64,000 nucleotides of DNA from Achromobacter denitrificans NBRC 15125 (lineage in GTDB: Bacteria > Pseudomonadota > Gammaproteobacteria > Burkholderiales > Burkholderiaceae_B). Every line of letters starts with the position of its first letter. Within the stretch, counting starts at the first letter, position 1. Below are positions 1 through 64,000 of this stretch, piece by piece. Location of the stretch: positions 1 through 64,000 of the forward strand of contig NZ_BCTQ01000002.1 of the NCBI RefSeq assembly GCF_001571365.1, in the 5' to 3' direction. Made by a program: the position numbers and the translations under genes. The notes under the pieces were generated by a model. The model ran no database searches. It was not told where the DNA came from and saw only the letters and a program-made list of their open reading frames with translations.

Positions 1-908
1 GCACCACCCACCGCGAACGTATTGACGATCAGCGCGCGCAGCCACTGGTTGCCGCCATCGCGGTCCATCCTGCGCTGCCAGTACATGTTGGTCTGCAGGG
101 CGGGCACTTTTACCGGCGGGGTCATGTAGCGCAGGCCGAACGGCGGCGCGGCGCTGGCGGCCAGTTTCTCGGGCACGGTCGCCAGCAGGTCGGTGGCGCT
201 CACGATGTAGGGCACGGCCGAGAAATGCGGCACGCTGAAGTGCTCGGCCAGGTCCACGCCCGCCCGCTCCATGGATTGATTGACCTGCCCGTAGGGCGCG
301 GCCCGCGACACGATCAGATGGCGTTCGGCGCGAAAGGCCTTGATTCCCATGCCCGCGTGCGCCGTCGGGTGCGCCTGCCGGAACAGGGTTGCGTAGCCCT
401 GGCGAAACAGCATGCGCTGCAAGGTCCCCGCCCCCATTTCATCGAAGGCCCCGATGGCGAGGTCGACCCGGCCGGCCTCCATTTCGCGGGGCAGGTCCGG
501 GCCCTGCACGCGCACGGAATCGATGCGCACCTGCGGCGCGACCTGCACGCAGACTTCCATCAGCCGGGGCATGAAATGGATTTCGCCCACGTCCGTCATC
601 GCAACCCGGAACCGCCGGGTGCTGGTCGCGGCATCGAAGACGTCCTGGTCCCGCAGCGCCTGCGACAGCATGGTCAGCGCTTCGCTGACGGGCCCGGCCA
701 GGCGCTGCGCGCGGGGGGTGGGCAGCATGCCCTGCCCCGTGCGCACGAACAGGTCGTCGCCGAACGCCTCGCGCAGGCGGCGCAGGCCGTTGCTGACGGC
801 CGGCTGCGACAGGTCCATGCGGCGAGCCACGGCGGACAGGTTTCGGTCTTCCAGCAGGTGCTGGAACAGCAGCAGCAGATTCAGGTCGACGTCGCGCAGC
901 TCGGCCAT
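1..908 (-). CDS. LysR-family transcriptional regulator (3' end outside window)
   Basis: DNA-binding regulator transcribed away from hmgA. The frame opens at the ATG at 908 and stays open to the left edge, 302 codons. That is about a full LysR length, so only the last few residues are missing. The N-terminal winged HTH is clear (start [20 protein letters not shown], then a segment with [16 protein letters not shown] and [14 protein letters not shown]), followed by the periplasmic-binding-protein-like effector domain. A GTG four codons upstream (920) is a less likely start because it would run into the T-N11-A box. Divergence from hmgA-fahA suggests it controls homogentisate breakdown. That role is inferred from position; the family call is firm. 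Confidence 0.9.
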
Positions 909-919
909 GCGGCCCTCCA

Positions 920-938
920 CTATTCACAAAATTTATAG
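920..938. promoter_or_regulatory. LysR-type T-N11-A box
   Basis: CTAT, 11 bases, ATAG: a perfect dyad of the classical LysR-binding form. It lies 12 bp upstream of the LysR start codon and 137 bp upstream of hmgA. A further CTAT half-site at 941-944 may extend it. The position suits autorepression plus activation of hmgA. Binding itself is inferred. Confidence 0.55.
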
Positions 939-954
939 TCTCTATTTTTGCATT

Positions 955-979
955 CCCGTAGCCGCAACGGGGTTTTTTT
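955..979 (+). terminator. terminator-like hairpin in the hmgA leader
   Basis: A short stem CCCGT/ACGGG (955-959 with 967-971) with a 7-nt loop is followed by seven T (973-979). It lies between the LysR box and hmgA, pointing toward hmgA. It could attenuate a transcript started near the LysR box, or be a chance weak hairpin. The stem is only 5 bp. Confidence 0.35.
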
Positions 980-1074
980 CCGACAATGGCATATCGCCCT
1001 GCGGACCCCATCCGGACGGGCCATCTGAACCAGGCCGCGCGGCCAAGCACCGCGCCGCCGCCCAGGAGGATTCC

Positions 1075-2373
1075 ATGGAACTGCAATACCAAACCGGCTT
1101 CGGCAACGATTGCGCCACCGAAGCCCTGCCCGGCGCGCTGCCGCTGGGCCGCAATTCGCCGCAGCAATGCCCGTATGGCCTGTATGCCGAGCAGTTGTCC
1201 GGCACCGCCTTCACGGCGCCGCGCAGCGAAAACCGCCGCTCCTGGCTCTACCGCATCCGCCCGGGCGCCCAGCACAAGCCCTTCGAACCGTTCGAGGGCA
1301 TCTCCGGCTGGCTCAGCACGTTCGGCCACGGGCCGGTGACGCCGAACCAGCTGCGCTGGAGCCCGATGCCGATCCCGACCGTCCCCACGGACTTCCTGGA
1401 AGGGATGAAAACCTGGGGCGGCAACGGCGGCCCCGACGAACAGGGCGGCGTGGGCATCCACCTGTACGCGGCCAACCGTTCGATGGAGGGCCGTTACTTC
1501 TACAACGCCGACGGCGAACTGCTGCTGGTTCCCCAGCAGGGCCGCCTGCGCCTGGCCACCGAGCTCGGCCTGATCGACCTGGAGCCCCTCGAAATCGCCG
1601 TCATCCCGCGCGGCGTGCGTTTCCGCGTGGAACTGCTCGACGGTTCCGCCCGCGGCTACATGCTGGAGAACTTCGGCGCGGCGCTGCGTCTGCCCGAACT
1701 GGGCCCGATCGGCTCGAACTGCCTGGCCAACGTGCGCGACTTCAAGACGCCGGTGGCCTGGTACGAGGACCTGGATGGCGATTTCGAACTGATCGCCAAG
1801 TTCACGGGCGGCTTCTGGCGCGCCTCCATCGACCATTCCCCGCTTAACGTGGTGGCCTGGCATGGCACGCATGCGCCGTACAAGTACGACCTGCGCAACT
1901 TCAACACCGTCGGCTCGATCAGCTACGACCATCCGGACCCCTCGATCTTCACCGTGCTGACGGCGCCGTCCGACACCCCGGGAACGGCCAACATGGACTT
2001 CGCGATCTTCCCGCCGCGCATCCTGGCCATGGAGAACACCTTCCGTCCGCCCTGGTTCCACCGCAACATCGCCAGCGAATTCATGGGCCTGATCCAGGGC
2101 GTCTACGACGCCAAGGCCGACGGCTTCGCCCCCGGCGGCGCCAGCCTGCACAATTGCATGAGCGGCCACGGCCCCGACGCGGAGACCTTCGAAAAGGCTT
2201 CGCACGCCGATACCAGCACGGCCCACTACATCCGCGACACGATGGCGTTCATGTTCGAAACCCGGCGCGTCATCCGCCCGACGGAACAGGCGCTTGCCTC
2301 GGTAGAATTGCAGGGCGACTATTACCGGTGCTGGCAGGGCCTGGCCAAGCATTTCGACCCCGGCAAGGCGTGA
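1075..2373 (+). CDS. hmgA: homogentisate 1,2-dioxygenase
   Basis: Cytoplasmic Fe(II) dioxygenase that opens the homogentisate ring to maleylacetoacetate in phenylalanine/tyrosine catabolism. The start ATG at 1075 follows a strong AGGAGGA site (1064-1070); an in-frame upstream extension exists but lacks family sequence. The 432 aa match the usual length. The protein begins [20 protein letters not shown]. The expected iron ligands are present as H329, E335 and H365, with the same spacing as H335/E341/H371 in the human enzyme. fahA follows 109 bp downstream; no maleylacetoacetate isomerase gene is adjacent. Confidence 0.97.
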
Positions 2374-2400
2374 CGCGAAAGCCCCGGCTTTCCACGCCCG

Positions 2401-2426
2401 CGGCGATGCGCGCAAGCGCATCGCCG
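2401..2426 (+). other. intercistronic hairpin between hmgA and fahA
   Basis: A perfect 11-bp stem (CGGCGATGCGC with GCGCATCGCCG) is closed by a GCAA loop of the GNRA type. Only TTT follows, so it is a weak terminator at best. It may stabilise the hmgA mRNA end or set the hmgA:fahA ratio. Confidence 0.6.
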
Positions 2427-2482
2427 TTTGGCATTTGGCTTTTTCGACATCGGCATCACTACACTCAACGAGACACGCAGCC

Positions 2483-3799
2483 ATGACCACCATCAATGAA
2501 ACCCACGACCCGTCCCTGAAGAGCTGGGTTGCCAGCGCCAATTCGAACGCGTCGGATTTCCCGGTGCAGAACCTGCCCTACGCCGCGTTCCGCCGCAAGG
2601 GCTCGTCCGAGCCGTTCCGGGTGGGCGTCGCCATCGGCGACCAGATCCTGGACCTGGCCGCGCTGGCCGCCAAGCAGCCCTTCGAAGGCCAGGCCGCCGA
2701 AGCCCTGGCGGCCTGCTCGGCCGACAGCCTGAACGGATTGATGGCGCTGGGCCAGGCCCACTGGAGCGCGCTGCGCCTGGCCCTGTCGCGCGCGCTGCGC
2801 GAAGGCGCCGCCCTGCGAGACACCGTCGCGCCGCTGCTGGTGGCCCAGGCCGACGCGGAATACGCCACGCCGGCGCGCATCGGCGACTACACCGACTTCT
2901 ACATCTCGGTGCACCACGCCACGGCGGTGGGCAAGCAGTTCCGTCCCGACAACCCCCTGCTGCCGAACTACAAGTGGGTGCCCATCGGCTACCACGGCCG
3001 CGCCTCCAGCATCGGCGTGGACCAGAAATTCCCCCGCCCCGTCGGCCAGACCCGCCCCGCCAACGAAGGCGAAGCGCCGCAATTCGGCCCCTGCGCCCGT
3101 CTGGACTACGAACTGGAACTGGGCATCTTCGTGGGCACCGGCAACACCCAGGGCGACCGCATCGTCCTGGCGGACGCCGAATCGCACGTGTTCGGCCTGT
3201 GCATCCTGAACGACTGGTCGGCCCGCGACATCCAGGCCTGGGAATACCAGCCCCTCGGCCCCTTCCTGGCCAAGAACTTCGCCTCCACGATTTCGCCCTG
3301 GATCGTCACCATGGAAGCGCTGGAGCCGTTCCGCACGCAGTGGAACCGCGGCCCGTCCGAGCCCCAGCCGATGCCCTACCTGGCGTCCGACGCCAACCGC
3401 GCCAAGGGCGCCTTCGACGTGCAGATGCAGGTGCTGATGACCACCGAGAAATCGCGCGCCGAGAAGCTCGCGCCCGCCGCGCTGTCGCGCAGCAACTTCC
3501 GCGACGCCTACTGGAACGTGGCCCAGCTGATCACGCACCACACGGTCAACGGCTGCAACCTGCAGCCGGGCGACATGCTGGGCACGGGCACGCTGTCCGG
3601 CCCGCAGGCCTCCGAAGCCGGCTCGCTCCTCGAACTGACCAACGGCGGCAAGTCGCCGATCGACCTGCCGTGGGGCGAAAAGCGCACCTTCCTGCAGGAC
3701 GGCGACCAGATCATCATGCGGGCCGAATGCGTGAAGGCGGGCTACCCGCGGATCGGCTTCGGCGAAAGCGCGGGCACGGTGCTGCCGGCGCGCGCCTGA
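2483..3799 (+). CDS. fahA: fumarylacetoacetase
   Basis: Last enzyme of tyrosine catabolism; it hydrolyses fumarylacetoacetate to fumarate and acetoacetate. From the ATG at 2483 the protein is 438 aa, normal for the family; an in-frame start 16 codons upstream adds only unrelated sequence. The N-terminal SH3-like domain is followed by the FAH fold. Metal and catalytic residues are in place: D138, H145, E210, E212, D244 and K264, at a constant offset from the mammalian enzyme (D126, H133, E199, E201, D233, K253). It is co-directional with hmgA and probably co-transcribed. Confidence 0.97.
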   Translation: MTTINETHDPSLKSWVASANSNASDFPVQNLPYAAFRRKGSSEPFRVGVAIGDQILDLAALAAKQPFEGQAAEALAACSADSLNGLMALGQAHWSALRLALSRALREGAALRDTVAPLLVAQADAEYATPARIGDYTDFYISVHHATAVGKQFRPDNPLLPNYKWVPIGYHGRASSIGVDQKFPRPVGQTRPANEGEAPQFGPCARLDYELELGIFVGTGNTQGDRIVLADAESHVFGLCILNDWSARDIQAWEYQPLGPFLAKNFASTISPWIVTMEALEPFRTQWNRGPSEPQPMPYLASDANRAKGAFDVQMQVLMTTEKSRAEKLAPAALSRSNFRDAYWNVAQLITHHTVNGCNLQPGDMLGTGTLSGPQASEAGSLLELTNGGKSPIDLPWGEKRTFLQDGDQIIMRAECVKAGYPRIGFGESAGTVLPARA

Positions 3800-3824
3800 T
3801 GCGCCAGGCTGGCGGCGCCCGCGC

Positions 3825-4829
3825 TCAGGCGGCGCGGCGCGCCGTCAGCCGCTCGACCTCATCGTCCTTGGCCTGCCACTGCTGGCCCAGCCAATGGTGG
3901 AATTCCGTGCGGAAGGCCTTGTCCCGCGTGTAGTCGGCGTCGCAGAATTCGGGCGGCACCGGCAGCTGACGCATGCGCACGGCCACCGGGCCGGCGCGGC
4001 CGCAAGCCAGGTCCCAGAAGCTGGGTATGCCTTCCGGATACGCGATAGTGGCGTCTATCATCGAACGAAAGCGCGCGCCCATCGCGTTCAGCGCCACCGC
4101 CAGTCCGCCCGCCTTGGGCTTCAGCAGGTGGCGGTAGGGCGACGCCTGCGCCGCGCGCTTGGCCTCGGTGAAGCGCGTGCCTTCGGCGAACACCATCACG
4201 CTGGTCGGCACCAGTGAGAACTTGGCGCAGGCGCGCCGCGCGGCCTCCTGGTCCTCGCGCCCCAGGGCCGGGTTGCGCCGCAGCTCGGCCTTGCCATGGC
4301 GCTTCATGAACGGGAAGTCCAGCGCCCACCAGGCCAGGCCGATCACCGGCACGTAGATCAGCTGGTGCTTCAGGAAGAACTTCAAGAGCGGAATGCGCCG
4401 GTTCAGCGTGTGCTGCAGGACGAAGATGTCCACCCACGACTGGTGATTGCAATTGACCAGGTACCAGTCCGCGTAGCGCAGGCCGGCGTTGCCCTGGACG
4501 TCCCATTGCGCCTGCTGGATGCGGGCGAACCAGCCGGCGTTGCTGGACACCCAGGCCGTCGCAATGGCGTTGAGCAGCGGGTCGACGCGCCGCCTGACCG
4601 CGGCGAAGGGCAGAATCAGCTTGAGCAGGGCCACGGGGAACAGCAGCAGGCACCAGAACAGCGTGCTGACGGCCAGCAGCAGCACGCTGAAGGCGCCCGT
4701 GATCCATGCGAACCGCCCGCGCGGCACGGGGAACGCGCGGCGCCGCCGCGGGGTGGCGACGGGATCGTCCGCGCCGCGGCGCGCGGCGGCCGCAGGGTCC
4801 GCTTCCGGGGTCTGGTCTGGAAAAGTCAT
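3825..4829 (-). CDS. PlsC-family acyltransferase (YihG-like)
   Basis: Membrane-bound acyltransferase of the 1-acylglycerol-3-phosphate family, probably acting on phospholipid precursors or another lipid acceptor. The ATG at 4829 gives 334 aa; a longer frame to 4964 would overlap the upstream gene and adds no family sequence. A hydrophobic segment lies at residues ~41-76. The catalytic NHxxxxD motif is N128-H129...D134, and the phosphate-binding motif FAEGTRF has E216-G217-T218-R219. The length and insert pattern are closer to YihG than to short PlsC. It starts 82 bp after the LtaS-like gene on the same strand, so the two probably form an operon. Confidence 0.88.
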   Translation of the reverse strand: MTFPDQTPEADPAAAARRGADDPVATPRRRRAFPVPRGRFAWITGAFSVLLLAVSTLFWCLLLFPVALLKLILPFAAVRRRVDPLLNAIATAWVSSNAGWFARIQQAQWDVQGNAGLRYADWYLVNCNHQSWVDIFVLQHTLNRRIPLLKFFLKHQLIYVPVIGLAWWALDFPFMKRHGKAELRRNPALGREDQEAARRACAKFSLVPTSVMVFAEGTRFTEAKRAAQASPYRHLLKPKAGGLAVALNAMGARFRSMIDATIAYPEGIPSFWDLACGRAGPVAVRMRQLPVPPEFCDADYTRDKAFRTEFHHWLGQQWQAKDDEVERLTARRAA

Positions 4830-4911
4830 GGGCGCCAGTGTGCCGCTCCGCGCTCCAACATCGCTTTGCGCAGGATCAAGCGCGCGCATGGCGCGCACCG
4901 CCCTCCCCGCG

Positions 4912-6807
4912 TCAAGGCAGGCGGTATTTCTCCTCGCGATAGGCCCAGCTCGCCCATAGCGCATGCGCCAGCGCTTCTTCCGTGAGTTGCGGATCCGCGG
5001 GCTCCACCGGCTCGTAGGTCTCGTCCCGGCCCACCGGCGCGGCCACGTAGCGGAACTCCCGCGGCGTCCTGGACGGCTCCAGCACCAACAACTTGTCGCC
5101 CCGCAGGTAGCCGAAGTTGTCGGCGTACTGCATCAGGGCGCGGTTCGGGTCGCGCTGCGTCAGGTCCACGCCCAGCATGGGGTTCACGTTGTCCAGGCCG
5201 ATCAGCGACAGCAGCGTGGGCGCCATGTCGATCTGGCTGACCAGGCGCTCGTCCTGGCGGGGCGCGATGCCGGCGCCGAGGATCAGCGCCGGGATCTGGA
5301 AGTGCCGCACCGGCACCGGAATCGAGCCGTAGACCCGCGAATCATGGTCCGCGATCACCAGGAACACCGTATTGTTCCAGTACGGCGCCTGCTTCGCCTT
5401 CTCGAAGAATTGGCCCAGCGCCCAATCCGCGTAGCGCACCGTGTTGTCCACGGTGGCGGGATCGCCGACGGGCGTGATGCGCCCCGCCGGATACTCCCAG
5501 GGCGAATGGTTGGTGACCGAGAACGCCAGCGTGAACACCGGCTTGTCGCCGTCGGCGCGCAGCAGGCGGTCCACCTGGTTGAACATGTCTTCGTCCGAAG
5601 CGCCCCAGGATCCCTCGAACACGGGGTTCACGAACTTGGGACGATCCACGATTTCGTCGAAGCCGTTGCCCAGGAAGAAGGCGCGCATGTTGTCGAAATG
5701 CGATTCGCCGCCGTACACGAAGCGCGAATGGTAGCCGTGCTTGCCCAGCAGCTGCGCCAGCGTGAAGAAGCCGGTCTGCGAACGCGGCAGCTTCACCACG
5801 GCGTCGGCCACGCTGGGCAGAAAGCCCGCCGTGACCGCCTCGATGCCCCGCACCGAGCGCGTGCCCGTGGCGTAGGCGCGGTGGAACATCCAGCCTTCCT
5901 TGCCCAGCCGGTCGATATTGGGCGTCAGGTCGCGCCCGCCCAGGCTGCCCACGTACTGCGCCCCCAGGCTTTCCTGCAGGATGATCACCACGTTCAGCGG
6001 CTTGTCCCGGCGCACCGTGGCCTTCTGCTCATGCAGGCTGGGATAGCGCGGGTCCAGCGGCGCGCCCGCCATGCCGGCCTTCTCGCGCACGATGGCGTTC
6101 ATCTCGTCCACCGCCATCCTGGGATACATCGCGGCGGAGGAACGCTCGTCGCGCATGCGATAGGCCGCGTCGAACACGCTGTACAGGGAATTGAGCGCCA
6201 GGGCGTTGACCATCGCGTCGGAACTGAACGCAACCTTGGCGGGATTGATCGGCCGGTGCTCCAGCGTGCCGCGAGCGCCCAGGAACACCAGCGCCAGGAT
6301 CACGAACGAAGCCACCGGCCGCTTCCACCAGGCCATGAAGGGATCGCGCGCCCGGGTCGGGAACAGCCTGACCGCCATCCACGCGGCGATCACCAGCACC
6401 ACGAAGGCCGCCAGCAGCACGCCCTTGTAGCCCTGCCACAGCATGGACCCGACTTCCTTCGGGTTGAGCAGGTAGATGAAATACAGGCGGTTCGGCCGCG
6501 TATCGTATTCGGCGATGAACTGGGGCGTGGAGACTTCCAGCAGCACGTAAAGCATCCACCAGACGCGGAACCACCACGCGGTGATGCGGGCGGCCAGCGG
6601 CCGGTGTCCGAACCAGGGGGAAAAGACCGCGGGCAGCGCGATCACCATCGACATCAGGCAGACGTCGATGCGCAATCCGCCCCACAGCAGCGGCGCCAGC
6701 CCGCCCGCCGCCTGCACGCGGTCCCACATCCAGAAGGCCAGCCCCAGGCGCGACAGGGTCAGCAGCGCCAGGATGGCAATGATGAAGCGTAGTGTCAGCC
6801 GGCGCAT
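4912..6807 (-). CDS. LTA synthase/MdoB-type sulfatase-fold phosphoglycerol transferase
   Basis: Inner-membrane enzyme with a periplasmic alkaline-phosphatase-fold domain that transfers phosphoglycerol (or a similar head group) to a glycan or lipid. The 631 aa have about five N-terminal transmembrane segments (~8-28, 43-64, 80-95, 128-150, 165-180). The catalytic domain starts near 270. Metal ligand E279 (ILQES), nucleophile T316 (TGTRS) and a later ADHD motif match the LtaS active site. In a Gram-negative cell, osmoregulated periplasmic glucan or a surface polymer is the likelier acceptor. The substrate cannot be read from sequence. Upstream of, and probably co-transcribed with, the acyltransferase. 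Confidence 0.85.
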   Translation of the reverse strand: MRRLTLRFIIAILALLTLSRLGLAFWMWDRVQAAGGLAPLLWGGLRIDVCLMSMVIALPAVFSPWFGHRPLAARITAWWFRVWWMLYVLLEVSTPQFIAEYDTRPNRLYFIYLLNPKEVGSMLWQGYKGVLLAAFVVLVIAAWMAVRLFPTRARDPFMAWWKRPVASFVILALVFLGARGTLEHRPINPAKVAFSSDAMVNALALNSLYSVFDAAYRMRDERSSAAMYPRMAVDEMNAIVREKAGMAGAPLDPRYPSLHEQKATVRRDKPLNVVIILQESLGAQYVGSLGGRDLTPNIDRLGKEGWMFHRAYATGTRSVRGIEAVTAGFLPSVADAVVKLPRSQTGFFTLAQLLGKHGYHSRFVYGGESHFDNMRAFFLGNGFDEIVDRPKFVNPVFEGSWGASDEDMFNQVDRLLRADGDKPVFTLAFSVTNHSPWEYPAGRITPVGDPATVDNTVRYADWALGQFFEKAKQAPYWNNTVFLVIADHDSRVYGSIPVPVRHFQIPALILGAGIAPRQDERLVSQIDMAPTLLSLIGLDNVNPMLGVDLTQRDPNRALMQYADNFGYLRGDKLLVLEPSRTPREFRYVAAPVGRDETYEPVEPADPQLTEEALAHALWASWAYREEKYRLP

Positions 6808-6954
6808 GAATCGGCCCCCCGCCGGCCGTGGATAGCCTGCTCAGTGAAAAAAACGCTGCTTTGTATGCCGAGCAGAACCATGCCGCCTCGTCGTCGAAAA
6901 AAAGAAAACGGGCAAGATTAACGCGGTTTGGCGCGGCTTACCCGCCGGCCCGTC

Positions 6955-7683
6955 CTATTGCGCGCGCCGCAGGCGTTCGCGGCTGTTGCTCAGGTGCGTG
7001 CGCATGGCCGCGCGCGCGGCCTCGGCATCCTGGCGCAGGATGGCGCCGTAGATGTCTTCGTGCTCAAGGTTCACGCGCGCCAGGTAGGCGGAGCGGTCCT
7101 CGTGCGCGAACTTCGCCGAATTGATGCGGGTGCGCGGAATGATGGCCGATCCCAGGTGCGACATGAGATCCGCGAAATAGCGGTTGTCGGTGGATTGCGC
7201 GATCAGCAGGTGGAACTGGAAGTCCGGCGTGACGGTATCGCCGCCGCTTTCCAGCGCGCCCTTGAACGCGTCCAGCGCGCGCCGCATATCGTGCAATTGC
7301 GCGTCGGTGCGCCGGCCGGCGGCCAGGCTCGCGGCTTCGCTTTCCAGGCAGATGCGCAGCTCCAGCAGCACCAGCACGTCGCGCACGGTGGCGATGTCGG
7401 CCGGATCCACCCGGAAATCGGTGCCGCCGCTGGGTTCCAGGGCATAGGTGCCCACGCCGTGATGGGTTTCGACCAGGCCCGACGCCTGGAGCCGGGACAG
7501 CGCCTCGCGCACGACGGTCCGGCTGACGCCGAACTGGCGCATGATTTCGGATTCGGTCGGCAGCTTGTCGCCAGGCCGGATCTCGCCGCCGCGGATACGC
7601 TCCGAGATGCTTTCGACCAGGCCCTGGGCCAGGCTTCGGGGACGGCGCCGCGGCAGGACGGGAGAATCGGCGGGAGCGTTCAT
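6955..7683 (-). CDS. GntR/FadR-type transcriptional regulator (FCD domain)
   Basis: Repressor-type regulator of 242 aa. The winged HTH spans ~17-82 (PTESEIMRQFGVSRTVVREAL is the recognition region). The all-helical FCD effector domain spans ~100-235 and has the usual metal-site histidines (FHLLIA, EHEDIY, THLS). FCD proteins often sense carboxylates or sugar acids. No catabolic gene is adjacent, so the target is unknown. A good -10 (TATAAT on the minus strand at 7741-7746) lies 58 bp upstream without an obvious -35. Confidence 0.9.
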   Translation of the reverse strand: MNAPADSPVLPRRRPRSLAQGLVESISERIRGGEIRPGDKLPTESEIMRQFGVSRTVVREALSRLQASGLVETHHGVGTYALEPSGGTDFRVDPADIATVRDVLVLLELRICLESEAASLAAGRRTDAQLHDMRRALDAFKGALESGGDTVTPDFQFHLLIAQSTDNRYFADLMSHLGSAIIPRTRINSAKFAHEDRSAYLARVNLEHEDIYGAILRQDAEAARAAMRTHLSNSRERLRRAQ

Positions 7684-7771
7684 CAGGGAGGATCCGAAAG
7701 CGGTTGCACAAAGCGAGACGCTGAATCCTCGCGCTTGTCGATTATACGTGGGGGGTACCGCCGCGCTCCCC

Positions 7772-8551
7772 TCAGGCCCGCTTGCCGCCCTTGGCGTCGC
7801 CGACGCTGCCCGGCCCGCGCAGGCCGGCGGACAGGCCGCCCCGACGAGCCGCGATCAGGGGAGAGAAGAAGACGGCCGCCAGGAACCACAGTAGCGCGGC
7901 CGACCAGAGCGTCTGGCTCAGGAAATGGGCGCCCTGCAGGATGCGGACCACGGAAAAGCCCGCGCCCGCGAGGATGCCTATGGCCAGCCCCCACCAGCGC
8001 CAGGCGGGCCGCCCCAGCGCCCACCCCGCGAAATACAGGGCCAGCATCGAATAGCCCGCGCCGGCGTGGCCGCTGGGCAAGGCGCCCCCGGCCTTCGCGC
8101 GCGCCCAGGTCCACCAGTGCAGGGGATAGGGGGTGTAGCCGCCCAGCGTATCCAGGTCATAGGGACGGGGCAGCGTGGTGTGATGCTTCAGCTGGTTCAC
8201 CAGCAGTTGGCCGGCCAGGCAGGTTGCCGCCACGGCCAGCGCCGGCCCGCGCCAGGGCCGCCAGGCCGGGATGCGGTAGCTGGCCGCCGCCACCCCCACC
8301 GCCGCCAGCGCGATGCCTATCGGCAGGGCCAGCACCATGCGATGGCCGATCAGGTCGAGCCAACGGTTGGAATGCAGGGGGAAATCGTCCAGGGCCGCAT
8401 CGAACAGCGCCCGCGCGATGCGCAGGTCCAGCCCGGAAGCGTTGGCCCACCAGGCCAGGCAGGCCAGGACGAGCGTAACCGCGATGACGTGGCTGAACAG
8501 GTACGAGGCGGCCGTCGGCTTGCGTAGCGCGGGCAGAGATAAGGGCGGCAT
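7772..8551 (-). CDS. PAP2-family membrane phosphatase
   Basis: Polytopic phosphatase of 259 aa with about six transmembrane segments, likely acting on a lipid phosphate at the periplasmic face. The three family signatures are readable: K...RP as KHHTTLPRP, PSGH, and R-x5-H as RILQGAH. After the last His the usual acidic residue is replaced by Gln (HFLSQ). It sits 63 bp downstream of the histidine kinase on the same strand, suggesting co-expression with that two-component system, as for several lipid A-modifying enzymes. The substrate is inferred only. Confidence 0.86.
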   Translation of the reverse strand: MPPLSLPALRKPTAASYLFSHVIAVTLVLACLAWWANASGLDLRIARALFDAALDDFPLHSNRWLDLIGHRMVLALPIGIALAAVGVAAASYRIPAWRPWRGPALAVAATCLAGQLLVNQLKHHTTLPRPYDLDTLGGYTPYPLHWWTWARAKAGGALPSGHAGAGYSMLALYFAGWALGRPAWRWWGLAIGILAGAGFSVVRILQGAHFLSQTLWSAALLWFLAAVFFSPLIAARRGGLSAGLRGPGSVGDAKGGKRA

Positions 8552-8614
8552 GGTGGGGGACGGAAGGCGCGTCGGGCAAACGGAAAGCGTAAGCCGCCCA
8601 CAGTCGAAAATTCG

Positions 8615-9966
8615 TCAAATTCCCGTTTGCGCGCCCGCCGCCGCGGTCGACTGTTGCTCGATTCCACCTTCGAAACGCAGGGTGAAGCGGGTTCCTCTCG
8701 ATTCGCCCTCCCGCGAGGACTCCACCGTCAGGGACCAGCCCTGCATGTCGCAGACCCGCTTGGCGATCGCCAGCCCCAGGCCGCGGGCCGTCTCGTCGGC
8801 CGTCGCCCTGCCGGAATCCCGCATGCGGCCGCTGTAGTAGCGGCGGAACAGGAACGGCAGGTCGTCGGCGGCGATGCCCTTGCCGTCGTCGCCCAGTTCC
8901 ATTCCGCCGTCGGCCAAGCGGGCCGTCAGCGTCGCCGGCGCCGCGTGTTCCACGGCATTGCGGACCAGGTTGCGCAGCACCGTCAGCAAGGCGTAGCGGT
9001 CCAGGGTGCGGACCTGCCCGGCGGTGATCCGGTTGTCGAAACGCAGCCCGGCCAGCTCCGCCTGGGCCTCGTAGCCGCGCCAGGCATCTTCCATGCAGGC
9101 CGACAGATCCACCGGCTCCGGCGGACGCAGCTCGTCGCGCGCCATGGCGCGGGCGCTCTCCAGGCTGACGATGACGTCGTCCACGTTGTCCACCACGCGG
9201 GTCAGGCGCTGCCGCTGGTCCGGCGTGAGCGCCTGGGTCAGCAGCATCAGTTCGCTGTCCGAACGGATCGCGGCCAGGGGCGTGCGCACCTCATGGCTCA
9301 GGTTGCCCGCGAATTCGCGCTCGCGGGCGATGGAGCGGTCGACCTGGTTCTGCACCCGGTTGAAGGCCTCGATCAGCCGCCCCGCTTCGTCGTCGCGCGT
9401 TACGGCCATGTCGGGCGAGCCGGGCGCCCAGGTCGCCAGCCGGTCGGTCAGGTCCAGCAGCGGGCCGACCGCCACGGCCGCGACGCGCCGCGACAGGGCA
9501 TAGGCGCCCACCACGCAGATGGCGCCCACGCCCAGCACGATCAGGCCGAAGTCATGGACCCGCTCTTCGTTGTCGGTCGCGTCGTACAGCAGATACACCT
9601 TGCCGCGGCCCGTTTCGGCCACCATGACGTGCCAGGTGTATGCGCCCGGCTCGATCAGGTGCAGACCGTTGTCCAGGGACAGGATCTCTTCCGGGATGCC
9701 GGCGGGCCGGTTTCCGCCCACGCTGACCCAGGCGCGCATGGAGCCTCCCAGTTCGCGCACGCCTTCGCGCGGCAGGAAACCGTCGCTGACGCGCGCATGC
9801 TGGACGAGCCGGTCCATTTCGGTGTTCAGGATGTCGTTGACCAGATCGTCTTCCATCTGGTCGAAGGTCAGGTAGGCCAGCAGGGCGAGCGCCGTGACGA
9901 ACAGCGCGACCGTCCCCGTCAGCGCCCACACGACGCGCTGGGTCAGGGTGCCGCCCGAGGTGGTTT

Positions 9967-9970
<4 letters not shown>
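8615..9970 (-). CDS. sensor histidine kinase
   Basis: Membrane sensor kinase of 451 aa. It has two transmembrane segments (~13-35 and ~143-160) enclosing a ~105-residue periplasmic domain, then HAMP (~160-215). The HisKA domain carries phospho-accepting H226 (NLSHEVRTPL). The HATPase domain has the N box near 331-342 (RNLVRNAVEH), then DDGKGIA and GLGLAIAKR. Its ATG overlaps the response-regulator stop by 4 bp (ATGA), so the pair is translationally coupled. The stimulus is not evident. Confidence 0.95.
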
Positions 9971-10683
<713 letters not shown>

Positions 10684-10708
10684 GGTCTCGGTTCCCCCGT
10701 TCCGCGCC

Positions 10709-12124
10709 CTAGGCCTGCAGGACCTTGCCGGGATTCATCGTTCCCCGCGGGTCCAGCGCGTCCTTGATCTTGCGCATCAGCGCCAGTTCCACCGGGCTCT
10801 TGTAGCGGGGGAGTTCGTCGCGCTTTAGCTGGCCCACGCCGTGCTCGGCGCTGATGGAGCCGGCATGCGCGTGCACGCTGTCGTGCACCACGCCATAGAT
10901 GTCGCCTTGCAGCGCCAGCAGTTCCGATTCGGTCTGCCCCGGCGCATGGGCCACGTTGTAATGCAGGTTGCCGTCGCCCAGGTGGCCGAAGATCACGTGG
11001 CGCACGCCGGGGAAGCGCGCCTGCAGCAGGGCGTTGGTCTTGTGCACGAAGCCCGCGATGGCGGAAATGGGGATGGACACGTCGTGCTTGACCGATTTGC
11101 CCAGCTCGGCCTCGGCCAGCGGAATGCTCTCGCGCAAGTGCCACAGGGCCTTGCTTTGCGCCACATTGGCGGCGATGGCCGCGTCGTTGACCAGGCCGCC
11201 CTCGATGGCGGCGCCCAGCACGGCCTCGAAGCGCTCGCGCGCGTGCGCCTCGCTTTCGCTGTCGGACAGTTCGAGCAGCGCGAACCAGGGCGAGGCCGCG
11301 GACGCGCCTTCGAACGGCAGGCGCTGCTGCGGAAACAGGCGCACGACCGCTTGCAGGCAGGCGCCGCTCATGAGTTCGAAGCCGGTCAGGGCGGCGCCGA
11401 ACCCGGCGCGGGCGCGCGACAGCATCTCCACGGCGTCGTCGATGCTGTCCAGCGTCAGCAAGGCGGTGCAGGAGGCCACGGGCCGCGGGAACAGCTTCAG
11501 CGTGGCGGCCGTGATGATGCCCAGCGTGCCCTCGCTGCCGATGTACAGGTCGCGCAGGTCGTAGCCGGTGTTGTCCTTGCGCAGGCCGCGCAAGCCGTTC
11601 CAGATCTCGCCGTCCGCCGTCACGACCTCCAGGCCCAGGGTCAGGTCGCGCGTGTTGCCGTAGCGCAGCACCTGCGTGCCGCCGGCGTTGGTCGCCAGGT
11701 TGCCGCCGATGGTGCAGCTGCCTTCCGCGGCCAGGCTCAGGGGAAACAGGCGATCCGCGGCCGCGGCCGCTTCCTGCACGGCCTGCAGGACGCAGCCCGC
11801 TTCCACGGTGATGGTGTCGTTGTCGGTATCCAGGCCGCGCACCGCGGTCAGCCGGGAGGTGGACAGGACGATCGCCGTGCCGGAAGCGTCTGGCGTCGCG
11901 CCCCCGCACAGCCCGGTATTGCCGCCTTGCGGCACCACCGGCGCGCCGTGCCTGGCGCACAGTTTCACCGCCGCCGCCACTTCCTCGGTGGAACCGGGGC
12001 GGATCACCGCCAGCGCCGCGCCGCGATAGCGGCGGCGCCAGTCCAGCACGTAGGACTCGGCGTCGGCGCCGGTCAGCACGTGGGAGGAACCCAGGAGGGA
12101 CTGTAGATCGCTGAGCAAAGTCAT
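10709..12124 (-). CDS. FAD-linked 2-hydroxyacid dehydrogenase (GlcD/D-2-HG dehydrogenase type)
   Basis: VAO/PCMH-fold flavoenzyme of 471 aa that oxidises a D-2-hydroxyacid such as D-lactate, glycolate or D-2-hydroxyglutarate. The PCMH FAD domain spans ~35-215 and includes PQGGNTGLCGG and the EGSCTIGGNLATNAGG motif. The C-terminal oxidase domain carries HLGDGNLHYN and SAEHGVGQLKR, the conserved His clusters of the family. No glcE/glcF partners lie nearby, favouring a stand-alone dehydrogenase. Exact substrate uncertain. Confidence 0.9.
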   Translation of the reverse strand: MTLLSDLQSLLGSSHVLTGADAESYVLDWRRRYRGAALAVIRPGSTEEVAAAVKLCARHGAPVVPQGGNTGLCGGATPDASGTAIVLSTSRLTAVRGLDTDNDTITVEAGCVLQAVQEAAAAADRLFPLSLAAEGSCTIGGNLATNAGGTQVLRYGNTRDLTLGLEVVTADGEIWNGLRGLRKDNTGYDLRDLYIGSEGTLGIITAATLKLFPRPVASCTALLTLDSIDDAVEMLSRARAGFGAALTGFELMSGACLQAVVRLFPQQRLPFEGASAASPWFALLELSDSESEAHARERFEAVLGAAIEGGLVNDAAIAANVAQSKALWHLRESIPLAEAELGKSVKHDVSIPISAIAGFVHKTNALLQARFPGVRHVIFGHLGDGNLHYNVAHAPGQTESELLALQGDIYGVVHDSVHAHAGSISAEHGVGQLKRDELPRYKSPVELALMRKIKDALDPRGTMNPGKVLQA

Positions 12125-12247
12125 ATGGGCCGCACTGGAAAAGCCTGGTCGCGCCCAGGCGCGGGATCGGGGTAGGTGCGGGCTATTGTAGGGGCTGAAG
12201 CGCCGCGCGCGGCCGCAGCGGGGGGAAACCAGGGGCCGGGCCGAGCC

Positions 12248-12883
12248 CTAGCCCACCGCCTGGTCCAGGCGCGTGCCCGTGAGGCCGGAGCAAAAGGCCC
12301 GCGACGCGATGCGGTTCATCAGGAAGGCGCGGTCGATGCCGGCCGGCCCGGGCATTTCGGACAGGGCCCGGTAGGCGCGGCGCAAGGCCTCGCCGCGGGT
12401 CGCCCCGCAAACCAGCAAGCGGGTGCACGGCAGGCGGCGATCCACGCAGCCGTCGATGCGCACCTCCAGCGCGTGGCCGGCGACGGGTTCGAAGTCGGCC
12501 GTGGCCGAGCCCGAATGCGCCTGCGCCTGCGCCTGCGCGTCGATCACTCGGAATACGCCGCTGCGGTCGTCCAGCGCGAAGGCGACCGTGCCCATGCCCT
12601 GCCAGCCGCGGTCCCGCGCCACGTCGGCGGCGACGGCGCGCAGGGCGTTCTCGACGGAAGACGGCAGGTGCGGCGCCGGGCATTCGGCGATCAGCACGCG
12701 GGCCTCGCGCCAGACGCAGCGCTCCCAGGCGCGGCCGGTGGCCAATCCGCCGGATTCGGCGACGAATACATGGATGTCGAGCCGGCGCTCGCGGCCCGGT
12801 GCCGGCCCGGCATGGTCCGTGGGAGGCCCCCGCCGGCTGGTGGCGCCCCTCGATGACATGACAGTAGAAACTTTGGCACCCAT
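12248..12883 (-). CDS. degenerate biotin-carboxylase-like protein
   Basis: The ATG at 12883 follows a good GGGAGG site (5-nt gap) and gives 211 aa. Residues ~33-120 align by eye with the second half of the biotin carboxylase ATP-grasp domain: LDIHVFVAESGGL, WERCVWREARVLIAECPAP and GMGTVAFALDDRSGVFRVID match [29 protein letters not shown] and GTFEFLF...FYFIEM. GHALEVRID and the final ~70 residues match the BC C-terminal domain. The N-terminal half is absent. Key residues are lost: the Glu of GTFEF is Ala, and RIQVEH has become a run of Gln-Ala. It cannot be an active carboxylase. Either a gene remnant or a protein reused for another role. The RBS and intact frame favour expression. Confidence 0.6.
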   Translation of the reverse strand: MGAKVSTVMSSRGATSRRGPPTDHAGPAPGRERRLDIHVFVAESGGLATGRAWERCVWREARVLIAECPAPHLPSSVENALRAVAADVARDRGWQGMGTVAFALDDRSGVFRVIDAQAQAQAHSGSATADFEPVAGHALEVRIDGCVDRRLPCTRLLVCGATRGEALRRAYRALSEMPGPAGIDRAFLMNRIASRAFCSGLTGTRLDQAVG

Positions 12884-13211
12884 GGCCCCTCCCGGTCTTT
12901 CTGCTTGCATAGCAAGCGTATCACCTTCGGGTGTCGAGCAAGTTCCATGCCATGCGCGCCCCTCCTGCGACACCCCGGCGCGGGGGCTCCGGGGCGGCAC
13001 CGGAACAAGGCGCAATCGCCCCCGCGGGCGCACCAAACCAGGGCAAATCCGACGCCGTGGCATATGCCCTAAGCCATCCGTCGGATGAAGGCCGACCTCC
13101 AATGGGGGATAATTCCGCCTTGGCCCTTTGCCAGGCGCGTCTCGATATCCGGGTTTACCATTAAAAACCTAGCCAGGACCCGCGCTGTAACCCCTTATCG
13201 AAGGAATATCC
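12884..13211. other. intergenic region between BC-like gene and phosphohexomutase
   Basis: 328 bp between divergent genes. It must hold the promoters of both. I see a GC-rich segment (12965-13010) and an AAGGA ribosome site just before 13212, but no convincing -35/-10 pair and no coding frame with family features. Confidence 0.5.
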
Positions 13212-14603
13212 GTGGGCAACAACACGCAATTTCCCGCCGCAGTCTTCAAGGCCTATGACATCCGCGGCACCGTGCCGGACCTGATCGACGCCCGCTTCGC
13301 CCGCTCGCTGGGCGCGGCGCTGGCCGCTCGCGCGCTCGAACAAGGGATACAAACGCTGGTCGTGGGCCGCGACGGCCGCCTGAGCAGCGAAATGCTGTCG
13401 GTGGCGCTGCAGGAAGGCATGCTGGAAGGCGGCGTGGATACGCTGGACATCGGCATGGTGCCCACCCCGCTGGTCTATTTCGCCGCCAACGTCATGCAGA
13501 CGGGCTCGGGCGTGGCCATCACGGGCAGCCACAACCCGCCCAAGTACAACGGCTTCAAGATGATGATGGGCGGACGCGCCCTGTACGGCGACGACGTGCA
13601 GTCCCTCGCCGCGACCATGAACGCCGCCGCCCCGGCCGCGGCCCCGCGCGCCGGCACGCGCCGCCAGTTGGACTTGGTGGCGGCCTACGTCGCCCGCGTG
13701 GCCTCCGGCATCAAGCTGGCGCGTCCCATGAAGATCGCCATCGATTGCGGCAACGGCGTGGCCGGCGCCGTCGCGCCGGCGCTTTTCCGCGCCCTGGGCT
13801 GCGACGTCACGGAACTGTTCTGCGACGTGGACGGCACCTTCCCCAACCACCACCCGGACCCCGCCGAACCCAAGAACCTGCAGGACCTGATCAAGTGCGT
13901 GGCCGAGACCGACTGCGAACTGGGCCTGGCGTTCGACGGCGACGGCGACCGCCTGGGCGTGGTCACGAAGTCCGGGCAGATTATCTGGCCGGACCGCCAG
14001 CTGGTGCTGTTCGCCCGCGACGTGCTGGAACGCAACGCCGGCGCCACCATCATCTACGACGTGAAATGCAGCCGCCACGTCGGCCTGTCGGTCGAGGCGG
14101 CCGGCGGCGTTCCGCTCATGTGGAAGACCGGCCATTCGCTGGTCAAGGCCAAGCTGGCCGAAACCGGCGCGCCGCTGGCCGGCGAAATGAGCGGCCACAT
14201 CTTCTTCAAGGAACGCTGGTACGGATTCGACGACGGGCTCTACACCGGCGCCCGCCTGCTGGAGATCGTCTCGCGCGCGGCCGATCCCTGCGCCATGCTG
14301 GAAGCCCTGCCGCAGGACGTCTCCACGCCCGAACTCAAGCTCGAAATGGAAGAAGGCCAGCCCTTCACCCTGGTGCAGGCCCTGCAGGACCAGGGCCAGT
14401 TCCCCGACGCGCATCGCGTCATCACCATCGACGGCGTGCGCGCGGAATATCCGGACGGTTTCGGCCTGGCCCGCGCCTCCAACACCACTCCCGTGGTGGT
14501 GCTGCGATTCGAAGCGCAGACGGCCGCCGCGCTGGAGCGCATCCAGGCCGACTTCCGTCGTGAACTGAGCAAACTCGCCCCGCAAGCCCATCTGCCTTTC
14601 TAG
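13212..14603 (+). CDS. manB: phosphomannomutase/phosphoglucomutase (AlgC/ManB type)
   Basis: Cytosolic alpha-D-phosphohexomutase of 463 aa interconverting hexose 1- and 6-phosphates to feed nucleotide-sugar synthesis. The GTG start at 13212 is preceded by AAGGA. The four-domain family signatures are present: phosphoserine S106 in TGSHNPP, metal loop DGDGDR (241-246), sugar-binding GEMSGH (323-328) and a C-terminal phosphate-binding RASNTTP. pgi follows after 7 bp, so Fru6P-Glc6P-Glc1P/Man1P supply is co-expressed. The adjacent glycan operon is a plausible consumer. Mannose versus glucose preference cannot be decided from sequence. Confidence 0.92.
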   Translation: MGNNTQFPAAVFKAYDIRGTVPDLIDARFARSLGAALAARALEQGIQTLVVGRDGRLSSEMLSVALQEGMLEGGVDTLDIGMVPTPLVYFAANVMQTGSGVAITGSHNPPKYNGFKMMMGGRALYGDDVQSLAATMNAAAPAAAPRAGTRRQLDLVAAYVARVASGIKLARPMKIAIDCGNGVAGAVAPALFRALGCDVTELFCDVDGTFPNHHPDPAEPKNLQDLIKCVAETDCELGLAFDGDGDRLGVVTKSGQIIWPDRQLVLFARDVLERNAGATIIYDVKCSRHVGLSVEAAGGVPLMWKTGHSLVKAKLAETGAPLAGEMSGHIFFKERWYGFDDGLYTGARLLEIVSRAADPCAMLEALPQDVSTPELKLEMEEGQPFTLVQALQDQGQFPDAHRVITIDGVRAEYPDGFGLARASNTTPVVVLRFEAQTAAALERIQADFRRELSKLAPQAHLPF

Positions 14604-14610
14604 ACCGCCC

Positions 14611-16164
14611 ATGTCCTTATCGAACAGCCCCGCGTGGCAACAATTCATCGCCGCGACGCGTTCCGCCCCGAAACGGGGCGAGCAATTGCGCCTCATCAGC
14701 GCTCCGGGGCTGCGCCTGGACTTGAGCGCGCAGGCCGATTCGCCCGCCCTGCGGGAAGCCGAGGAAGCCCTACTGGCGCAGCAGGGCTTCGACGCCGCGC
14801 GGGCGCGCCTGTTCGATGGCGGCACCGCAAACTGGACCGAAGAACGCGCTGCCTGGCATACCGCCCTGCGCGCATCCGAACCGCCGGCCAGCGTGGCCAA
14901 GGCCGTGCTGGCGGAACGCGAACGCCTGCGTGAATTCGTCCGGAATGCCGACGCCGCGGGCCGCTACGGCTGCGTGCTGCACCTGGGCGTCGGCGGCAGC
15001 GACTGGGGCCCGAGGCTGGTCACGCGCGCCCTGCGCCACGGCGGCGCGCGCCGCGAGGTGCGCTTCGCCTCGAACGTGGACTCGCATTCCGTCGCCGACG
15101 CGATGAGCCGGCTGGACCCGCACGACACCCTGGTCATCGTCGCCTCCAAATCGTTCACCACCACCGAGCCGCTGGCCAATGCCGAAGTGGCGATGAACTG
15201 GCTGCGCGACGCCGGCGTGGCCGACCCGATCAAGCAGGTCGTGGCCGTCACGGCGAACGTCGAAGCCGCGCTCAACCTCGGGATCCTTCCCGACCACATC
15301 TTCCAGATCTGGGACTGGGTGGGCGGGCGCTATTCGCTGTGGTCGGCCATCGGTCTGCCGATAGCGCTGGCGCTGGGCAACGATGCCTTCGACCAGCTGC
15401 TGGCCGGCGCCGCCGCCATGGACGAGCATTTCCGCCACGCGCCCATCGATGCCAACGCGCCGGTGCAGATGGCGCTGGCCGGCGTGGTCAACCGCAGCGC
15501 GCTGGGCTACGACTCGCTGGTGATCGCCCCCTACGACTCGCGGCTCTACCACATCGTGCCCTGGGCCCAGCAGCTGGAAATGGAATCGCTGGGCAAGACC
15601 GCCACCCAGGACGGCAGCCCGGCCGGCGTGCCCACCGGCCCCGCCGTGTGGGGCATGTCGGGCACGGACTGCCAGCACACGTTTTTCCAATGGCTGCACC
15701 AGGACACGAGGGGCGCCCCGGTGGACTTCATCCTGTGCGAGCAGCCCGACCACGCCTACGCGCGGCACCACGAACTGCTGATCGCGAACTGCCTGGCGCA
15801 GCGCTCGGCGCTGCTGCGAGGCAAGACCTACGAGGAAGCGCTGGCCGAGACCTCGGCCAACGAAAGCGATCCGGAGCGCGCGCGCCTGCTGGCACGGCAC
15901 CGGGTGCACCCGGGCGGACGCCCGTCCACGCTCATCGTCCTGCCGCGCCTGGAAGCCTATACGCTGGGCGCGCTGCTGGCCCTTTACGAGCACAAGGTGT
16001 TCACGCAGGGAGTGATCTGGGGCATCAACCCCTTCGATCAATGGGGAGTGGAGTTCGGCAAGGCCCTGGCCAAGGGCATCATGCACGATCTGGATTCGTC
16101 GCAGGCGATCGAACAGGATCCGTCCACCCGCTACTGGATCGACGCGATCGCGCGTCGCCACTGA
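14611..16164 (+). CDS. pgi: glucose-6-phosphate isomerase
   Basis: Interconverts glucose 6-phosphate and fructose 6-phosphate. At 517 aa it is somewhat shorter than the 549-aa enterobacterial form. The sugar-binding signatures DWVGGRYSLWSAIGLP and GVIWGINPFDQWGVEFGK are intact, as are the catalytic Glu region (QQLEMESLGK) and phosphate loop SKSFTT. Directly downstream of manB and convergent with the last glycosyltransferase gene, which ends 55 bp away. Confidence 0.97.
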   Translation: MSLSNSPAWQQFIAATRSAPKRGEQLRLISAPGLRLDLSAQADSPALREAEEALLAQQGFDAARARLFDGGTANWTEERAAWHTALRASEPPASVAKAVLAERERLREFVRNADAAGRYGCVLHLGVGGSDWGPRLVTRALRHGGARREVRFASNVDSHSVADAMSRLDPHDTLVIVASKSFTTTEPLANAEVAMNWLRDAGVADPIKQVVAVTANVEAALNLGILPDHIFQIWDWVGGRYSLWSAIGLPIALALGNDAFDQLLAGAAAMDEHFRHAPIDANAPVQMALAGVVNRSALGYDSLVIAPYDSRLYHIVPWAQQLEMESLGKTATQDGSPAGVPTGPAVWGMSGTDCQHTFFQWLHQDTRGAPVDFILCEQPDHAYARHHELLIANCLAQRSALLRGKTYEEALAETSANESDPERARLLARHRVHPGGRPSTLIVLPRLEAYTLGALLALYEHKVFTQGVIWGINPFDQWGVEFGKALAKGIMHDLDSSQAIEQDPSTRYWIDAIARRH

Positions 16165-16218
16165 CCGCTCGCCGCCGAGCGCGGCGGCCAGGCCCGGCGG
16201 CCGCCGGGCCGGAACGCT

Positions 16219-17349
16219 TCAGGCGCCGAGCTTGTCGTAGAGTTCGACGTGGATGCGGGCGACGCGCGCGATATCGAACTCTTTCTCCGCCAGAGCCCTG
16301 CCCGCCGCGCCCATGGCCTGGCGCAAGGACGCGTCCTCGGCCAGGCGGGCGATGGCGTCCGCCAGCGCCTGCGCGTCGCGCACGGGCACCAGCAGGCCGG
16401 TCTCGCCGGGTTCGATGGCATCGCGGCAGCCCGGCACGTCGGTCGTCACGACCGCCCGCGCGCAGGCCGCTGCCTCGATCAGGGACTTGGGCAGCCCTTC
16501 CCGGTAGGACGGCAGCACGGCGATATGCGAGCCCGCGTACAGATCCGCCACGTCCGAGCGCTCGCCCAGGGCGCGGACGCCGCCTTCGCGCTGCCACGCC
16601 TCCACGTCTTCCTGCGTGGCCGACGCCGGGTTGCCCGCGTCCACGCCCCCCACCAGCTGCATCGTCACCGGCACGCCGCGCTCGCGCAGCAGCCTGGCGG
16701 CCTGCACGAACTCCTGCACGCCTTTGTCGCGCAGCAGGCGCGCGACCATGGTGACGACCACGGGCGGGGCCGGCGGCTCGGGCGAGGCGCGGTACGCGTC
16801 CAGGTCCACGCCGGCGCCGCGGATCAGCACGGCCTGGCCCGCGCGCAGCGCGCCCAGCGATTCGAGCAGGTCGCGGTCGCTGGCGTTCTGGAAGATCACG
16901 CGGCTGTTGGGATGGCCCAGCGCCAGCCGGTACAGGCGCGCCACCACCGCCCGCACCAGCCGCATCTTGAGCGAATTGGACAGGAACACGAAACCCAGCC
17001 CGGAGATCGCCGCCACCATGCCCGGCACGCGGGTCAGGCGGGCCGCGATGCCGCCGTAGAGCACGGGCTTGATCGTGACCAGGTGCACGATCCGGGGCCG
17101 CACGCGGCGAAACAGCCGTATCAGGGCGAGCAGCGTGCCCAGCTCCTGCAAGGGATGCTTGCCGCTGCGCGTCATGGGGATGGCGTGGTGCGTCATGCCC
17201 AACGCCTGGATATCGGCCACGGCGGGCCCGTCCATGGTGGCGACGTGGACCTCGTAGCCGGCCCGCTGCGCCGCCAGCGCCACCGGCACGCGGTGCGACA
17301 TGAAGAATGCGGGGTTGTTGACGACGAACAGCAGGCGGCCGGCGCTCAT
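16219..17349 (-). CDS. GT4 glycosyltransferase (last gene of glycan operon)
   Basis: Retaining GT-B glycosyltransferase of 376 aa. The start is the ATG at 17349, which overlaps the upstream stop (ATGA); a longer in-frame extension lies inside the neighbouring gene and is discarded. N-terminal acceptor half (~4-185) and C-terminal nucleotide-sugar half with VARLLRDKGVQEFV and the E-x7-E motif SYREGLPKSLIEA. It resembles CapM/WbpL-neighbour type transferases that add a hexosamine-type sugar. Donor and acceptor unknown. Confidence 0.88.
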   Translation of the reverse strand: MSAGRLLFVVNNPAFFMSHRVPVALAAQRAGYEVHVATMDGPAVADIQALGMTHHAIPMTRSGKHPLQELGTLLALIRLFRRVRPRIVHLVTIKPVLYGGIAARLTRVPGMVAAISGLGFVFLSNSLKMRLVRAVVARLYRLALGHPNSRVIFQNASDRDLLESLGALRAGQAVLIRGAGVDLDAYRASPEPPAPPVVVTMVARLLRDKGVQEFVQAARLLRERGVPVTMQLVGGVDAGNPASATQEDVEAWQREGGVRALGERSDVADLYAGSHIAVLPSYREGLPKSLIEAAACARAVVTTDVPGCRDAIEPGETGLLVPVRDAQALADAIARLAEDASLRQAMGAAGRALAEKEFDIARVARIHVELYDKLGA

Positions 17350-18503
17350 GCCTGGACTCCTGAAATCCGGCGCCAAACGGCGATATAGCTTTGCACCATG
17401 CGGGCAAGGTCGAAGTGTTCGAGCACCCGGGCGCGCGCGGGTTCTCCCGCGCGCTCGCGGCCGCGGGCGGCCACTTCGCGCAGCGCGGTCTCGATGCCGC
17501 GCGCCAGCGCCTCCGCCTGCTCGGCCGGAACCACCACGCCGGTATCGCCCACGATGTAGGCCGCGTCGCCGACATCCGTCACGACGCAATAGACGCCGCA
17601 GGCCATAGCCTCGGCGACCACGTTGGGAAAGCCTTCCGCGCAGCTGGACAGAACGTGCAAGTCCAGGCCGTTCATGGCGGCCGGCACGTCGTCGCTGGGA
17701 CCGGCCAGCACCAGCCGCTCGCGCAGGCCCAGCCGGTCGATCAAGGCGCCCAGCTCGGGGTTGTCGGCCGTCATGCCGCGGCCGATTAGCACGCAGCGCA
17801 GCCCGGCGTCGCGACCGTCGCGCACCAGCGCGGCAACCGCTCGCAGCAGATTGGCGTGATCCTTGAGCGGATCCCAGCGGGCCACGCAGCCGATCACCGG
17901 CGCGTCGCCCACCACGCCCCACTCGGCGCGCGCGCGGGCGCGCGCCGCGGCGTCAGGCGTGTAGCGCGAGAGGTCGTAGCCGTTGGAGATCACCACCAGC
18001 CGGTCGCGCCGATAGCCCTTGTCCGCATGCCGCTGCGCCGCCTTCTGCGCGGCGCAGACGATGGCCTTGGGCACGCGGCCCGACAGCAACGCGCAGGCGC
18101 GCAGCACCAGGCGCGCCGAACGGCTGCTGCGTTCGAGATGCTCGCCCGAATTGCGGATGCCCCAGGCGATGGCGCGCACGCCCGCCAGGCGCGCCGCCAG
18201 GCCGCCGATCAGGTCGGCGTGGTACATCCAGGTCTGCACCGCGTCCGGGCGCGCGTCGGCGATCAGCCGGCGCAATTCCATGAAGCCGCCCAGGGTGACG
18301 CGCCCGCGTTTCATGCCCAACGCCCGCACGGCCACGCCGGCGGCGCGCAGGCGCTCGCCGTAGATGCCTTCGTCGGTCAGAGAAATGACCGTGTGCTCCA
18401 CGCCCGCTTCCGGATAGGTGGCCAGGCGGAACAGCACGGATTCCGCGCCGCCCTGCCCCAGGCCGGTGATGACATGCAGCACGCGCAGGGTCCGGGTGCT
18501 CAT
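17346..18503 (-). CDS. GT4 glycosyltransferase
   Basis: GT-B transferase of 385 aa starting MSTRTLRVLHVITGLGQGGAE, with the Gly-rich N-terminal loop typical of GT4. The C-terminal half has VARWDPLKDHANLL and the E-x7-E motif SCAEGFPNVVAEA. The start at 18503 overlaps the upstream stop by 4 bp (ATGA) and the stop overlaps the next start the same way, so it is tightly coupled in the operon. Sugar specificity unknown. Confidence 0.88.
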   Translation of the reverse strand: MSTRTLRVLHVITGLGQGGAESVLFRLATYPEAGVEHTVISLTDEGIYGERLRAAGVAVRALGMKRGRVTLGGFMELRRLIADARPDAVQTWMYHADLIGGLAARLAGVRAIAWGIRNSGEHLERSSRSARLVLRACALLSGRVPKAIVCAAQKAAQRHADKGYRRDRLVVISNGYDLSRYTPDAAARARARAEWGVVGDAPVIGCVARWDPLKDHANLLRAVAALVRDGRDAGLRCVLIGRGMTADNPELGALIDRLGLRERLVLAGPSDDVPAAMNGLDLHVLSSCAEGFPNVVAEAMACGVYCVVTDVGDAAYIVGDTGVVVPAEQAEALARGIETALREVAARGRERAGEPARARVLEHFDLARMVQSYIAVWRRISGVQA

Positions 18504-19612
18504 CGCCCTTCCCTCACGGCTTCGAACAGTTCGTCCCATTCGGCCAGCACGCTGGCCAGCGCATAGCGCTGCCGGACGGCGGCGGCGCCGCGCAAGCCCA
18601 GTTGCTCGCGCAGGGCGACGTCGCCCATCAAGCGGGCCAGCGCGTCGCGCAAGGCGTCGCGGTTGCCGGCGGGCACCAGCAGCGCGTCTTCGCCGTCGCG
18701 CGTCATTTCACGCGGGCCGCTGGGGCAGTCGAATGCCACGCAAGGCAGGCCCAGGGACATGGCCTCCAGCAGCACGTTCGGAAACCCTTCCACCAGCGAA
18801 CTCAGCACGAAGGCCTGGCCGCGCGCCAGCTCGTCCCAGGGCGCTTCCGTGCGGCCCGGCAGGCTGACCCGCGACTGCAGGCCCAGGCGCGCCACCTGCT
18901 GCTCCAGCGCGGCGCGCTCCGGCCCCTCGCCCCAGATGCGCAGGTTCCAGTCGGGAAAATCGGCAGCCAGCCGCGCGAACACGTCGATCAGCAGGTCGAA
19001 TTGCTTGTCGGTCACCAGGCGCCCCATCGCCAGCAGTTCGTGGGGGCCGTCCTCGCGCTGCCGCACGCGCGGCGCGTCCAGCAAGGGCGCGGGCAAGGGA
19101 TTGGGGATGACGGCCAGGCGCTTGATGCCCGGCACCTGGCGCGAGAACGGGCCCGCGGTGTCCTCAGCCTGCACCGTCACCATGTCGGCGCGCGGGTACA
19201 GGAGGCGACGCAGCTTGCGCCACACCGTGCCCGTGGTGGTCTCGGCCACCGGATTGGTGCGCTCGCAGACGATGAGGGGTATGCCCAGGCCCCGCGTGGC
19301 CAGGATGGCGGCCACGTTAACGTTGGTCAGGAACGACACGATGACGTCGGGCCGGGTGTCGCGGATGTGCCTGCGCAGCGTCAGCAGGCGCTTGAACGCG
19401 GCCATGGCGCCCGAGGCGCGCGTGCCCGACAGATCCGCCAGCCACGCCAGCTCCACCTTGTCCGAAAGCGGATAGAAGCAGGTGCCCTTGGACGAGTAGG
19501 TCGGCGTCAGGGTGACCGCGTCTCCGCGTTCGGCCCATGCGTTCACCAGCGTCGCGGCGACGCGCTCGGCGCCGCCCGCATGCATGGAACTGACCAGCAT
19601 CAGTATTTTCAT
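18500..19612 (-). CDS. GT4 glycosyltransferase
   Basis: GT-B transferase of 370 aa starting MKILMLVSSMHAGGAERVA. The C-terminal donor-binding half has MGRLVTDKQFDLLI and the E-x7-E motif SLVEGFPNVLLEA. It begins 3 bp after the asnB-like stop. Same subtype as the 22738 gene (shared AGGAERVAA/GGGAERVAA start), suggesting an old duplication. Sugar specificity unknown. Confidence 0.88.
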   Translation of the reverse strand: MKILMLVSSMHAGGAERVAATLVNAWAERGDAVTLTPTYSSKGTCFYPLSDKVELAWLADLSGTRASGAMAAFKRLLTLRRHIRDTRPDVIVSFLTNVNVAAILATRGLGIPLIVCERTNPVAETTTGTVWRKLRRLLYPRADMVTVQAEDTAGPFSRQVPGIKRLAVIPNPLPAPLLDAPRVRQREDGPHELLAMGRLVTDKQFDLLIDVFARLAADFPDWNLRIWGEGPERAALEQQVARLGLQSRVSLPGRTEAPWDELARGQAFVLSSLVEGFPNVLLEAMSLGLPCVAFDCPSGPREMTRDGEDALLVPAGNRDALRDALARLMGDVALREQLGLRGAAAVRQRYALASVLAEWDELFEAVREGR

Positions 19613-19615
19613 TCG

Positions 19616-21547
19616 TCAGCGACTCCCAACCGTTCCTCCCTGATCCTTGCCGTTGCGATAGCGGTCCAGCCAGGCCTGCATCATCAGCACGCCCCAGAGG
19701 TGGCTGTCCCAATTGCGGTGCCCGGAGGTGTGTTCGCGCCATTTGCGCAGGATCGGTTCGGGTTCGAACCAGCCTTCCTGGCGCAAGCGCGAGGGGTCCA
19801 GCAGCGCGTCGGCCCATTCGCGCAGCGGGCCGCGCAGCCACGCGGCCAGCGGCACGGCGAAACCACGCTTGGGCCGGTCCACCAGCGACTGCGGCACATG
19901 CCGGTACAGCACCTGGCGCAGCAGCCACTTGCCCGTGGCGCCGCGCACCTTGTAGCGGTGCGGCAGGCTCCAGGCGAACTCGTACACGCGGTGGTCGATC
20001 AGCGGCACGCGGGTCTCCAGGCTGACCGCCATGGCCGCGCGGTCCACCTTGACCAGGATGTCGTCCGGCAGGTAGGTCACCGTGTCCAGCTTCATCATGG
20101 ATTCGAAGGTGGAGCCCTGCATGGCGCGCGCGAATTCCGAAACGGGCTCGACGCCGCCCTTCACCACGCTGGACGGGTCGGCCCAGTACGACACGAAGTG
20201 GCGGTAGAACTCGCCGCGCGTATCGGCGCGCAGCAGCTCTCCCAGCTTGCCGACCTTGCCGCGCCAGGCGCCGCGCCCGGGCAGCAGGGCCGAGGCGCTG
20301 AGCAGGGCGCCGCCCGGCTTGCGCACCACCGCGGGGATGCGTTCGCACTGTTGCCACCACTTGTTCACGCGGAAATAGCGCGAATAGCCGCCGAAGAGCT
20401 CGTCGCCGCCGTCGCCGGACAACGCCACCGTGACGTGCTGGCGCGCCATGCGCGTGACCAGGGACGTGGGGATCTGCGACGAATCCGCGAACGGCTCGTC
20501 ATACATGTCGGCCAGCGAGGGCACGACGGCCAGCGCGTCGTCGGCCGTCACGTACAGCTCGGTGTGGTCGGTGCCCAGGTGCGTAGCCACGGCCTTGGCG
20601 TGCTGCGCCTCGTCGTAGCCTTTTTCATGGAAGCCGATGGCGAAGGTGCGCACGGGCTGCGAACTCTGCGCCTGCATCAGGGCGACGATGGTGGACGAAT
20701 CGATGCCGCCGGACAGGAACGCGCCCAGGCTCACGTCGGCCAGCATCTGGCCCCCCACCGCCTTGGACAGCACGCCCTCCAGCGCGTCCGCGGCCTGCGC
20801 GTCCGTATCGAAGGACAGCGGCGACTTCGCGGCCGTGTCGGCGGCTTCGCGGGCCGACCAGTACACGCGCGGCTCCGGCATGCGGCGGCTGCGGGTGTCG
20901 TCGGCCGTGAATTCGACCCAGGTGCCCGGCGGCAGTTTCGCGATGCCGGCGTAGATCGATTGCGGCGCCGGAATGTAGTTGTGCCGCATGAACGACGCCA
21001 GGGCGTTGCGGTTCAGTTCGCGGCCGAAACCGGGAATGGGCATCAACCCCTTGAGTTCCGAGGCGAAGACGAGCTCGGCGCCCGAATAGCCGTAGTACAG
21101 CGGCTTCTCGCCCATGCGGTCGCGCGCCAGCACCAGCTTGCGCGAGGCGCGGTCCCACAGCGCGATGGCGAACATGCCCACCGCGGCCTGCAGGGTGGCC
21201 TCGATGCCCAGCGAGGTGAACCCGGCCAGCAGCGTCTCGGTATCGGAATGGCCGCGCCAGGACGGCGCCAGCGCCGATTGTTCGAGCTGCTTGCGGATGT
21301 CCAGGTGGTTGTAGATTTCGCCGTTGAACACCATGACATAGCGGCCGCAGGCGGAGGTCATGGGCTGGTGGCCCGCTTCGGTCAGGTCCAGGATCGCCAG
21401 GCGGACGTGCGCCAGCGCCAGCTCGGCGCCGGGGTCTTCCCAGAAGCCATTGCTGTCCGGCCCGCGGTGGCGGATGCGGCGGCAGCTTTCCGCCAGCACT
21501 TGCGCCTTGTTCCCGATGGGGCCCCAGATACCGACTATTCCGCACAT
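19616..21547 (-). CDS. asparagine synthetase-type amidotransferase (WbpS-like)
   Basis: Glutamine-dependent amidotransferase of 643 aa. The N-terminal class II glutaminase domain starts MCGIVGIWG, so Cys2 is the nucleophile after Met removal. The C-terminal adenylating domain has the PPi loop FLSGGIDSS and later ALSGDGGDELFGGY. Placed inside a glycan operon with UDP-GalNAcA-type genes, it most likely amidates a uronic acid residue to a uronamide, the role proposed for WbpS in the P. aeruginosa O6 locus, rather than making free asparagine. That assignment is from context. Confidence 0.85.
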   Translation of the reverse strand: MCGIVGIWGPIGNKAQVLAESCRRIRHRGPDSNGFWEDPGAELALAHVRLAILDLTEAGHQPMTSACGRYVMVFNGEIYNHLDIRKQLEQSALAPSWRGHSDTETLLAGFTSLGIEATLQAAVGMFAIALWDRASRKLVLARDRMGEKPLYYGYSGAELVFASELKGLMPIPGFGRELNRNALASFMRHNYIPAPQSIYAGIAKLPPGTWVEFTADDTRSRRMPEPRVYWSAREAADTAAKSPLSFDTDAQAADALEGVLSKAVGGQMLADVSLGAFLSGGIDSSTIVALMQAQSSQPVRTFAIGFHEKGYDEAQHAKAVATHLGTDHTELYVTADDALAVVPSLADMYDEPFADSSQIPTSLVTRMARQHVTVALSGDGGDELFGGYSRYFRVNKWWQQCERIPAVVRKPGGALLSASALLPGRGAWRGKVGKLGELLRADTRGEFYRHFVSYWADPSSVVKGGVEPVSEFARAMQGSTFESMMKLDTVTYLPDDILVKVDRAAMAVSLETRVPLIDHRVYEFAWSLPHRYKVRGATGKWLLRQVLYRHVPQSLVDRPKRGFAVPLAAWLRGPLREWADALLDPSRLRQEGWFEPEPILRKWREHTSGHRNWDSHLWGVLMMQAWLDRYRNGKDQGGTVGSR

Positions 21548-21595
21548 GATGTTGTTCTCGTGGTCACCGTAGCAACGGCGCGACGCGGGAAAGGC

Positions 21596-22738
21596 CTAGC
21601 GGCCCGGTCCGCGCACGCCGTCAAAAAGTTCTTGCCATTTCTGCAGCACGCGCGCGGCCGAAAAGCGGTCGCGCACGTCTATGGCCGCCTGCGCCATGCG
21701 GCTGCGTTCGGCGGCGTCGCCCATGGCTGCGTCCAGCGCCTTCGCCAGCGCGGGCACGTCGCCGTTGGGCCGCACCAGCACGCCGTCCACCCCGTCCCGC
21801 ACGATTTCGCGCGGGCCGGTATCGCAATCGAAAGAAACCGCGGCGAGTCCGCTGGCCATGGATTCGAGCAGCGTGTTGGACAGGCCTTCGAAGCGCGAAG
21901 TCAGCACGTACAGGTCGGCGCTGTCGTACCAGTCGCCGACGTTGCCCGCGCGTCCGGGCATGAAGACGCGCGACGCCAGCCCGGCTTCCCGCAACCGCGC
22001 CTCAAGGGCGCGCCGTTCCTCGCCCTCGCCCAGGATAACCAAGTCCCAGTCGGGATGCGATGCCGCCAATTGCGAAAAGGCCTGGATCAGCAGATCGAAA
22101 CCCTTGTCGGCATGCAGCCGGCCCACCGCCAGCAGGCGCTTGCGGCCGTCGCCCGTAATCGGGGTCAGGATGGGTTCGGCGCGCGGCAGGGGAAAGTGCA
22201 CCGGATTGGGGATGACGGCCAGGCGGCAGCCGGGCACGTGCCGGTCCAGCCAGTCCGCCGTGCCGCGGGTCAGGGCGACCACGCCGGCCGCTCGCGGGTA
22301 GGTCATGCGCCGCAGGCGCTGCCAGAAGCCCGACAGGGTCTGCGAGGGCGGATGGGTGTGTTCCGTCGCGATCACCCGGCAGGACAGGCCCGCGCAGGCC
22401 AGGACCGACAGCACGGACGCCGTCGTCATCATGCCCAGCACGATGTCCGGCCGGAACGCGCGGACCACGCGGCGCAGCGCGCGCACGCGCTGCACGTTGC
22501 TCCAGATGCCGCGCAGGCCGCCGCCCTCTCCCGCCGTGTGCAGCACCTCGCGGCGCACCTTGGGATGCAGGGCGTAGACGTCGCCCTCGACGCCCGCCTG
22601 CGTCACGACCATGACGTCGCGGCCCATCCCGGCCCAATGCGCGCTCAGGTCGGCGGCCACCCGTTCAGCGCCCCCGCCATGCAGCGAATGGATGAACAAC
22701 AGGACGCGCAAGGGCCGGCCAGCGTCGGTCTGCGTCAT
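21596..22738 (-). CDS. GT4 glycosyltransferase
   Basis: GT-B transferase of 380 aa. N-terminal region LLFIHSLHGGGAERVAADL, C-terminal region VGRLHADKGFDLLIQAF, and the E-x7-E motif SRFEGLSNTLLES. Its ATG directly abuts the flippase stop codon. It occupies the position of WbpR in the O6-like gene order. Sugar specificity unknown. Confidence 0.88.
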   Translation of the reverse strand: MTQTDAGRPLRVLLFIHSLHGGGAERVAADLSAHWAGMGRDVMVVTQAGVEGDVYALHPKVRREVLHTAGEGGGLRGIWSNVQRVRALRRVVRAFRPDIVLGMMTTASVLSVLACAGLSCRVIATEHTHPPSQTLSGFWQRLRRMTYPRAAGVVALTRGTADWLDRHVPGCRLAVIPNPVHFPLPRAEPILTPITGDGRKRLLAVGRLHADKGFDLLIQAFSQLAASHPDWDLVILGEGEERRALEARLREAGLASRVFMPGRAGNVGDWYDSADLYVLTSRFEGLSNTLLESMASGLAAVSFDCDTGPREIVRDGVDGVLVRPNGDVPALAKALDAAMGDAAERSRMAQAAIDVRDRFSAARVLQKWQELFDGVRGPGR

Positions 22739-24088
22739 TCAATCGGTCTCCCTGGGTTCGGCCTTGCGCAATGCCACCGCCAGGTAGCAGGCGAAGGACA
22801 GCAAATACATGAGGCTGGTCGCCAGCATGATGCCGGCCGCTCCCATGCGAGGCGCCAGCACGGTGTTCAGCACCGCCTTCAGCGCGAAGTTGGCGACGGC
22901 GATGGCGGCCATGATGCGGTAGCGGTTCTGGCTCGCCAGCAACTGCACCAGGATCAGCACGCCGAAGTAGAACGGCAGTTGCAGCAGGCCCCAGCGCAGC
23001 ACGTGCGCGACGGCCTCGGTGTTTTCCGCGGTGAAGGCGCCGCGCTGGAACAGCACCGACACGCCCCAGGGCGCCAGCACCCAGCCCAGCGCCACGGCGG
23101 CGCTTCCCGCACCCACCATCAGCACGGACCATTTCAGCGCCATGGAGCGCGCGCGGCCGGTATCGCCGCGGGCCTGCACGTCCGCCAGCACGGGCAGCGC
23201 CGCCCGGCCCACCGACACGGCGCCGATGCCCAGCAGCAAGGACAGCAGCCGGCTGGCGTAGCCCAGCGTGGCGTTGGCGTTGGCGCCCAGGTTGGCGGCG
23301 GTGTATTGGTCCAGCGGCCCGACGAAGCTCATGGCCACCTGGCCGATCAGCATCACGCCGGCCGCGCTCATGAGTTCGGGCCAGTGCGGAGAGCGCAGCG
23401 ACAGACGCGGCGCGCCCCAGAATCCGCCGTCGGCGCGCGCCGCCAGCCAGGCGAGCCAGACGGTCTGGATGGCATAGCCCACCAGCGTGCCCCACAGCAG
23501 CGGCCCCACGCCGTCGGCGCTGGCCGCCAGCATGACCCACGCCAGCGTCGCCACGGCGGGCACGCTATCGAGCAGGGTATTGACGTGCCGTTCCTGCGCG
23601 CGCAGCCGCGCGGCGCTGATGCCGGCGATGAGCAACAGGGCCGACACGGGCGCGAACGCCACCAGAAGCTGCCCGGTCATGTCGCCGACGCGGGCCGACA
23701 GGCCCTGCCCGAGCATGCCCAGCACTTGCGGCCAGGCGAACCAGGTCAAGAGGGCCAGCGCGATGCCGGCCGCGGCCACCCAGCCCTGCAGCTCGCTGAT
23801 GAATACGTGTTTTTCGGCCTGGTCCGCGCGGCGAAGCCGCACCAGCACCGGAATCAGGACCACCGACAGCACGCCCACGATCGTCACGGGCAGCCAGGTG
23901 GCCATCGTCATCGTGAATTGGTAGGCGTCCACGGCATCGCTGACGCCGTAGCGGTACGCCACCGCCATCTCCTTGATGGCGCCGGCGGCCTTGCCCAGCA
24001 GCAGAAACACCGCCACCCGGAACGCGCCCTTGAAAATGCGCTGGTGGTCCGGGTGGATGTTGCCGAGTTTTCTGACGAGTGCTTTCAA
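22739..24088 (-). CDS. MurJ/MviN-superfamily flippase, probable Wzx of the glycan operon
   Basis: Polytopic membrane protein of 449 aa with about 12-14 hydrophobic segments, predicted to flip the undecaprenyl-linked oligosaccharide to the periplasmic face. The N-terminal KEMAVAYRYGVSDAVDAYQF region is typical of MurJ-type rather than classical Wzx exporters. The start is a TTG at 24088, one base after the wbpP stop, which fits translational coupling; no good ribosome site is visible. Being within the operon, it more likely serves the surface glycan than peptidoglycan. Confidence 0.82.
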   Translation of the reverse strand: MKALVRKLGNIHPDHQRIFKGAFRVAVFLLLGKAAGAIKEMAVAYRYGVSDAVDAYQFTMTMATWLPVTIVGVLSVVLIPVLVRLRRADQAEKHVFISELQGWVAAAGIALALLTWFAWPQVLGMLGQGLSARVGDMTGQLLVAFAPVSALLLIAGISAARLRAQERHVNTLLDSVPAVATLAWVMLAASADGVGPLLWGTLVGYAIQTVWLAWLAARADGGFWGAPRLSLRSPHWPELMSAAGVMLIGQVAMSFVGPLDQYTAANLGANANATLGYASRLLSLLLGIGAVSVGRAALPVLADVQARGDTGRARSMALKWSVLMVGAGSAAVALGWVLAPWGVSVLFQRGAFTAENTEAVAHVLRWGLLQLPFYFGVLILVQLLASQNRYRIMAAIAVANFALKAVLNTVLAPRMGAAGIMLATSLMYLLSFACYLAVALRKAEPRETD

Positions 24089-24089
24089 A

Positions 24090-25115
24090 TCAACGCAGGA
24101 ATTGCGTGTACCAGGGCATGGCCACTTCCAGGCCCTGCAGCACGGTGTGCGTGGGCGCGTAGCCCAGCAGGCGGCCCGCCTTGCTGACGTCGGCCTGCGA
24201 ATGGCGCACGTCCCCCGCGCGGAACTCGCCGTAGACCGGCTTCTTGGCGTAGGCCACGCCTTGATTGCCCAGGGCCTGCGCCAGGAAGTCGAACAGCTGG
24301 TTCAGCGTGCTGCGGCCGCTGACCGCCACGTTGTAGACCTGGTTGCGGCCTTCGGCCGGCGCCATGGCGGCCAGGATGTTGGCCTGCACCGCGTTGTCCA
24401 CGAAGCAGAAGTCGCGGCTGGTCTCGCCGTCGCCGTTGATGGTGACGTCCTTGCCCTGGATCATCGCGGCCGTCCACTTGGGGATCACCGCGGCATACGC
24501 GCCGTCCGGGTCCTGGCGCTTGCCGAACACGTTGAAGTAGCGCAGGCCCACGGCCTCGAAGCCATAGGAGCGCGCGAACACGTCGGCGTAGAGCTCGTTG
24601 ACGTACTTGGTCACCGCGTACGGCGACAGCGGATTGCCGATGTTCTCTTCGACCTTGGGCAGCGCCGGATGGTCGCCGTAGGTGGAGCTGGACGCCGCGT
24701 AGACGAAGGATTTCACTTCGGCGTCGCGCGCCGCCACCAGCATGTTCAGGAAACCGCCGATGTTCACCTCGTTGGTGGTGATCGGGTCGTTCAGCGAACG
24801 CGGGACCGAACCCAGGGCGGCCTGGTGCAGCACGAAGTCGACGCCCTGCACCGCGCGGCGGCAGGCTTCCAGGTCGCGGATGTCGCCTTCGATGAAGGTG
24901 AAGCGGGCCCACTGCTCGGGCGTGACCGAGCCGCGGACTTCATCCAGGTTGCGCTGGTAGCCCGTGGCGAAGTTGTCCAGGCCGACGACGGTCTGGCCCA
25001 GCTTCAGCAGGGATTCCAGCAGGTTCGAGCCGATGAAGCCGGCGCAGCCGGTCACCAGCCACTTGCGGGGCGACGACGACAGTTCGTTCTTGACGGTGTC
25101 AAAGCGTGTGGTCAT
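24090..25115 (-). CDS. wbpP: UDP-N-acetylglucosamine/-glucuronic acid C4-epimerase (WbpP/TviC type)
   Basis: Extended SDR epimerase of 341 aa interconverting UDP-GlcNAc(A) and UDP-GalNAc(A). NAD-binding loop GCAGFIGSN (23-31), catalytic Ser at 142-144 (SSSTYG) and Y166-x3-K170. This numbering matches WbpP of P. aeruginosa O6, including the ~18-residue N-terminal extension before the Rossmann fold. The motif [17 protein letters not shown] is characteristic of the WbpP/TviC group. Downstream of wbpO with a 12-bp gap. Confidence 0.9.
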
Positions 25116-25127
25116 GCAGCACCCTCC

Positions 25128-26405
25128 TTACAAGCGCAGATCGGATTCAGCAGGCGACAACACGTACTTCAAGTCATAAAGAATGTGTTCCGGCTTGCCC
25201 AATTTGCGTATTCCGGCCGCACCCATTTCTGTGAATTGATGATGCGCCACGCCCAGGATCACGGCATCGTATGTGCCTTCCTCGAGTTCGGCCACAGGCG
25301 TGATGCCGTATTCGTGCACGGCCTCCGCAGGGTCGACCCACGGGTCGTAGACGTCCACGTCCACGTTGTAGTCGCCCAGTTCCTTCACGATGTCCACGAT
25401 GCGCGTATTGCGCAGGTCGGGGCAGTTTTCCTTGAAGGTCAGGCCCATCACCAGCACGCGCGCGCCCTGCACATGGATGCGGCGCTTGGTCATCGCCTTG
25501 ACCAGCTGCGACACCACGTAGCCGCCCATCGAGTCGTTCAGGCGACGGCCCGCCAGAATGATCTCGGGGTGGTAGCCGATGGACTGCGCCTTGTGGGTCA
25601 GGTAGTACGGATCCACGCCGATGCAGTGGCCGCCCACCAGGCCCGGACGGAACGGCAGGAAGTTCCACTTGGTGCCGGCGGCCTGCAGCACGGCCTCGGT
25701 GTCGATGCCCATCTTGTTGAAGATCAGGGCCAGTTCGTTGATCAACGCGATGTTCACGTCGCGCTGCGTATTCTCGATCACCTTGGCGGCCTCGGCCACG
25801 CGGATGCTGGACGCCTTGTGCGTGCCGGCGGTGATGATCTGCTGGTACAGCTGGTCGACCAGCTCGGCGACTTCGGGCGTGGAGCCGGAGGTGACCTTCT
25901 TGATCGTGCTGACGCGGTGTTCCTTGTCGCCCGGGTTGATGCGCTCGGGGCTGTAGCCGGCGTAGAAGTCCACGTTGAACTTCAGGCCCGACACGCGCTC
26001 CAGCACCGGCACGCAGTCTTCTTCGGTGGCGCCGGGATAGACGGTGGATTCGTAGATGACGATGTCGCCGCGCTTGAGCACCGCGCCGATGGTTTCGCTG
26101 GCCTTGACCAGCGGCGTCAGGTCCGGCTGCTTGTACTCGTCGATCGGGGTCGGCACGGTCACGATGAACACGTTGGCCTTGCCCAGCTCGGCGCGGTCGG
26201 CGGTGTAGCTCAGCTGCTTGGCCTCGGCCAGCTCGGCGTCGCTGACTTCCAGCGTCTGGTCGTGGCCTGCCTTCAGGGCCTCGATGCGGCGCGTATTGAT
26301 ATCGAAACCGATGACCGGACGCTTCTTGCCGAATTCCACGGCCAGCGGCAAGCCGACATAGCCCAGGCCGACGACTGCGAGTTTCACATCCTGGATTCGC
26401 AACAT
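25128..26405 (-). CDS. wbpO: UDP-N-acetylhexosamine 6-dehydrogenase (WbpO/TviB type)
   Basis: NAD-dependent dehydrogenase of 425 aa that oxidises UDP-GlcNAc or UDP-GalNAc at C6 to the uronic acid. The Rossmann loop is [10 protein letters not shown] (11-20) and catalytic Cys261 lies in [12 protein letters not shown]. The length and the [16 protein letters not shown] segment fit the TviB/WbpO subgroup rather than UDP-glucose dehydrogenase. The ATG follows GGGAGA. The 95-bp gap from the upstream gene has an AT-rich stretch that could hold an internal promoter. Confidence 0.92.
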
Positions 26406-26470
26406 AACTCTCCCTTTACCGTAGAACGATTACGGCATTTTAAATTTAGTCTGATGATGGATAACCGAGC

Positions 26471-26491
26471 CCCCGGCGGTGATCGCCGGGG
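26471..26491 (-). other. intercistronic hairpin in the glycan operon
   Basis: An 8-bp GC stem (CCCCGGCG/CGCCGGGG) with a 5-nt loop lies between the initiating transferase and wbpO. No T-run follows on the minus strand. It may act as a processing or stability element, or partial terminator. Confidence 0.45.
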
Positions 26492-26500
26492 CGCTCAACA

Positions 26501-27607
26501 CTAATCGGTGGTCCGAAGGACGGAGGGCAGCAGCAGCCAGCCTGGGCGGCGCCAGGACACGAGGCGCGCGTAGAGCCAGATGTAGACGCTGGCGAACACC
26601 ACCAGGCTGGCGCTGAGCGCCCAGGCGTTGTCCCACCAGATGGTGGCCGGCACCAGGCCGATCAAGGCCAGCACCCACATGTAGGGCGACGCCAGGGCAT
26701 TGCACAGCGCCGGCACGGCGTGGCGGCGGCCGCGGCTGAACGTCACGCGGACCAGGCGGCGGAACACCAGCTGGTGCAAATGCAGGGCGTCGGGCTGATC
26801 CACCGGCACGCCGCGCTTGAAGCGGCGGCGCCAGATCGAGAAGCCGGTTTCGAACACGGGGTAGAACAGCACGGCCAGGGCGTAGAACGGCGACACCGAC
26901 GGATTGCGCACCACCAGCAGCACCGCCAGCTCGGCCAGCATGAAGCCCAGGAAGTACGCGCCGCCATCGCCCAGGAACACGCGCCCGAACGGGAAGTTCC
27001 AGACCAGGAAGCCCAGCGTGGCCGAGGCCAGGGCCGCGGCGACCAGGAAGATCGGCACGTCGCCCACCTGCAGCGCGACCAGGCTGATCGACACCGCCAT
27101 CAACGTGGCCACCATGCCGGCCAGGCCGTTCATGCCGTCCACGATGTTCAGCGCATGCGTACAGCCGCCCACCGCGAACATGGTGAACAGCAGCGACACT
27201 GGCCAGAACGACAGCACGTAGTCCACCGGCGCCATGCCCACGCGGCTCACGCCGCCCAACAGCCACCAGGCGATCGCGGCCGACAGGAACGCGGCCAGCA
27301 GACGCTTGCTGGCGCCGATGTCCTTGGTGATGTCTTCGAGCAGGCCGGCCACGAACACGGGCAGCGCCGCGACGAACAGCGCGGGCCACAGCCAGGTCAG
27401 GGTCATGTTGCTGGGGCCGAGCACCAGCAGGCCGGCAAGCGTGCCGGCGAGGACCGCCAGCCCGCCCACCCGGGGCGTGGCCCGGGAATGGTTGGCTTGG
27501 GGCTTATTGAGGTCGCTGTCGCCAGTAAAAGCGCCATGCCAGCGCTCCGACGCCACGATGAGTCCCCCCACCATGAATGCGACCACGCAGATGTACAGCC
27601 AGGTCAC
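26501..27607 (-). CDS. polyprenyl-phosphate N-acetylhexosamine-1-phosphate transferase (WecA/WbpL family)
   Basis: Integral membrane enzyme of 368 aa with about 10-11 transmembrane segments that starts glycan assembly by putting a sugar-1-phosphate on undecaprenyl phosphate. Family motifs: LLEDITKDIG (the DDxxD region with Glu first), NIVDGMNGLAG, FLGDGGAYFLGF and the HLHQLVFRR loop. The GTG start at 27607 is preceded by AGAGGTG. First gene of the nine-gene operon. The natural substrate could be UDP-GlcNAc, UDP-GalNAc or a deoxy sugar. Confidence 0.88.
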   Translation of the reverse strand: MTWLYICVVAFMVGGLIVASERWHGAFTGDSDLNKPQANHSRATPRVGGLAVLAGTLAGLLVLGPSNMTLTWLWPALFVAALPVFVAGLLEDITKDIGASKRLLAAFLSAAIAWWLLGGVSRVGMAPVDYVLSFWPVSLLFTMFAVGGCTHALNIVDGMNGLAGMVATLMAVSISLVALQVGDVPIFLVAAALASATLGFLVWNFPFGRVFLGDGGAYFLGFMLAELAVLLVVRNPSVSPFYALAVLFYPVFETGFSIWRRRFKRGVPVDQPDALHLHQLVFRRLVRVTFSRGRRHAVPALCNALASPYMWVLALIGLVPATIWWDNAWALSASLVVFASVYIWLYARLVSWRRPGWLLLPSVLRTTD

Positions 27608-27950
27608 AGAATCACCTCTGGTTGGTCTATCGAGACAGGCCCGCCATTATCGGAGGCAGGTGTAACGCCCATATATGGGAGGAATAAGGAAGTGCAATTC
27701 CCCGGCACAGAACGTAACGCCCTGCGCCAGGCCGTCGACCCGACCTCCGCCCTCCGGCCGGAAGGCGCCGTCGAGGCAGAACCGCTGACGCGCGGAAATA
27801 CGGGTTTCATAGAGCGATTGTAGAGCTTTCCGCCCGGGCGCAACCGAAATATCCAAGGGAAAACGCGAACTCCGCCCTATGGCGTAACGGCCGCCCCGCA
27901 TGCCGCTGCCGCCGGCCTCCCCGAGAAAACGGGGACAAATCAAATCCAAA
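27608..27950. other. leader region of the glycan operon
   Basis: 343 bp between the glycan operon and the minus-strand terminator at 27952-27983. It must hold the operon promoter and 5' UTR. A possible minus-strand TTGCAC near 27692 with an AT-rich ATATA 18 bp on is weak. A 5-bp CCCCG/CGGGG hairpin lies near 27919-27935. I found no JUMPstart/ops element and no coding sequence. Confidence 0.4.
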
Positions 27951-27951
27951 C

Positions 27952-27983
27952 AAAAAAAAGCCCGAGATCGTGAGATCTCGGGC
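27952..27983 (-). terminator. rho-independent terminator of the small transcript
   Basis: A perfect 10-bp stem (GCCCGAGATC/GATCTCGGGC; 27960-27969 with 27974-27983), a 4-nt loop, then eight T on the minus strand (27952-27959). Textbook terminator reading leftward. Confidence 0.92.
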
Positions 27984-28098
27984 TAAATCCACCAAAGGAG
28001 GAGGGTGGAGGAGACAACCGTGGCATGTTGGGAGCTGGCTTTCCGCTCGCTACGCTTTCGGGGTTTTGCACCGCGCCGACTGCGTTTCAACATCCGAT
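27952..28098 (-). ncRNA. candidate small RNA with C-rich anti-Shine-Dalgarno hairpin
   Basis: A ~147-nt unit bounded by a strong promoter (28105-28133) and a terminator (27952-27983), with no annotated gene inside. Near the 3' end, CCACC and GGTGG (28008-28004 and 27993-27989) can close a hairpin whose loop reads CTCCTCCTTT. The CCTCCTTT part equals the anti-Shine-Dalgarno tail of 16S rRNA, and a second CTCCTCC lies just upstream. An earlier ATGTTG/CAACAT pairing could close a 5' domain. C-rich loop hairpins of this kind occur in known regulatory sRNAs. An alternative is a 36-codon ORF (28093-27983) beginning ~5 nt after the predicted start site and ending in Trp-Trp-Ile-stop, but it has no ribosome site. 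Confidence 0.62.
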
Positions 28099-28104
28099 GA
28101 GTGA

Positions 28105-28133
28105 ATAGTACCGAGGTTTTTTGTGCGATGCAA
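28105..28133 (-). promoter_or_regulatory. sigma-70 promoter of the small transcript
   Basis: On the minus strand, TTGCAT (28133-28128), a 17-bp spacer and TACTAT (28110-28105). Predicted transcription start near 28098. Spacing is optimal and both hexamers are close to consensus. Confidence 0.75.
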
Positions 28134-28385
28134 GATTTTTTTTGATCTGCCCGCCAGGCTTTTTTTTCCGTTGCATTTTTGCCTCACCCCCGGCACCCTC
28201 CCCCTGGAAACCCGCGCCAATCCGTGGCCTTTCCAAAAAAAGGGTTTTTGCCGAATGGGTAAACCCGTTTCGGATTAACCCTAGATCGCCCCGGGTAATC
28301 CCGCTCTATCTTTTGCACCAAAGCGGTGCGGCAGGCACCGTCTTGCAGCTTTTTTGCGCATCGCAACATTTCGATGCCGGTGGCC
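28134..28385. other. AT/GC-mixed spacer downstream of coq7
   Basis: About 250 bp with homopolymer T and A runs and a weak imperfect hairpin (CCGAA/TTCGG, 28251-28273) that may end the coq7 transcript. No coding sequence recognised. Confidence 0.4.
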
Positions 28386-29063
28386 TCAGATCCAGTAGGC
28401 GGTGGTCGTCATGACCTTAGACATTGCCTTCATGGCCGTCCTGACGGGGAGGGACAGGGGCACGCCGCCGGCGGCTTCGGCGCTGGCGCGATGCTGCGCC
28501 TCGTCTTCCTTCATCTTCTGGACGATCTGGCGGGAACGCTCGTCCTGCACCGGCAAGGTGCGCAGATGGCTTTCGAGGTGGGCCTCGACCTGCTTTTCCG
28601 TTTCGGCCATGAAACCCAGGTTGCGGGGCACGCCCGCGTAGCTGGCCAGCACCCCCAGCGCGAATGAGCCGGCGTACCAGACCGGATTCAGCAGGCTGGC
28701 GCGGCTGCCGAGTTCGGTCAGGCGCTGATTGCACCAGACCAGGTGGTCCACCTCCTCGGAGGCGGCGTTCAGCAGCAGCGCGCGGGGCGCGGGGTCGCGG
28801 CACACGGAGGCCTGCCCGCGGTACAACGCCTGGGCGCAGACTTCCCCGACATGATTCACCCGCATCAGCCCGGCCGCGTGGCGTTTTTCCTGGGCCGACA
28901 GGGCCTGCGGCGCCTCTTCGGCGGTGGCCGGGTACGGCCGCCCGGCGGTGGCGCTGCCGCTCAGCACCCGCAACGCGCGGTCCGCTTCGGCCAGCAAGGC
29001 GTCCAGGGGATTGGTGCGACGCAGGAAAGAAACAGGGCCGGATCTAGACAGGGCGGTGGACAT
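28386..29063 (-). CDS. coq7: Coq7-type demethoxyubiquinone hydroxylase
   Basis: Di-iron, membrane-associated hydroxylase of ubiquinone synthesis that adds the last ring hydroxyl. The ATG at 29063 follows GAGGAG and gives 225 aa; a longer frame to 29138 lacks a ribosome site. Di-iron ligand motifs: [37 protein letters not shown] and EDEAQH, in the order typical of Coq7. It stands alone, divergent from the OsmC gene. Confidence 0.94.
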
Positions 29064-29186
29064 AAACGACTCCTCGGCAAGGCAGGCGCCGACGCCCCTG
29101 ATGCGGGGCGGGGCTCTCATGCCCGGAATTGTACGCAACAGGTATCATCAACCATTGACTGCGCTCAAGCAGAAGGACGCGACAAC

Positions 29187-29630
29187 ATGGAATGCACGAT
29201 CGACTGGGGCGGCCCGAACGGCATGCTCTTTACCGCCAGCACCGGCAGCGGCCACGTGGCCGTCATGGACGGCGCCGTGGACGGCGGCGGCCACAATCTG
29301 GCCCCCCGCCCGATGGAAATGCTGCTGGCCGGCACCGGCGGCTGCACGGCGTACGACGTCGTGCTGATCCTCAAGCGCGGACGCCACGCCGTCAGCGGCT
29401 GCAGCGTCAAGCTGCAGGCCGAGCGCGCCGACAGCGACCCCAAGGTGTTCACCCGCATCCATTTCGCGTTCACCGTCACCGGCCGCAACCTGCCGCGCGC
29501 CGCGGTCGAGCGCGCGGTGCAGCTGTCGCACGAAAAGTATTGCTCCGCCTCGGCCATGCTGGAGAAAACCGCCGCGCTGACCTTCTCGGTCGAGATCGTG
29601 GACACCCAGGAAGCCCCCGCCGCCGCCTGA
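29187..29630 (+). CDS. OsmC/YhfA-family protein
   Basis: Small OsmC-fold protein of 147 aa. Start ATG at 29187 behind AGAAGGA. The two redox cysteines of the family are C53 (GTGGCTAYD) and C119 (EKYCSAS). Members reduce organic hydroperoxides; the YhfA-like branch is poorly characterised. Monocistronic, with a GC hairpin (29678-29702) between it and thyA. Confidence 0.88.
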   Translation: MECTIDWGGPNGMLFTASTGSGHVAVMDGAVDGGGHNLAPRPMEMLLAGTGGCTAYDVVLILKRGRHAVSGCSVKLQAERADSDPKVFTRIHFAFTVTGRNLPRAAVERAVQLSHEKYCSASAMLEKTAALTFSVEIVDTQEAPAAA

Positions 29631-29677
29631 GTCGCGCCGCCGTGGTGTAATTCCACCATTAATTCAATTACCTGAGC

Positions 29678-29702
29678 GCCGCCGCGATCCGTTCGCGGCG
29701 GC
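29678..29702 (+). other. hairpin between osmC-like gene and thyA
   Basis: A 9-bp stem (GCCGCCGCG/CGCGGCGGC) with a 7-nt loop. CTGTCT follows, so it is not a clear rho-independent terminator. Confidence 0.4.
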
Positions 29703-29744
29703 CTGTCTGCGTCACCCGCGGGGCGGGCGAACAGAAGGACCACC

Positions 29745-30716
29745 ATGAAACAATACCTGGACCTCGTTCAAACCATCCTGGACACCGGCGCGTGGCAGGA
29801 GAACCGCACCGGAATTCGCACCCTGAGCATGCCGGGCGCCTCGCTGCGCTTCGACCTGCAAAAGGGCTTCCCCGCGGTGACCACCAAGAAGCTGGCGTTC
29901 AAGTCCGCCATTGGCGAAATGGTGGGCTTCCTGCGCGCCTCGCGCAGCGCCGCGGAATTCCGCGAACTGGGCTGCAAGGTCTGGGACCAGAACGCCAACG
30001 AGAACAGCCAGTGGCTGGCCAACCCCTACCGGGAAGGGGCCGACGACCTCGGCCCGGTGTACGGCGTGCAATGGCGCCAGTGGCCCGCCTACAAGCTGCT
30101 GGACGCCGACCGCGGCGCCCAGATCGCCGACGCCCTCGGGCGCGGGTACGCCAAGGTGGCCGACCTGGAAGAAGCCGGCCGGCCCAAGGTGCTGCTGTAC
30201 AAGGCGGTGGACCAGTTGCGGCAATGCCTGGACACCATCCACGAACGGCCCGGCGATCGCCGCATCCTCTTCCACGGCTGGAACTGGGCGCAGATCGAGG
30301 AAATGGCGCTGCCTCCCTGCCACCTGCTCTATCAGTTCCTGCCGAACGCCACGACCCGCGAAATCTCGTTGTGCCTGTACATCCGCTCCAACGATGTCGG
30401 CCTGGGCACGCCGTTCAACCTGACCGAAGGCGCCGCCCTGCTGCACCTGGTGGGCCGGCTGACGGGCTACACGCCGCGCTGGTTCTCCTACTTCATCGGC
30501 GACGCCCACATCTATGAGAACCACCTGCCGATGCTGCGCGAACAGCTGAAGCGCGAACCGTACGAGGCGCCCCGCCTCGTCCTGTCCGACCGCATCCCCG
30601 ACTTCGCGGCCACCGGGCGCTACGAACCCGAATGGCTGGAAAAGGTGGAACCGGGAGACTTCTCGCTGTCCGGCTACCAGCATCACGCCCCGCTCACCGC
30701 GGCCATGGCCGTGTAG
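29745..30716 (+). CDS. thyA: thymidylate synthase
   Basis: Converts dUMP to dTMP using methylenetetrahydrofolate. Catalytic Cys192 sits in [11 protein letters not shown]. At 323 aa it is longer than the 264-aa E. coli enzyme because of an insert at about residues 115-155, as in the longer bacterial ThyA subtype. Start ATG at 29745 behind AGAAGGA. folA lies 2.6 kb downstream on the same strand, separated by a c-di-GMP gene. Confidence 0.97.
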
Positions 30717-31156
30717 CACCTGCCCGGGCCGCGCTGGCGCGGCCTTCGATCGGATTCGTCGGCCCCTGCCCCGGGGCGCTGCCCCCCCCGGGGGCAGCCC
30801 CCCCTGGCGCGCCCGCGCCCGGCGGCAAGTGAAGATTGGTGAGCATCTGGAAGCGCGATTTCGGTATAACCCATCCCTTAGCCTCGGACGCGCGTCCAGC
30901 ATGAGTCGCGCCCCGGTGCTTCCGACCGGCTCATGCCGCGCCATGCCCGTCGCTCGCCGCGAAACCGGGCAAACCGCCTGGCTGCGCCGACCACCGGCAT
31001 TGCCCAGCCGCCTTCCCCTTCCCGACCAGAGAGTACGCGCATCGCCAAACTCGGCAGCAGGATATGGCCTGCGATCGAATTGCAACTGTTAACTACCAAT
31101 TGATTTGAGTTGAAGCCCGCGCGGCGGCTGTATGCGCTAAGGACAGGACCCCACAA
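30717..31156. other. 440-bp spacer ahead of the MHYT-GGDEF-EAL gene
   Basis: Contains the thyA hairpin, a very G/C-rich palindrome (GCTGCCCC with GGGGCAGC, about 30782-30804), then ~300 bp without a coding frame of family type. An AT-rich stretch at 31075-31110 is the best place for the promoter of the next gene. I see no c-di-GMP aptamer motif. Confidence 0.45.
30727..30746 (+). terminator. weak terminator after thyA
   Basis: GGCCGCGC/GCGCGGCC stem (30727-30744) followed by TTCGAT. The U-tract is poor, so efficiency is doubtful. Confidence 0.4.
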
Positions 31157-33220
31157 ATGCTCGTTGGAACTTATAACCCTTCGCTCGTCCTCGTATCCCT
31201 AGGGGTCGCCATCCTGGCGTCGTATACAGCGTTGGGCATGGCCAACCGCGTCCGGGCGGCGAACGGGCTGCCGGCCGCGCGCTACTGGCTGGCCGGCGGG
31301 GCCTTCGCCATGGGCGTCGGCATCTGGTCCATGCATTTCGTCGGCATGCTGGCGTTCAGCCTGCCCATTCCCATGGGCTACGACCTGCCCCTGACCGTGC
31401 TGTCGCTGGGGATCGCCATCGGCTGCTCCGCCTTCGCGCTGTGGACCGTGAGCAAGGACGAACTGCCCGCCCGGCGGCTGGCGGTGGGCGCCCTGCTGAT
31501 GGGCGCCGGCATCGCCACGATGCACTACGTCGGCATGGCCGCCATGCGCATGGCGCCGGGCATCGACTACGACCCGAAGTGGTTCGCGCTGTCCATCCTC
31601 ATCGCGGTGGCCGCTTCGGGCGCCGCCCTCTGGATCACCTACCGGCTGCGCCATGACGGCCCCCGCGTGGCCTTGTCGCGCCCGCTGGCCGCCGTGGTGA
31701 TGGGCCTCGCCATCGTCGGCATGCACTACACCGGCATGGAAGCCGCGGGCTTCCCGAACGGCAGCATCTGCATGGCCGCCGACGCCGGCATCTCCGCCGG
31801 TTGGCTGGCCATCGCCGTGACCGCGGTGACCTTGAGCGTGCTCGCCATCGCCTTGCTGGTCGCGGTGCTGGACAACCGGCTGGAGGCGCGCACCTCCGCC
31901 CTGGCCTCCTCGCTGGCCGAGGCCAACGAAGAGCTGGTGCAGCTGGCGCTGCACGACACCCTGACCAAGCTGCCCAACCGCATCCTGCTCGAAGACCGGA
32001 TGGAGCAGGCCATCGAAAGCGCCAGCCGCCGCAAGGGCTATTTCGCGGTCCTGTTCTTTGACCTGGACGGGTTCAAGGCGGTCAACGACGCCTACGGCCA
32101 CCACACCGGCGATGCCCTGCTGATCGACCTGGCCCAGCGCATCCGCCAGGCGCTGCGCACCCAGGACACGGTGGCGCGCCTGGGCGGCGACGAATTCATC
32201 GTGCTGAGCGAGGTGGTCGAACCCACCGACGCCGCCAACGTGGCCGACCGCCTGATCGACGCCATCGCCCGCCCGGTGATGGTCTACGGGCACGAAGTGC
32301 TGGTGACCTCCAGCGTGGGCATCGCCATCTACCCGAACGACGGCGAGGACACCCATACGCTGCTGACCAACGCCGACGCCGCCATGTACCACGCCAAGCG
32401 CCTGGGCGGCACCGGCTACAGCTTCTTCGAGCCGTCCATGAACGCGGACGCGCACGAGCAGATCGAACTGCTGCACGACCTGCGCCTGGCCCAGGAGCGC
32501 GACCAGTTCGTCCTGCACTACCAGCCCAAGTACGAGGCGCCCGCGGGCCCCATCGTCGGCGCCGAGGCGCTGCTGCGCTGGAACCATCCGACGCGCGGGC
32601 TGGTCGGCCCCGACCAGTTCATCCCCACGGCGGAAAAGACCGGCCTGATCCTGTCCATCGGCGAATGGGTCATCAACGAAGCCTGCCGCCAGATGCGCGA
32701 ATGGATCGACGCCGGGCAAGGCCACTGGACCATCGCCGTCAACATCTCGGCGCTGCAGTTCGCCCACGCCAGCCTGGTGGAAACGGTACGCTCCGCGCTG
32801 CTGCGCCACGACGTGCCGCCGGCCTGCCTGACCCTGGAAGTGACCGAATCCACGGCGATGCGCGACGCCGAGGCCAGCCTGGCCGTGCTCAAGCGCCTGT
32901 CGACGCTGGGCGTGACGATCTCCATCGACGACTTCGGCACCGGCTATTCCAGCCTGCTGTACCTGAAACGGCTGCCCGCCACAGAACTGAAGATCGACCG
33001 CGGCTTCGTGAACCAGCTGGAAAACGACAATGAGGACGCCGCCATCGTTTCGGCCATCGTCGCCCTGGCGCAGCAGCTCAATCTGCGCATCGTGGCCGAA
33101 GGCGTGGAAACCACGGCGCAGCAGAAATTCCTGACCGGCCTGGGCTGCGATTCGCTGCAGGGATTCCTGCTGGGCAAGCCCATGCCGGCCACCGAATTCC
33201 TGGAACACGCCACGGACTGA
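31157..33220 (+). CDS. MHYT-GGDEF-EAL membrane c-di-GMP enzyme
   Basis: Inner-membrane protein of 687 aa. The N-terminal MHYT sensor (~10-235, about seven helices) has the triplet motifs MHFVGM (59-64), MHYVGM (122-127) and MHYTGM (189-194), thought to bind copper or a diatomic gas. The GGDEF domain has GGDEF (343-347) with an intact inhibitory site RTQD (334-337). The EAL domain has EALLRW (470-475) and DDFGTGYSS. Both catalytic motifs are intact, so it could make or degrade c-di-GMP; net activity cannot be told. Confidence 0.95.
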   Translation: MLVGTYNPSLVLVSLGVAILASYTALGMANRVRAANGLPAARYWLAGGAFAMGVGIWSMHFVGMLAFSLPIPMGYDLPLTVLSLGIAIGCSAFALWTVSKDELPARRLAVGALLMGAGIATMHYVGMAAMRMAPGIDYDPKWFALSILIAVAASGAALWITYRLRHDGPRVALSRPLAAVVMGLAIVGMHYTGMEAAGFPNGSICMAADAGISAGWLAIAVTAVTLSVLAIALLVAVLDNRLEARTSALASSLAEANEELVQLALHDTLTKLPNRILLEDRMEQAIESASRRKGYFAVLFFDLDGFKAVNDAYGHHTGDALLIDLAQRIRQALRTQDTVARLGGDEFIVLSEVVEPTDAANVADRLIDAIARPVMVYGHEVLVTSSVGIAIYPNDGEDTHTLLTNADAAMYHAKRLGGTGYSFFEPSMNADAHEQIELLHDLRLAQERDQFVLHYQPKYEAPAGPIVGAEALLRWNHPTRGLVGPDQFIPTAEKTGLILSIGEWVINEACRQMREWIDAGQGHWTIAVNISALQFAHASLVETVRSALLRHDVPPACLTLEVTESTAMRDAEASLAVLKRLSTLGVTISIDDFGTGYSSLLYLKRLPATELKIDRGFVNQLENDNEDAAIVSAIVALAQQLNLRIVAEGVETTAQQKFLTGLGCDSLQGFLLGKPMPATEFLEHATD

Positions 33221-33296
33221 GGCCCGCGCGGCGCCAGGCCGCGCAAATTTGCTACGCTAGGCGCGTCCCATCGAAACTCCAACGCCGCCCATCCGC

Positions 33297-33782
33297 ATGT
33301 CCGCCCGCCTCACCCTGATCGTCGCCTACTCCACCAACCGCGCCATCGGCCGCGACAACGCCCTGCCCTGGAAGCTGCCGGGCGACCTGGCCCATTTCAA
33401 GCGCAGCACGCTGGGCAGCCCCATCATCATGGGCCGCAAGACCTGGGATTCCCTGGGCCGCCCCCTGCCCGGCCGCAGCAATATCGTGATCAGCCGCAAT
33501 CCGGCCTTCAGCGCGGAAGGCGCCATCCTGGTGCCCTCGCTGGAAGCCGCCATCGGCGCCTGCGGCGACGTGGCCGACGCCTACGTGATCGGCGGCGCGC
33601 AGATCTACGCGCAGGCCCTACCCCTGGCGCAGCGCGTGCTGGCCACCGAAGTCCACGCCGAGGTCGAGGGCGACGCCTTCTTTCCGCTGCTGCCCGCTTT
33701 CCAGTGGAAGGAAACGGCGCGCGCGCCGCAACCGGCCGAAAACGGCTATGACTACGACTTCGTCACGTATGAACGCGCGTAG
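33297..33782 (+). CDS. folA: dihydrofolate reductase
   Basis: Reduces dihydrofolate to tetrahydrofolate, regenerating the cofactor used by ThyA. It has 161 aa. Readable motifs are the AIGRDNALPWKLPGDL active-site segment with the catalytic Asp of PGDL, IMGRKTWDSLG, and GGAQIYAQAL. The stop codon (33780-33782) lies within the first bases of the long inverted repeat. Confidence 0.97.
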   Translation: MSARLTLIVAYSTNRAIGRDNALPWKLPGDLAHFKRSTLGSPIIMGRKTWDSLGRPLPGRSNIVISRNPAFSAEGAILVPSLEAAIGACGDVADAYVIGGAQIYAQALPLAQRVLATEVHAEVEGDAFFPLLPAFQWKETARAPQPAENGYDYDFVTYERA

Positions 33783-33963
33783 GATGGGTGGAGCGCGAGA
33801 TCCTCTCCACGAGAACCCCGTTCTCCAGCGCGCGAAACCCATGCGGCCGTGGGCAGATTGTGTTCGGCATCGGCCGGAAAACAATCGATTGCAGCCGCAT
33901 GGGTTTCGCGCGTTGGAGAGTTGTGTTCTAGCTTAAGAACTCTCGCGCTCCACCCATCCTACG
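33778..33963. repeat. long imperfect inverted repeat between convergent genes
   Basis: Two 70-bp arms (33778-33847 and 33894-33963) around a 46-bp centre. The outer ~22 bp (starting CGTAGGATGGGTGGAGCG) and inner ~25 bp (CGCGCGAAACCCATGCGGC) of each arm are near-identical in inverted orientation; the middle has diverged. The centre carries its own GATTGT/ACAATC dyad. The arms contain the stop codons of both folA and the convergent MocR gene, so it can end both transcripts. The core resembles the GTAGG-TGGGTGGAGCG / CGAAACCCA class of repetitive palindromes seen in many proteobacteria. Confidence 0.85.
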
Positions 33964-35374
33964 CCCCCGCGTTGCGCATGAAGCGCCAGAGCGCCGGCGC
34001 CTCCGAATAGGCCACGTTGAAACGCACCCAGGGCGTGTCGGCCTCGTCCGCCTCGAAATAGGAACCCGGCGCCAGCCAGATGCCGTCCTTGAGCGCCAGC
34101 TCGGCCAGGCCGTTGGCGCCGCGTTCGCGCCATTGCCCGCCCACCTTGGCCCACAGGAACAGGCCGCCCTGCGGCCGTCCGTAGATCTCGAAGCCGTGCT
34201 GCTCCATCTGCCGGGCTACCCCGGCATGAGCCTCGGCCAGCCGCTCGCGGGTGCGGGCGATGTGGGCGCGGTAGCGCCCTTCGCGGATCACCTGGTGCAC
34301 GATGCGCTCCATGATCTCCGGCGAGGTCAGGCCCACCGCCATCTTGGTGCGCGCGATGTCGCGGGTGAGGTCCCGGTGGGCGACCACGTAGCCCACCCGC
34401 ACCGACGGACTGATGACCTTGGAATAGCCGCCCAGGTAGACCACCCGCCGGGTGCCGTCCAGGGCGGCGAGCATCGGCGTCACCCCGGGCGCCAGTTCGC
34501 GCGAGATGTCGTCCTCGATCACCCACAGCCCATGGCGCTCGGCCGCCTGCAGGATGCGGAACGCGTTGGCCATGCCGATGCTGGCGCCCGACGGATTCTG
34601 CAAGGCGGTATTGACGAACAGGGCGCGAGGCCGGTGCCGGGCCGCCGCGGCGTCCAGCGCGTCGCAATCCAGCCCGTCCACCGTGCGCGGCACGGCCACC
34701 GCCCGCAAGCCCGCCAACCGCAGCATCTGCAACAGGTTGGCGTAGGCCGGCTGTTCCACCACCACGGTATCGCCGGGCCGCAGCAGCGTGCGGATCACCA
34801 TGTCCAGGCCATGCGTGACGCCCTGGGTCAGCAGGACCTGCGACGCCTCCACCTCCATGCCCTGCGCGCCGAGGCTGGCCGCGATGGTCTCGCGCAGCGG
34901 CGCGTAACCGTAGGGATGGCCGTAGTTGGCGATGCGCATGGCCGGCACCCGCCCCATGTGGCGCAGCGCCATGTGCAGACCTTCTTCGTTCAGCCATTCG
35001 CCCGGCAGCCATCCGCAGCCCGATTTGATGGGGATGGAGTGGTCCGCGAAGATGTCCGACAGCAGCCACCCCGCGTTCAGGCGGGGCGGCTCCCACGACA
35101 GCGGCTGGCGCGGGCGCGCCGGCGCGTCGGGCGTGGCGACCCGGTAGCCCGCGCCCGGCCGGGCCGCCAGCCAGCCCAGCGACACGAGCCGGCTGTAGGC
35201 GCTGGCCACGGTGAACGTGCTGACATCGTGCAGGCGCGCGAACTCGCGCACCGAGGGCAGGGACATGCCCGGGCGGAGCGTCTGCGCCTCGATGGCCTGC
35301 AGGATGGCGGCGACCAGTTGCTCGACCAGGGTCGGGGCCTGGCCGCGGGCGCGGTTGGGCTGGAAGTCGATCAC
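33959..35374 (-). CDS. MocR-type regulator (GntR HTH + aminotransferase domain)
   Basis: Transcription factor of 471 aa. The GntR-type winged HTH spans ~12-80 (LPSVREFARLHDVSTFTVASAY). A class I aminotransferase-like domain spans ~105-465 with the PLP lysine K319 (GGYSKVISPSVRVGY) and NPSG (260-263). MocR proteins sense amines or PLP adducts and act on divergent genes. Divergent from the omega-amino-acid aminotransferase and mmsA, across a CTRTACAGTT repeat, so it most likely controls beta-alanine catabolism. Confidence 0.93.
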   Translation of the reverse strand: MIDFQPNRARGQAPTLVEQLVAAILQAIEAQTLRPGMSLPSVREFARLHDVSTFTVASAYSRLVSLGWLAARPGAGYRVATPDAPARPRQPLSWEPPRLNAGWLLSDIFADHSIPIKSGCGWLPGEWLNEEGLHMALRHMGRVPAMRIANYGHPYGYAPLRETIAASLGAQGMEVEASQVLLTQGVTHGLDMVIRTLLRPGDTVVVEQPAYANLLQMLRLAGLRAVAVPRTVDGLDCDALDAAAARHRPRALFVNTALQNPSGASIGMANAFRILQAAERHGLWVIEDDISRELAPGVTPMLAALDGTRRVVYLGGYSKVISPSVRVGYVVAHRDLTRDIARTKMAVGLTSPEIMERIVHQVIREGRYRAHIARTRERLAEAHAGVARQMEQHGFEIYGRPQGGLFLWAKVGGQWRERGANGLAELALKDGIWLAPGSYFEADEADTPWVRFNVAYSEAPALWRFMRNAGA

Positions 35375-35382
35375 GGAGATAT

Positions 35383-35415
35383 CTGTACAGTTGTGTCGTT
35401 TACAACTATACAGTT
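35383..35415. promoter_or_regulatory. repeated CTRTACAGTT operator
   Basis: CTGTACAGTT (35383-35392) and CTATACAGTT (35406-35415) are direct repeats 23 bp apart. The same bases also form a 12-bp near-perfect inverted repeat (35383-35394 with 35402-35413). It lies 9 bp upstream of the MocR start and 121 bp upstream of the aminotransferase start. Paired direct repeats about two helical turns apart are the typical MocR/GabR operator form. Confidence 0.7.
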
Positions 35416-35535
35416 AGCGGCATTTGCGCGGATCGTATATTTGCATTCCCCCCCGGACACACCAGAATCGTCTGCATGCCGCTGGCTGCGCGATTGTCGC
35501 GCCGGCCCGGCCCCTGTCCTACCCCTGGAGCCGCC

Positions 35536-36861
35536 ATGAACGCCCCCGCCGCCTTGCCCGACCTGTCCCATCTCTGGATGCCCTTCACTGCCAACAAGCA
35601 GTTCAAGGCCCATCCGCGCATGCTGGCCACGGCCAAAGGCATGTACTACACCTCGGCCGACGGGCGCCAGGTGCTGGACGGCACCGCCGGCCTGTGGTGC
35701 GTCAACGCCGGCCACGGCCGCGAAGAAATCGTCGCCGCCATCGCCAAGCAGGCGGGCGTCATGGATTACGCCCCGGGCTTCCAGCTGGGCCATCCGCTGG
35801 CCTTCGAAGCCGCCACGGCCGTCGCCAGCCTGATGCCGCAGGGCCTGGACCGCGTCTTCTTCACGAATTCGGGTTCCGAGTCCGTCGATACCTCCCTGAA
35901 AATCGCCCTGGCCTATCACCGCGCCCGCGGGGAAGGCCAGCGCACCCGCCTGATCGGCCGCGAGCGCGGCTACCACGGCGTGGGCTTCGGCGGCATCTCG
36001 GTCGGCGGCATCTCGACCAACCGCAAGACGTTCTCCGGCGCGCTGCTGCCGGCCGTCGATCACCTGCCCCACACGCACAACCTGGAGCAGAATGCCTACT
36101 CCAAGGGCCAGCCCGCCTGGGGCGCCCAACTGGCCGACGAGCTGGAGCGCATCATCGCCCTGCACGACGCGTCCACCATCGCCGCGGTGATCGTCGAGCC
36201 CATGGCCGGCTCCACCGGCGTGCTGATCCCGCCCAAGGGCTACCTGGAGAAGCTGCGCGAGATCACCTCCAAGCACGGCATCCTGCTGATTTTCGACGAA
36301 GTCATCACCGCCTACGGCCGCCTGGGCGCCGCCACCGCCTCCGAGTTCTTCGGCGTGACGCCGGACATCATCGCCATGGCCAAGGGCGTCAGCAACGCGG
36401 CCGTGCCCGCGGGCGCGGTCGCCGTCAAGCGCGAGGTGCATGACGCCATCGTGAACGGCCCCGCCGGCGGCATCGAGTTCTTCCACGGCTACACCTATTC
36501 GGCGCACCCGCTCGCGGCCGCCGCCATCCTGGCCACGCTGGACATCTACCGCCGCGAGGACCTCTTCGGCCGCGCCCGCAAGCTGTCCGGCGCCTTCCAG
36601 GAAGCCGCCCACTCGCTCAAGGGCGCGCCTCACGTCATCGACGTGCGCAACCTGGGCCTGGTCAGCGGCATCGAACTGGCCCCGCGCGCGGGCGCGCCGG
36701 GCGCCCGCGCCGCCGAAGTCTTCCAGAAGTGCTTCGACAGCGGCCTGATGGTGCGCTACACCGGCGACATCATCGCCATCTCGCCCCCGCTGATCATCGA
36801 GGAAGCCCAGATCGGGCAGATCTTCGAACAAATCGGCAAGATCCTGAAGGAAGTGGCATGA
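35536..36861 (+). CDS. omega-amino acid:pyruvate (beta-alanine) aminotransferase
   Basis: Class III PLP aminotransferase of 441 aa moving the amino group of beta-alanine (or another omega-amino acid) to pyruvate, giving malonate semialdehyde and alanine. ATG at 35536 behind GGAG; a 20-codon upstream extension is not family-like. D254-E255 and PLP lysine K283 ([14 protein letters not shown]) are present, and the N-terminal [12 protein letters not shown] segment is typical of this subgroup. Its stop overlaps the mmsA start (ATGA). Confidence 0.93.
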
Positions 36862-38351
36862 AGACGATCCCGCATTTCATCAACGGCCAGCGTTACGACG
36901 GCAGCAGCAGCCGCTACGCCGACGGCTTCAATCCGGCCACCGGCGAAGTCACTTCCTCCATCCCGCTGGCCTCCAACGAGGACGTGGCGCTGGCCGTGGC
37001 CTCGGCCAAGGCCGCCTTCCCGGCCTGGTCGGAAACCCCCGCGCTCAAGCGCGCCCGCATCCTGTTCAACTTCAAGGCGCTGCTCGACGAGCACCAGGAC
37101 GAACTGGCCGAGCTGATCACGCGCGAACACGGCAAGGTCTTCTCCGACGCCAAGGGTGAAGTCACCCGCGGCATCGAGATCGTCGAATTCGCCTGCGGCA
37201 TTCCCCATCTGCTCAAAGGTCAGTATTCCGACCAGATCGGCGGCGGCATCGACAACTGGAGCATGCGCCAGGCGCTCGGCGTGGTGGCCGGCATCACGCC
37301 CTTCAACTTCCCCATGATGGTGCCGTGCTGGATGTTCCCGGTGGCGATCGCCTGCGGCAACACCTTCGTGCTCAAGCCCTCGGAACGCGATCCCTCGGCC
37401 TCGCTGCGCCTGGCCGAACTGCTGACCGAAGCCGGCCTGCCCCCGGGCGTTTTCAACGTCGTGCAGGGCGACAAGCAGGCGGTCGACGCGTTGATCGCTC
37501 ATCCTGACGTCGAGGCCCTGTCCTTCGTCGGATCGACCCCCATCGCCGAATACATCTATTCCGAAGGCACCCGCCGCGGCAAGCGCGTGCAGGCGCTGGG
37601 CGGCGCCAAGAACCATCTGGTCGTGATGCCCGACGCCGACCTGGACCAGGTCACCGACGCGCTGATGGGCGCGGCCTACGGCTCGGCCGGCGAACGCTGC
37701 ATGGCCATTTCGGTGGCCGTGGCGGTGGGCGATGTGGCCGACGAGCTGATCAAGCGCCTGACTCCGCGGGTGCAGTCCCTGATCGTCAAGGACGGCATGC
37801 AATCGGACGCGGAAATGGGTCCGCTGGTGACCTCGCAGCATCGCGCCAAGGTCATGGGCTACATCGAAGACGGCATCGCCGCCGGCGCCGACATGGTGGT
37901 GGACGGACGCGGCCTGAAGGTTGCCGGCAACGAGCGCGGCTTCTTCCTGGGCGGCACCTTGTTCGACAACGTGAAGCCGTCGATGAACATCTACCGTGAA
38001 GAAATCTTCGGGCCGGTGCTGTGCATCGTGCGCGTGCCGGACTTCGCCACCGCGGTGGACCTGATCAACGCGCATGAATTCGGCAACGGCGTGGCCTGCT
38101 TCACGTCCGACGGCGGCGTGGCGCGCGCTTTCGCCCGCCAGATCAAGGTCGGCATGGTCGGCATCAACGTGCCGATCCCCGTGCCCATGGCCTGGCATTC
38201 CTTCGGCGGCTGGAAGCGTTCGCTGTTCGGCGACCACCACGCCTACGGCGAGGAAGGCATCCGCTTCTATTCGCGCTACAAGAGCGTGATGCAGCGCTGG
38301 CCGGACAGCATCGCCAAGGGCGCGGAATTCACGATGCCTGTGGCTAAGTGA
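36858..38351 (+). CDS. mmsA: CoA-acylating methylmalonate/malonate-semialdehyde dehydrogenase
   Basis: NAD-dependent aldehyde dehydrogenase of 497 aa that converts malonate semialdehyde to acetyl-CoA (or methylmalonate semialdehyde to propionyl-CoA). Catalytic Cys281 in [25 protein letters not shown] and the [12 protein letters not shown] region identify the MMSDH subgroup; no general-base Glu is expected. Translationally coupled to the aminotransferase, giving a two-step beta-alanine to acetyl-CoA pathway. Confidence 0.95.
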
Positions 38352-38354
38352 GGG

Positions 38355-38425
38355 TCCCCCCCCGAAGCGCGGCGCGCTTCCCCCCCAGGGGGGCGTCGCT
38401 GCGGACCGGCGGAGCCGGATCCGCG
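38355..38425. repeat. GC-rich extragenic palindrome cluster
   Basis: A GAAGCGC-GGC-GCGCTTC palindrome flanked by C/G runs (about 38364-38380) is followed by a second stem, GCGGA-CCGGC with GCCGGATCCGC (38401-38424, one bulge). The style is that of repetitive extragenic palindromes. Related G/C palindromes occur at ~30782-30804 and 53870-53911. Confidence 0.55.
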
Positions 38426-38477
38426 CGACCCGGCTTGGGGGAGATGTTGCCAGTTTGGGGAAGGCGAGTAGTGTGAT

Positions 38478-38505
38478 GGGCGCGGGGTGATTCCCGCGCC
38501 CTTTT
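38478..38505 (+). terminator. rho-independent terminator between mmsA and the M81 operon
   Basis: A 9-bp stem (GGGCGCGGG/CCCGCGCCC; 38478-38486 with 38493-38501), then TTTT. It ends only 27 bp before the next start codon, so it lies where that operon's leader should be. Confidence 0.78.
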
Positions 38506-38531
38506 ACATTGGAACGACAGGGGGAAATCCG

Positions 38532-40040
38532 ATGCGCATCGGGATAGGCGGTTTTCAGCACGAAACCAATACGTTCGCGCCGTCGCGCGCCGCTTGGGAG
38601 GACTTCGCCGACAAGGGCGGGGGCTGGCCCAGGCTGGTCAGCGGGCCCGCGATGTTCCAGGCGGTCGCGGGCGCCAACATCCCGGTGGCCGGGTTCATCG
38701 AGGCGATGGAACAGCACACGCTGCTGCCCACCACGTGGGCGGCGGCCAGCCCCTCGGGCCCCGTCACCCGGGACGCCTTCGAACGCATCAGCGCCATGAT
38801 CCTGCAAGGCCTGGCCCAGGCCGCGCCGCTGGACGGCGTCTACCTGGACCTGCATGGCGCGATGGTGACCGAACACCTGGACGACGGCGAAGGCGAATTG
38901 CTCAGGCGCGTGCGCGAACTGGTGGGGCCGGACGTGCCCGTGGTGGCCAGCCTGGACCTCCACGCCAATGTCACGCGCGCCATGGTCCGCCATGCCGACG
39001 CCCTGGTCTGTTATCGGACCTATCCGCACATCGATATGGCCGAGACCGGCCAGCGCGCCGCGGAGCTGCTGCACAAACGGCTGGCGGGCATGCCGCGGCC
39101 CAGCGTGGCGCTGCGTTCCCTGCCCTACCTGATTTCCCTGTGCTGGCAGTCCACCGACATCGAACCCTCGCGCAGCCTGTACCGGCTGGTGGGCGAGATC
39201 GAAGCGCGGGGCGTCCTCAGCCTGTCTTTCGCCACGGGTTTTCCCGCGGCGGACTTCCCCGAATGCGCGCCCACGGTGTGGGCCTACGGCGCCCCCCAGG
39301 CCGAAGCCGACGCCGCGGCCGACGAAATGACCCGCGCCGTGCTCGATGCGGAACGCGACTTCGGCGGCCGGCTCTACACGCCCGACGAAGCCGTGCAGGA
39401 AGCCTTGAGGCTGGCGCGGGACGCCAGCAAGCCGGTGGTCATCGCCGACGCGCAGGACAACCCCGGCGCGGGCGGCAGCTCGGACACCACCGGGGTGCTG
39501 CGCGCCCTGATCCGCCACGATGCGCGCGACGCCGCCATCGGCTTGATCGTCGACCCGCAGGCCGCGTTGGCCGCCCACCGCGCCGGCGTCGGCAAGAAGG
39601 TCAGGATTGCACTGGGTGGACATTCGGGTATTCCCGACGACGAACCCCTGGACACCGAATTCATTGTCGAGAAAACTTCGGATGGGCGTTTCGATACGCA
39701 CGGCGCGTTCTACCGCGGATTCCACATGGACCTGGGCCCCAGCGCCTGCCTGCGCATCGGCGGCGTGCGCATCATCGTCGCCTCCAACAAGGTGCAGATG
39801 GCCGACCAGGAGATGTTCCGTTTCGCGGGCGTGGAGCCGCGCCGCGCGGCGATCCTGGTGGTCAAGAGCTCGGCGCATTTCCGCGCGGATTTCACGGCCA
39901 TCGCGCAAACGATCCTGGTATGCGCGGCCCCCGGCTCCATGCTGATGGATGCGGCAAAACAACCATGGACACGGTTGCGTCCGGGCATCAGAATGGCGCC
40001 TTGCGGACCGGTCTTTTCCGGCCGGTCGGCTACTGCCTGA
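38532..40040 (+). CDS. M81/MlrC-family metallopeptidase (first copy)
   Basis: Predicted zinc peptidase of 502 aa of the MlrC group, whose founder finishes breakdown of the linearised cyanobacterial peptide microcystin. ATG at 38532 behind GGGGGAA. Motifs: HETNTF (10-15), LDLHGAM (105-111), LDLHAN (141-146), YPHID (164-168) and DNPGAGGSSDTT in the C-terminal MlrC domain; these His/Asp clusters are the probable metal ligands. About as long as the second copy at 46713 but clearly diverged. The frame runs on with an unusual basic tail. First gene of the transporter operon. Substrate unknown. Confidence 0.88.
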   Translation: MRIGIGGFQHETNTFAPSRAAWEDFADKGGGWPRLVSGPAMFQAVAGANIPVAGFIEAMEQHTLLPTTWAAASPSGPVTRDAFERISAMILQGLAQAAPLDGVYLDLHGAMVTEHLDDGEGELLRRVRELVGPDVPVVASLDLHANVTRAMVRHADALVCYRTYPHIDMAETGQRAAELLHKRLAGMPRPSVALRSLPYLISLCWQSTDIEPSRSLYRLVGEIEARGVLSLSFATGFPAADFPECAPTVWAYGAPQAEADAAADEMTRAVLDAERDFGGRLYTPDEAVQEALRLARDASKPVVIADAQDNPGAGGSSDTTGVLRALIRHDARDAAIGLIVDPQAALAAHRAGVGKKVRIALGGHSGIPDDEPLDTEFIVEKTSDGRFDTHGAFYRGFHMDLGPSACLRIGGVRIIVASNKVQMADQEMFRFAGVEPRRAAILVVKSSAHFRADFTAIAQTILVCAAPGSMLMDAAKQPWTRLRPGIRMAPCGPVFSGRSATA

Positions 40041-40120
40041 ACCTCGCACGCCGCCACGCGCGGCGGGTTAACGACGCAGCGGCGCAATACGCCGCTCATT
40101 ACGCATCAAGGGGAAGATTC

Positions 40121-41686
40121 ATGCTGAAGTTCGTCCGAGCCGCCGCGTTGGCGGGCGCAACCCTGATGATGGCTCACGGCGCCTATGCCGAGACCGTCAT
40201 CAAGACGGTGATGCACTCGCCTCTGCGCCTGACCGATCCGCATGCCACCACCGCGTACATCACGACGTGGCACGGCTACATGATCTACGACACCCTGCTG
40301 GCCACCGACGCCGACAACAAGATCCAGCCGCAGATGCTGGAGAAATGGGAAGTCTCGCCCGACGGCAAGACCTACACCATGACGCTGCGCGACGGCCAGA
40401 AATGGCATGACGGCAAGCCTGTCACCTCGGAAGACTGCGTGGCCTCGATCAAGCGCTGGGCCGCCGGCGACGGCATGGGCCGCACGCTGCTGAAGTTCAC
40501 CGACAAGATCGAAGTCATCGACGACAAGAACTTCCGCATCGTCATGAAGGAGCCCACCGACCTGGCGCTGCGCGCCCTGTCCAAGCCCACCGGCACCGCC
40601 CCCTTCATGATGCCCAAGCGCATCGCGGACCAGGCCATCGGCCAGCCCATCACCGACATGACCGGCTCGGGCCCGTTCAAGGTCATCGAGTTCAAGCCCG
40701 GCGTGAAGACGGTCTACGCCAAGAATGCCGACTACGTGCCGCGCAAGGAACCCGCCAGCGGCCTGGCCGGCGGCAAGGTCGTCAACGTGGACAAGGTCGA
40801 ATGGGATGTGATGCCGGACGCGCTGACCACCGCCAACGCGCTGCTGGGCGGCGAGATCGACTTCGTCGAGCAGTTCCCGTACGACCTGCTGCCGATGATC
40901 GAAGGCAACAAGGACCTGAAGGAAGAGTCGCTCAGCCCGGTCGGCTACTTCACGATGTACCGCTTCAACTTCAAGTACCCGCCCTTCAACAACAAGAAGG
41001 TCCGCCAGGCCGCAATGTACGCCATCGGCCAGGAAGACGTGATGAAGGCGCTGGTCGGCAATCCCAAGTACTGGAAGACCTGCGCATCGCTGTGGGGCTG
41101 CGGCACGCCGCTGGAAAGCGACATCGGCAAGGACATGGTCGTGCCGTCCAACATCGAGAAGGCCAAGGCGCTGCTGAAGGAAGCGGGCTACGACAACACC
41201 CCCATCCTGGTGATGCACGCCACCGACGTGGGCACGCTCTCGGCCCAGCCGGTCGTGATGGCCCAGGCGCTGCGCAAGGCCGGCTTCAACGTCAACCTGG
41301 CCGCGATGGACTGGCAGAGCGTGGCCACCCGCCGCGCCTCCAAGGCCGCGCCGGCCGAAGGCGGCTGGAACATCCACAACACCAACTGGTACGCCACCGA
41401 CGTGATGGATCCGGTCCGTTCGGCCCCGGCTGCCGCCAATGGCGACAACGCGTGGTTCGGCTGGCCCGACTTCCCGCAGATCGAGGAATTGCGCACGAAG
41501 ATGGCGCTGACCTCCGACCCCGCGGAACAGAAGAAGATCGCCGAGGAAGTGCAGCGCATCGGCATCGATGAAGGCCTGTACGTGCCGCTGGGCCAGATGT
41601 CCGTGCCCACGGTGTATTCGACCAAGCTGTCGGGCCTGGTGCATGCGCCGGTCTTCGCATTCTGGAACGTCAAGAAAGCCCCTTGA
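40121..41686 (+). CDS. periplasmic solute-binding protein (family 5, peptide/opine type)
   Basis: Secreted binding protein of 521 aa for the adjacent ABC importer. ATG at 40121 behind AAGGGGAAG. The signal peptide (1-23) ends AYA/ET with no lipobox Cys, so it is soluble in the periplasm. SBP_bac_5 features: MLEKWEVSPDGKTYTMTLRDGQKWHDGKPVT and a long C-terminal lobe. The family binds di-/oligopeptides, opines or modified peptides; the ligand cannot be read from sequence. Confidence 0.93.
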   Translation: MLKFVRAAALAGATLMMAHGAYAETVIKTVMHSPLRLTDPHATTAYITTWHGYMIYDTLLATDADNKIQPQMLEKWEVSPDGKTYTMTLRDGQKWHDGKPVTSEDCVASIKRWAAGDGMGRTLLKFTDKIEVIDDKNFRIVMKEPTDLALRALSKPTGTAPFMMPKRIADQAIGQPITDMTGSGPFKVIEFKPGVKTVYAKNADYVPRKEPASGLAGGKVVNVDKVEWDVMPDALTTANALLGGEIDFVEQFPYDLLPMIEGNKDLKEESLSPVGYFTMYRFNFKYPPFNNKKVRQAAMYAIGQEDVMKALVGNPKYWKTCASLWGCGTPLESDIGKDMVVPSNIEKAKALLKEAGYDNTPILVMHATDVGTLSAQPVVMAQALRKAGFNVNLAAMDWQSVATRRASKAAPAEGGWNIHNTNWYATDVMDPVRSAPAAANGDNAWFGWPDFPQIEELRTKMALTSDPAEQKKIAEEVQRIGIDEGLYVPLGQMSVPTVYSTKLSGLVHAPVFAFWNVKKAP

Positions 41687-41712
41687 CGGGCGCGTAGTAC
41701 AGGGGGAATTAC

Positions 41713-42654
41713 ATGCTGGCATTTGTCTCACGCCGGCTCCTCGCGACCATCCCCGTTCTGGTGATGGTCGCGGTGGTGGTCTTCGCGATATTGCGTTTCA
41801 GCCCGGGCGATCCGGCCATCATCATGGCGGGCGACGGCGCCACGCCCGAGCGCATCGTCCAGATACGCCAGACGATGGGCCTGGACCAACCGGTCATCAA
41901 GCAGTTCTTCATCTGGGGCGGCAAGCTCCTGCAAGGCGACCTGGGCACTTCGCTCATGTCGGGCGTGCCGGTCACCAAGCTCATTGGGCAGCGCCTTGAA
42001 CCGTCGCTCAGCCTGGCGGTGCTGACCCTGGCCTTCACGCTGATCGTCGCCATCCCGCTGGGCATACTCGCGGCATGGCGCCAGGGCAAGCTGCTGGACC
42101 GCGCGGTGATGGGCTTTTCGGTGCTGGGCTTCTCGGTGCCCGTGTTCGTCACCGGCTACCTGCTCATCTGGCTCTTCGCCATCAAGCTGGGCTGGTTCAA
42201 CGTGCAGGGCTACGTGCCGCTGGACAAGGGCTTCTGGCCCTACCTGCACCGCCTCATCCTGCCGTCGCTGGCCCTGTCCACGGTCTACGTCGCGCTGATC
42301 GCGCGCATCACGCGCACCAGCGTGATCGAAGTCATGGGAGAGGATTTCATCCGGACGGCCCGCTCCAAGGGCCTGGGCGAAACCGGCGTCCTGCTGGGGC
42401 ATGCCCTGCGCAACGCCGCCGTGCCCATCGCCACCGTCGTGGGCCTGGGCATCGCGCTGCTGATCAGCGGCGTGGTCGTGACCGAATCGGTATTCAACAT
42501 CCCCGGCCTGGGCCGGCTGGTGGTGGAAGCCGTGCTGGCCCGCGACTACCCGGTCATCCAGGGCCTGACGCTCTTCTTCGCGTTCGTCTACGTGTTCATC
42601 AATCTGGTTGTCGATTGCGCCTACACGGTGTTCGACCCGCGGATCAGGTACTAG
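41713..42654 (+). CDS. ABC transporter permease, DppB type
   Basis: Inner-membrane permease of 313 aa with six predicted transmembrane segments (first at ~9-30) and the DppB-type N-terminal region FSPGDPA. The EAA-type loop (EVMGEDFIRTARSKGLGE) contacts the ATPase. It follows the binding protein by 26 bp and is paired with the next permease. Confidence 0.94.
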   Translation: MLAFVSRRLLATIPVLVMVAVVVFAILRFSPGDPAIIMAGDGATPERIVQIRQTMGLDQPVIKQFFIWGGKLLQGDLGTSLMSGVPVTKLIGQRLEPSLSLAVLTLAFTLIVAIPLGILAAWRQGKLLDRAVMGFSVLGFSVPVFVTGYLLIWLFAIKLGWFNVQGYVPLDKGFWPYLHRLILPSLALSTVYVALIARITRTSVIEVMGEDFIRTARSKGLGETGVLLGHALRNAAVPIATVVGLGIALLISGVVVTESVFNIPGLGRLVVEAVLARDYPVIQGLTLFFAFVYVFINLVVDCAYTVFDPRIRY

Positions 42655-42663
42655 GGGCCCACC

Positions 42664-43554
42664 ATGCAAACGCCAACCGACGCCGCCGATCTGCCTGGCG
42701 GCGGCAATCCCCAAGTCACGGCCTGGCGGCAAGTCCGCCAGGGGCTCAAGAGCTGGCCCGTCATGCTGGCGCTGGTGGTGCTGGCGACGATCGTCGCCAT
42801 CGCGCTGTTCGCGCCCCTGCTGGGCACCGTCGATCCCACGTTCATCGATCCCGGCGCCCGCCTGAAACAGCCCTTCTCCGACTACCTCTTCGGCACCGAT
42901 GCCTTCGGCCGCGACGTCTGGTCGCGCGTGGCCTACGGCGCCCGCGTCTCGCTCATCGCGGGCCTGGGCGCGGCGGTCGTCAGCGTCGCCATCGGGTTGG
43001 TCGTCGGCGTGATCGCGGGCTGGTTCCGCTCGCTGGACGGACTGATCATGCGCACCATGGACGCCATCATGGCCATTCCCGGCATCCTGCTGGCGATCGC
43101 CCTGGTGTCCGTGACCGGCGCCAGCCTCACCACCGTGCTCGTGGCCATCACCATTCCGGAAATCCCCCGGGTGGTGCGGCTGGTCCGCGGCCAGATCCTG
43201 ACGGTGCGCGGCGAGCCCTACGTCGAGGCGGCGCTGGCCCTGGGCACGCCGCTGCCGCTGTTGCTGTGGCGGCACATGGTGCCCAGCACGATCGCGCCGC
43301 TGACGGTGCAAGGCACTTACGTCTTCGCGTCCGCGATGCTGACCGAGGCCATCCTCAGCTTCCTGGGCGCGGGCATCCCGCCCGAGATCGCCTCCTGGGG
43401 CAACATCATGTCCGAAGGCCGCATGTACTTCCGCATGCTGCCCGGGCTGATTCTCTTCCCGGGCCTGTTCCTGTCGCTGACCGTTCTCAGCGTGAACATC
43501 CTGGGCGATGCCCTGCGCGATGCGCTGGACCCGAAAATGGTGCGGAGGATCTGA
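42664..43554 (+). CDS. ABC transporter permease, DppC type
   Basis: Inner-membrane permease of 296 aa with about six transmembrane segments. Typical DppC features are the FGTDAFGRDVWSRVAYGAR segment and the EAA loop region EPYVEAALALGTPLP. Its stop overlaps the start of the ATPase gene (TGATG). Confidence 0.94.
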   Translation: MQTPTDAADLPGGGNPQVTAWRQVRQGLKSWPVMLALVVLATIVAIALFAPLLGTVDPTFIDPGARLKQPFSDYLFGTDAFGRDVWSRVAYGARVSLIAGLGAAVVSVAIGLVVGVIAGWFRSLDGLIMRTMDAIMAIPGILLAIALVSVTGASLTTVLVAITIPEIPRVVRLVRGQILTVRGEPYVEAALALGTPLPLLLWRHMVPSTIAPLTVQGTYVFASAMLTEAILSFLGAGIPPEIASWGNIMSEGRMYFRMLPGLILFPGLFLSLTVLSVNILGDALRDALDPKMVRRI

Positions 43555-45245
43555 TGCCCTACACCCCCACTCCCCCCGCGGGCGACACCTCGTCCGCCAT
43601 CCTGGCCATCCGCAACCTGTCGGTGGAAGTCGCGGGCGCGGGCAACCGCGTCGTGCGCAACCTCAGCCTGGACGTGCACGCCGGCGAAACGGTCTGCGTC
43701 GTCGGCGAATCGGGCTCGGGCAAGTCCGTCACGTCCCTGGCCGTCATGGGCCTGCTGCCGCCGGGCGTGCTGTCGGTCAACGCCGGCTCGATCCGCGTGG
43801 AAGGCGAGGACGTGGTCACCGCCACGCAGCGGCGCCTGCGCGAAATGCGCGCCACCCGCATGGCGATGGTGTTCCAGGAGCCCATGACCGCGCTGAACCC
43901 CGTGCACACGGTGGGCAAGCAGGTCGACGAAGTGCTGCGCCTGCACCGCAAGAAGATGTCGGCGGCGCAACGCCGCGAGAAGGTGCTGGAGATGTTCCGG
44001 TCGGTGCACCTGCCCGACGTCGAACGCATCTTCGACTCCTATCCGCACCAGCTTTCCGGCGGCCAGCGCCAGCGCATCGTCATCGCCATGGCGCTGATCC
44101 TGGAACCCAAGCTGCTCATCGCCGACGAGCCCACCACGGCGCTGGACGTCACCACGCAGAAGCAGATCCTGGCGCTGATCAAGGAACTGCAGGTCAAGCA
44201 CCAGACCGCCGTGCTGTTCATCACCCATGATTTCGGCGTCGTGGCGGAGATCTCCGACCGCATCGTCGTGATGAACCGCGGAGACCTGGTCGAAAGCGGC
44301 TCCCGCCACGAGATCCTGGCCGAACCCAAGCAATCCTACACCCGGCGCCTGGTGTCGTCGGTTCCCAGCCTGGTGCCCTCGCGCCGCGAGGCGCCCGACG
44401 GCATGCCGGTGCTGCACGTCAAGGGGCTGGGCCGCACCTACGGCGGCAAGCGTTCGGTGCTGTCGCGCAAGGCCGCGCACAATATCGTCGCGGCCTCCGA
44501 CGTGAACCTGACCCTGCGCAAGGGCGAGATCCTCGGCATCGTGGGCGAATCCGGCTCGGGCAAATCCACGGTGGCGCGCTGCATCGTGCGCCTGATCGAG
44601 CCCACCGCCGGCCACATGATGATGGGCGGCGAAGACCTCAGCACCCTGTCCGGCTCGGCGCTGCGCCCCGTGCGCCGGCGGATCCAGATCGTGTTCCAGG
44701 ATCCCTATCGCTCGCTGAACCCGCGCCGCACCGTCGGCGAATCCATCATCGAGGGCCTGCTCAACTTCGGCGTGCCCCGCGACCAGGCCTTGAAGCGCGC
44801 CGGCGAAACCCTGACGGTGGTGGGCCTGAGCCCGGACGCGATGCGCCGCTACCCGCACCAGTTCTCCGGCGGCCAGCGCCAGCGCATCTGCATCGCGCGC
44901 GCCCTGGTCATGGACCCGGAGATCCTGGTCGCCGACGAAGCCGTGTCGGCGCTGGACGTCTCGGTGCAGGCCCAGGTGCTGGAACTGCTGGAGCAGGTGC
45001 GCCAGCGCACCGGCGTGGGCGTGCTGTTCATCACCCATGACCTGCGCGTGGCGGCGCAAATCTGCGACACCATCATGGTCATGCAGCGCGGCAAGGTCGT
45101 CGAGACCGGCTCCGCCGAGACCGTGCTGACCGAGCCGCGCCATGAATACACCCGGGCCCTGATCGATGCCGCGCCCGGGCGGGACTGGGACTTCCGCAAT
45201 TTCCGGCCGATCTCGGCCGGCCTGGCGTCGGCCCCCGCGCCCTGA
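43554..45245 (+). CDS. fused double ABC ATPase (DppD-DppF type)
   Basis: Both nucleotide-binding domains of the importer in one 563-aa chain. NBD1 has Walker A GESGSGKS (51-58), signature LSGGQRQR and Walker B LLIADEP. NBD2 has a second GESGSGKS, signature FSGGQRQR and ILVADEA. Each half keeps the C-terminal oligopeptide-transporter extension. In-frame start ATG at 43554 overlaps the permease stop. Such fusions resemble the GsiA glutathione importer architecture. Confidence 0.94.
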   Translation: MPYTPTPPAGDTSSAILAIRNLSVEVAGAGNRVVRNLSLDVHAGETVCVVGESGSGKSVTSLAVMGLLPPGVLSVNAGSIRVEGEDVVTATQRRLREMRATRMAMVFQEPMTALNPVHTVGKQVDEVLRLHRKKMSAAQRREKVLEMFRSVHLPDVERIFDSYPHQLSGGQRQRIVIAMALILEPKLLIADEPTTALDVTTQKQILALIKELQVKHQTAVLFITHDFGVVAEISDRIVVMNRGDLVESGSRHEILAEPKQSYTRRLVSSVPSLVPSRREAPDGMPVLHVKGLGRTYGGKRSVLSRKAAHNIVAASDVNLTLRKGEILGIVGESGSGKSTVARCIVRLIEPTAGHMMMGGEDLSTLSGSALRPVRRRIQIVFQDPYRSLNPRRTVGESIIEGLLNFGVPRDQALKRAGETLTVVGLSPDAMRRYPHQFSGGQRQRICIARALVMDPEILVADEAVSALDVSVQAQVLELLEQVRQRTGVGVLFITHDLRVAAQICDTIMVMQRGKVVETGSAETVLTEPRHEYTRALIDAAPGRDWDFRNFRPISAGLASAPAP

Positions 45246-45272
45246 CGCACCGATCCGCCTACAGGAACCGAA

Positions 45273-46682
45273 ATGCCGCAACCGCATGAACTGTCCGCCG
45301 TGGAACTGCTCCAGGCATACCGCGCCAGGACGCTGTCGCCCGTCGAAGTCACCCGTTCCGTGCTGGAGCACATCGCGCGCTGGGAGCCGCGGCTCAAGGC
45401 CACCTATGCGCTGGACCCCGAAGGCGCGATGGCGATGGCGCGGGCCTCCGAGGCCCGCTGGATGAAGGGCGAACCCCAATCCACCGGCGGCTACTCGCTG
45501 GACGGCGTGCCGTCCACCATCAAGGAAAACATTGCCACTCGCGGCGTGCCGGTGCCGCTGGGCACGGCCGCCACCGACCTGACGCCGGCCGCGGCCGACG
45601 CGCCGCCCGCGGCCCGCATGCGCGAAGCCGGCGCGGTGCTGCTGGGCAAGACCACCATGCCCGACTACGGCATGCTGTCCTCCGGGCTGTCCAGCTTCCA
45701 TGAGTTGACGCGCAATCCCTGGGATCTGTCCAAGAACCCGGGCGGCTCCAGCGCCGGCGCGGGCGCCGCCGCCGCGGCGGGTTACGGGCCCCTGCACATC
45801 GGCACCGACATCGGCGGTTCGGTGCGGCTGCCGGCGGCCTGGTGCGGCATCGCCACGCTCAAGCCCAGCCTGGGCCGCATTCCCATCGACCCGCCCTTCA
45901 TGGGCCGCTGCGCCGGCCCTATGACCCGCACGGTCGCCGACGCCGCGCTCATGATGGGCGTGCTGTCGCAGCCCGACGCGCGCGACCACATGAGCCTGCC
46001 CTTCCAGGAGTTCGACTGGCTGAACCTGGAGCGCGACGTGCGCGGCCTGCGCATCGGCCTGCTGATGGACGCGGGCTGCGGCCTGCCGGTAGACCCCGAA
46101 ATCCGCGAGGCGGTGGAAGCCGCCGCGCGCGCCTTCGAGGCCGCGGGGGCCATCGTGACCCCCATGCAGCCCTGGATGACCCCGGACATGCTGGACGGCG
46201 TGGACCGCTTCTGGCGCACCCGCTCGGCGCTCGACCTGGCCGCCCTGCCCGAAGCGCGCCGCGCCAAGATCCTGCCTTTCATCCGCGCCTGGGCCGAAAG
46301 CGGCGGGGGCCAGTCCGGCGAGGACGTGTTCCGCAGCTACTACGAGACCCTCAACGTCCGCGCGCGGACCGTCGCGGCCTGCGCGCCCTACGACTACGTG
46401 CTTTCGCCGGTGGCGCCGGTGGTGGCGTACAACGCCGAATGGCCCTCGCCCACCAACGAGGTCGCCACGACGATGCACCACATCGGCTTCACCCTGCCCT
46501 TCAATATGAGCGAGCAGCCCGCCGCCTCCGTCAATTGCGGCTACACCAAGGCCGGGCTGCCCATCGGGCTGCAGATCGCCGGCCCGCGCTTCGACGACCT
46601 GGGCGTGCTGCGGATCGCGCGCGCCTGGGAACGGCTGCGCCCCGCGCAACATCCCTGGCCCCAGCCTCCCGAGGCGGCCTGA
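45273..46682 (+). CDS. amidase-signature hydrolase
   Basis: Amidase of 469 aa with the Ser-cisSer-Lys triad K84 (TIKEN), S159 (NPGGSSAGA) and S183 (GTDIGGSVRLP). The 75- and 24-residue spacings equal those of fatty-acid amide hydrolase. No signal peptide, so it acts in the cytoplasm after uptake. In the operon it could deamidate the imported compound or cleave a side chain before the M81 peptidases act. Substrate unknown. Confidence 0.9.
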   Translation: MPQPHELSAVELLQAYRARTLSPVEVTRSVLEHIARWEPRLKATYALDPEGAMAMARASEARWMKGEPQSTGGYSLDGVPSTIKENIATRGVPVPLGTAATDLTPAAADAPPAARMREAGAVLLGKTTMPDYGMLSSGLSSFHELTRNPWDLSKNPGGSSAGAGAAAAAGYGPLHIGTDIGGSVRLPAAWCGIATLKPSLGRIPIDPPFMGRCAGPMTRTVADAALMMGVLSQPDARDHMSLPFQEFDWLNLERDVRGLRIGLLMDAGCGLPVDPEIREAVEAAARAFEAAGAIVTPMQPWMTPDMLDGVDRFWRTRSALDLAALPEARRAKILPFIRAWAESGGGQSGEDVFRSYYETLNVRARTVAACAPYDYVLSPVAPVVAYNAEWPSPTNEVATTMHHIGFTLPFNMSEQPAASVNCGYTKAGLPIGLQIAGPRFDDLGVLRIARAWERLRPAQHPWPQPPEAA

Positions 46683-46712
46683 CCCTTCCACAAGCACCCC
46701 ACAGGAATCCCC

Positions 46713-48188
46713 ATGCGTTGGCTTTTGGCAATGATCAAGCACGAGACGAACACGTTTTCGCCCGTGCCGACCCCGCTGGAACGTTTCTTCCGCGGCAATC
46801 CCGAGATCCTGGCTGGCGAGCGCGCCATCAAGGCCTACGAGAACACCGACAGCGGCCTGGGCGGCTACATCGAGGTGGCGCGCCTCGCAGGCGCCGAGAT
46901 GGTGGTGCCCGTGGCGGCGGAGTCCTGGCCCAGCGGCCCGGCCAGCGCCGAAACCCATGAACGGCTGTGCAAACTGATCCTGGACGAGGTCAAGCGCGGC
47001 GGCTTCGACGCCATCCTGCTGGACCTGCACGGCGCCATGGTGGCCGAGGGCGTGGACGACGCCGAAGGCGACCTGCTGCGCCGCCTGCGCGAAATCGATC
47101 CCGCGACGCCGGTGGCGGTCACGCTCGACATGCATGCCAACATCTATGACGACATCGTCAAGAACGCCACCGTCATCAGCGGCTTCCACACCTATCCCCA
47201 CGTGGACATCCGCGAATCGGGCGTGCGCGCGGCCAACGTGATCGTTCGCACGCTGAAGGGAGAGATCAAGCCCGTGATGGCCTGGGCCAACAAGCCCATG
47301 CTGCCCCACATCATGTGCCAGGGCACCCACGCCGCGCCCAACAAGCCCTTGCAGGAACGCTGCAAGGAACTGGAGGCCGGCGGCGTGCTGGCCGCCTCGG
47401 TCTTCGTGGGCTTTCCTCACGCCGACATCCACGAGGCCGGCCTGAGCGCCGTGGTCTGTACGGACGGCAAGCTGGCCGAGGCCGAGCAGTACCGCGACGA
47501 GCTGCTGGAACGGGCCTGGACGGACCGCGCCGACTGGGTGTTCCATCCGGAACCCCTGGCGCCCACCATCGCGCGCGCCAAGGCCATCGAGCAGGGGCCG
47601 GTGGTGCTGCTGGACCACTACGACAACACGGGATCGGGCGGCACGATGGACACCACGGCCGTCCTGGCCGAAGTGCTGCGCCAGGAGCTGGACAACGTCG
47701 TCTTCTACGCCATCTGCGACCCGCAGGCCGCGCTGGAGGCGGCCGCGGCCGGCGTGGGCCGGACCATCACGCTCAAGCTGGGCGGCAAGATGGCCATGCC
47801 CGCCATCAAGGAAGCGAGCGAGCCGCTGGAAGTCACCGGCCGCGTCAAGCTGGTGTTCGACGGCGTCTACCTCAACCGCGGCCCCATGTACCGCGGCGTG
47901 CGCAACGATACCGGCCTGACCGTGGTGATCGACACGGGCCGCGTGGAAATCGTGGTGGTCTCGCGCCACCAGGAGCCCTTCGACGTCAATTGCCTGCTGT
48001 CGGCCGGCATCGATCCGCTGCAAAAGCGCTATGTGGTCCTGAAGAGCCGTGTGCACTGGCGCGCGGGCTTCTCCGACATGGCCACGGCGGTCATCGAATG
48101 CACGGGCGTGGGGGTCACCACCTCCGATTACGGCCAGCTCGACTTCCAGAAGGTGCGCCGCCCGATCTACCCGCTGGATCCGCTTTAA
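46713..48188 (+). CDS. M81/MlrC-family metallopeptidase (second copy)
   Basis: Predicted zinc peptidase of 491 aa. Same conserved clusters as the first copy: HETNTF (10-15), LDLHGAM (103-109), LDMHAN (138-143), YPHVD (161-165) and YDNTGSGGTMDTT. Overall divergence is high, so this is an old paralogue, not a recent duplication. Last gene of the operon, followed by a good terminator. Having two such enzymes suggests sequential or stereospecific cuts of one substrate; this is inference. Confidence 0.9.
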   Translation: MRWLLAMIKHETNTFSPVPTPLERFFRGNPEILAGERAIKAYENTDSGLGGYIEVARLAGAEMVVPVAAESWPSGPASAETHERLCKLILDEVKRGGFDAILLDLHGAMVAEGVDDAEGDLLRRLREIDPATPVAVTLDMHANIYDDIVKNATVISGFHTYPHVDIRESGVRAANVIVRTLKGEIKPVMAWANKPMLPHIMCQGTHAAPNKPLQERCKELEAGGVLAASVFVGFPHADIHEAGLSAVVCTDGKLAEAEQYRDELLERAWTDRADWVFHPEPLAPTIARAKAIEQGPVVLLDHYDNTGSGGTMDTTAVLAEVLRQELDNVVFYAICDPQAALEAAAAGVGRTITLKLGGKMAMPAIKEASEPLEVTGRVKLVFDGVYLNRGPMYRGVRNDTGLTVVIDTGRVEIVVVSRHQEPFDVNCLLSAGIDPLQKRYVVLKSRVHWRAGFSDMATAVIECTGVGVTTSDYGQLDFQKVRRPIYPLDPL

Positions 48189-48212
48189 TCCCCCTCCGCT
48201 CCCCATGACCCG

Positions 48213-48241
48213 GCCGGCGCGACAGCGCCGGCTTTCATTTT
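48213..48241 (+). terminator. terminator of the M81-ABC-amidase operon
   Basis: An 8-bp stem GCCGGCGC/GCGCCGGC (48213-48220 with 48225-48232), GACA loop, then TTTCATTTT. Confidence 0.8.
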
Positions 48242-48421
48242 GAAAACTTCTGTAACTGGGAGCGCGCTCAAGCGACCTGCCGCCTCGGTATACTCGCCGC
48301 GGGCCTTACAGGCCGATGAATGCGCGTATTCCGATGACGGCCGCCCGCAAGGGCGTCCCGCGGCACCGAAGCCGCCGCGGCCACCGGGTATGACTCGACA
48401 ATCAACGACATAAGCAGAACG

Positions 48422-50371
48422 ATGAAAAAGAGCGTAGCGATCACCCTTGGCGTGGTCATAGTGGGAGCAGGAAGCTGGGTAGGCGCCACGTGGTACACCG
48501 GCAAGCGCATCGAGGAAAGCTCGCAGCGCCACCTGGCCGAGGCCAACGAGAAGCTGGCCAAGATCACGCCGCTGTTCGGCCTGCGCATCGATCAGTTGAA
48601 GTACGAGCGCGGCCTGTTCTCGACGCAGGCGCGTTATGGCCTGTCGTTCGTCAAGAGCGACAACACCCCCGACGGCATGCCCGCCGGCATGGTCGAATTC
48701 GACGCCTCCATCGAGCACGGCCCCTTCCCCAAGAGCGCCCTGGCGCGCGGCGCGATCGCCCCCAAGCTGGCCTTCGTCCACAGCGAAATCGCCAAGACGG
48801 ACAATATCAAGGAGCTGTTCGAGCTGACCAATAACGTCTCGCCGCTGACTGGCGACGCCATCGTCAGCTTCGGCGGCTTCGCCACGTCGACCGCCCGGAT
48901 CGCCCCGGTGAAGATCGCCCACGAGGGCAACGCGGTCGACTTCAGCGGCATGACGATCAACGGCACGTTCGACCGCTCGCTGCAGGCCGTCACGGCGCAT
49001 GCCCTGATGGAAACGCTCTCGGTGAACGGCGAGAAGTCGAACGATCCCATCAAGATGACCATGTCCGGCCTGACGATGGACGTCGACAGCCGCATGGGCA
49101 AGTTCGGCCTGTCCATCGGCGACTCGAACATCAAGATCAAGCGCATCGACGTCCTCAAGCCGGACGTCGACGTCAAGGTCTCGCTGGACAACCTGGGCTA
49201 CGGCGTCAAGCTGGCCGAGGACGACAAGACCATCAACGCCGAGGCGACCTACCGGACCGGCGACATCACCCTGAACGACGTGGCGCTGGGCAACGGCCAG
49301 GCCGTCCTCAAGGTGGCCAAGCTCGACGGCGCCGCCGTCAAGCAGCTGTCGGACACCTACAACCAGATCGTGCGCCAGTACATGATGGGCGCCAGCGACG
49401 AGGGCCTCAAGGACGAACAGTTCGACGTGCTGCTGGACAACGCCGGCAAGCTGCTCAACGGCAACCCGTCGTTCAGCATCGATCCGATCAGCTGGAAGAC
49501 CGCCAAGGGCGAAAGCAAGCTGACCTTCGCGCTCGACCTGGCCAACCCGCCCAACGTGAAGGACCTGACTCCCCAGGAGATCGTGGTCAAGGCCATCAAG
49601 CAGATCGACGCCACGCTCGTCATCTCCAAGCCCATGGTGCGCGACCTGATCGTGCAATACGCCATGAAGAAGGAAGGGATGGACGCCGAAAAGGCCGGAG
49701 TCCAGGCCGACGAGCAGATGCGCTCGGTCTCCGGCATGGCCGAAATGCTCAACGTCGGCAAGAACGACGGCGACAACATCGTCGGCAAGTTCCACTTCGC
49801 CGACGGCATGGGCGACCTGAACGGCACGAAGATCCCGGCTGAAGAACTGTTCGCCGGCCTGCTCGGCGCGGCCGGCATGGACGGCATGGACGAAGAAGGC
49901 GAGCCCGAGGGCCTGGACATGGATCCGGAAGAACCCGCGGCCGCCGCGGTGCCGTCCGACCTGATGCAGGATTTCGACCTCGACACCGTCAACGCCATGC
50001 TGAGCGACATGTCGTACTCGCCCCGCAAGGAAGACGGCGAGGAAGGCCCGGTGCTGGTCCTGCAGCCCAACAATACCGGCGCCAGCGACCTGCGCGTCGA
50101 GTTCCTGTGCAACGACTTCACGGAAAAGTGCCACGACCTCGTCGTGACCGCGACCTACAGCAGCAAAAAGCCGATGTCGCTCAAGGCCATCAATTCCTGG
50201 AACCAGGAATACCGCTGGACGCGCGCCTACCTGGACGACAAAAGCCAGGCCGTGCTGCAGATGGACATGAATTCCGAAGGCGGAATCGGCAAGGAAAACC
50301 TGCAGATCCTGCTCAACACGTTCTTCAGCATCGCCGAAGACTTCTCCGCCGCCGGAAAGGCGGCCAAGTAA
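48422..50371 (+). CDS. YdgA-family DUF945 protein
   Basis: Exported or inner-membrane-anchored protein of 649 aa. A single hydrophobic segment (4-23) is followed by a large periplasmic region rich in beta-strand-like repeats, beginning KRIEESSQRHLAEANEKLAK and containing the DUF945 core. It has an acidic Glu/Asp-rich stretch at ~490-512. The function of the family is not established; envelope roles are suspected. Monocistronic with a strong terminator. Confidence 0.85.
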   Translation: MKKSVAITLGVVIVGAGSWVGATWYTGKRIEESSQRHLAEANEKLAKITPLFGLRIDQLKYERGLFSTQARYGLSFVKSDNTPDGMPAGMVEFDASIEHGPFPKSALARGAIAPKLAFVHSEIAKTDNIKELFELTNNVSPLTGDAIVSFGGFATSTARIAPVKIAHEGNAVDFSGMTINGTFDRSLQAVTAHALMETLSVNGEKSNDPIKMTMSGLTMDVDSRMGKFGLSIGDSNIKIKRIDVLKPDVDVKVSLDNLGYGVKLAEDDKTINAEATYRTGDITLNDVALGNGQAVLKVAKLDGAAVKQLSDTYNQIVRQYMMGASDEGLKDEQFDVLLDNAGKLLNGNPSFSIDPISWKTAKGESKLTFALDLANPPNVKDLTPQEIVVKAIKQIDATLVISKPMVRDLIVQYAMKKEGMDAEKAGVQADEQMRSVSGMAEMLNVGKNDGDNIVGKFHFADGMGDLNGTKIPAEELFAGLLGAAGMDGMDEEGEPEGLDMDPEEPAAAAVPSDLMQDFDLDTVNAMLSDMSYSPRKEDGEEGPVLVLQPNNTGASDLRVEFLCNDFTEKCHDLVVTATYSSKKPMSLKAINSWNQEYRWTRAYLDDKSQAVLQMDMNSEGGIGKENLQILLNTFFSIAEDFSAAGKAAK

Positions 50372-50391
50372 GCCCCCGGCAGTCCAGGACG

Positions 50392-50428
50392 AAAAAAATC
50401 CCTCATCTTGCGATGAGGGATTTTTTTT
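50392..50428. terminator. bidirectional terminator between ydgA-like gene and gcvP
   Basis: A 10-bp stem ATCCCTCATC/GATGAGGGAT (50398-50407 with 50412-50421), TTGC loop, an A-run before and eight T after. It works for both convergent transcripts. Confidence 0.93.
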
Positions 50429-50473
50429 GGGGAGGCCGCCGCCCCTGGAGGGACGGCCGCCCTACGCCCGGCT

Positions 50474-53347
<2,874 letters not shown>

Positions 53348-53444
53348 GGGGAGATCTCGGGGTAGCGGATGCCGTCGGAGGACGGTCGGTATTGCATCTG
53401 GCGGAGCGGGCGCGGCCGCAATGGCCGCGCGCGCCCCGACCGGC

Positions 53445-53822
53445 TTAGCCGTTGGCGACGGCTTCGTAGCCGGCGGCGTCCAGCAGCTTGTCGGCATCGG
53501 CCGCGTTGACCGGCTTGATCTTGAAGATCCAGGCGGTGAAGGCCGATTCGTTGATCAGGTTGGGATTGTTTTCCAGCTCTTCGTTGAAAGCGACGATCTC
53601 GCCGGCCACCGGCGCGTAGATGTCGGAGGCGGCCTTGACCGACTCGACCACGCCCGCGGTCTCGCCGGCGTTCAGCTTGGCGCCGACCTTCACGTCGCCG
53701 ACGAAGACCAGGTCGCCCAACTGGTCCTGGGCGGTATCGGTGATGCCGACGACGAACACGTCGCCTTCGGCTTTGACCCATTCATGGGACTCGGTGTACT
53801 TGCGATCGGTGGGCAGACTCAT
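53445..53822 (-). CDS. gcvH: glycine cleavage H protein
   Basis: Lipoyl carrier of 125 aa shuttling the aminomethyl group between P and T proteins. The lipoylated lysine is K63 in the conserved ESVKAASD motif. Full length. Lies between gcvT and gcvP with ~100-bp gaps on each side. Confidence 0.97.
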
Positions 53823-53869
53823 GGGAACTCCTGAGGGAATGCGGGTAGATGAATGGTGTTGCGCGCCTC

Positions 53870-53911
53870 GCGCGGGCGGCCCTGGCGCCCCTGGGGGGCC
53901 GGCGCCCGCGC
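53870..53911 (-). repeat. GC hairpin between gcvT and gcvH
   Basis: A 9-bp outer stem GCGCGGGCG/CGCCCGCGC encloses a second G/C-rich palindrome. No T-run. It may tune the gcvT:gcvH ratio, or be another extragenic palindrome. Confidence 0.5.
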
Positions 53912-53923
53912 GAAGCTTCGAGT

Positions 53924-55024
53924 TTACGAGTGTTCGACGGCTTTGCCGTTACGGACGAACGGCAATTTGCAGACCTGGGCGGGCACCCACTTGCCGCGGA
54001 TATCGACCTCGACCGCGTCGCCCGGACGCACGCCTTGCGGCAGGCGGGCAAAGCCGATCGACACGCCCAGCGTGGGGGACATGGTGCCGCTGGTGAGCTC
54101 GCCCATGCCTTCCTTGGTGCGCACGGCCATGTGGGCGCGCATGACGCCGCGCTCCTGCAGCTTCAGGCCGAGGAAGGCCGCCGGCGTGGCGAACTGCTCC
54201 AGCGCCTCGCGGCCGATGAAACGACGCTCGGCGTCCTTCAGGGACACCGTCCAGGTCAGGCCGGCCTGGCCGGGCTGCACCAGCTCGTCCATGTCCTGGC
54301 CGTAGAGATTCATGCCGGCTTCCAGGCGCAGCGTGTCGCGCGCGCCCAGGCCGCAAGGACGCACGCCCTGGGCCACCAGGTCGCGCCACAGCTGCACGAC
54401 CTCGGTCGCGGGCAGCACGATCTCGAAGCCGTCCTCGCCGGTGTAGCCGGTGCGGGCCACCAGCGTGTCGTCGCCGACCACGGCCGCCACAAAGGGCGTC
54501 AGCGGCTCGGTGGCGGCCTGCCAGGCCGGGCGCGCGGCCCAGACCTTGGCGCGGGCATTGGGGCCCTGCACGGCCACCATGGCCAGGTCGCGGCGCGGCG
54601 TGATGGCGACGTCGAAACCGTCCGCCTGCTTCACGCGCTGCATCCAGGCGATGTCCTTGTCGGCCGTGCCGGCGTTGACCACCACGCGCCATTCGTCAGC
54701 GGCGAAGAAATAGATGATCAGGTCGTCGATCACGCCGCCCTGGGGATTCAGCATGCAGCTGTACAGCGCCTTGCCGGGCACGGTCAGCTTGGACACGTCG
54801 TTGGCGACCAGGCGCTGCAGGAACGCGAACGCGTCCGGGCCGGCGACGTCGACGTTCAGCATGTGCGAGACGTCGAACATGCCCGCGTCCTGGCGCACGG
54901 CATGGTGCTCTTCCAGCTGCGAACCGTAGGCCAGCGGCATGTCCCAGCCGCCGAAGTCGACCATTCGGGCGCCAGAGGCGATATGTTCTTCGGCCAGCGG
55001 GGTGCGTTTGAGGGATGCGGACAT
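53924..55024 (-). CDS. gcvT: glycine cleavage T protein (aminomethyltransferase)
   Basis: Transfers the methylene group from GcvH to tetrahydrofolate, releasing ammonia. 366 aa starting [14 protein letters not shown], with the family signatures [20 protein letters not shown] and DVSHM near the N-terminus. GGAG lies 12 bases before the ATG. First gene of the glycine-induced operon. Confidence 0.97.
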
Positions 55025-55067
55025 GCGCGGGAACTCCGGGACGGCAGTGTTGCCAGGGTTACGGAAT

Positions 55068-55104
55068 GCCGTTGATGCCAGGCGGGCTGCGCCTGCTCAA
55101 CGGC
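55068..55104 (-). other. hairpin between riboswitch and gcvT
   Basis: GCCGTTGA/TCAACGGC outer stem with an inner AGGCG/CGCCT pairing. It sits between aptamer 2 and the gcvT start, without a T-run, and does not cover the ribosome site. It could be part of the expression platform. Confidence 0.5.
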
Positions 55105-55118
55105 TGAATCTTCCGCCC

Positions 55119-55364
55119 CTCTGTCCTTTTGCCTGAGAGTTGCCCCGCGCAGGGCGGGTTTGCACCTTCGGCGCCTGGGCTGCTCGCTATGTCCCTTGTT
55201 CCAGGGGCGGCGCCAGGTCTCTCCAGAGTACTGTTTTGCCGCGTCCGCTCGGTGAAAAACCGGGACAGGGCAAGCATGGGCGGTATGGGTTACCTGAGCG
55301 ATTCCGGGCGAATTGCGCCTTCGGCGGCGGCCGTGAAGACAGGCCGCTCTCTCCCGCAACATGC
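55119..55364 (-). promoter_or_regulatory. tandem glycine riboswitch
   Basis: Two glycine aptamers on the minus strand ahead of gcvT. Aptamer 1 (55364-55274) has GGGAGAG, GCCGCCGAAGGCGCAA and CGCTCAGGTA, closed by GCATG/CATGC. Aptamer 2 (55228-55119) has GGAGAGACC, GCGCCGAAGGTGCAAA, AACTCTCAGGCAAAAGGACAG, closed by CTCTG/CAGAG. The linker is ~45 nt and can fold (TTGCC/GGCAA around CGGT/ACCG). Glycine binding is expected to turn on gcvTHP. Confidence 0.93.
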
Positions 55365-55450
55365 GTGACAGCGGCGAAAGCATACAACGAAAAGCCGCCG
55401 CCAGGGAATGCCTGGCGGCCGGTTCCGGGGCCCTTCACGGGGGGCTGCCG

Positions 55451-56344
55451 TCAGCCCAGCGCGGTGTCCAGCAGCATCATCAGCACGAAGCCCAGCATCA
55501 GCCCGCAGGTGGCGTAGACCTCGTGCCCCTTGCGGTGCGATTCGGGGATGATCTCGTGGCTGATCACGAACAGCATCGCGCCCGCGGCGAAGCCCAGGCC
55601 CCACGGCAGCAGCGGTTCCGACCAGCCGACCACCGCCGCGCCCAGCACGGCGCCCAGCGGCTCGACCAGGCCGGACAGCATGCCCAGCGCCACCGCGAAC
55701 GCGCGCTGGTAGCCGGCGGCCAGCAGCGCGACCGCCACGACCAGGCCCTCGGGGATGTCCTGGATCGCGATGCCGGTCGCCAGCGCGGTGCCGCGCACGG
55801 GATCGTTGCCCGCGTAGCCCACGCCGATGGCCAGGCCTTCCGGCAGGTTGTGCAGGGTGATGGCGAAAACGAACAGCCAGGTGCGACGCAGCCGATGCGC
55901 CTCTATGCCTTCCCTGCCCTTGATGAAGTGCTCGTGCGGCAGCGTGCGGTCCATGAGTAGCAGCACGGCCGCCCCCAGCAGCACGGCGGCGCCCACCGTC
56001 AGGCCCGCGCCCCAGGGGCCGTAGCCCAGGTCGCGGCCTGCGGCGATGCCCGGCGCGACCAGCGAAAAGGCGCTGGCCGCCAGCATGACCCCGGCGCCGA
56101 AGCCGAACATGCTGTCCTGCATCTTCTGCGGGATGCTGCGGGCGAACAGAATGGGCACGGTCCCCAGCGCGGTCGCGCCGGCGGCGACCAGGCCGCCCAG
56201 CAGGGCATCCGCCACGTGCGGCGCGCGCACGTCCAGGTAGGCCCAGAGCTGATGCAGCCCCAGGCAGGACACCAGCACGGCCAGGGTCCAGACGCTGATG
56301 CTGGTGGCCGCCGGCCGCACGCGATGACGGCTGAAGGTATTCAT
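55451..56344 (-). CDS. ZIP-family metal ion transporter
   Basis: Inner-membrane divalent-metal permease of 297 aa with about eight transmembrane segments. The metal-site motifs are HNLPEGLAIG and QDIPEGL in neighbouring helices and ISHEIIPES near the C-terminus, as in ZupT/GufA-type proteins. Likely cargo Zn, Mn or Fe. It starts 30 bp after sodA on the same strand, so Mn or Fe supply to SodA is an attractive link, but inferred. Confidence 0.9.
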   Translation of the reverse strand: MNTFSRHRVRPAATSISVWTLAVLVSCLGLHQLWAYLDVRAPHVADALLGGLVAAGATALGTVPILFARSIPQKMQDSMFGFGAGVMLAASAFSLVAPGIAAGRDLGYGPWGAGLTVGAAVLLGAAVLLLMDRTLPHEHFIKGREGIEAHRLRRTWLFVFAITLHNLPEGLAIGVGYAGNDPVRGTALATGIAIQDIPEGLVVAVALLAAGYQRAFAVALGMLSGLVEPLGAVLGAAVVGWSEPLLPWGLGFAAGAMLFVISHEIIPESHRKGHEVYATCGLMLGFVLMMLLDTALG

Positions 56345-56374
56345 ATGCCGCTGCCCTCCTTGGGAGAGAGGCGC

Positions 56375-56989
56375 TCAGCGCTTCGCCGCGGCGTAGCGGC
56401 GCGCCACTTCAGGCCAGTTCACGACATTGTAGAAGGCGGCGATGTATTCCGGCCGCCGATTCTGGTACTTCAGGTAATAGGCATGCTCCCAGACGTCCAG
56501 CCCCAGGATGGGCGTATTGCCCTGCATCAGCGGGCTGTCCTGGTTGGCGCTGCTTTCCACGACCAGCTTGCCGGCAGGGGTGACGCTGAGCCACGCCCAG
56601 CCGCTGCCGAAGCGGGTCAGCGCGGCCTTGGTGAAGGCTTCGCGGAAGGCGGCCATGCCGCCCAGGTCCGACTCGATGGCCGCGGCCAGGGCGCCCTCCG
56701 GCTCGCCGCCGCCTGCGGGCGACATGACCGCCCAGAACAGGCTGTGGTTGGCATGGCCGCCGCCGTGGTTGCGCACCGCGCCGCGGACGGCCTCGGGCAG
56801 CTGCTCCACGCGCGCCACCAGGGACTCGACGGGCTCGTCGGCCGACAGGCCCGCGCCTTCCAGCGCCGCATTCAGGCCGTTGACGTAGGTCTGGTGGTGC
56901 TTGCTGTAATGGATCTCCATCGTCATCGCGTCGATGTGGGGCTCCAGGGCGTCGTAGGCGTACGGCAGGGGAGGAAGGGTATAGGCCAT
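56375..56989 (-). CDS. sodA: superoxide dismutase, Mn-type
   Basis: Cytoplasmic superoxide dismutase of 204 aa. The sequence start [20 protein letters not shown] is very close to E. coli SodA. Metal ligands are H27, H82, D165 and H169. [11 protein letters not shown] and Gln150 in NQDSPLM favour manganese over iron. A promoter with an overlapping Fur-like palindrome lies upstream, matching known iron-repressed sodA regulation in Bordetella. Confidence 0.95.
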
Positions 56990-57042
56990 GCGTGTCTCCG
57001 TCGGATCCGCCCCCGGATTGGGGCTGAATCAATATCGAAAAC

Positions 57043-57075
57043 ATAAATGATATTTATTTTTATTTAATATCACAA
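57043..57075 (-). promoter_or_regulatory. sodA promoter with overlapping Fur-like palindrome
   Basis: On the minus strand TTGTGA (57075-57070), a 17-bp spacer and TATCAT (57052-57047). The perfect palindrome ATAAATATCATTTAT (57057-57043) covers the -10. It is AT-rich and similar to Fur box halves, so Fe-Fur binding would block transcription. Confidence 0.65.
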
Positions 57076-57128
57076 TGGCAGAGGCGCGATCCGGGCGGCG
57101 ATGGCGAGGCGCTATCGCCCCCGCCGCC

Positions 57129-58331
57129 CTACAGCGCCTTGCCGCAAGCCACGCCCGAGGCCCAGGCCCACTGGAAGTTGTAACCGCCGAGCCAACCGGT
57201 GACGTCCACCGCCTCGCCGATGAAATACAGGCCGGGGGTGGTCTTGGCCTGCATGGACTTCTGGTCCAGGCCGCGCGTATCCACGCCGCCGCGCATCACC
57301 TCGGCCTTCTTGTAGCCGGCGGTGCCGCTGGGCACCAGCGTCCACTGGTGGATGTCCTGCGCCAGCGCGCGCAAGGTCTTGTCCGGGGCATCGGCCAGGC
57401 GCAGCGCCGCCAGTCCGGGCTTGCCCTGCTGCTCGGCCAGGTGCAGCCAACGGTCGGCCAGGCGCTTGGGCCAGAGGCCGCCCAGCACCGTGTGCAGCTG
57501 CTGCCGGTTGCCGGACTTCGACGCCAGCAGTTCCGCCGCCAGGTCGCGGCCCGGCGCCAGGTCCACCACGATGGGTTCGCCCGGCTTCCAGTAGCTGGAT
57601 ATCTGCAGGATGGCTGGCCCCGACAGGCCGCGGTGGGTGAAGAGCAGGTCTTCCAGGAATTCGCCGCGGGCCTTGCCCTGCCCCGTGCTCAGGCCGACTT
57701 CCAGCGCCACGCCGGACAGTTCCGAAAGGGACTGCCACGCGACGGGATCGAAGGTCAGGGGCACCAGGGCGGGCCTGGGCTCCACCACCTTCAGGCCGAA
57801 CTGCCGCGCGATCTTCAGGCCGAAGTCGGTGGCGCCCAGCTGCGGAATCGCCATGCCGCCCGTGGCCACCACCAGCTTGGCGGCGCGGATCGGCCCCTGG
57901 CCGGTGCGCAGCTCGAAACCGTGTTCGCCATGCGCGATCTCGGCCACCGGGCAGCCCATGCGCCACTGCACGCCGCCCGCGTCGCATTCGGCGCGCAGCA
58001 TCTCGATGATGGATTCGCTGGAATCGTCGCAGAATAGCTGCCCGCGGTGCTTCTCGTGCCAGGCGATGCCGTGGCGCTTGAGCAGCGCGAGGAAATCCTG
58101 CGGCGTATAGCCCGCCAGGGCCGAGCGGCAGAAATGCGGATTGTCGGAGAGAAAGTTGGCGGGCCCGGCGCCGATGTTGGTGAAATTGCAACGGCCGCCG
58201 CCGGAAATGCGGATTTTCTCCGCCAGGCGGCTGGCATGGTCGACCAGCACCACGCGCAGGCCGCGCTGGCCGGCAACCGCTGCACACATCATGCCAGCGG
58301 CGCCGGCGCCGAGTACGGCTACATCGAACAT
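57129..58331 (-). CDS. HI0933/YhiN-family FAD-dependent oxidoreductase
   Basis: Flavoprotein of 400 aa. N-terminal FAD-binding GAGAAGMM (8-15) and the family tag KIRISGGGRCNFTN (~44-57); C-terminal GGVDTRGLDQKSMQ and a GEAVDVTGWLGGYNFQWA closing motif. Members are BaiN-like; physiological substrate unknown. It begins 11 bp after the decarboxylase stop and is probably co-transcribed. Confidence 0.88.
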   Translation of the reverse strand: MFDVAVLGAGAAGMMCAAVAGQRGLRVVLVDHASRLAEKIRISGGGRCNFTNIGAGPANFLSDNPHFCRSALAGYTPQDFLALLKRHGIAWHEKHRGQLFCDDSSESIIEMLRAECDAGGVQWRMGCPVAEIAHGEHGFELRTGQGPIRAAKLVVATGGMAIPQLGATDFGLKIARQFGLKVVEPRPALVPLTFDPVAWQSLSELSGVALEVGLSTGQGKARGEFLEDLLFTHRGLSGPAILQISSYWKPGEPIVVDLAPGRDLAAELLASKSGNRQQLHTVLGGLWPKRLADRWLHLAEQQGKPGLAALRLADAPDKTLRALAQDIHQWTLVPSGTAGYKKAEVMRGGVDTRGLDQKSMQAKTTPGLYFIGEAVDVTGWLGGYNFQWAWASGVACGKAL

Positions 58332-58342
58332 CAGGATCCGGG

Positions 58343-60604
58343 TCAGTCTTCGATCAGGCAGTCGACGTAGTAACGCTTCTCGCCGTCCGGACCCACTTCA
58401 TCGGCCAGGCCGTGGATATAGGTTTCGAAACCGGGGAAGCGCTCGTTGAACTCGCGCGCGAACTGCAGGTACTGGACGATGGTGCGGTTAAAGCGCTCGC
58501 CCGGAATCAGCAGGGGAATGCCCGGCGGATACGGGGTCAGCAGCACGCCGGTGACGCGGCCTTCCAGCTTGTCGATATCGACGCGCTCGACTTCGCGGTG
58601 CGCCATGCGGGCAAACGCGTCGGACGGCTTCAGGGCCGGGACCATGTCGCTCAGGTACATCTCGGTGGTCAGACGCGCCACGTCGCGCTCGCGGTAGGCC
58701 TCGTGGATCTGTTGGCACAGATCGCGCAGGCCCATGCGCTCGTAACGGCGATGGCCGCGGCAGAAATCCGGCAGGATGCGCCACAGCGGCTGGTTGCGGT
58801 CGTAGTCGTCCTTGAACTGCTGCAAGGCGGTCAGGAGCGTGTTCCAGCGGCCTTTGGTGATACCGATGGTGAACAGGATGAAGAAGGAGTACAGGCCCGT
58901 CTTCTCGACCACCACGCCATGCTCGGTCAGGTACTTGGAGACCAGCGCGGCGGGGATGCCGGTTTCGCCGAAGCTGCCCGACATGTCCAGCCCCGGGGTG
59001 ATGACCGTGGCCTTGATCGGGTCCAGCATGTTGAAGCCTTCGGCCAGATCGCCGAAGCCGTGCCAGTGGTCGTTCGACTCCAGGATCCACTCGTCGCGGT
59101 TGCCGATGCCTTCGGACACCAGGCGGTTCGGGCCCCAGACCTTGAACCACCAGTCGTTCTTGCCGAACTCCGACTCCACCTTGCGCATGGCGCGGCGGAA
59201 GTCCATGGCTTCGCGGATGCTCTCCTCGACCAGCGCGGTGCCGCCCGGGGGCTCCATCATGGCCGCGGCCACGTCGCAGGACGCGATGATCGCGTACTGC
59301 GGCGAGGTGGACGTGTGCATCAGGTAGGCTTCGTTGAAGACGTTGCGGTCCAGCTTGCGGGTCTCGGATTCCTGCACGATGATCTGCGAGGCCTGCGAGA
59401 TGCCGGCCAGCAGCTTGTGCGTGGAGTGCGTGGCGAACACCATCGCGTCCTTGCTGCGCGGGCGGTCCTGGCCGATGGCGTGCATATCCTGGTAGAACTC
59501 GTGGAACGACGCGTGCGGCAGCCAGGCTTCGTCGAAGTGCAGCGTGTCGACGTAGCTGCCCAGTTCCTGCTTGATCATCTCGACGTTGTAGATCACGCCG
59601 TCGTAGGTGCTCTGCGTCAGCGTCAGGATGCGCGGGTTCTTGTTCACGGCTTCGCGCGCGAACGGGTTGGCCTCGATCTTCTTGCGGATGTTCTCCGGCT
59701 TGAACTCTTCCAGCGGGATCGGGCCGATGATGCCCAAGTGGTTGCGCGTCGGGCGCAGGAACACCGGGATCGCGCCCGTCATCGTGATGGCGTGCAGGAT
59801 CGACTTGTGGCAGTTGCGATCCACCACGACCACGTCGCCCGCGGCGACGTTCGCGTGCCACACCACCTTGTTGGAGGTGGAGGTGCCGTTGGTGACGAAG
59901 TAGCAGTGGTCGGCGTGGAAGATGCGCGCCGCGTTCAGTTCGGACTCGGCCACCGGGCCGGTGTGGTCCAGCAGCTGGCCCAGTTCGTCCACGGCGTTGC
60001 AGACGTCGGCGCGCAGCATGTTCTCGCCGAAGAACTGGTGGAACATCTGGCCCACCGGGCTCTTCAGGAACGCCACGCCGCCGGAGTGGCCGGGGCAGTG
60101 CCAGGAGTAGGAACCGTCCTGCGCGTACTTGACCAGCTCGCGGAAGAACGGCGGCGGCAGGCTGTCCACGTAGCTGCGCGCTTCGCGGATGATGTGGCGC
60201 GCCACGAATTCGGGGGTGTCCTCGAACATGTGGATGAAACCGTGCAATTCGCGCAGGATGTCGTTCGGAATGTGTTCCGAGGTGCGCGTCTCGCCGTACA
60301 GGTAGATCGGGATGTCGGCGTTGCGGAAGCGCAGCTCGCCGATGAAGGCGCGCAGGTTCTTGATCGCGCTGGCCACGTCCTCGGGCGAGTCCACGTCGAA
60401 CTCTTCATCGTCGATCGACAGGATGAAGGCGCTGGCGCGGCTTTGCTGCTGGGCAAACGAACTCAGGTCGCCATAACTGGTCACCCCGATCACCTCGACG
60501 CCCTCGGCCTCTATCGCCGCGGAAAGGGCGCGGATGCCCAGGCCGGACGCGTTCTCGGAACGGTAGTCCTCGTCGATGATGAAAATGGGGAAGCGGAATT
60601 TCAT
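58343..60604 (-). CDS. Orn/Lys/Arg decarboxylase (major class, PLP)
   Basis: Class III PLP decarboxylase of 753 aa making a polyamine (putrescine, cadaverine or agmatine). Domains: N-terminal wing domain (~1-135), PLP core (~135-600) with DEAW (358-361) and PLP lysine K397 (ATHSTHKLLAG), C-terminal domain (~610-750). Length fits the inducible acid-stress type. Amino-acid preference cannot be settled by eye. No antiporter gene is adjacent, which argues against a classical acid-resistance pair. Confidence 0.9.
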   Translation of the reverse strand: MKFRFPIFIIDEDYRSENASGLGIRALSAAIEAEGVEVIGVTSYGDLSSFAQQQSRASAFILSIDDEEFDVDSPEDVASAIKNLRAFIGELRFRNADIPIYLYGETRTSEHIPNDILRELHGFIHMFEDTPEFVARHIIREARSYVDSLPPPFFRELVKYAQDGSYSWHCPGHSGGVAFLKSPVGQMFHQFFGENMLRADVCNAVDELGQLLDHTGPVAESELNAARIFHADHCYFVTNGTSTSNKVVWHANVAAGDVVVVDRNCHKSILHAITMTGAIPVFLRPTRNHLGIIGPIPLEEFKPENIRKKIEANPFAREAVNKNPRILTLTQSTYDGVIYNVEMIKQELGSYVDTLHFDEAWLPHASFHEFYQDMHAIGQDRPRSKDAMVFATHSTHKLLAGISQASQIIVQESETRKLDRNVFNEAYLMHTSTSPQYAIIASCDVAAAMMEPPGGTALVEESIREAMDFRRAMRKVESEFGKNDWWFKVWGPNRLVSEGIGNRDEWILESNDHWHGFGDLAEGFNMLDPIKATVITPGLDMSGSFGETGIPAALVSKYLTEHGVVVEKTGLYSFFILFTIGITKGRWNTLLTALQQFKDDYDRNQPLWRILPDFCRGHRRYERMGLRDLCQQIHEAYRERDVARLTTEMYLSDMVPALKPSDAFARMAHREVERVDIDKLEGRVTGVLLTPYPPGIPLLIPGERFNRTIVQYLQFAREFNERFPGFETYIHGLADEVGPDGEKRYYVDCLIED

Positions 60605-60824
60605 GCGGGCGCTCCTGGGGGCAAGGCGGAATCGGACGCGTATCGCGGCGCGAGTGTACAGCTAGTAAGAATCCGCCTGATGACAGACGGCGCGAGCACC
60701 CGCCAGGGTGGCGGGAATGGCGGAATTGTAGGGCTGTTTTTCTTACAGTCCTAAGGGAAATCCCCAGAACGGAGGCACGGCCGTTGTCATCGCGCCAAAA
60801 CGCGGGCTTTCGGCGCCCGGCAGC

Positions 60825-61277
60825 CTAGCGGATGGTGCGCGCCTCGCCGGCCTGCAAGGCCGTGATGAACAGCTCGAAATAAGGCGGAATCGCCTCCGCG
60901 GCCCCGTAACGGATCCGGCGTTCGACCTTGGCGATCGCGCCGAAGCAGACTTCGTTGCCGGGTTCGCCGCAGACCAGCACCACCGGGTCCTCGTCGTCGC
61001 AGACTTCATACAGGCCGCCATGCGCGCGGCGCCCCACCTCGTAGAGGTAGGCGGCGGCGCCGACGGTCTGCATGGGGGTCAGAGGCAAGGTCCCGAGGTG
61101 GGCGGCCTCCAGCGCTTCGTCCAGCGCATGAACGCTGGAGGGCGAGTAGTCCAGCACGGCGCCGGTCTGGCCGGCCGCCTGGACAAAATCCTGCGCGGCA
61201 TCCGCCACGCGCGCCACGAACTCTTCCTGGACTTCGTCGCGCTTGGCGTCCTGGTTTATCTTGAGGAAACCGAACAT
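60825..61277 (-). CDS. conserved hypothetical protein
   Basis: Soluble protein of 150 aa starting MFGFLKINQDAKRDEVQEEF, with AAAGGAG well placed before the ATG at 61277. It is acidic and mainly helical in the first half, with a beta-rich segment (DEDPVVLVCGEPGNEVCFGAIAKV) in the second. I do not recognise the family. A minus-strand TATAAT (61318-61323) is a likely -10, divergent from the GNAT gene. Confidence 0.75.
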   Translation of the reverse strand: MFGFLKINQDAKRDEVQEEFVARVADAAQDFVQAAGQTGAVLDYSPSSVHALDEALEAAHLGTLPLTPMQTVGAAAYLYEVGRRAHGGLYEVCDDEDPVVLVCGEPGNEVCFGAIAKVERRIRYGAAEAIPPYFELFITALQAGEARTIR

Positions 61278-61391
61278 CAGCGTCTCCTTTGTGAAAACCG
61301 CAAGCGGCGTAGAAACCATTATAGGCAAGCCGCCCCTCTATACTGGTCAAAGCGCGGTCAAAACGTTACCTATTCCCAACACTTGCCTCCC

Positions 61392-61910
61392 ATGCCCTCC
61401 CCCCTGGTTCGACGCCTCGTCCCCGCGGACGCCGCCGCCCTGCGCCAATTGCGCCTGGATGCGCTCGTCGAGACGCCGGAATCGTTCGGATCGAGTTACG
61501 AAGAGGAACATACCCTGACATTGGAGGACATCCGCGCCTGGATCGCGCCGGCGGACGATAGCGCCATGTTCGGCGTCTTCGACGAGGAAGCGCTGGCCGG
61601 CATGGTCGGCGTGGGGCGGCAGCGCAAGCTGAAGATGCGCCACAAGGCGCACATCTGGAGCATGTACGTGGCGCCCGCCCGGCGCGGCCAGGGGCTGGCC
61701 AGGCTGCTGATGCAGGCGGCCATCGCGCATGCCGGGGCCATGCGCGGCATCCGCCACGTGCAATTGAGCGTGGCCTCGAACAATACCGCGGCCGCCGCCC
61801 TCTACCTCAGCCTGGGCTTCGCCGAATATGGACGCGAGCGCGAAGCGTTGTGCGTCAATGGCCGGTACTACGACGAAACCCTGATGGCGCTGGCCCTGTC
61901 CGGCAAGTAG
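61392..61910 (+). CDS. GNAT-family N-acetyltransferase
   Basis: Acetyl-CoA-dependent acetyltransferase of 172 aa. Core motif A is IWSMYVAPARRGQGLARLL (the RGQGLA pyrophosphate loop), with motif B AAALYLSLGFAEYG. Start ATG at 61392. Substrate unknown; the ESFGSSYEEE N-terminal segment is common in GNATs of unknown target. Confidence 0.88.
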   Translation: MPSPLVRRLVPADAAALRQLRLDALVETPESFGSSYEEEHTLTLEDIRAWIAPADDSAMFGVFDEEALAGMVGVGRQRKLKMRHKAHIWSMYVAPARRGQGLARLLMQAAIAHAGAMRGIRHVQLSVASNNTAAAALYLSLGFAEYGREREALCVNGRYYDETLMALALSGK

Positions 61911-61919
61911 CGCGGCCGC

Positions 61920-63164
61920 TCAGGCCGCGCCGGGCCGGCGCCGCGCGCCGTACATGCAGATCTGGTTGCGGCCGCCGTCCTTGGCGCGGTAGAGCGCCTG
62001 GTCGGCCGCCTTGATCACCGCCTCGGGTCCGCGCAGGCTGTCGCTGCGTTCGGCCACACCCATGCTGACGGTGACCCGCAGGGGCCGCGCACTGCGCCCG
62101 TCGCGGCCGCCGCGCCGGCGCATGCCGAGCTGGTCGGCCTTGGGGCGCGCCGGCTTGTCGCGCAATCGCATCTGGTAGGCCTCGATGGCGCGCCTGACGT
62201 TTTCCAGGTGCGGCTTGCACTCGGCGGCGGTCTTGCCGGGAAAGACCAGCGTGAACTCTTCGCCGCCGAAACGGTAGGCATGCCCGCCGCCCGGCACGCG
62301 GCGCAGCTGGGCCGCCACCATGCGCAGGACCTGGTCGCCCACGTCGTGGCCATGGGTGTCGTTGAAAACCTTGAAATGATCCACGTCGGCCATCGCCAGC
62401 GCGTAGACCCGCCCGCCCATGCGCTGCAGCCGCTCGTTCAGCGCGCGCCGGCCGGGCAGGCCGGTCAGTTCGTCGAGGAACGCCATGTGGAAGCCTTCAT
62501 GCGCCAGCGAGACGCACAGGGCCGTCAGCGCGGCGGCGGACATCAGCGCCAGTTCGATGGGATGCTGGCCCCCGCGCGGCAGGGCCCAGGCCATGCACAC
62601 GAAGCCGAGCCACTGCCCGGCCTGCTGCGGCCGGCCATAGCGCAGGAGCAGCAGCGTCAGGGCCAGGCCCGTGGCCAGCAAGGCGATCAATCCCTCGATC
62701 GGCACGTTCAGGTGGCCGAGCTTGCCCTGCACCGACAGCACGCCCAGGGCGCCCGCGACGCCGTCCTTGCCCGCCAGCGCGATCGCCGCCGCGCCCAGCC
62801 CCATGAGGCCCACGCGCGCCGCCATGTCCATCAGCATGCTGGACCGCTCCGACCACAGCGCATTGATCGCATAGGCCAGGGACCACCACGCCATGGCGGG
62901 GCCCAGCGCCCAGGGCGCTTCCGCCGCCAGCGTCGGCCAGGCCGCGGTGGCGGCGAGCACGCACAGCATCAATGCCAGCGTCTGCGAACGCTGGTACATG
63001 AAGCAGGTCGCCGCGCCGATCAGGGCCATGGCCCAAGGCACGAACGGCACGATCAGCGTCAGTGCCGGCGGCCACTCCCGCCACAACAGCAGCGCCACCG
63101 CCGCGGCCACCGGCAGCGCGGGATAGAACAACAGGGGCAGCCAGGGAACATGGGGGTAACGCAC
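61920..63164 (-). CDS. membrane diguanylate cyclase
   Basis: GGDEF protein of 414 aa that makes c-di-GMP. About seven transmembrane segments (~8-220) form an MASE-like sensor. The cytoplasmic domain (~225-410) has DELTGLPGRRAL and an active GGEEF (300-304). The inhibitory RxxD site expected five residues earlier is absent (GGGH), so product inhibition is unlikely. Start is GTG at 63164. It has a proline/arginine-rich insert (~335-360). Confidence 0.9.
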   Translation of the reverse strand: MRYPHVPWLPLLFYPALPVAAAVALLLWREWPPALTLIVPFVPWAMALIGAATCFMYQRSQTLALMLCVLAATAAWPTLAAEAPWALGPAMAWWSLAYAINALWSERSSMLMDMAARVGLMGLGAAAIALAGKDGVAGALGVLSVQGKLGHLNVPIEGLIALLATGLALTLLLLRYGRPQQAGQWLGFVCMAWALPRGGQHPIELALMSAAALTALCVSLAHEGFHMAFLDELTGLPGRRALNERLQRMGGRVYALAMADVDHFKVFNDTHGHDVGDQVLRMVAAQLRRVPGGGHAYRFGGEEFTLVFPGKTAAECKPHLENVRRAIEAYQMRLRDKPARPKADQLGMRRRGGRDGRSARPLRVTVSMGVAERSDSLRGPEAVIKAADQALYRAKDGGRNQICMYGARRRPGAA

Positions 63165-63320
63165 GGGTCGGGGCCTTGCTCACGCTTGCGGAAATGACGT
63201 CGCCAAATCGGCAAACACATATAGTGTCATTTACGGACGCGGCGAGGGGTTCTTTAGCACTCGGGGCACATCGCGCCGCGCGCGTGCTATGTTTTCCGCC
63301 TGCCCTCCCGGAAGATTCCC

Positions 63321-64000
63321 ATGCGCCTCCTCGTCAACATCGACGTGCCCGATCTCGAACATGCCATCGATTTCTATCGCCGCGCCTTCGGGCTGAGGCT
63401 GCAGCGCCGCCTGGGACCAAAGGCCGCGGAGATGCGCGGCGCCGACGCGCCCATCTACCTGCTGGAAAAAGCGGCCGGCACGCCCGCCGCGGGCGCCACG
63501 CGGCAACCGCGCGACTACGCGCGGCACTGGACTCCGGTGCACCTGGACATGGTCGTGGAGGACGCGGACCGCGCGGTCGAACAGGCGGTGGCGGCGGGCG
63601 CGCGGCTGGAAGATCCGGCCGTCTCGCACGCGTGGGGCCGCATCGCGCACCTGAGCGATCCCTACGGGCACGGCATCTGCATTCTGCAGTTCCTGGGACG
63701 GGGCTACGACGAGCTGGCCGCGCCCGACATCCGGTACGCGCCCGTCACGGAGGCGGATTTCGAAACCCTGCTGGCGCTGCGCATCGAGGCCATGCGCGAA
63801 AGCCTGGAGCGCCTGGGGCGCTTCGACCCCGAGCGCGCGCGCTCGCGCCTGCGGGCCACGTTCCGGCCGGAGCACACCTGGTCCATCGAGCTGGACGGCC
63901 AACGGCTGGGGTTCTATGCGCTGCGCCCGGACGGCGACGGCTTGCGCCTGGATCACCTGTACCTGCGGCCCGGCGCCCAGGGTGAAGGCCTGGGCGGCCG
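63321..64000 (+). CDS. VOC (glyoxalase)-GNAT fusion protein (3' end outside window)
   Basis: 226 codons visible. Residues 1-~130 form a VOC/glyoxalase-like domain (MRLLVNIDVPDLEHAIDFY ... DPYGHGICILQ). From ~140 a GNAT acetyltransferase domain follows (YAPVTEADFETLLALRIEAM ... LYLRPGAQGEGLGG, with the acetyl-CoA pyrophosphate loop at the window edge). The frame is continuous, so the fusion is real. Resistance or detoxification roles are common for each domain alone; the combined function is unknown. Confidence 0.85.
   Translation, partial: MRLLVNIDVPDLEHAIDFYRRAFGLRLQRRLGPKAAEMRGADAPIYLLEKAAGTPAAGATRQPRDYARHWTPVHLDMVVEDADRAVEQAVAAGARLEDPAVSHAWGRIAHLSDPYGHGICILQFLGRGYDELAAPDIRYAPVTEADFETLLALRIEAMRESLERLGRFDPERARSRLRATFRPEHTWSIELDGQRLGFYALRPDGDGLRLDHLYLRPGAQGEGLGG

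Follow-up and report, generated by a model that had tools for sequence, protein, structure and literature searches.

Seven adjacent genes in the stretch of DNA analysed here (64,000 nucleotides of Achromobacter denitrificans NBRC 15125, hereafter the window) appear to form a locus for the import and cytoplasmic hydrolysis of a small peptide or amide, releasing beta-alanine or a similar beta-amino acid for the neighbouring AptA and MmsA enzymes. We put the probability of this reading as a whole at about 0.4. Uptake and probable intracellular hydrolysis of an amide, as proposed in the initial annotation of this DNA, are well supported by the predicted families and conserved residues of the proteins, and beta-alanine is the most likely freed product, judging from the gene neighbourhood.

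The seven genes, all complete and all on the + strand, were confirmed at the positions in Table 1. The gaps from M81a to M81b are, in order, 80, 26, 9, −1, 27 and 30 nt, bearing out the short spacing and overlap described earlier. Directly upstream lie aptA and mmsA, which overlap by 4 nt and both score above their family cut-offs; for aptA, a start at 35536 is favoured over one at 35476, and the best PDB match is the beta-alanine--pyruvate transaminase 4b98 (E 7e-139). These two genes are a beta-alanine degradation pair, comparable to the aminotransferase and dehydrogenase genes bauA and bauC of Pseudomonas aeruginosa, and their adjacency is the best clue to the product; the initial annotation went no further than the operon and left them out. 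In the published description of the Cupriavidus necator aptA-mmsA1 genes, an aminotransferase and a dehydrogenase of the same kinds are likewise accompanied by a MocR homologue divergent from the pair (PMC6572756); the importer, amidase and two M81 genes that follow the pair set the window apart from that arrangement.

Table 1. Positions of the genes and hairpins of the locus, numbered along the window.
Feature	Position	Strand	Basis or remark
MocR-type regulator, divergent from aptA	33959..35374	-	type assigned from sequence, not by library
aptA, beta-alanine:pyruvate (omega-) aminotransferase	35536..36861	+	NCBIfam NF052567, 722 bits (cut-off 500)
mmsA, CoA-acylating (methyl)malonate-semialdehyde dehydrogenase	36858..38351	+	TIGR01722, 703 bits (cut-off 448.5)
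Hairpin with T run, mmsA-M81a gap	38478..38501	+	30 nt before M81a start
M81a, MlrC-like zinc hydrolase (predicted)	38532..40040	+	PF07364, 359 bits; PF07171, 203 bits; zinc ligands kept
SBP, family 5 solute-binding protein	40121..41686	+	PF00496, 262 bits
DppB-type permease	41713..42654	+	PF00528, PF19300
DppC-type permease	42664..43554	+	PF00528, PF12911
DppDF, fused DppD-DppF ATPase	43554..45245	+	two ABC_tran and two oligo_HPY stretches
Amidase-signature hydrolase (predicted)	45273..46682	+	NCBIfam NF005450, 783 bits (cut-off 458)
M81b, MlrC-like zinc hydrolase (predicted)	46713..48188	+	PF07364, 313 bits; PF07171, 171 bits; zinc ligands kept
Hairpin after M81b, possible weak terminator	48212..48233	+	poor T tail

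The Pfam domains confirmed a complete peptide-class ABC importer. A family 5 SBP, two permeases and two ATPase domains, the latter fused in one 563-aa protein, lie in one gene run, and the SBP_bac_5 domain, the paired permeases and the fused ATPase are shared with Dpp/Opp-type peptide importers. By eye, the SBP has a signal-like N-terminus; its nearest solved relative by sequence is 8vdx. No NCBIfam model passed its cut-off for the SBP or the permeases, so the ligand of the SBP cannot be named. The amidase matches PF01425 as well as NF005450, the single listed model above its cut-off and one named merely 'amidase', and aligns over its full length with the amidase signature family (GatA, peptide amidase, 6-aminohexanoate cyclic dimer hydrolase). 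Aligned with GatA (2df4), the protein shows a matching Lys and two matching Ser residues, which presumably form the Ser-cisSer-Lys triad that had been assigned to this protein. Solved relatives include the cyclic-dimer hydrolase 3a2p (114 bits); a search for a close relative with known substrate found none.

M81a and M81b each score above the gathering thresholds of both PF07364 and PF07171, placing them in peptidase family M81, and sequence matches to 7ylq and 3iuu place the M81 fold in both. The match to MlrC (microcystinase C of Sphingomonas sp. ACM-3962, PDB 7ylq) spans most of the length, at 31% identity for M81a and 30% for M81b. In the alignment both retain the zinc ligands E39, D167, H169 and H191 of MlrC (described in PMC9982164 and PMC4810221), along with N41, H133, F260, D332, D341 and K464, and the HETNTF, DLHGAM, H-A-N and YPH-D motifs quoted earlier were found in both. 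Inspection by eye showed no signal peptide in either. Two diverged M81 enzymes do flank the operon, as first described: they are 34% identical and belong to different subfamilies, and this identity and their separate clades rule out a recent tandem duplication. With seven M81 genes in the host genome, having such a gene is no rarity here; other M81 genes of the genome lie near other transporter types.

Conservation of the seven-gene order, which had been suggested as a check, holds within Achromobacter, where it was found in 23 of 23 complete loci (two more are cut by contig ends). Nine of nine Bordetella loci keep everything except the amidase, for which the same nine genomes contain no relative above 37% identity. 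Loci of these two genera were found using M81a, and so cannot reveal its absence. Two loci of the same family, L308 and L322, have the order aptA-mmsA-SBP-DppBCDF-M81b, with neither M81a nor amidase. In L322 the transporter and M81b come directly after mmsA, the longest ORFs being spaced by 72, 112, 12, 63 and 6 nt; the mmsA of L308 is merely 57% identical. M81a cannot simply be called lost from these two genomes, since more distant M81a-type proteins occur elsewhere in them (60% identity in G730, 54% in G782). The amidase is missing from both and from G765, with best matches of at most 37%. A further locus from the same phylum, L232, reads SBP-DppB-DppC-DppDF-M20-M81b, with an M20 protein in place of the window's amidase and an M81b that is 61% identical. 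The core at this locus is SBP-DppBCDF-M81b, to which M81a and the amidase seem to have been added.

Adjacency of aptA-mmsA within Achromobacter and Bordetella is weak evidence for a functional link, because the order thyA-folA-mocR-aptA-mmsA is conserved in both genera anyway, and it was dropped as proof; mocR adjoins aptA in 32 of their 34 loci, the remaining two being cut by contig ends. Around aptA in the same family, 15 of 20 loci are without the module (two of these cut at about 5 kb), and mmsA was seen in just three of the 15. Wider sampling, with adjacency defined as an AptA at least 45% identical, on the same strand and within 1.5 kb, placed AptA beside 22 of 54 M81b-type loci (GTDB families f3, f16, f18, f23, f29 and f39). 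In 15 of the 22, mmsA is present too, each time as aptA-M81-mmsA (f18, f23, f29 and f39): the pair encloses an M81b relative in families of Burkholderiales other than that of the window. Two further loci have mmsA only, and 30 of the 54 have neither gene. None of 30 M81a loci, searched over flanks reaching up to 8.1 kb, has AptA. In the tree, M81 proteins flanked by aptA group in a clade of their own, apart from the window's M81b, and the link is therefore one of subfamily kinship; strict orthology was rejected. Among the sampled loci from the order's other families, the five closest to M81b (L153-L157) lack both aptA and the transporter alongside.

General scavenging of peptides or N-acyl amino acids, with aptA-mmsA as a mere neighbour and no special tie to beta-alanine, is a realistic alternative, although we would not put it at even odds. 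It is favoured by Alphaproteobacteria, in which M81a co-occurs with a similar transporter and an amidase and, in L081 and L089, the two loci examined one gene at a time, with two M20 peptidases (assigned from the library in L081 and partly by eye in L089), by the M20 protein of L232, and by the mixed surroundings of the host's other M81 genes. It leaves unexplained the aptA-M81-mmsA order in four other families together with its absence for M81a, and the position of the L322 transporter and M81b straight after mmsA. The initial annotation had favoured a pathway devoted to a single amide, whether cyclic, modified or containing D-amino acids, for which all seven genes are needed. The fixed order in Achromobacter, the relation of the amidase to 3a2p and the persistence of M81a-type proteins away from the locus would suit such a pathway. 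Its indivisibility does not survive the missing amidase in Bordetella and in G782, G730 and G765, or the L308 and L322 loci, which keep the transporter and M81b alone with M81a off the locus. No ring-opening or D-amino acid handling gene was recognised in the operon, nothing else was found pointing to a cyclic or D-amino-acid substrate, and seven MlrC contact residues are changed in both M81 proteins; we consider this pathway improbable.

Which residues are changed also bears on degradation of microcystin-type peptides, for which M81 membership and the zinc ligands speak. Ten substrate-binding residues of MlrC were compared (N41, W59, F67, E70, F96, D341, S392, Q468, S485 and R492). M81a retains three (N41, W59 and D341) and M81b two (N41 and D341), with W59, F67 and E70 falling in a gappy region of the alignment; F67, E70, F96, S392, Q468, S485 and R492 are altered or gapped in both. 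Microcystin is therefore not the expected substrate. Scores of 192 bits (M81a) and 188 bits (M81b) against the MlrC exception model, whose cut-off is 999, argue the same way, and this reading was rejected as extremely unlikely. The operon has a binding-protein-dependent ABC importer, whereas the MlrC system uses the MFS transporter MlrD; mlrA, mlrB and mlrD are not among the operon's genes. If the substrate were N-carbamoyl-beta-alanine, or some other conjugate of a beta-amino acid derived from pyrimidines, with M81b replacing ureidopropionase, beta-alanine would likewise reach AptA-MmsA, but a Dpp-type peptide importer would be unexpected and no dihydropyrimidinase was recognised by eye in the first 70 residues of the ORFs listed for L159, L160, L162 and L165; we consider this reading very unlikely. 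L160 does contain an amidohydrolase-like ORF at 15732-16718.

Under the preferred reading, that of beta-amino acid release for AptA-MmsA, the SBP and DppB-DppC-DppDF would, from their families, import a small peptide or amide, and M81b would cut its amide bonds by means of a water bound to the zinc held by the conserved ligands. M81a and the amidase may assist M81b in Achromobacter, widening or extending the cutting. The beta-alanine or similar beta-amino acid released would pass to AptA-MmsA, which, as the gene neighbourhood suggests, would turn beta-alanine into malonate semialdehyde and acetyl-CoA. Such a release fits the activity of MlrC, which frees the N-terminal amino acid Adda, itself of the beta type. 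Recombinant MlrC is described as cleaving linear microcystin at the Adda-Glu bond while leaving the remaining hexapeptide uncut (PMC4810221). A broader generalisation, in which the M81b-type branch consists of beta-aminoacyl peptide hydrolases freeing beta-alanine or other beta-amino acids from imported peptides for AptA-MmsA, and cleavage of microcystin at Adda by MlrC is a specialised use of this chemistry, is rather unlikely. Among the papers listed by our literature search, none links M81 with transporters or beta-alanine; an Arthrobacter transcriptome study and two genome studies mention an M81 or microcystin-degradation protein, and the M81 activity work found concerned MlrC acting on an algal toxin, MlrC being the one M81 enzyme for which we found a described activity. 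The recurring M81 and beta-alanine gene neighbourhood suggests a specific and inexpensive way to assay for a natural substrate. Were it true, the proposal would give such bacteria a route to use beta-alanine conjugates, for example carnosine-like peptides, and the poorly understood M81 family a natural job.

Nothing upstream of M81a scored above the Rfam gathering thresholds, and the single promoter-like site in a scan of 36500-50000 lies inside M81a. The one terminator claimed for the operon is not established: the hairpin after M81b has a poor T tail, and the scan gave 7 terminator-like sites vs 7.6 in shuffles, which is not above chance. The better hairpin is the one before M81a, which may be a terminator or a leader attenuator. 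Of 35 sequences compared, 12 have a terminator-like hairpin in the 140 nt preceding M81a. As to co-transcription of aptA-mmsA with the M81 and transporter genes, the window has this hairpin between mmsA and M81a, which speaks against the preferred reading, and L322 has a compact run that also contains a hairpin, between mmsA and the SBP gene.

The + strand carries seven genes between 38532 and 48188, separated by 80, 26, 9, −1, 27 and 30 nt. By Pfam and NCBIfam their products are two M81 proteins (M81a and M81b), a family 5 binding protein (SBP), DppB- and DppC-type permeases, a two-domain fused ATPase (DppDF) and an amidase-signature protein. Families and gaps thus agree with the initial annotation, in which a peptide-class ABC importer and an amidase lie between two M81 genes on one strand with short spacing. 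One Lys and two Ser of the amidase align with GatA; such residues have catalytic roles in amidases of this family. Judged from the families and catalytic residues, the substrate would very probably be imported and then hydrolysed in the cytoplasm. The best solved relative of the binding protein is 8vdx, and all NCBIfam models for the binding protein and permeases were below cut-off, so the ligand is not readable from the sequence. Located 3′ of the operon is a gene for a DUF945 protein whose C-terminal domain is YbjN-like, and several Bordetella loci have two diverged DUF945 matches at this place.

Features of the M81-transporter locus and RNA elements elsewhere in the window
Feature	Position	Strand	Remarks
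aptA	35536-36861		directly upstream of operon; family score well above cut-off
mmsA	36858-38351		directly upstream of operon; 4-nt overlap with aptA; family score well above cut-off
M81a	38532-40040	+	
SBP	40121-41686	+	
DppB	41713-42654	+	
DppC	42664-43554	+	
DppDF	43554-45245	+	
amidase	45273-46682	+	
M81b	46713-48188	+	
DUF945 protein	48422-50371	+	
glycine riboswitch aptamers, two in tandem	55111-55366	-	54.9 and 49.2 bits
Betaproteobacteria toxic sRNA family RF02278	27952-28016	-	69.2 bits

The nearest solved aminotransferase to AptA is beta-alanine–pyruvate transaminase, and passages of PMC6572756 assign the aptA-mmsA1 pair of C. necator to substrates that generate beta-alanine. M81b was searched against 300 genomes from the order and 398 from the phylum, and flanks were fetched for 54 matches, comprising 48 of the 52 from the order and six from the phylum; the four omitted were in Achromobacter, and two of these belong to the window genome itself. 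AptA was found on the same strand within 1.5 kb of the M81b-type gene at 22 of the 54 loci, five of the 54 having less than 1.5 kb of DNA on one side. At 15 of these 22, mmsA lay on the opposite side, in the order aptA-M81-mmsA every time (15/15); mmsA without aptA was seen at 2/54 loci and neither gene at 30/54. The control covered 30 M81a loci with flanks reaching at most 8.1 kb, two of them having under 1.5 kb on one side; AptA was found at none (0/30), and a Dpp-type ATPase lay within 6 kb at 11. The genomes of nineteen control loci also contributed to the M81b set, and one control locus, L276, represents a paralogue from another Achromobacter. The control omits seven of 37 matches: four Achromobacter, and three loci already in the M81b set (L171, L172 and L227), where AptA was absent too. 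These three, from another family of the order, have M81a-type and M81b-type genes directly adjacent on the same strand; the Dpp transporter was not found in their fetched DNA.

Adda is a beta-amino acid. MlrC, or microcystinase C (PDB 7ylq), cuts the Adda-Glu bond and leaves the remaining hexapeptide uncut, according to passages of PMC4810221. This precedent and the neighbourhood in two separate M81b-type clades suggest that the product freed might be beta-alanine or another beta-amino acid, a tentative reading to which we give a probability of about 0.42. Each part of the locus belongs to a known family; searches of open-licence papers listed no report of the gene combination or of a link between M81 and beta-alanine.

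A tree of 66 M81 proteins, including 53 of the 54 M81b-type loci (one partial was omitted), placed 22 of 23 aptA/mmsA-linked entries in one clade (99/95). The window M81b fell in a separate clade with loci L153-L157 and L232 (100/100), and both nest in a larger clade (100/99), in a midpoint-rooted tree whose deep order is unsure owing to long branches to MlrC and to proteins P121 and P122. Several findings limit the beta-alanine reading. Beside M81b at L153-L157, aptA and the transporter were not found, and these five genomes have M81a and the transporter together elsewhere. The order thyA-folA-mocR-aptA-mmsA is conserved regardless in Achromobacter and Bordetella. In the window a hairpin and T run lie between mmsA and M81a, and by a simple rule 12 of 35 sequences have a terminator-like hairpin at this position.

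A scan of 84,980 species genomes for M81a confirmed 267 places, and the best 80 of these were retained. Among these 80, all seven genes and the upstream aptA-mmsA were present at 23 of 25 Achromobacter loci, the other two ending at contig ends (one, the metagenome bin L053, having unusually low DppC and DppDF identities). The seven-gene order is therefore fixed in Achromobacter, but it does not extend unchanged to Bordetella, where 9/9 loci among the best 80 had the same order without the amidase, the best amidase match in the nine genomes being 37% identical. All 36 other Achromobacter genomes searched contain the amidase, 34 at full length with at least 87% identity and two as fragments. A further 34 of the best 80 had DppB-DppC-DppDF-M81a-amidase and, on the opposite strand, the binding protein; all are titled Alphaproteobacteria except L110, and three (L098, L101, L102) come from nearly identical contigs of a single strain. 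L110, titled Frankia sp. RB7, has a Bradyrhizobium-like locus, and its title may be wrong. In L081 an M20 amidohydrolase separates M81a from the amidase, a second M20 peptidase adjoins the binding protein, and an enoyl-CoA hydratase comes next; L089 appears to have the same arrangement, its first M20 gene and hydratase being labelled by eye. At four betaproteobacterial loci (L073, L074, L076, L096), no module gene of at least 45% identity was found beside M81a within the fetched DNA.

The surroundings of aptA were compared at 20 loci representing 17 genera within the same GTDB family; they were picked out of the 94 genomes, among 151, that had a match. The module lay 3′ of mmsA at five, M81a being present in three; L307 and L309 are probably L056 and L068 again. 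The 15 loci without the module (two end at about 5 kb) had mmsA in only three. L308 and L322 read aptA-mmsA-SBP-DppB-DppC-DppDF-M81b, with M81a and the amidase not at the locus. L308 mmsA is only 57% identical; the longest ORFs of L322 are spaced by 72, 112, 12, 63 and 6 nt, its DppC/DppDF region being called as a single ORF. The L308 and L322 genomes, and G765, a genome of the same genus as L322's, gave no amidase match above 37%. These same genomes have M81a-type proteins at other places, with 54% identity in G782, 60% in G730 and 59% in G765. From these orders and searches, M81b stays with the transporter, the amidase is variable and M81a is sometimes elsewhere. It is unlikely that all seven genes are required, and the proposal of one pathway needing them all is not supported, the amidase having no match above 37% in the Bordetella and L308/L322 genomes and M81a being off-locus in L308 and L322. 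The M81a-type genes elsewhere leave these odds unmoved, since the claim is about the locus, and the amidase is absent from those genomes. On contig C5 of G765, about 8.3 kb separates aptA from an M81b-like match, a spacing also seen in L322's genome, and the layout is likely the same. L232, from the same phylum, reads SBP-DppB-DppC-DppDF-M20-M81b, its M81b being 61% identical.

Near aptA-M81-mmsA at L159, L160, L162 and L165 we saw by eye, varying by locus, genes resembling acyl-CoA dehydrogenase, MaoC-like dehydratase and 3-hydroxyacyl-CoA dehydrogenase, and ComB-like and PNPOx-like proteins; these surroundings are possibly a larger pathway.

By sequence M81a and M81b are M81 enzymes, 31% and 30% identical to MlrC and 34% to each other. 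Using the residues described in portions of PMC9982164 and PMC4810221, both keep the zinc ligands E39, D167, H169 and H191, and also H133, F260, D332 and K464 of MlrC. Of the ten substrate-binding residues in those portions, M81a keeps N41, W59 and D341 and M81b only N41 and D341; F67, E70, F96, S392, Q468, S485 and R492 are altered in both (gaps in the alignment around W59, F67 and E70 make the placement of these three less sure). As microcystinases both failed the residue test, with three and two of ten kept. At 7ylq position 468, Gln in MlrC, six of the seven M81 proteins of the window genome have His and one Tyr; MlrC may be the unusual member here.

The other five M81 genes of this genome stand alone or directly neighbour an MFS-like transporter, a branched-chain-type ABC set, a Bug-type binding protein or a second Dpp-type operon; the labels MFS, branched-chain and Bug were assigned by reading the sequence itself. 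This second operon (L121, contig C1, 211000-228000) comprises M81, binding protein, DppDF, DppC and DppB, and its M81 protein is about 30% identical to M81a.
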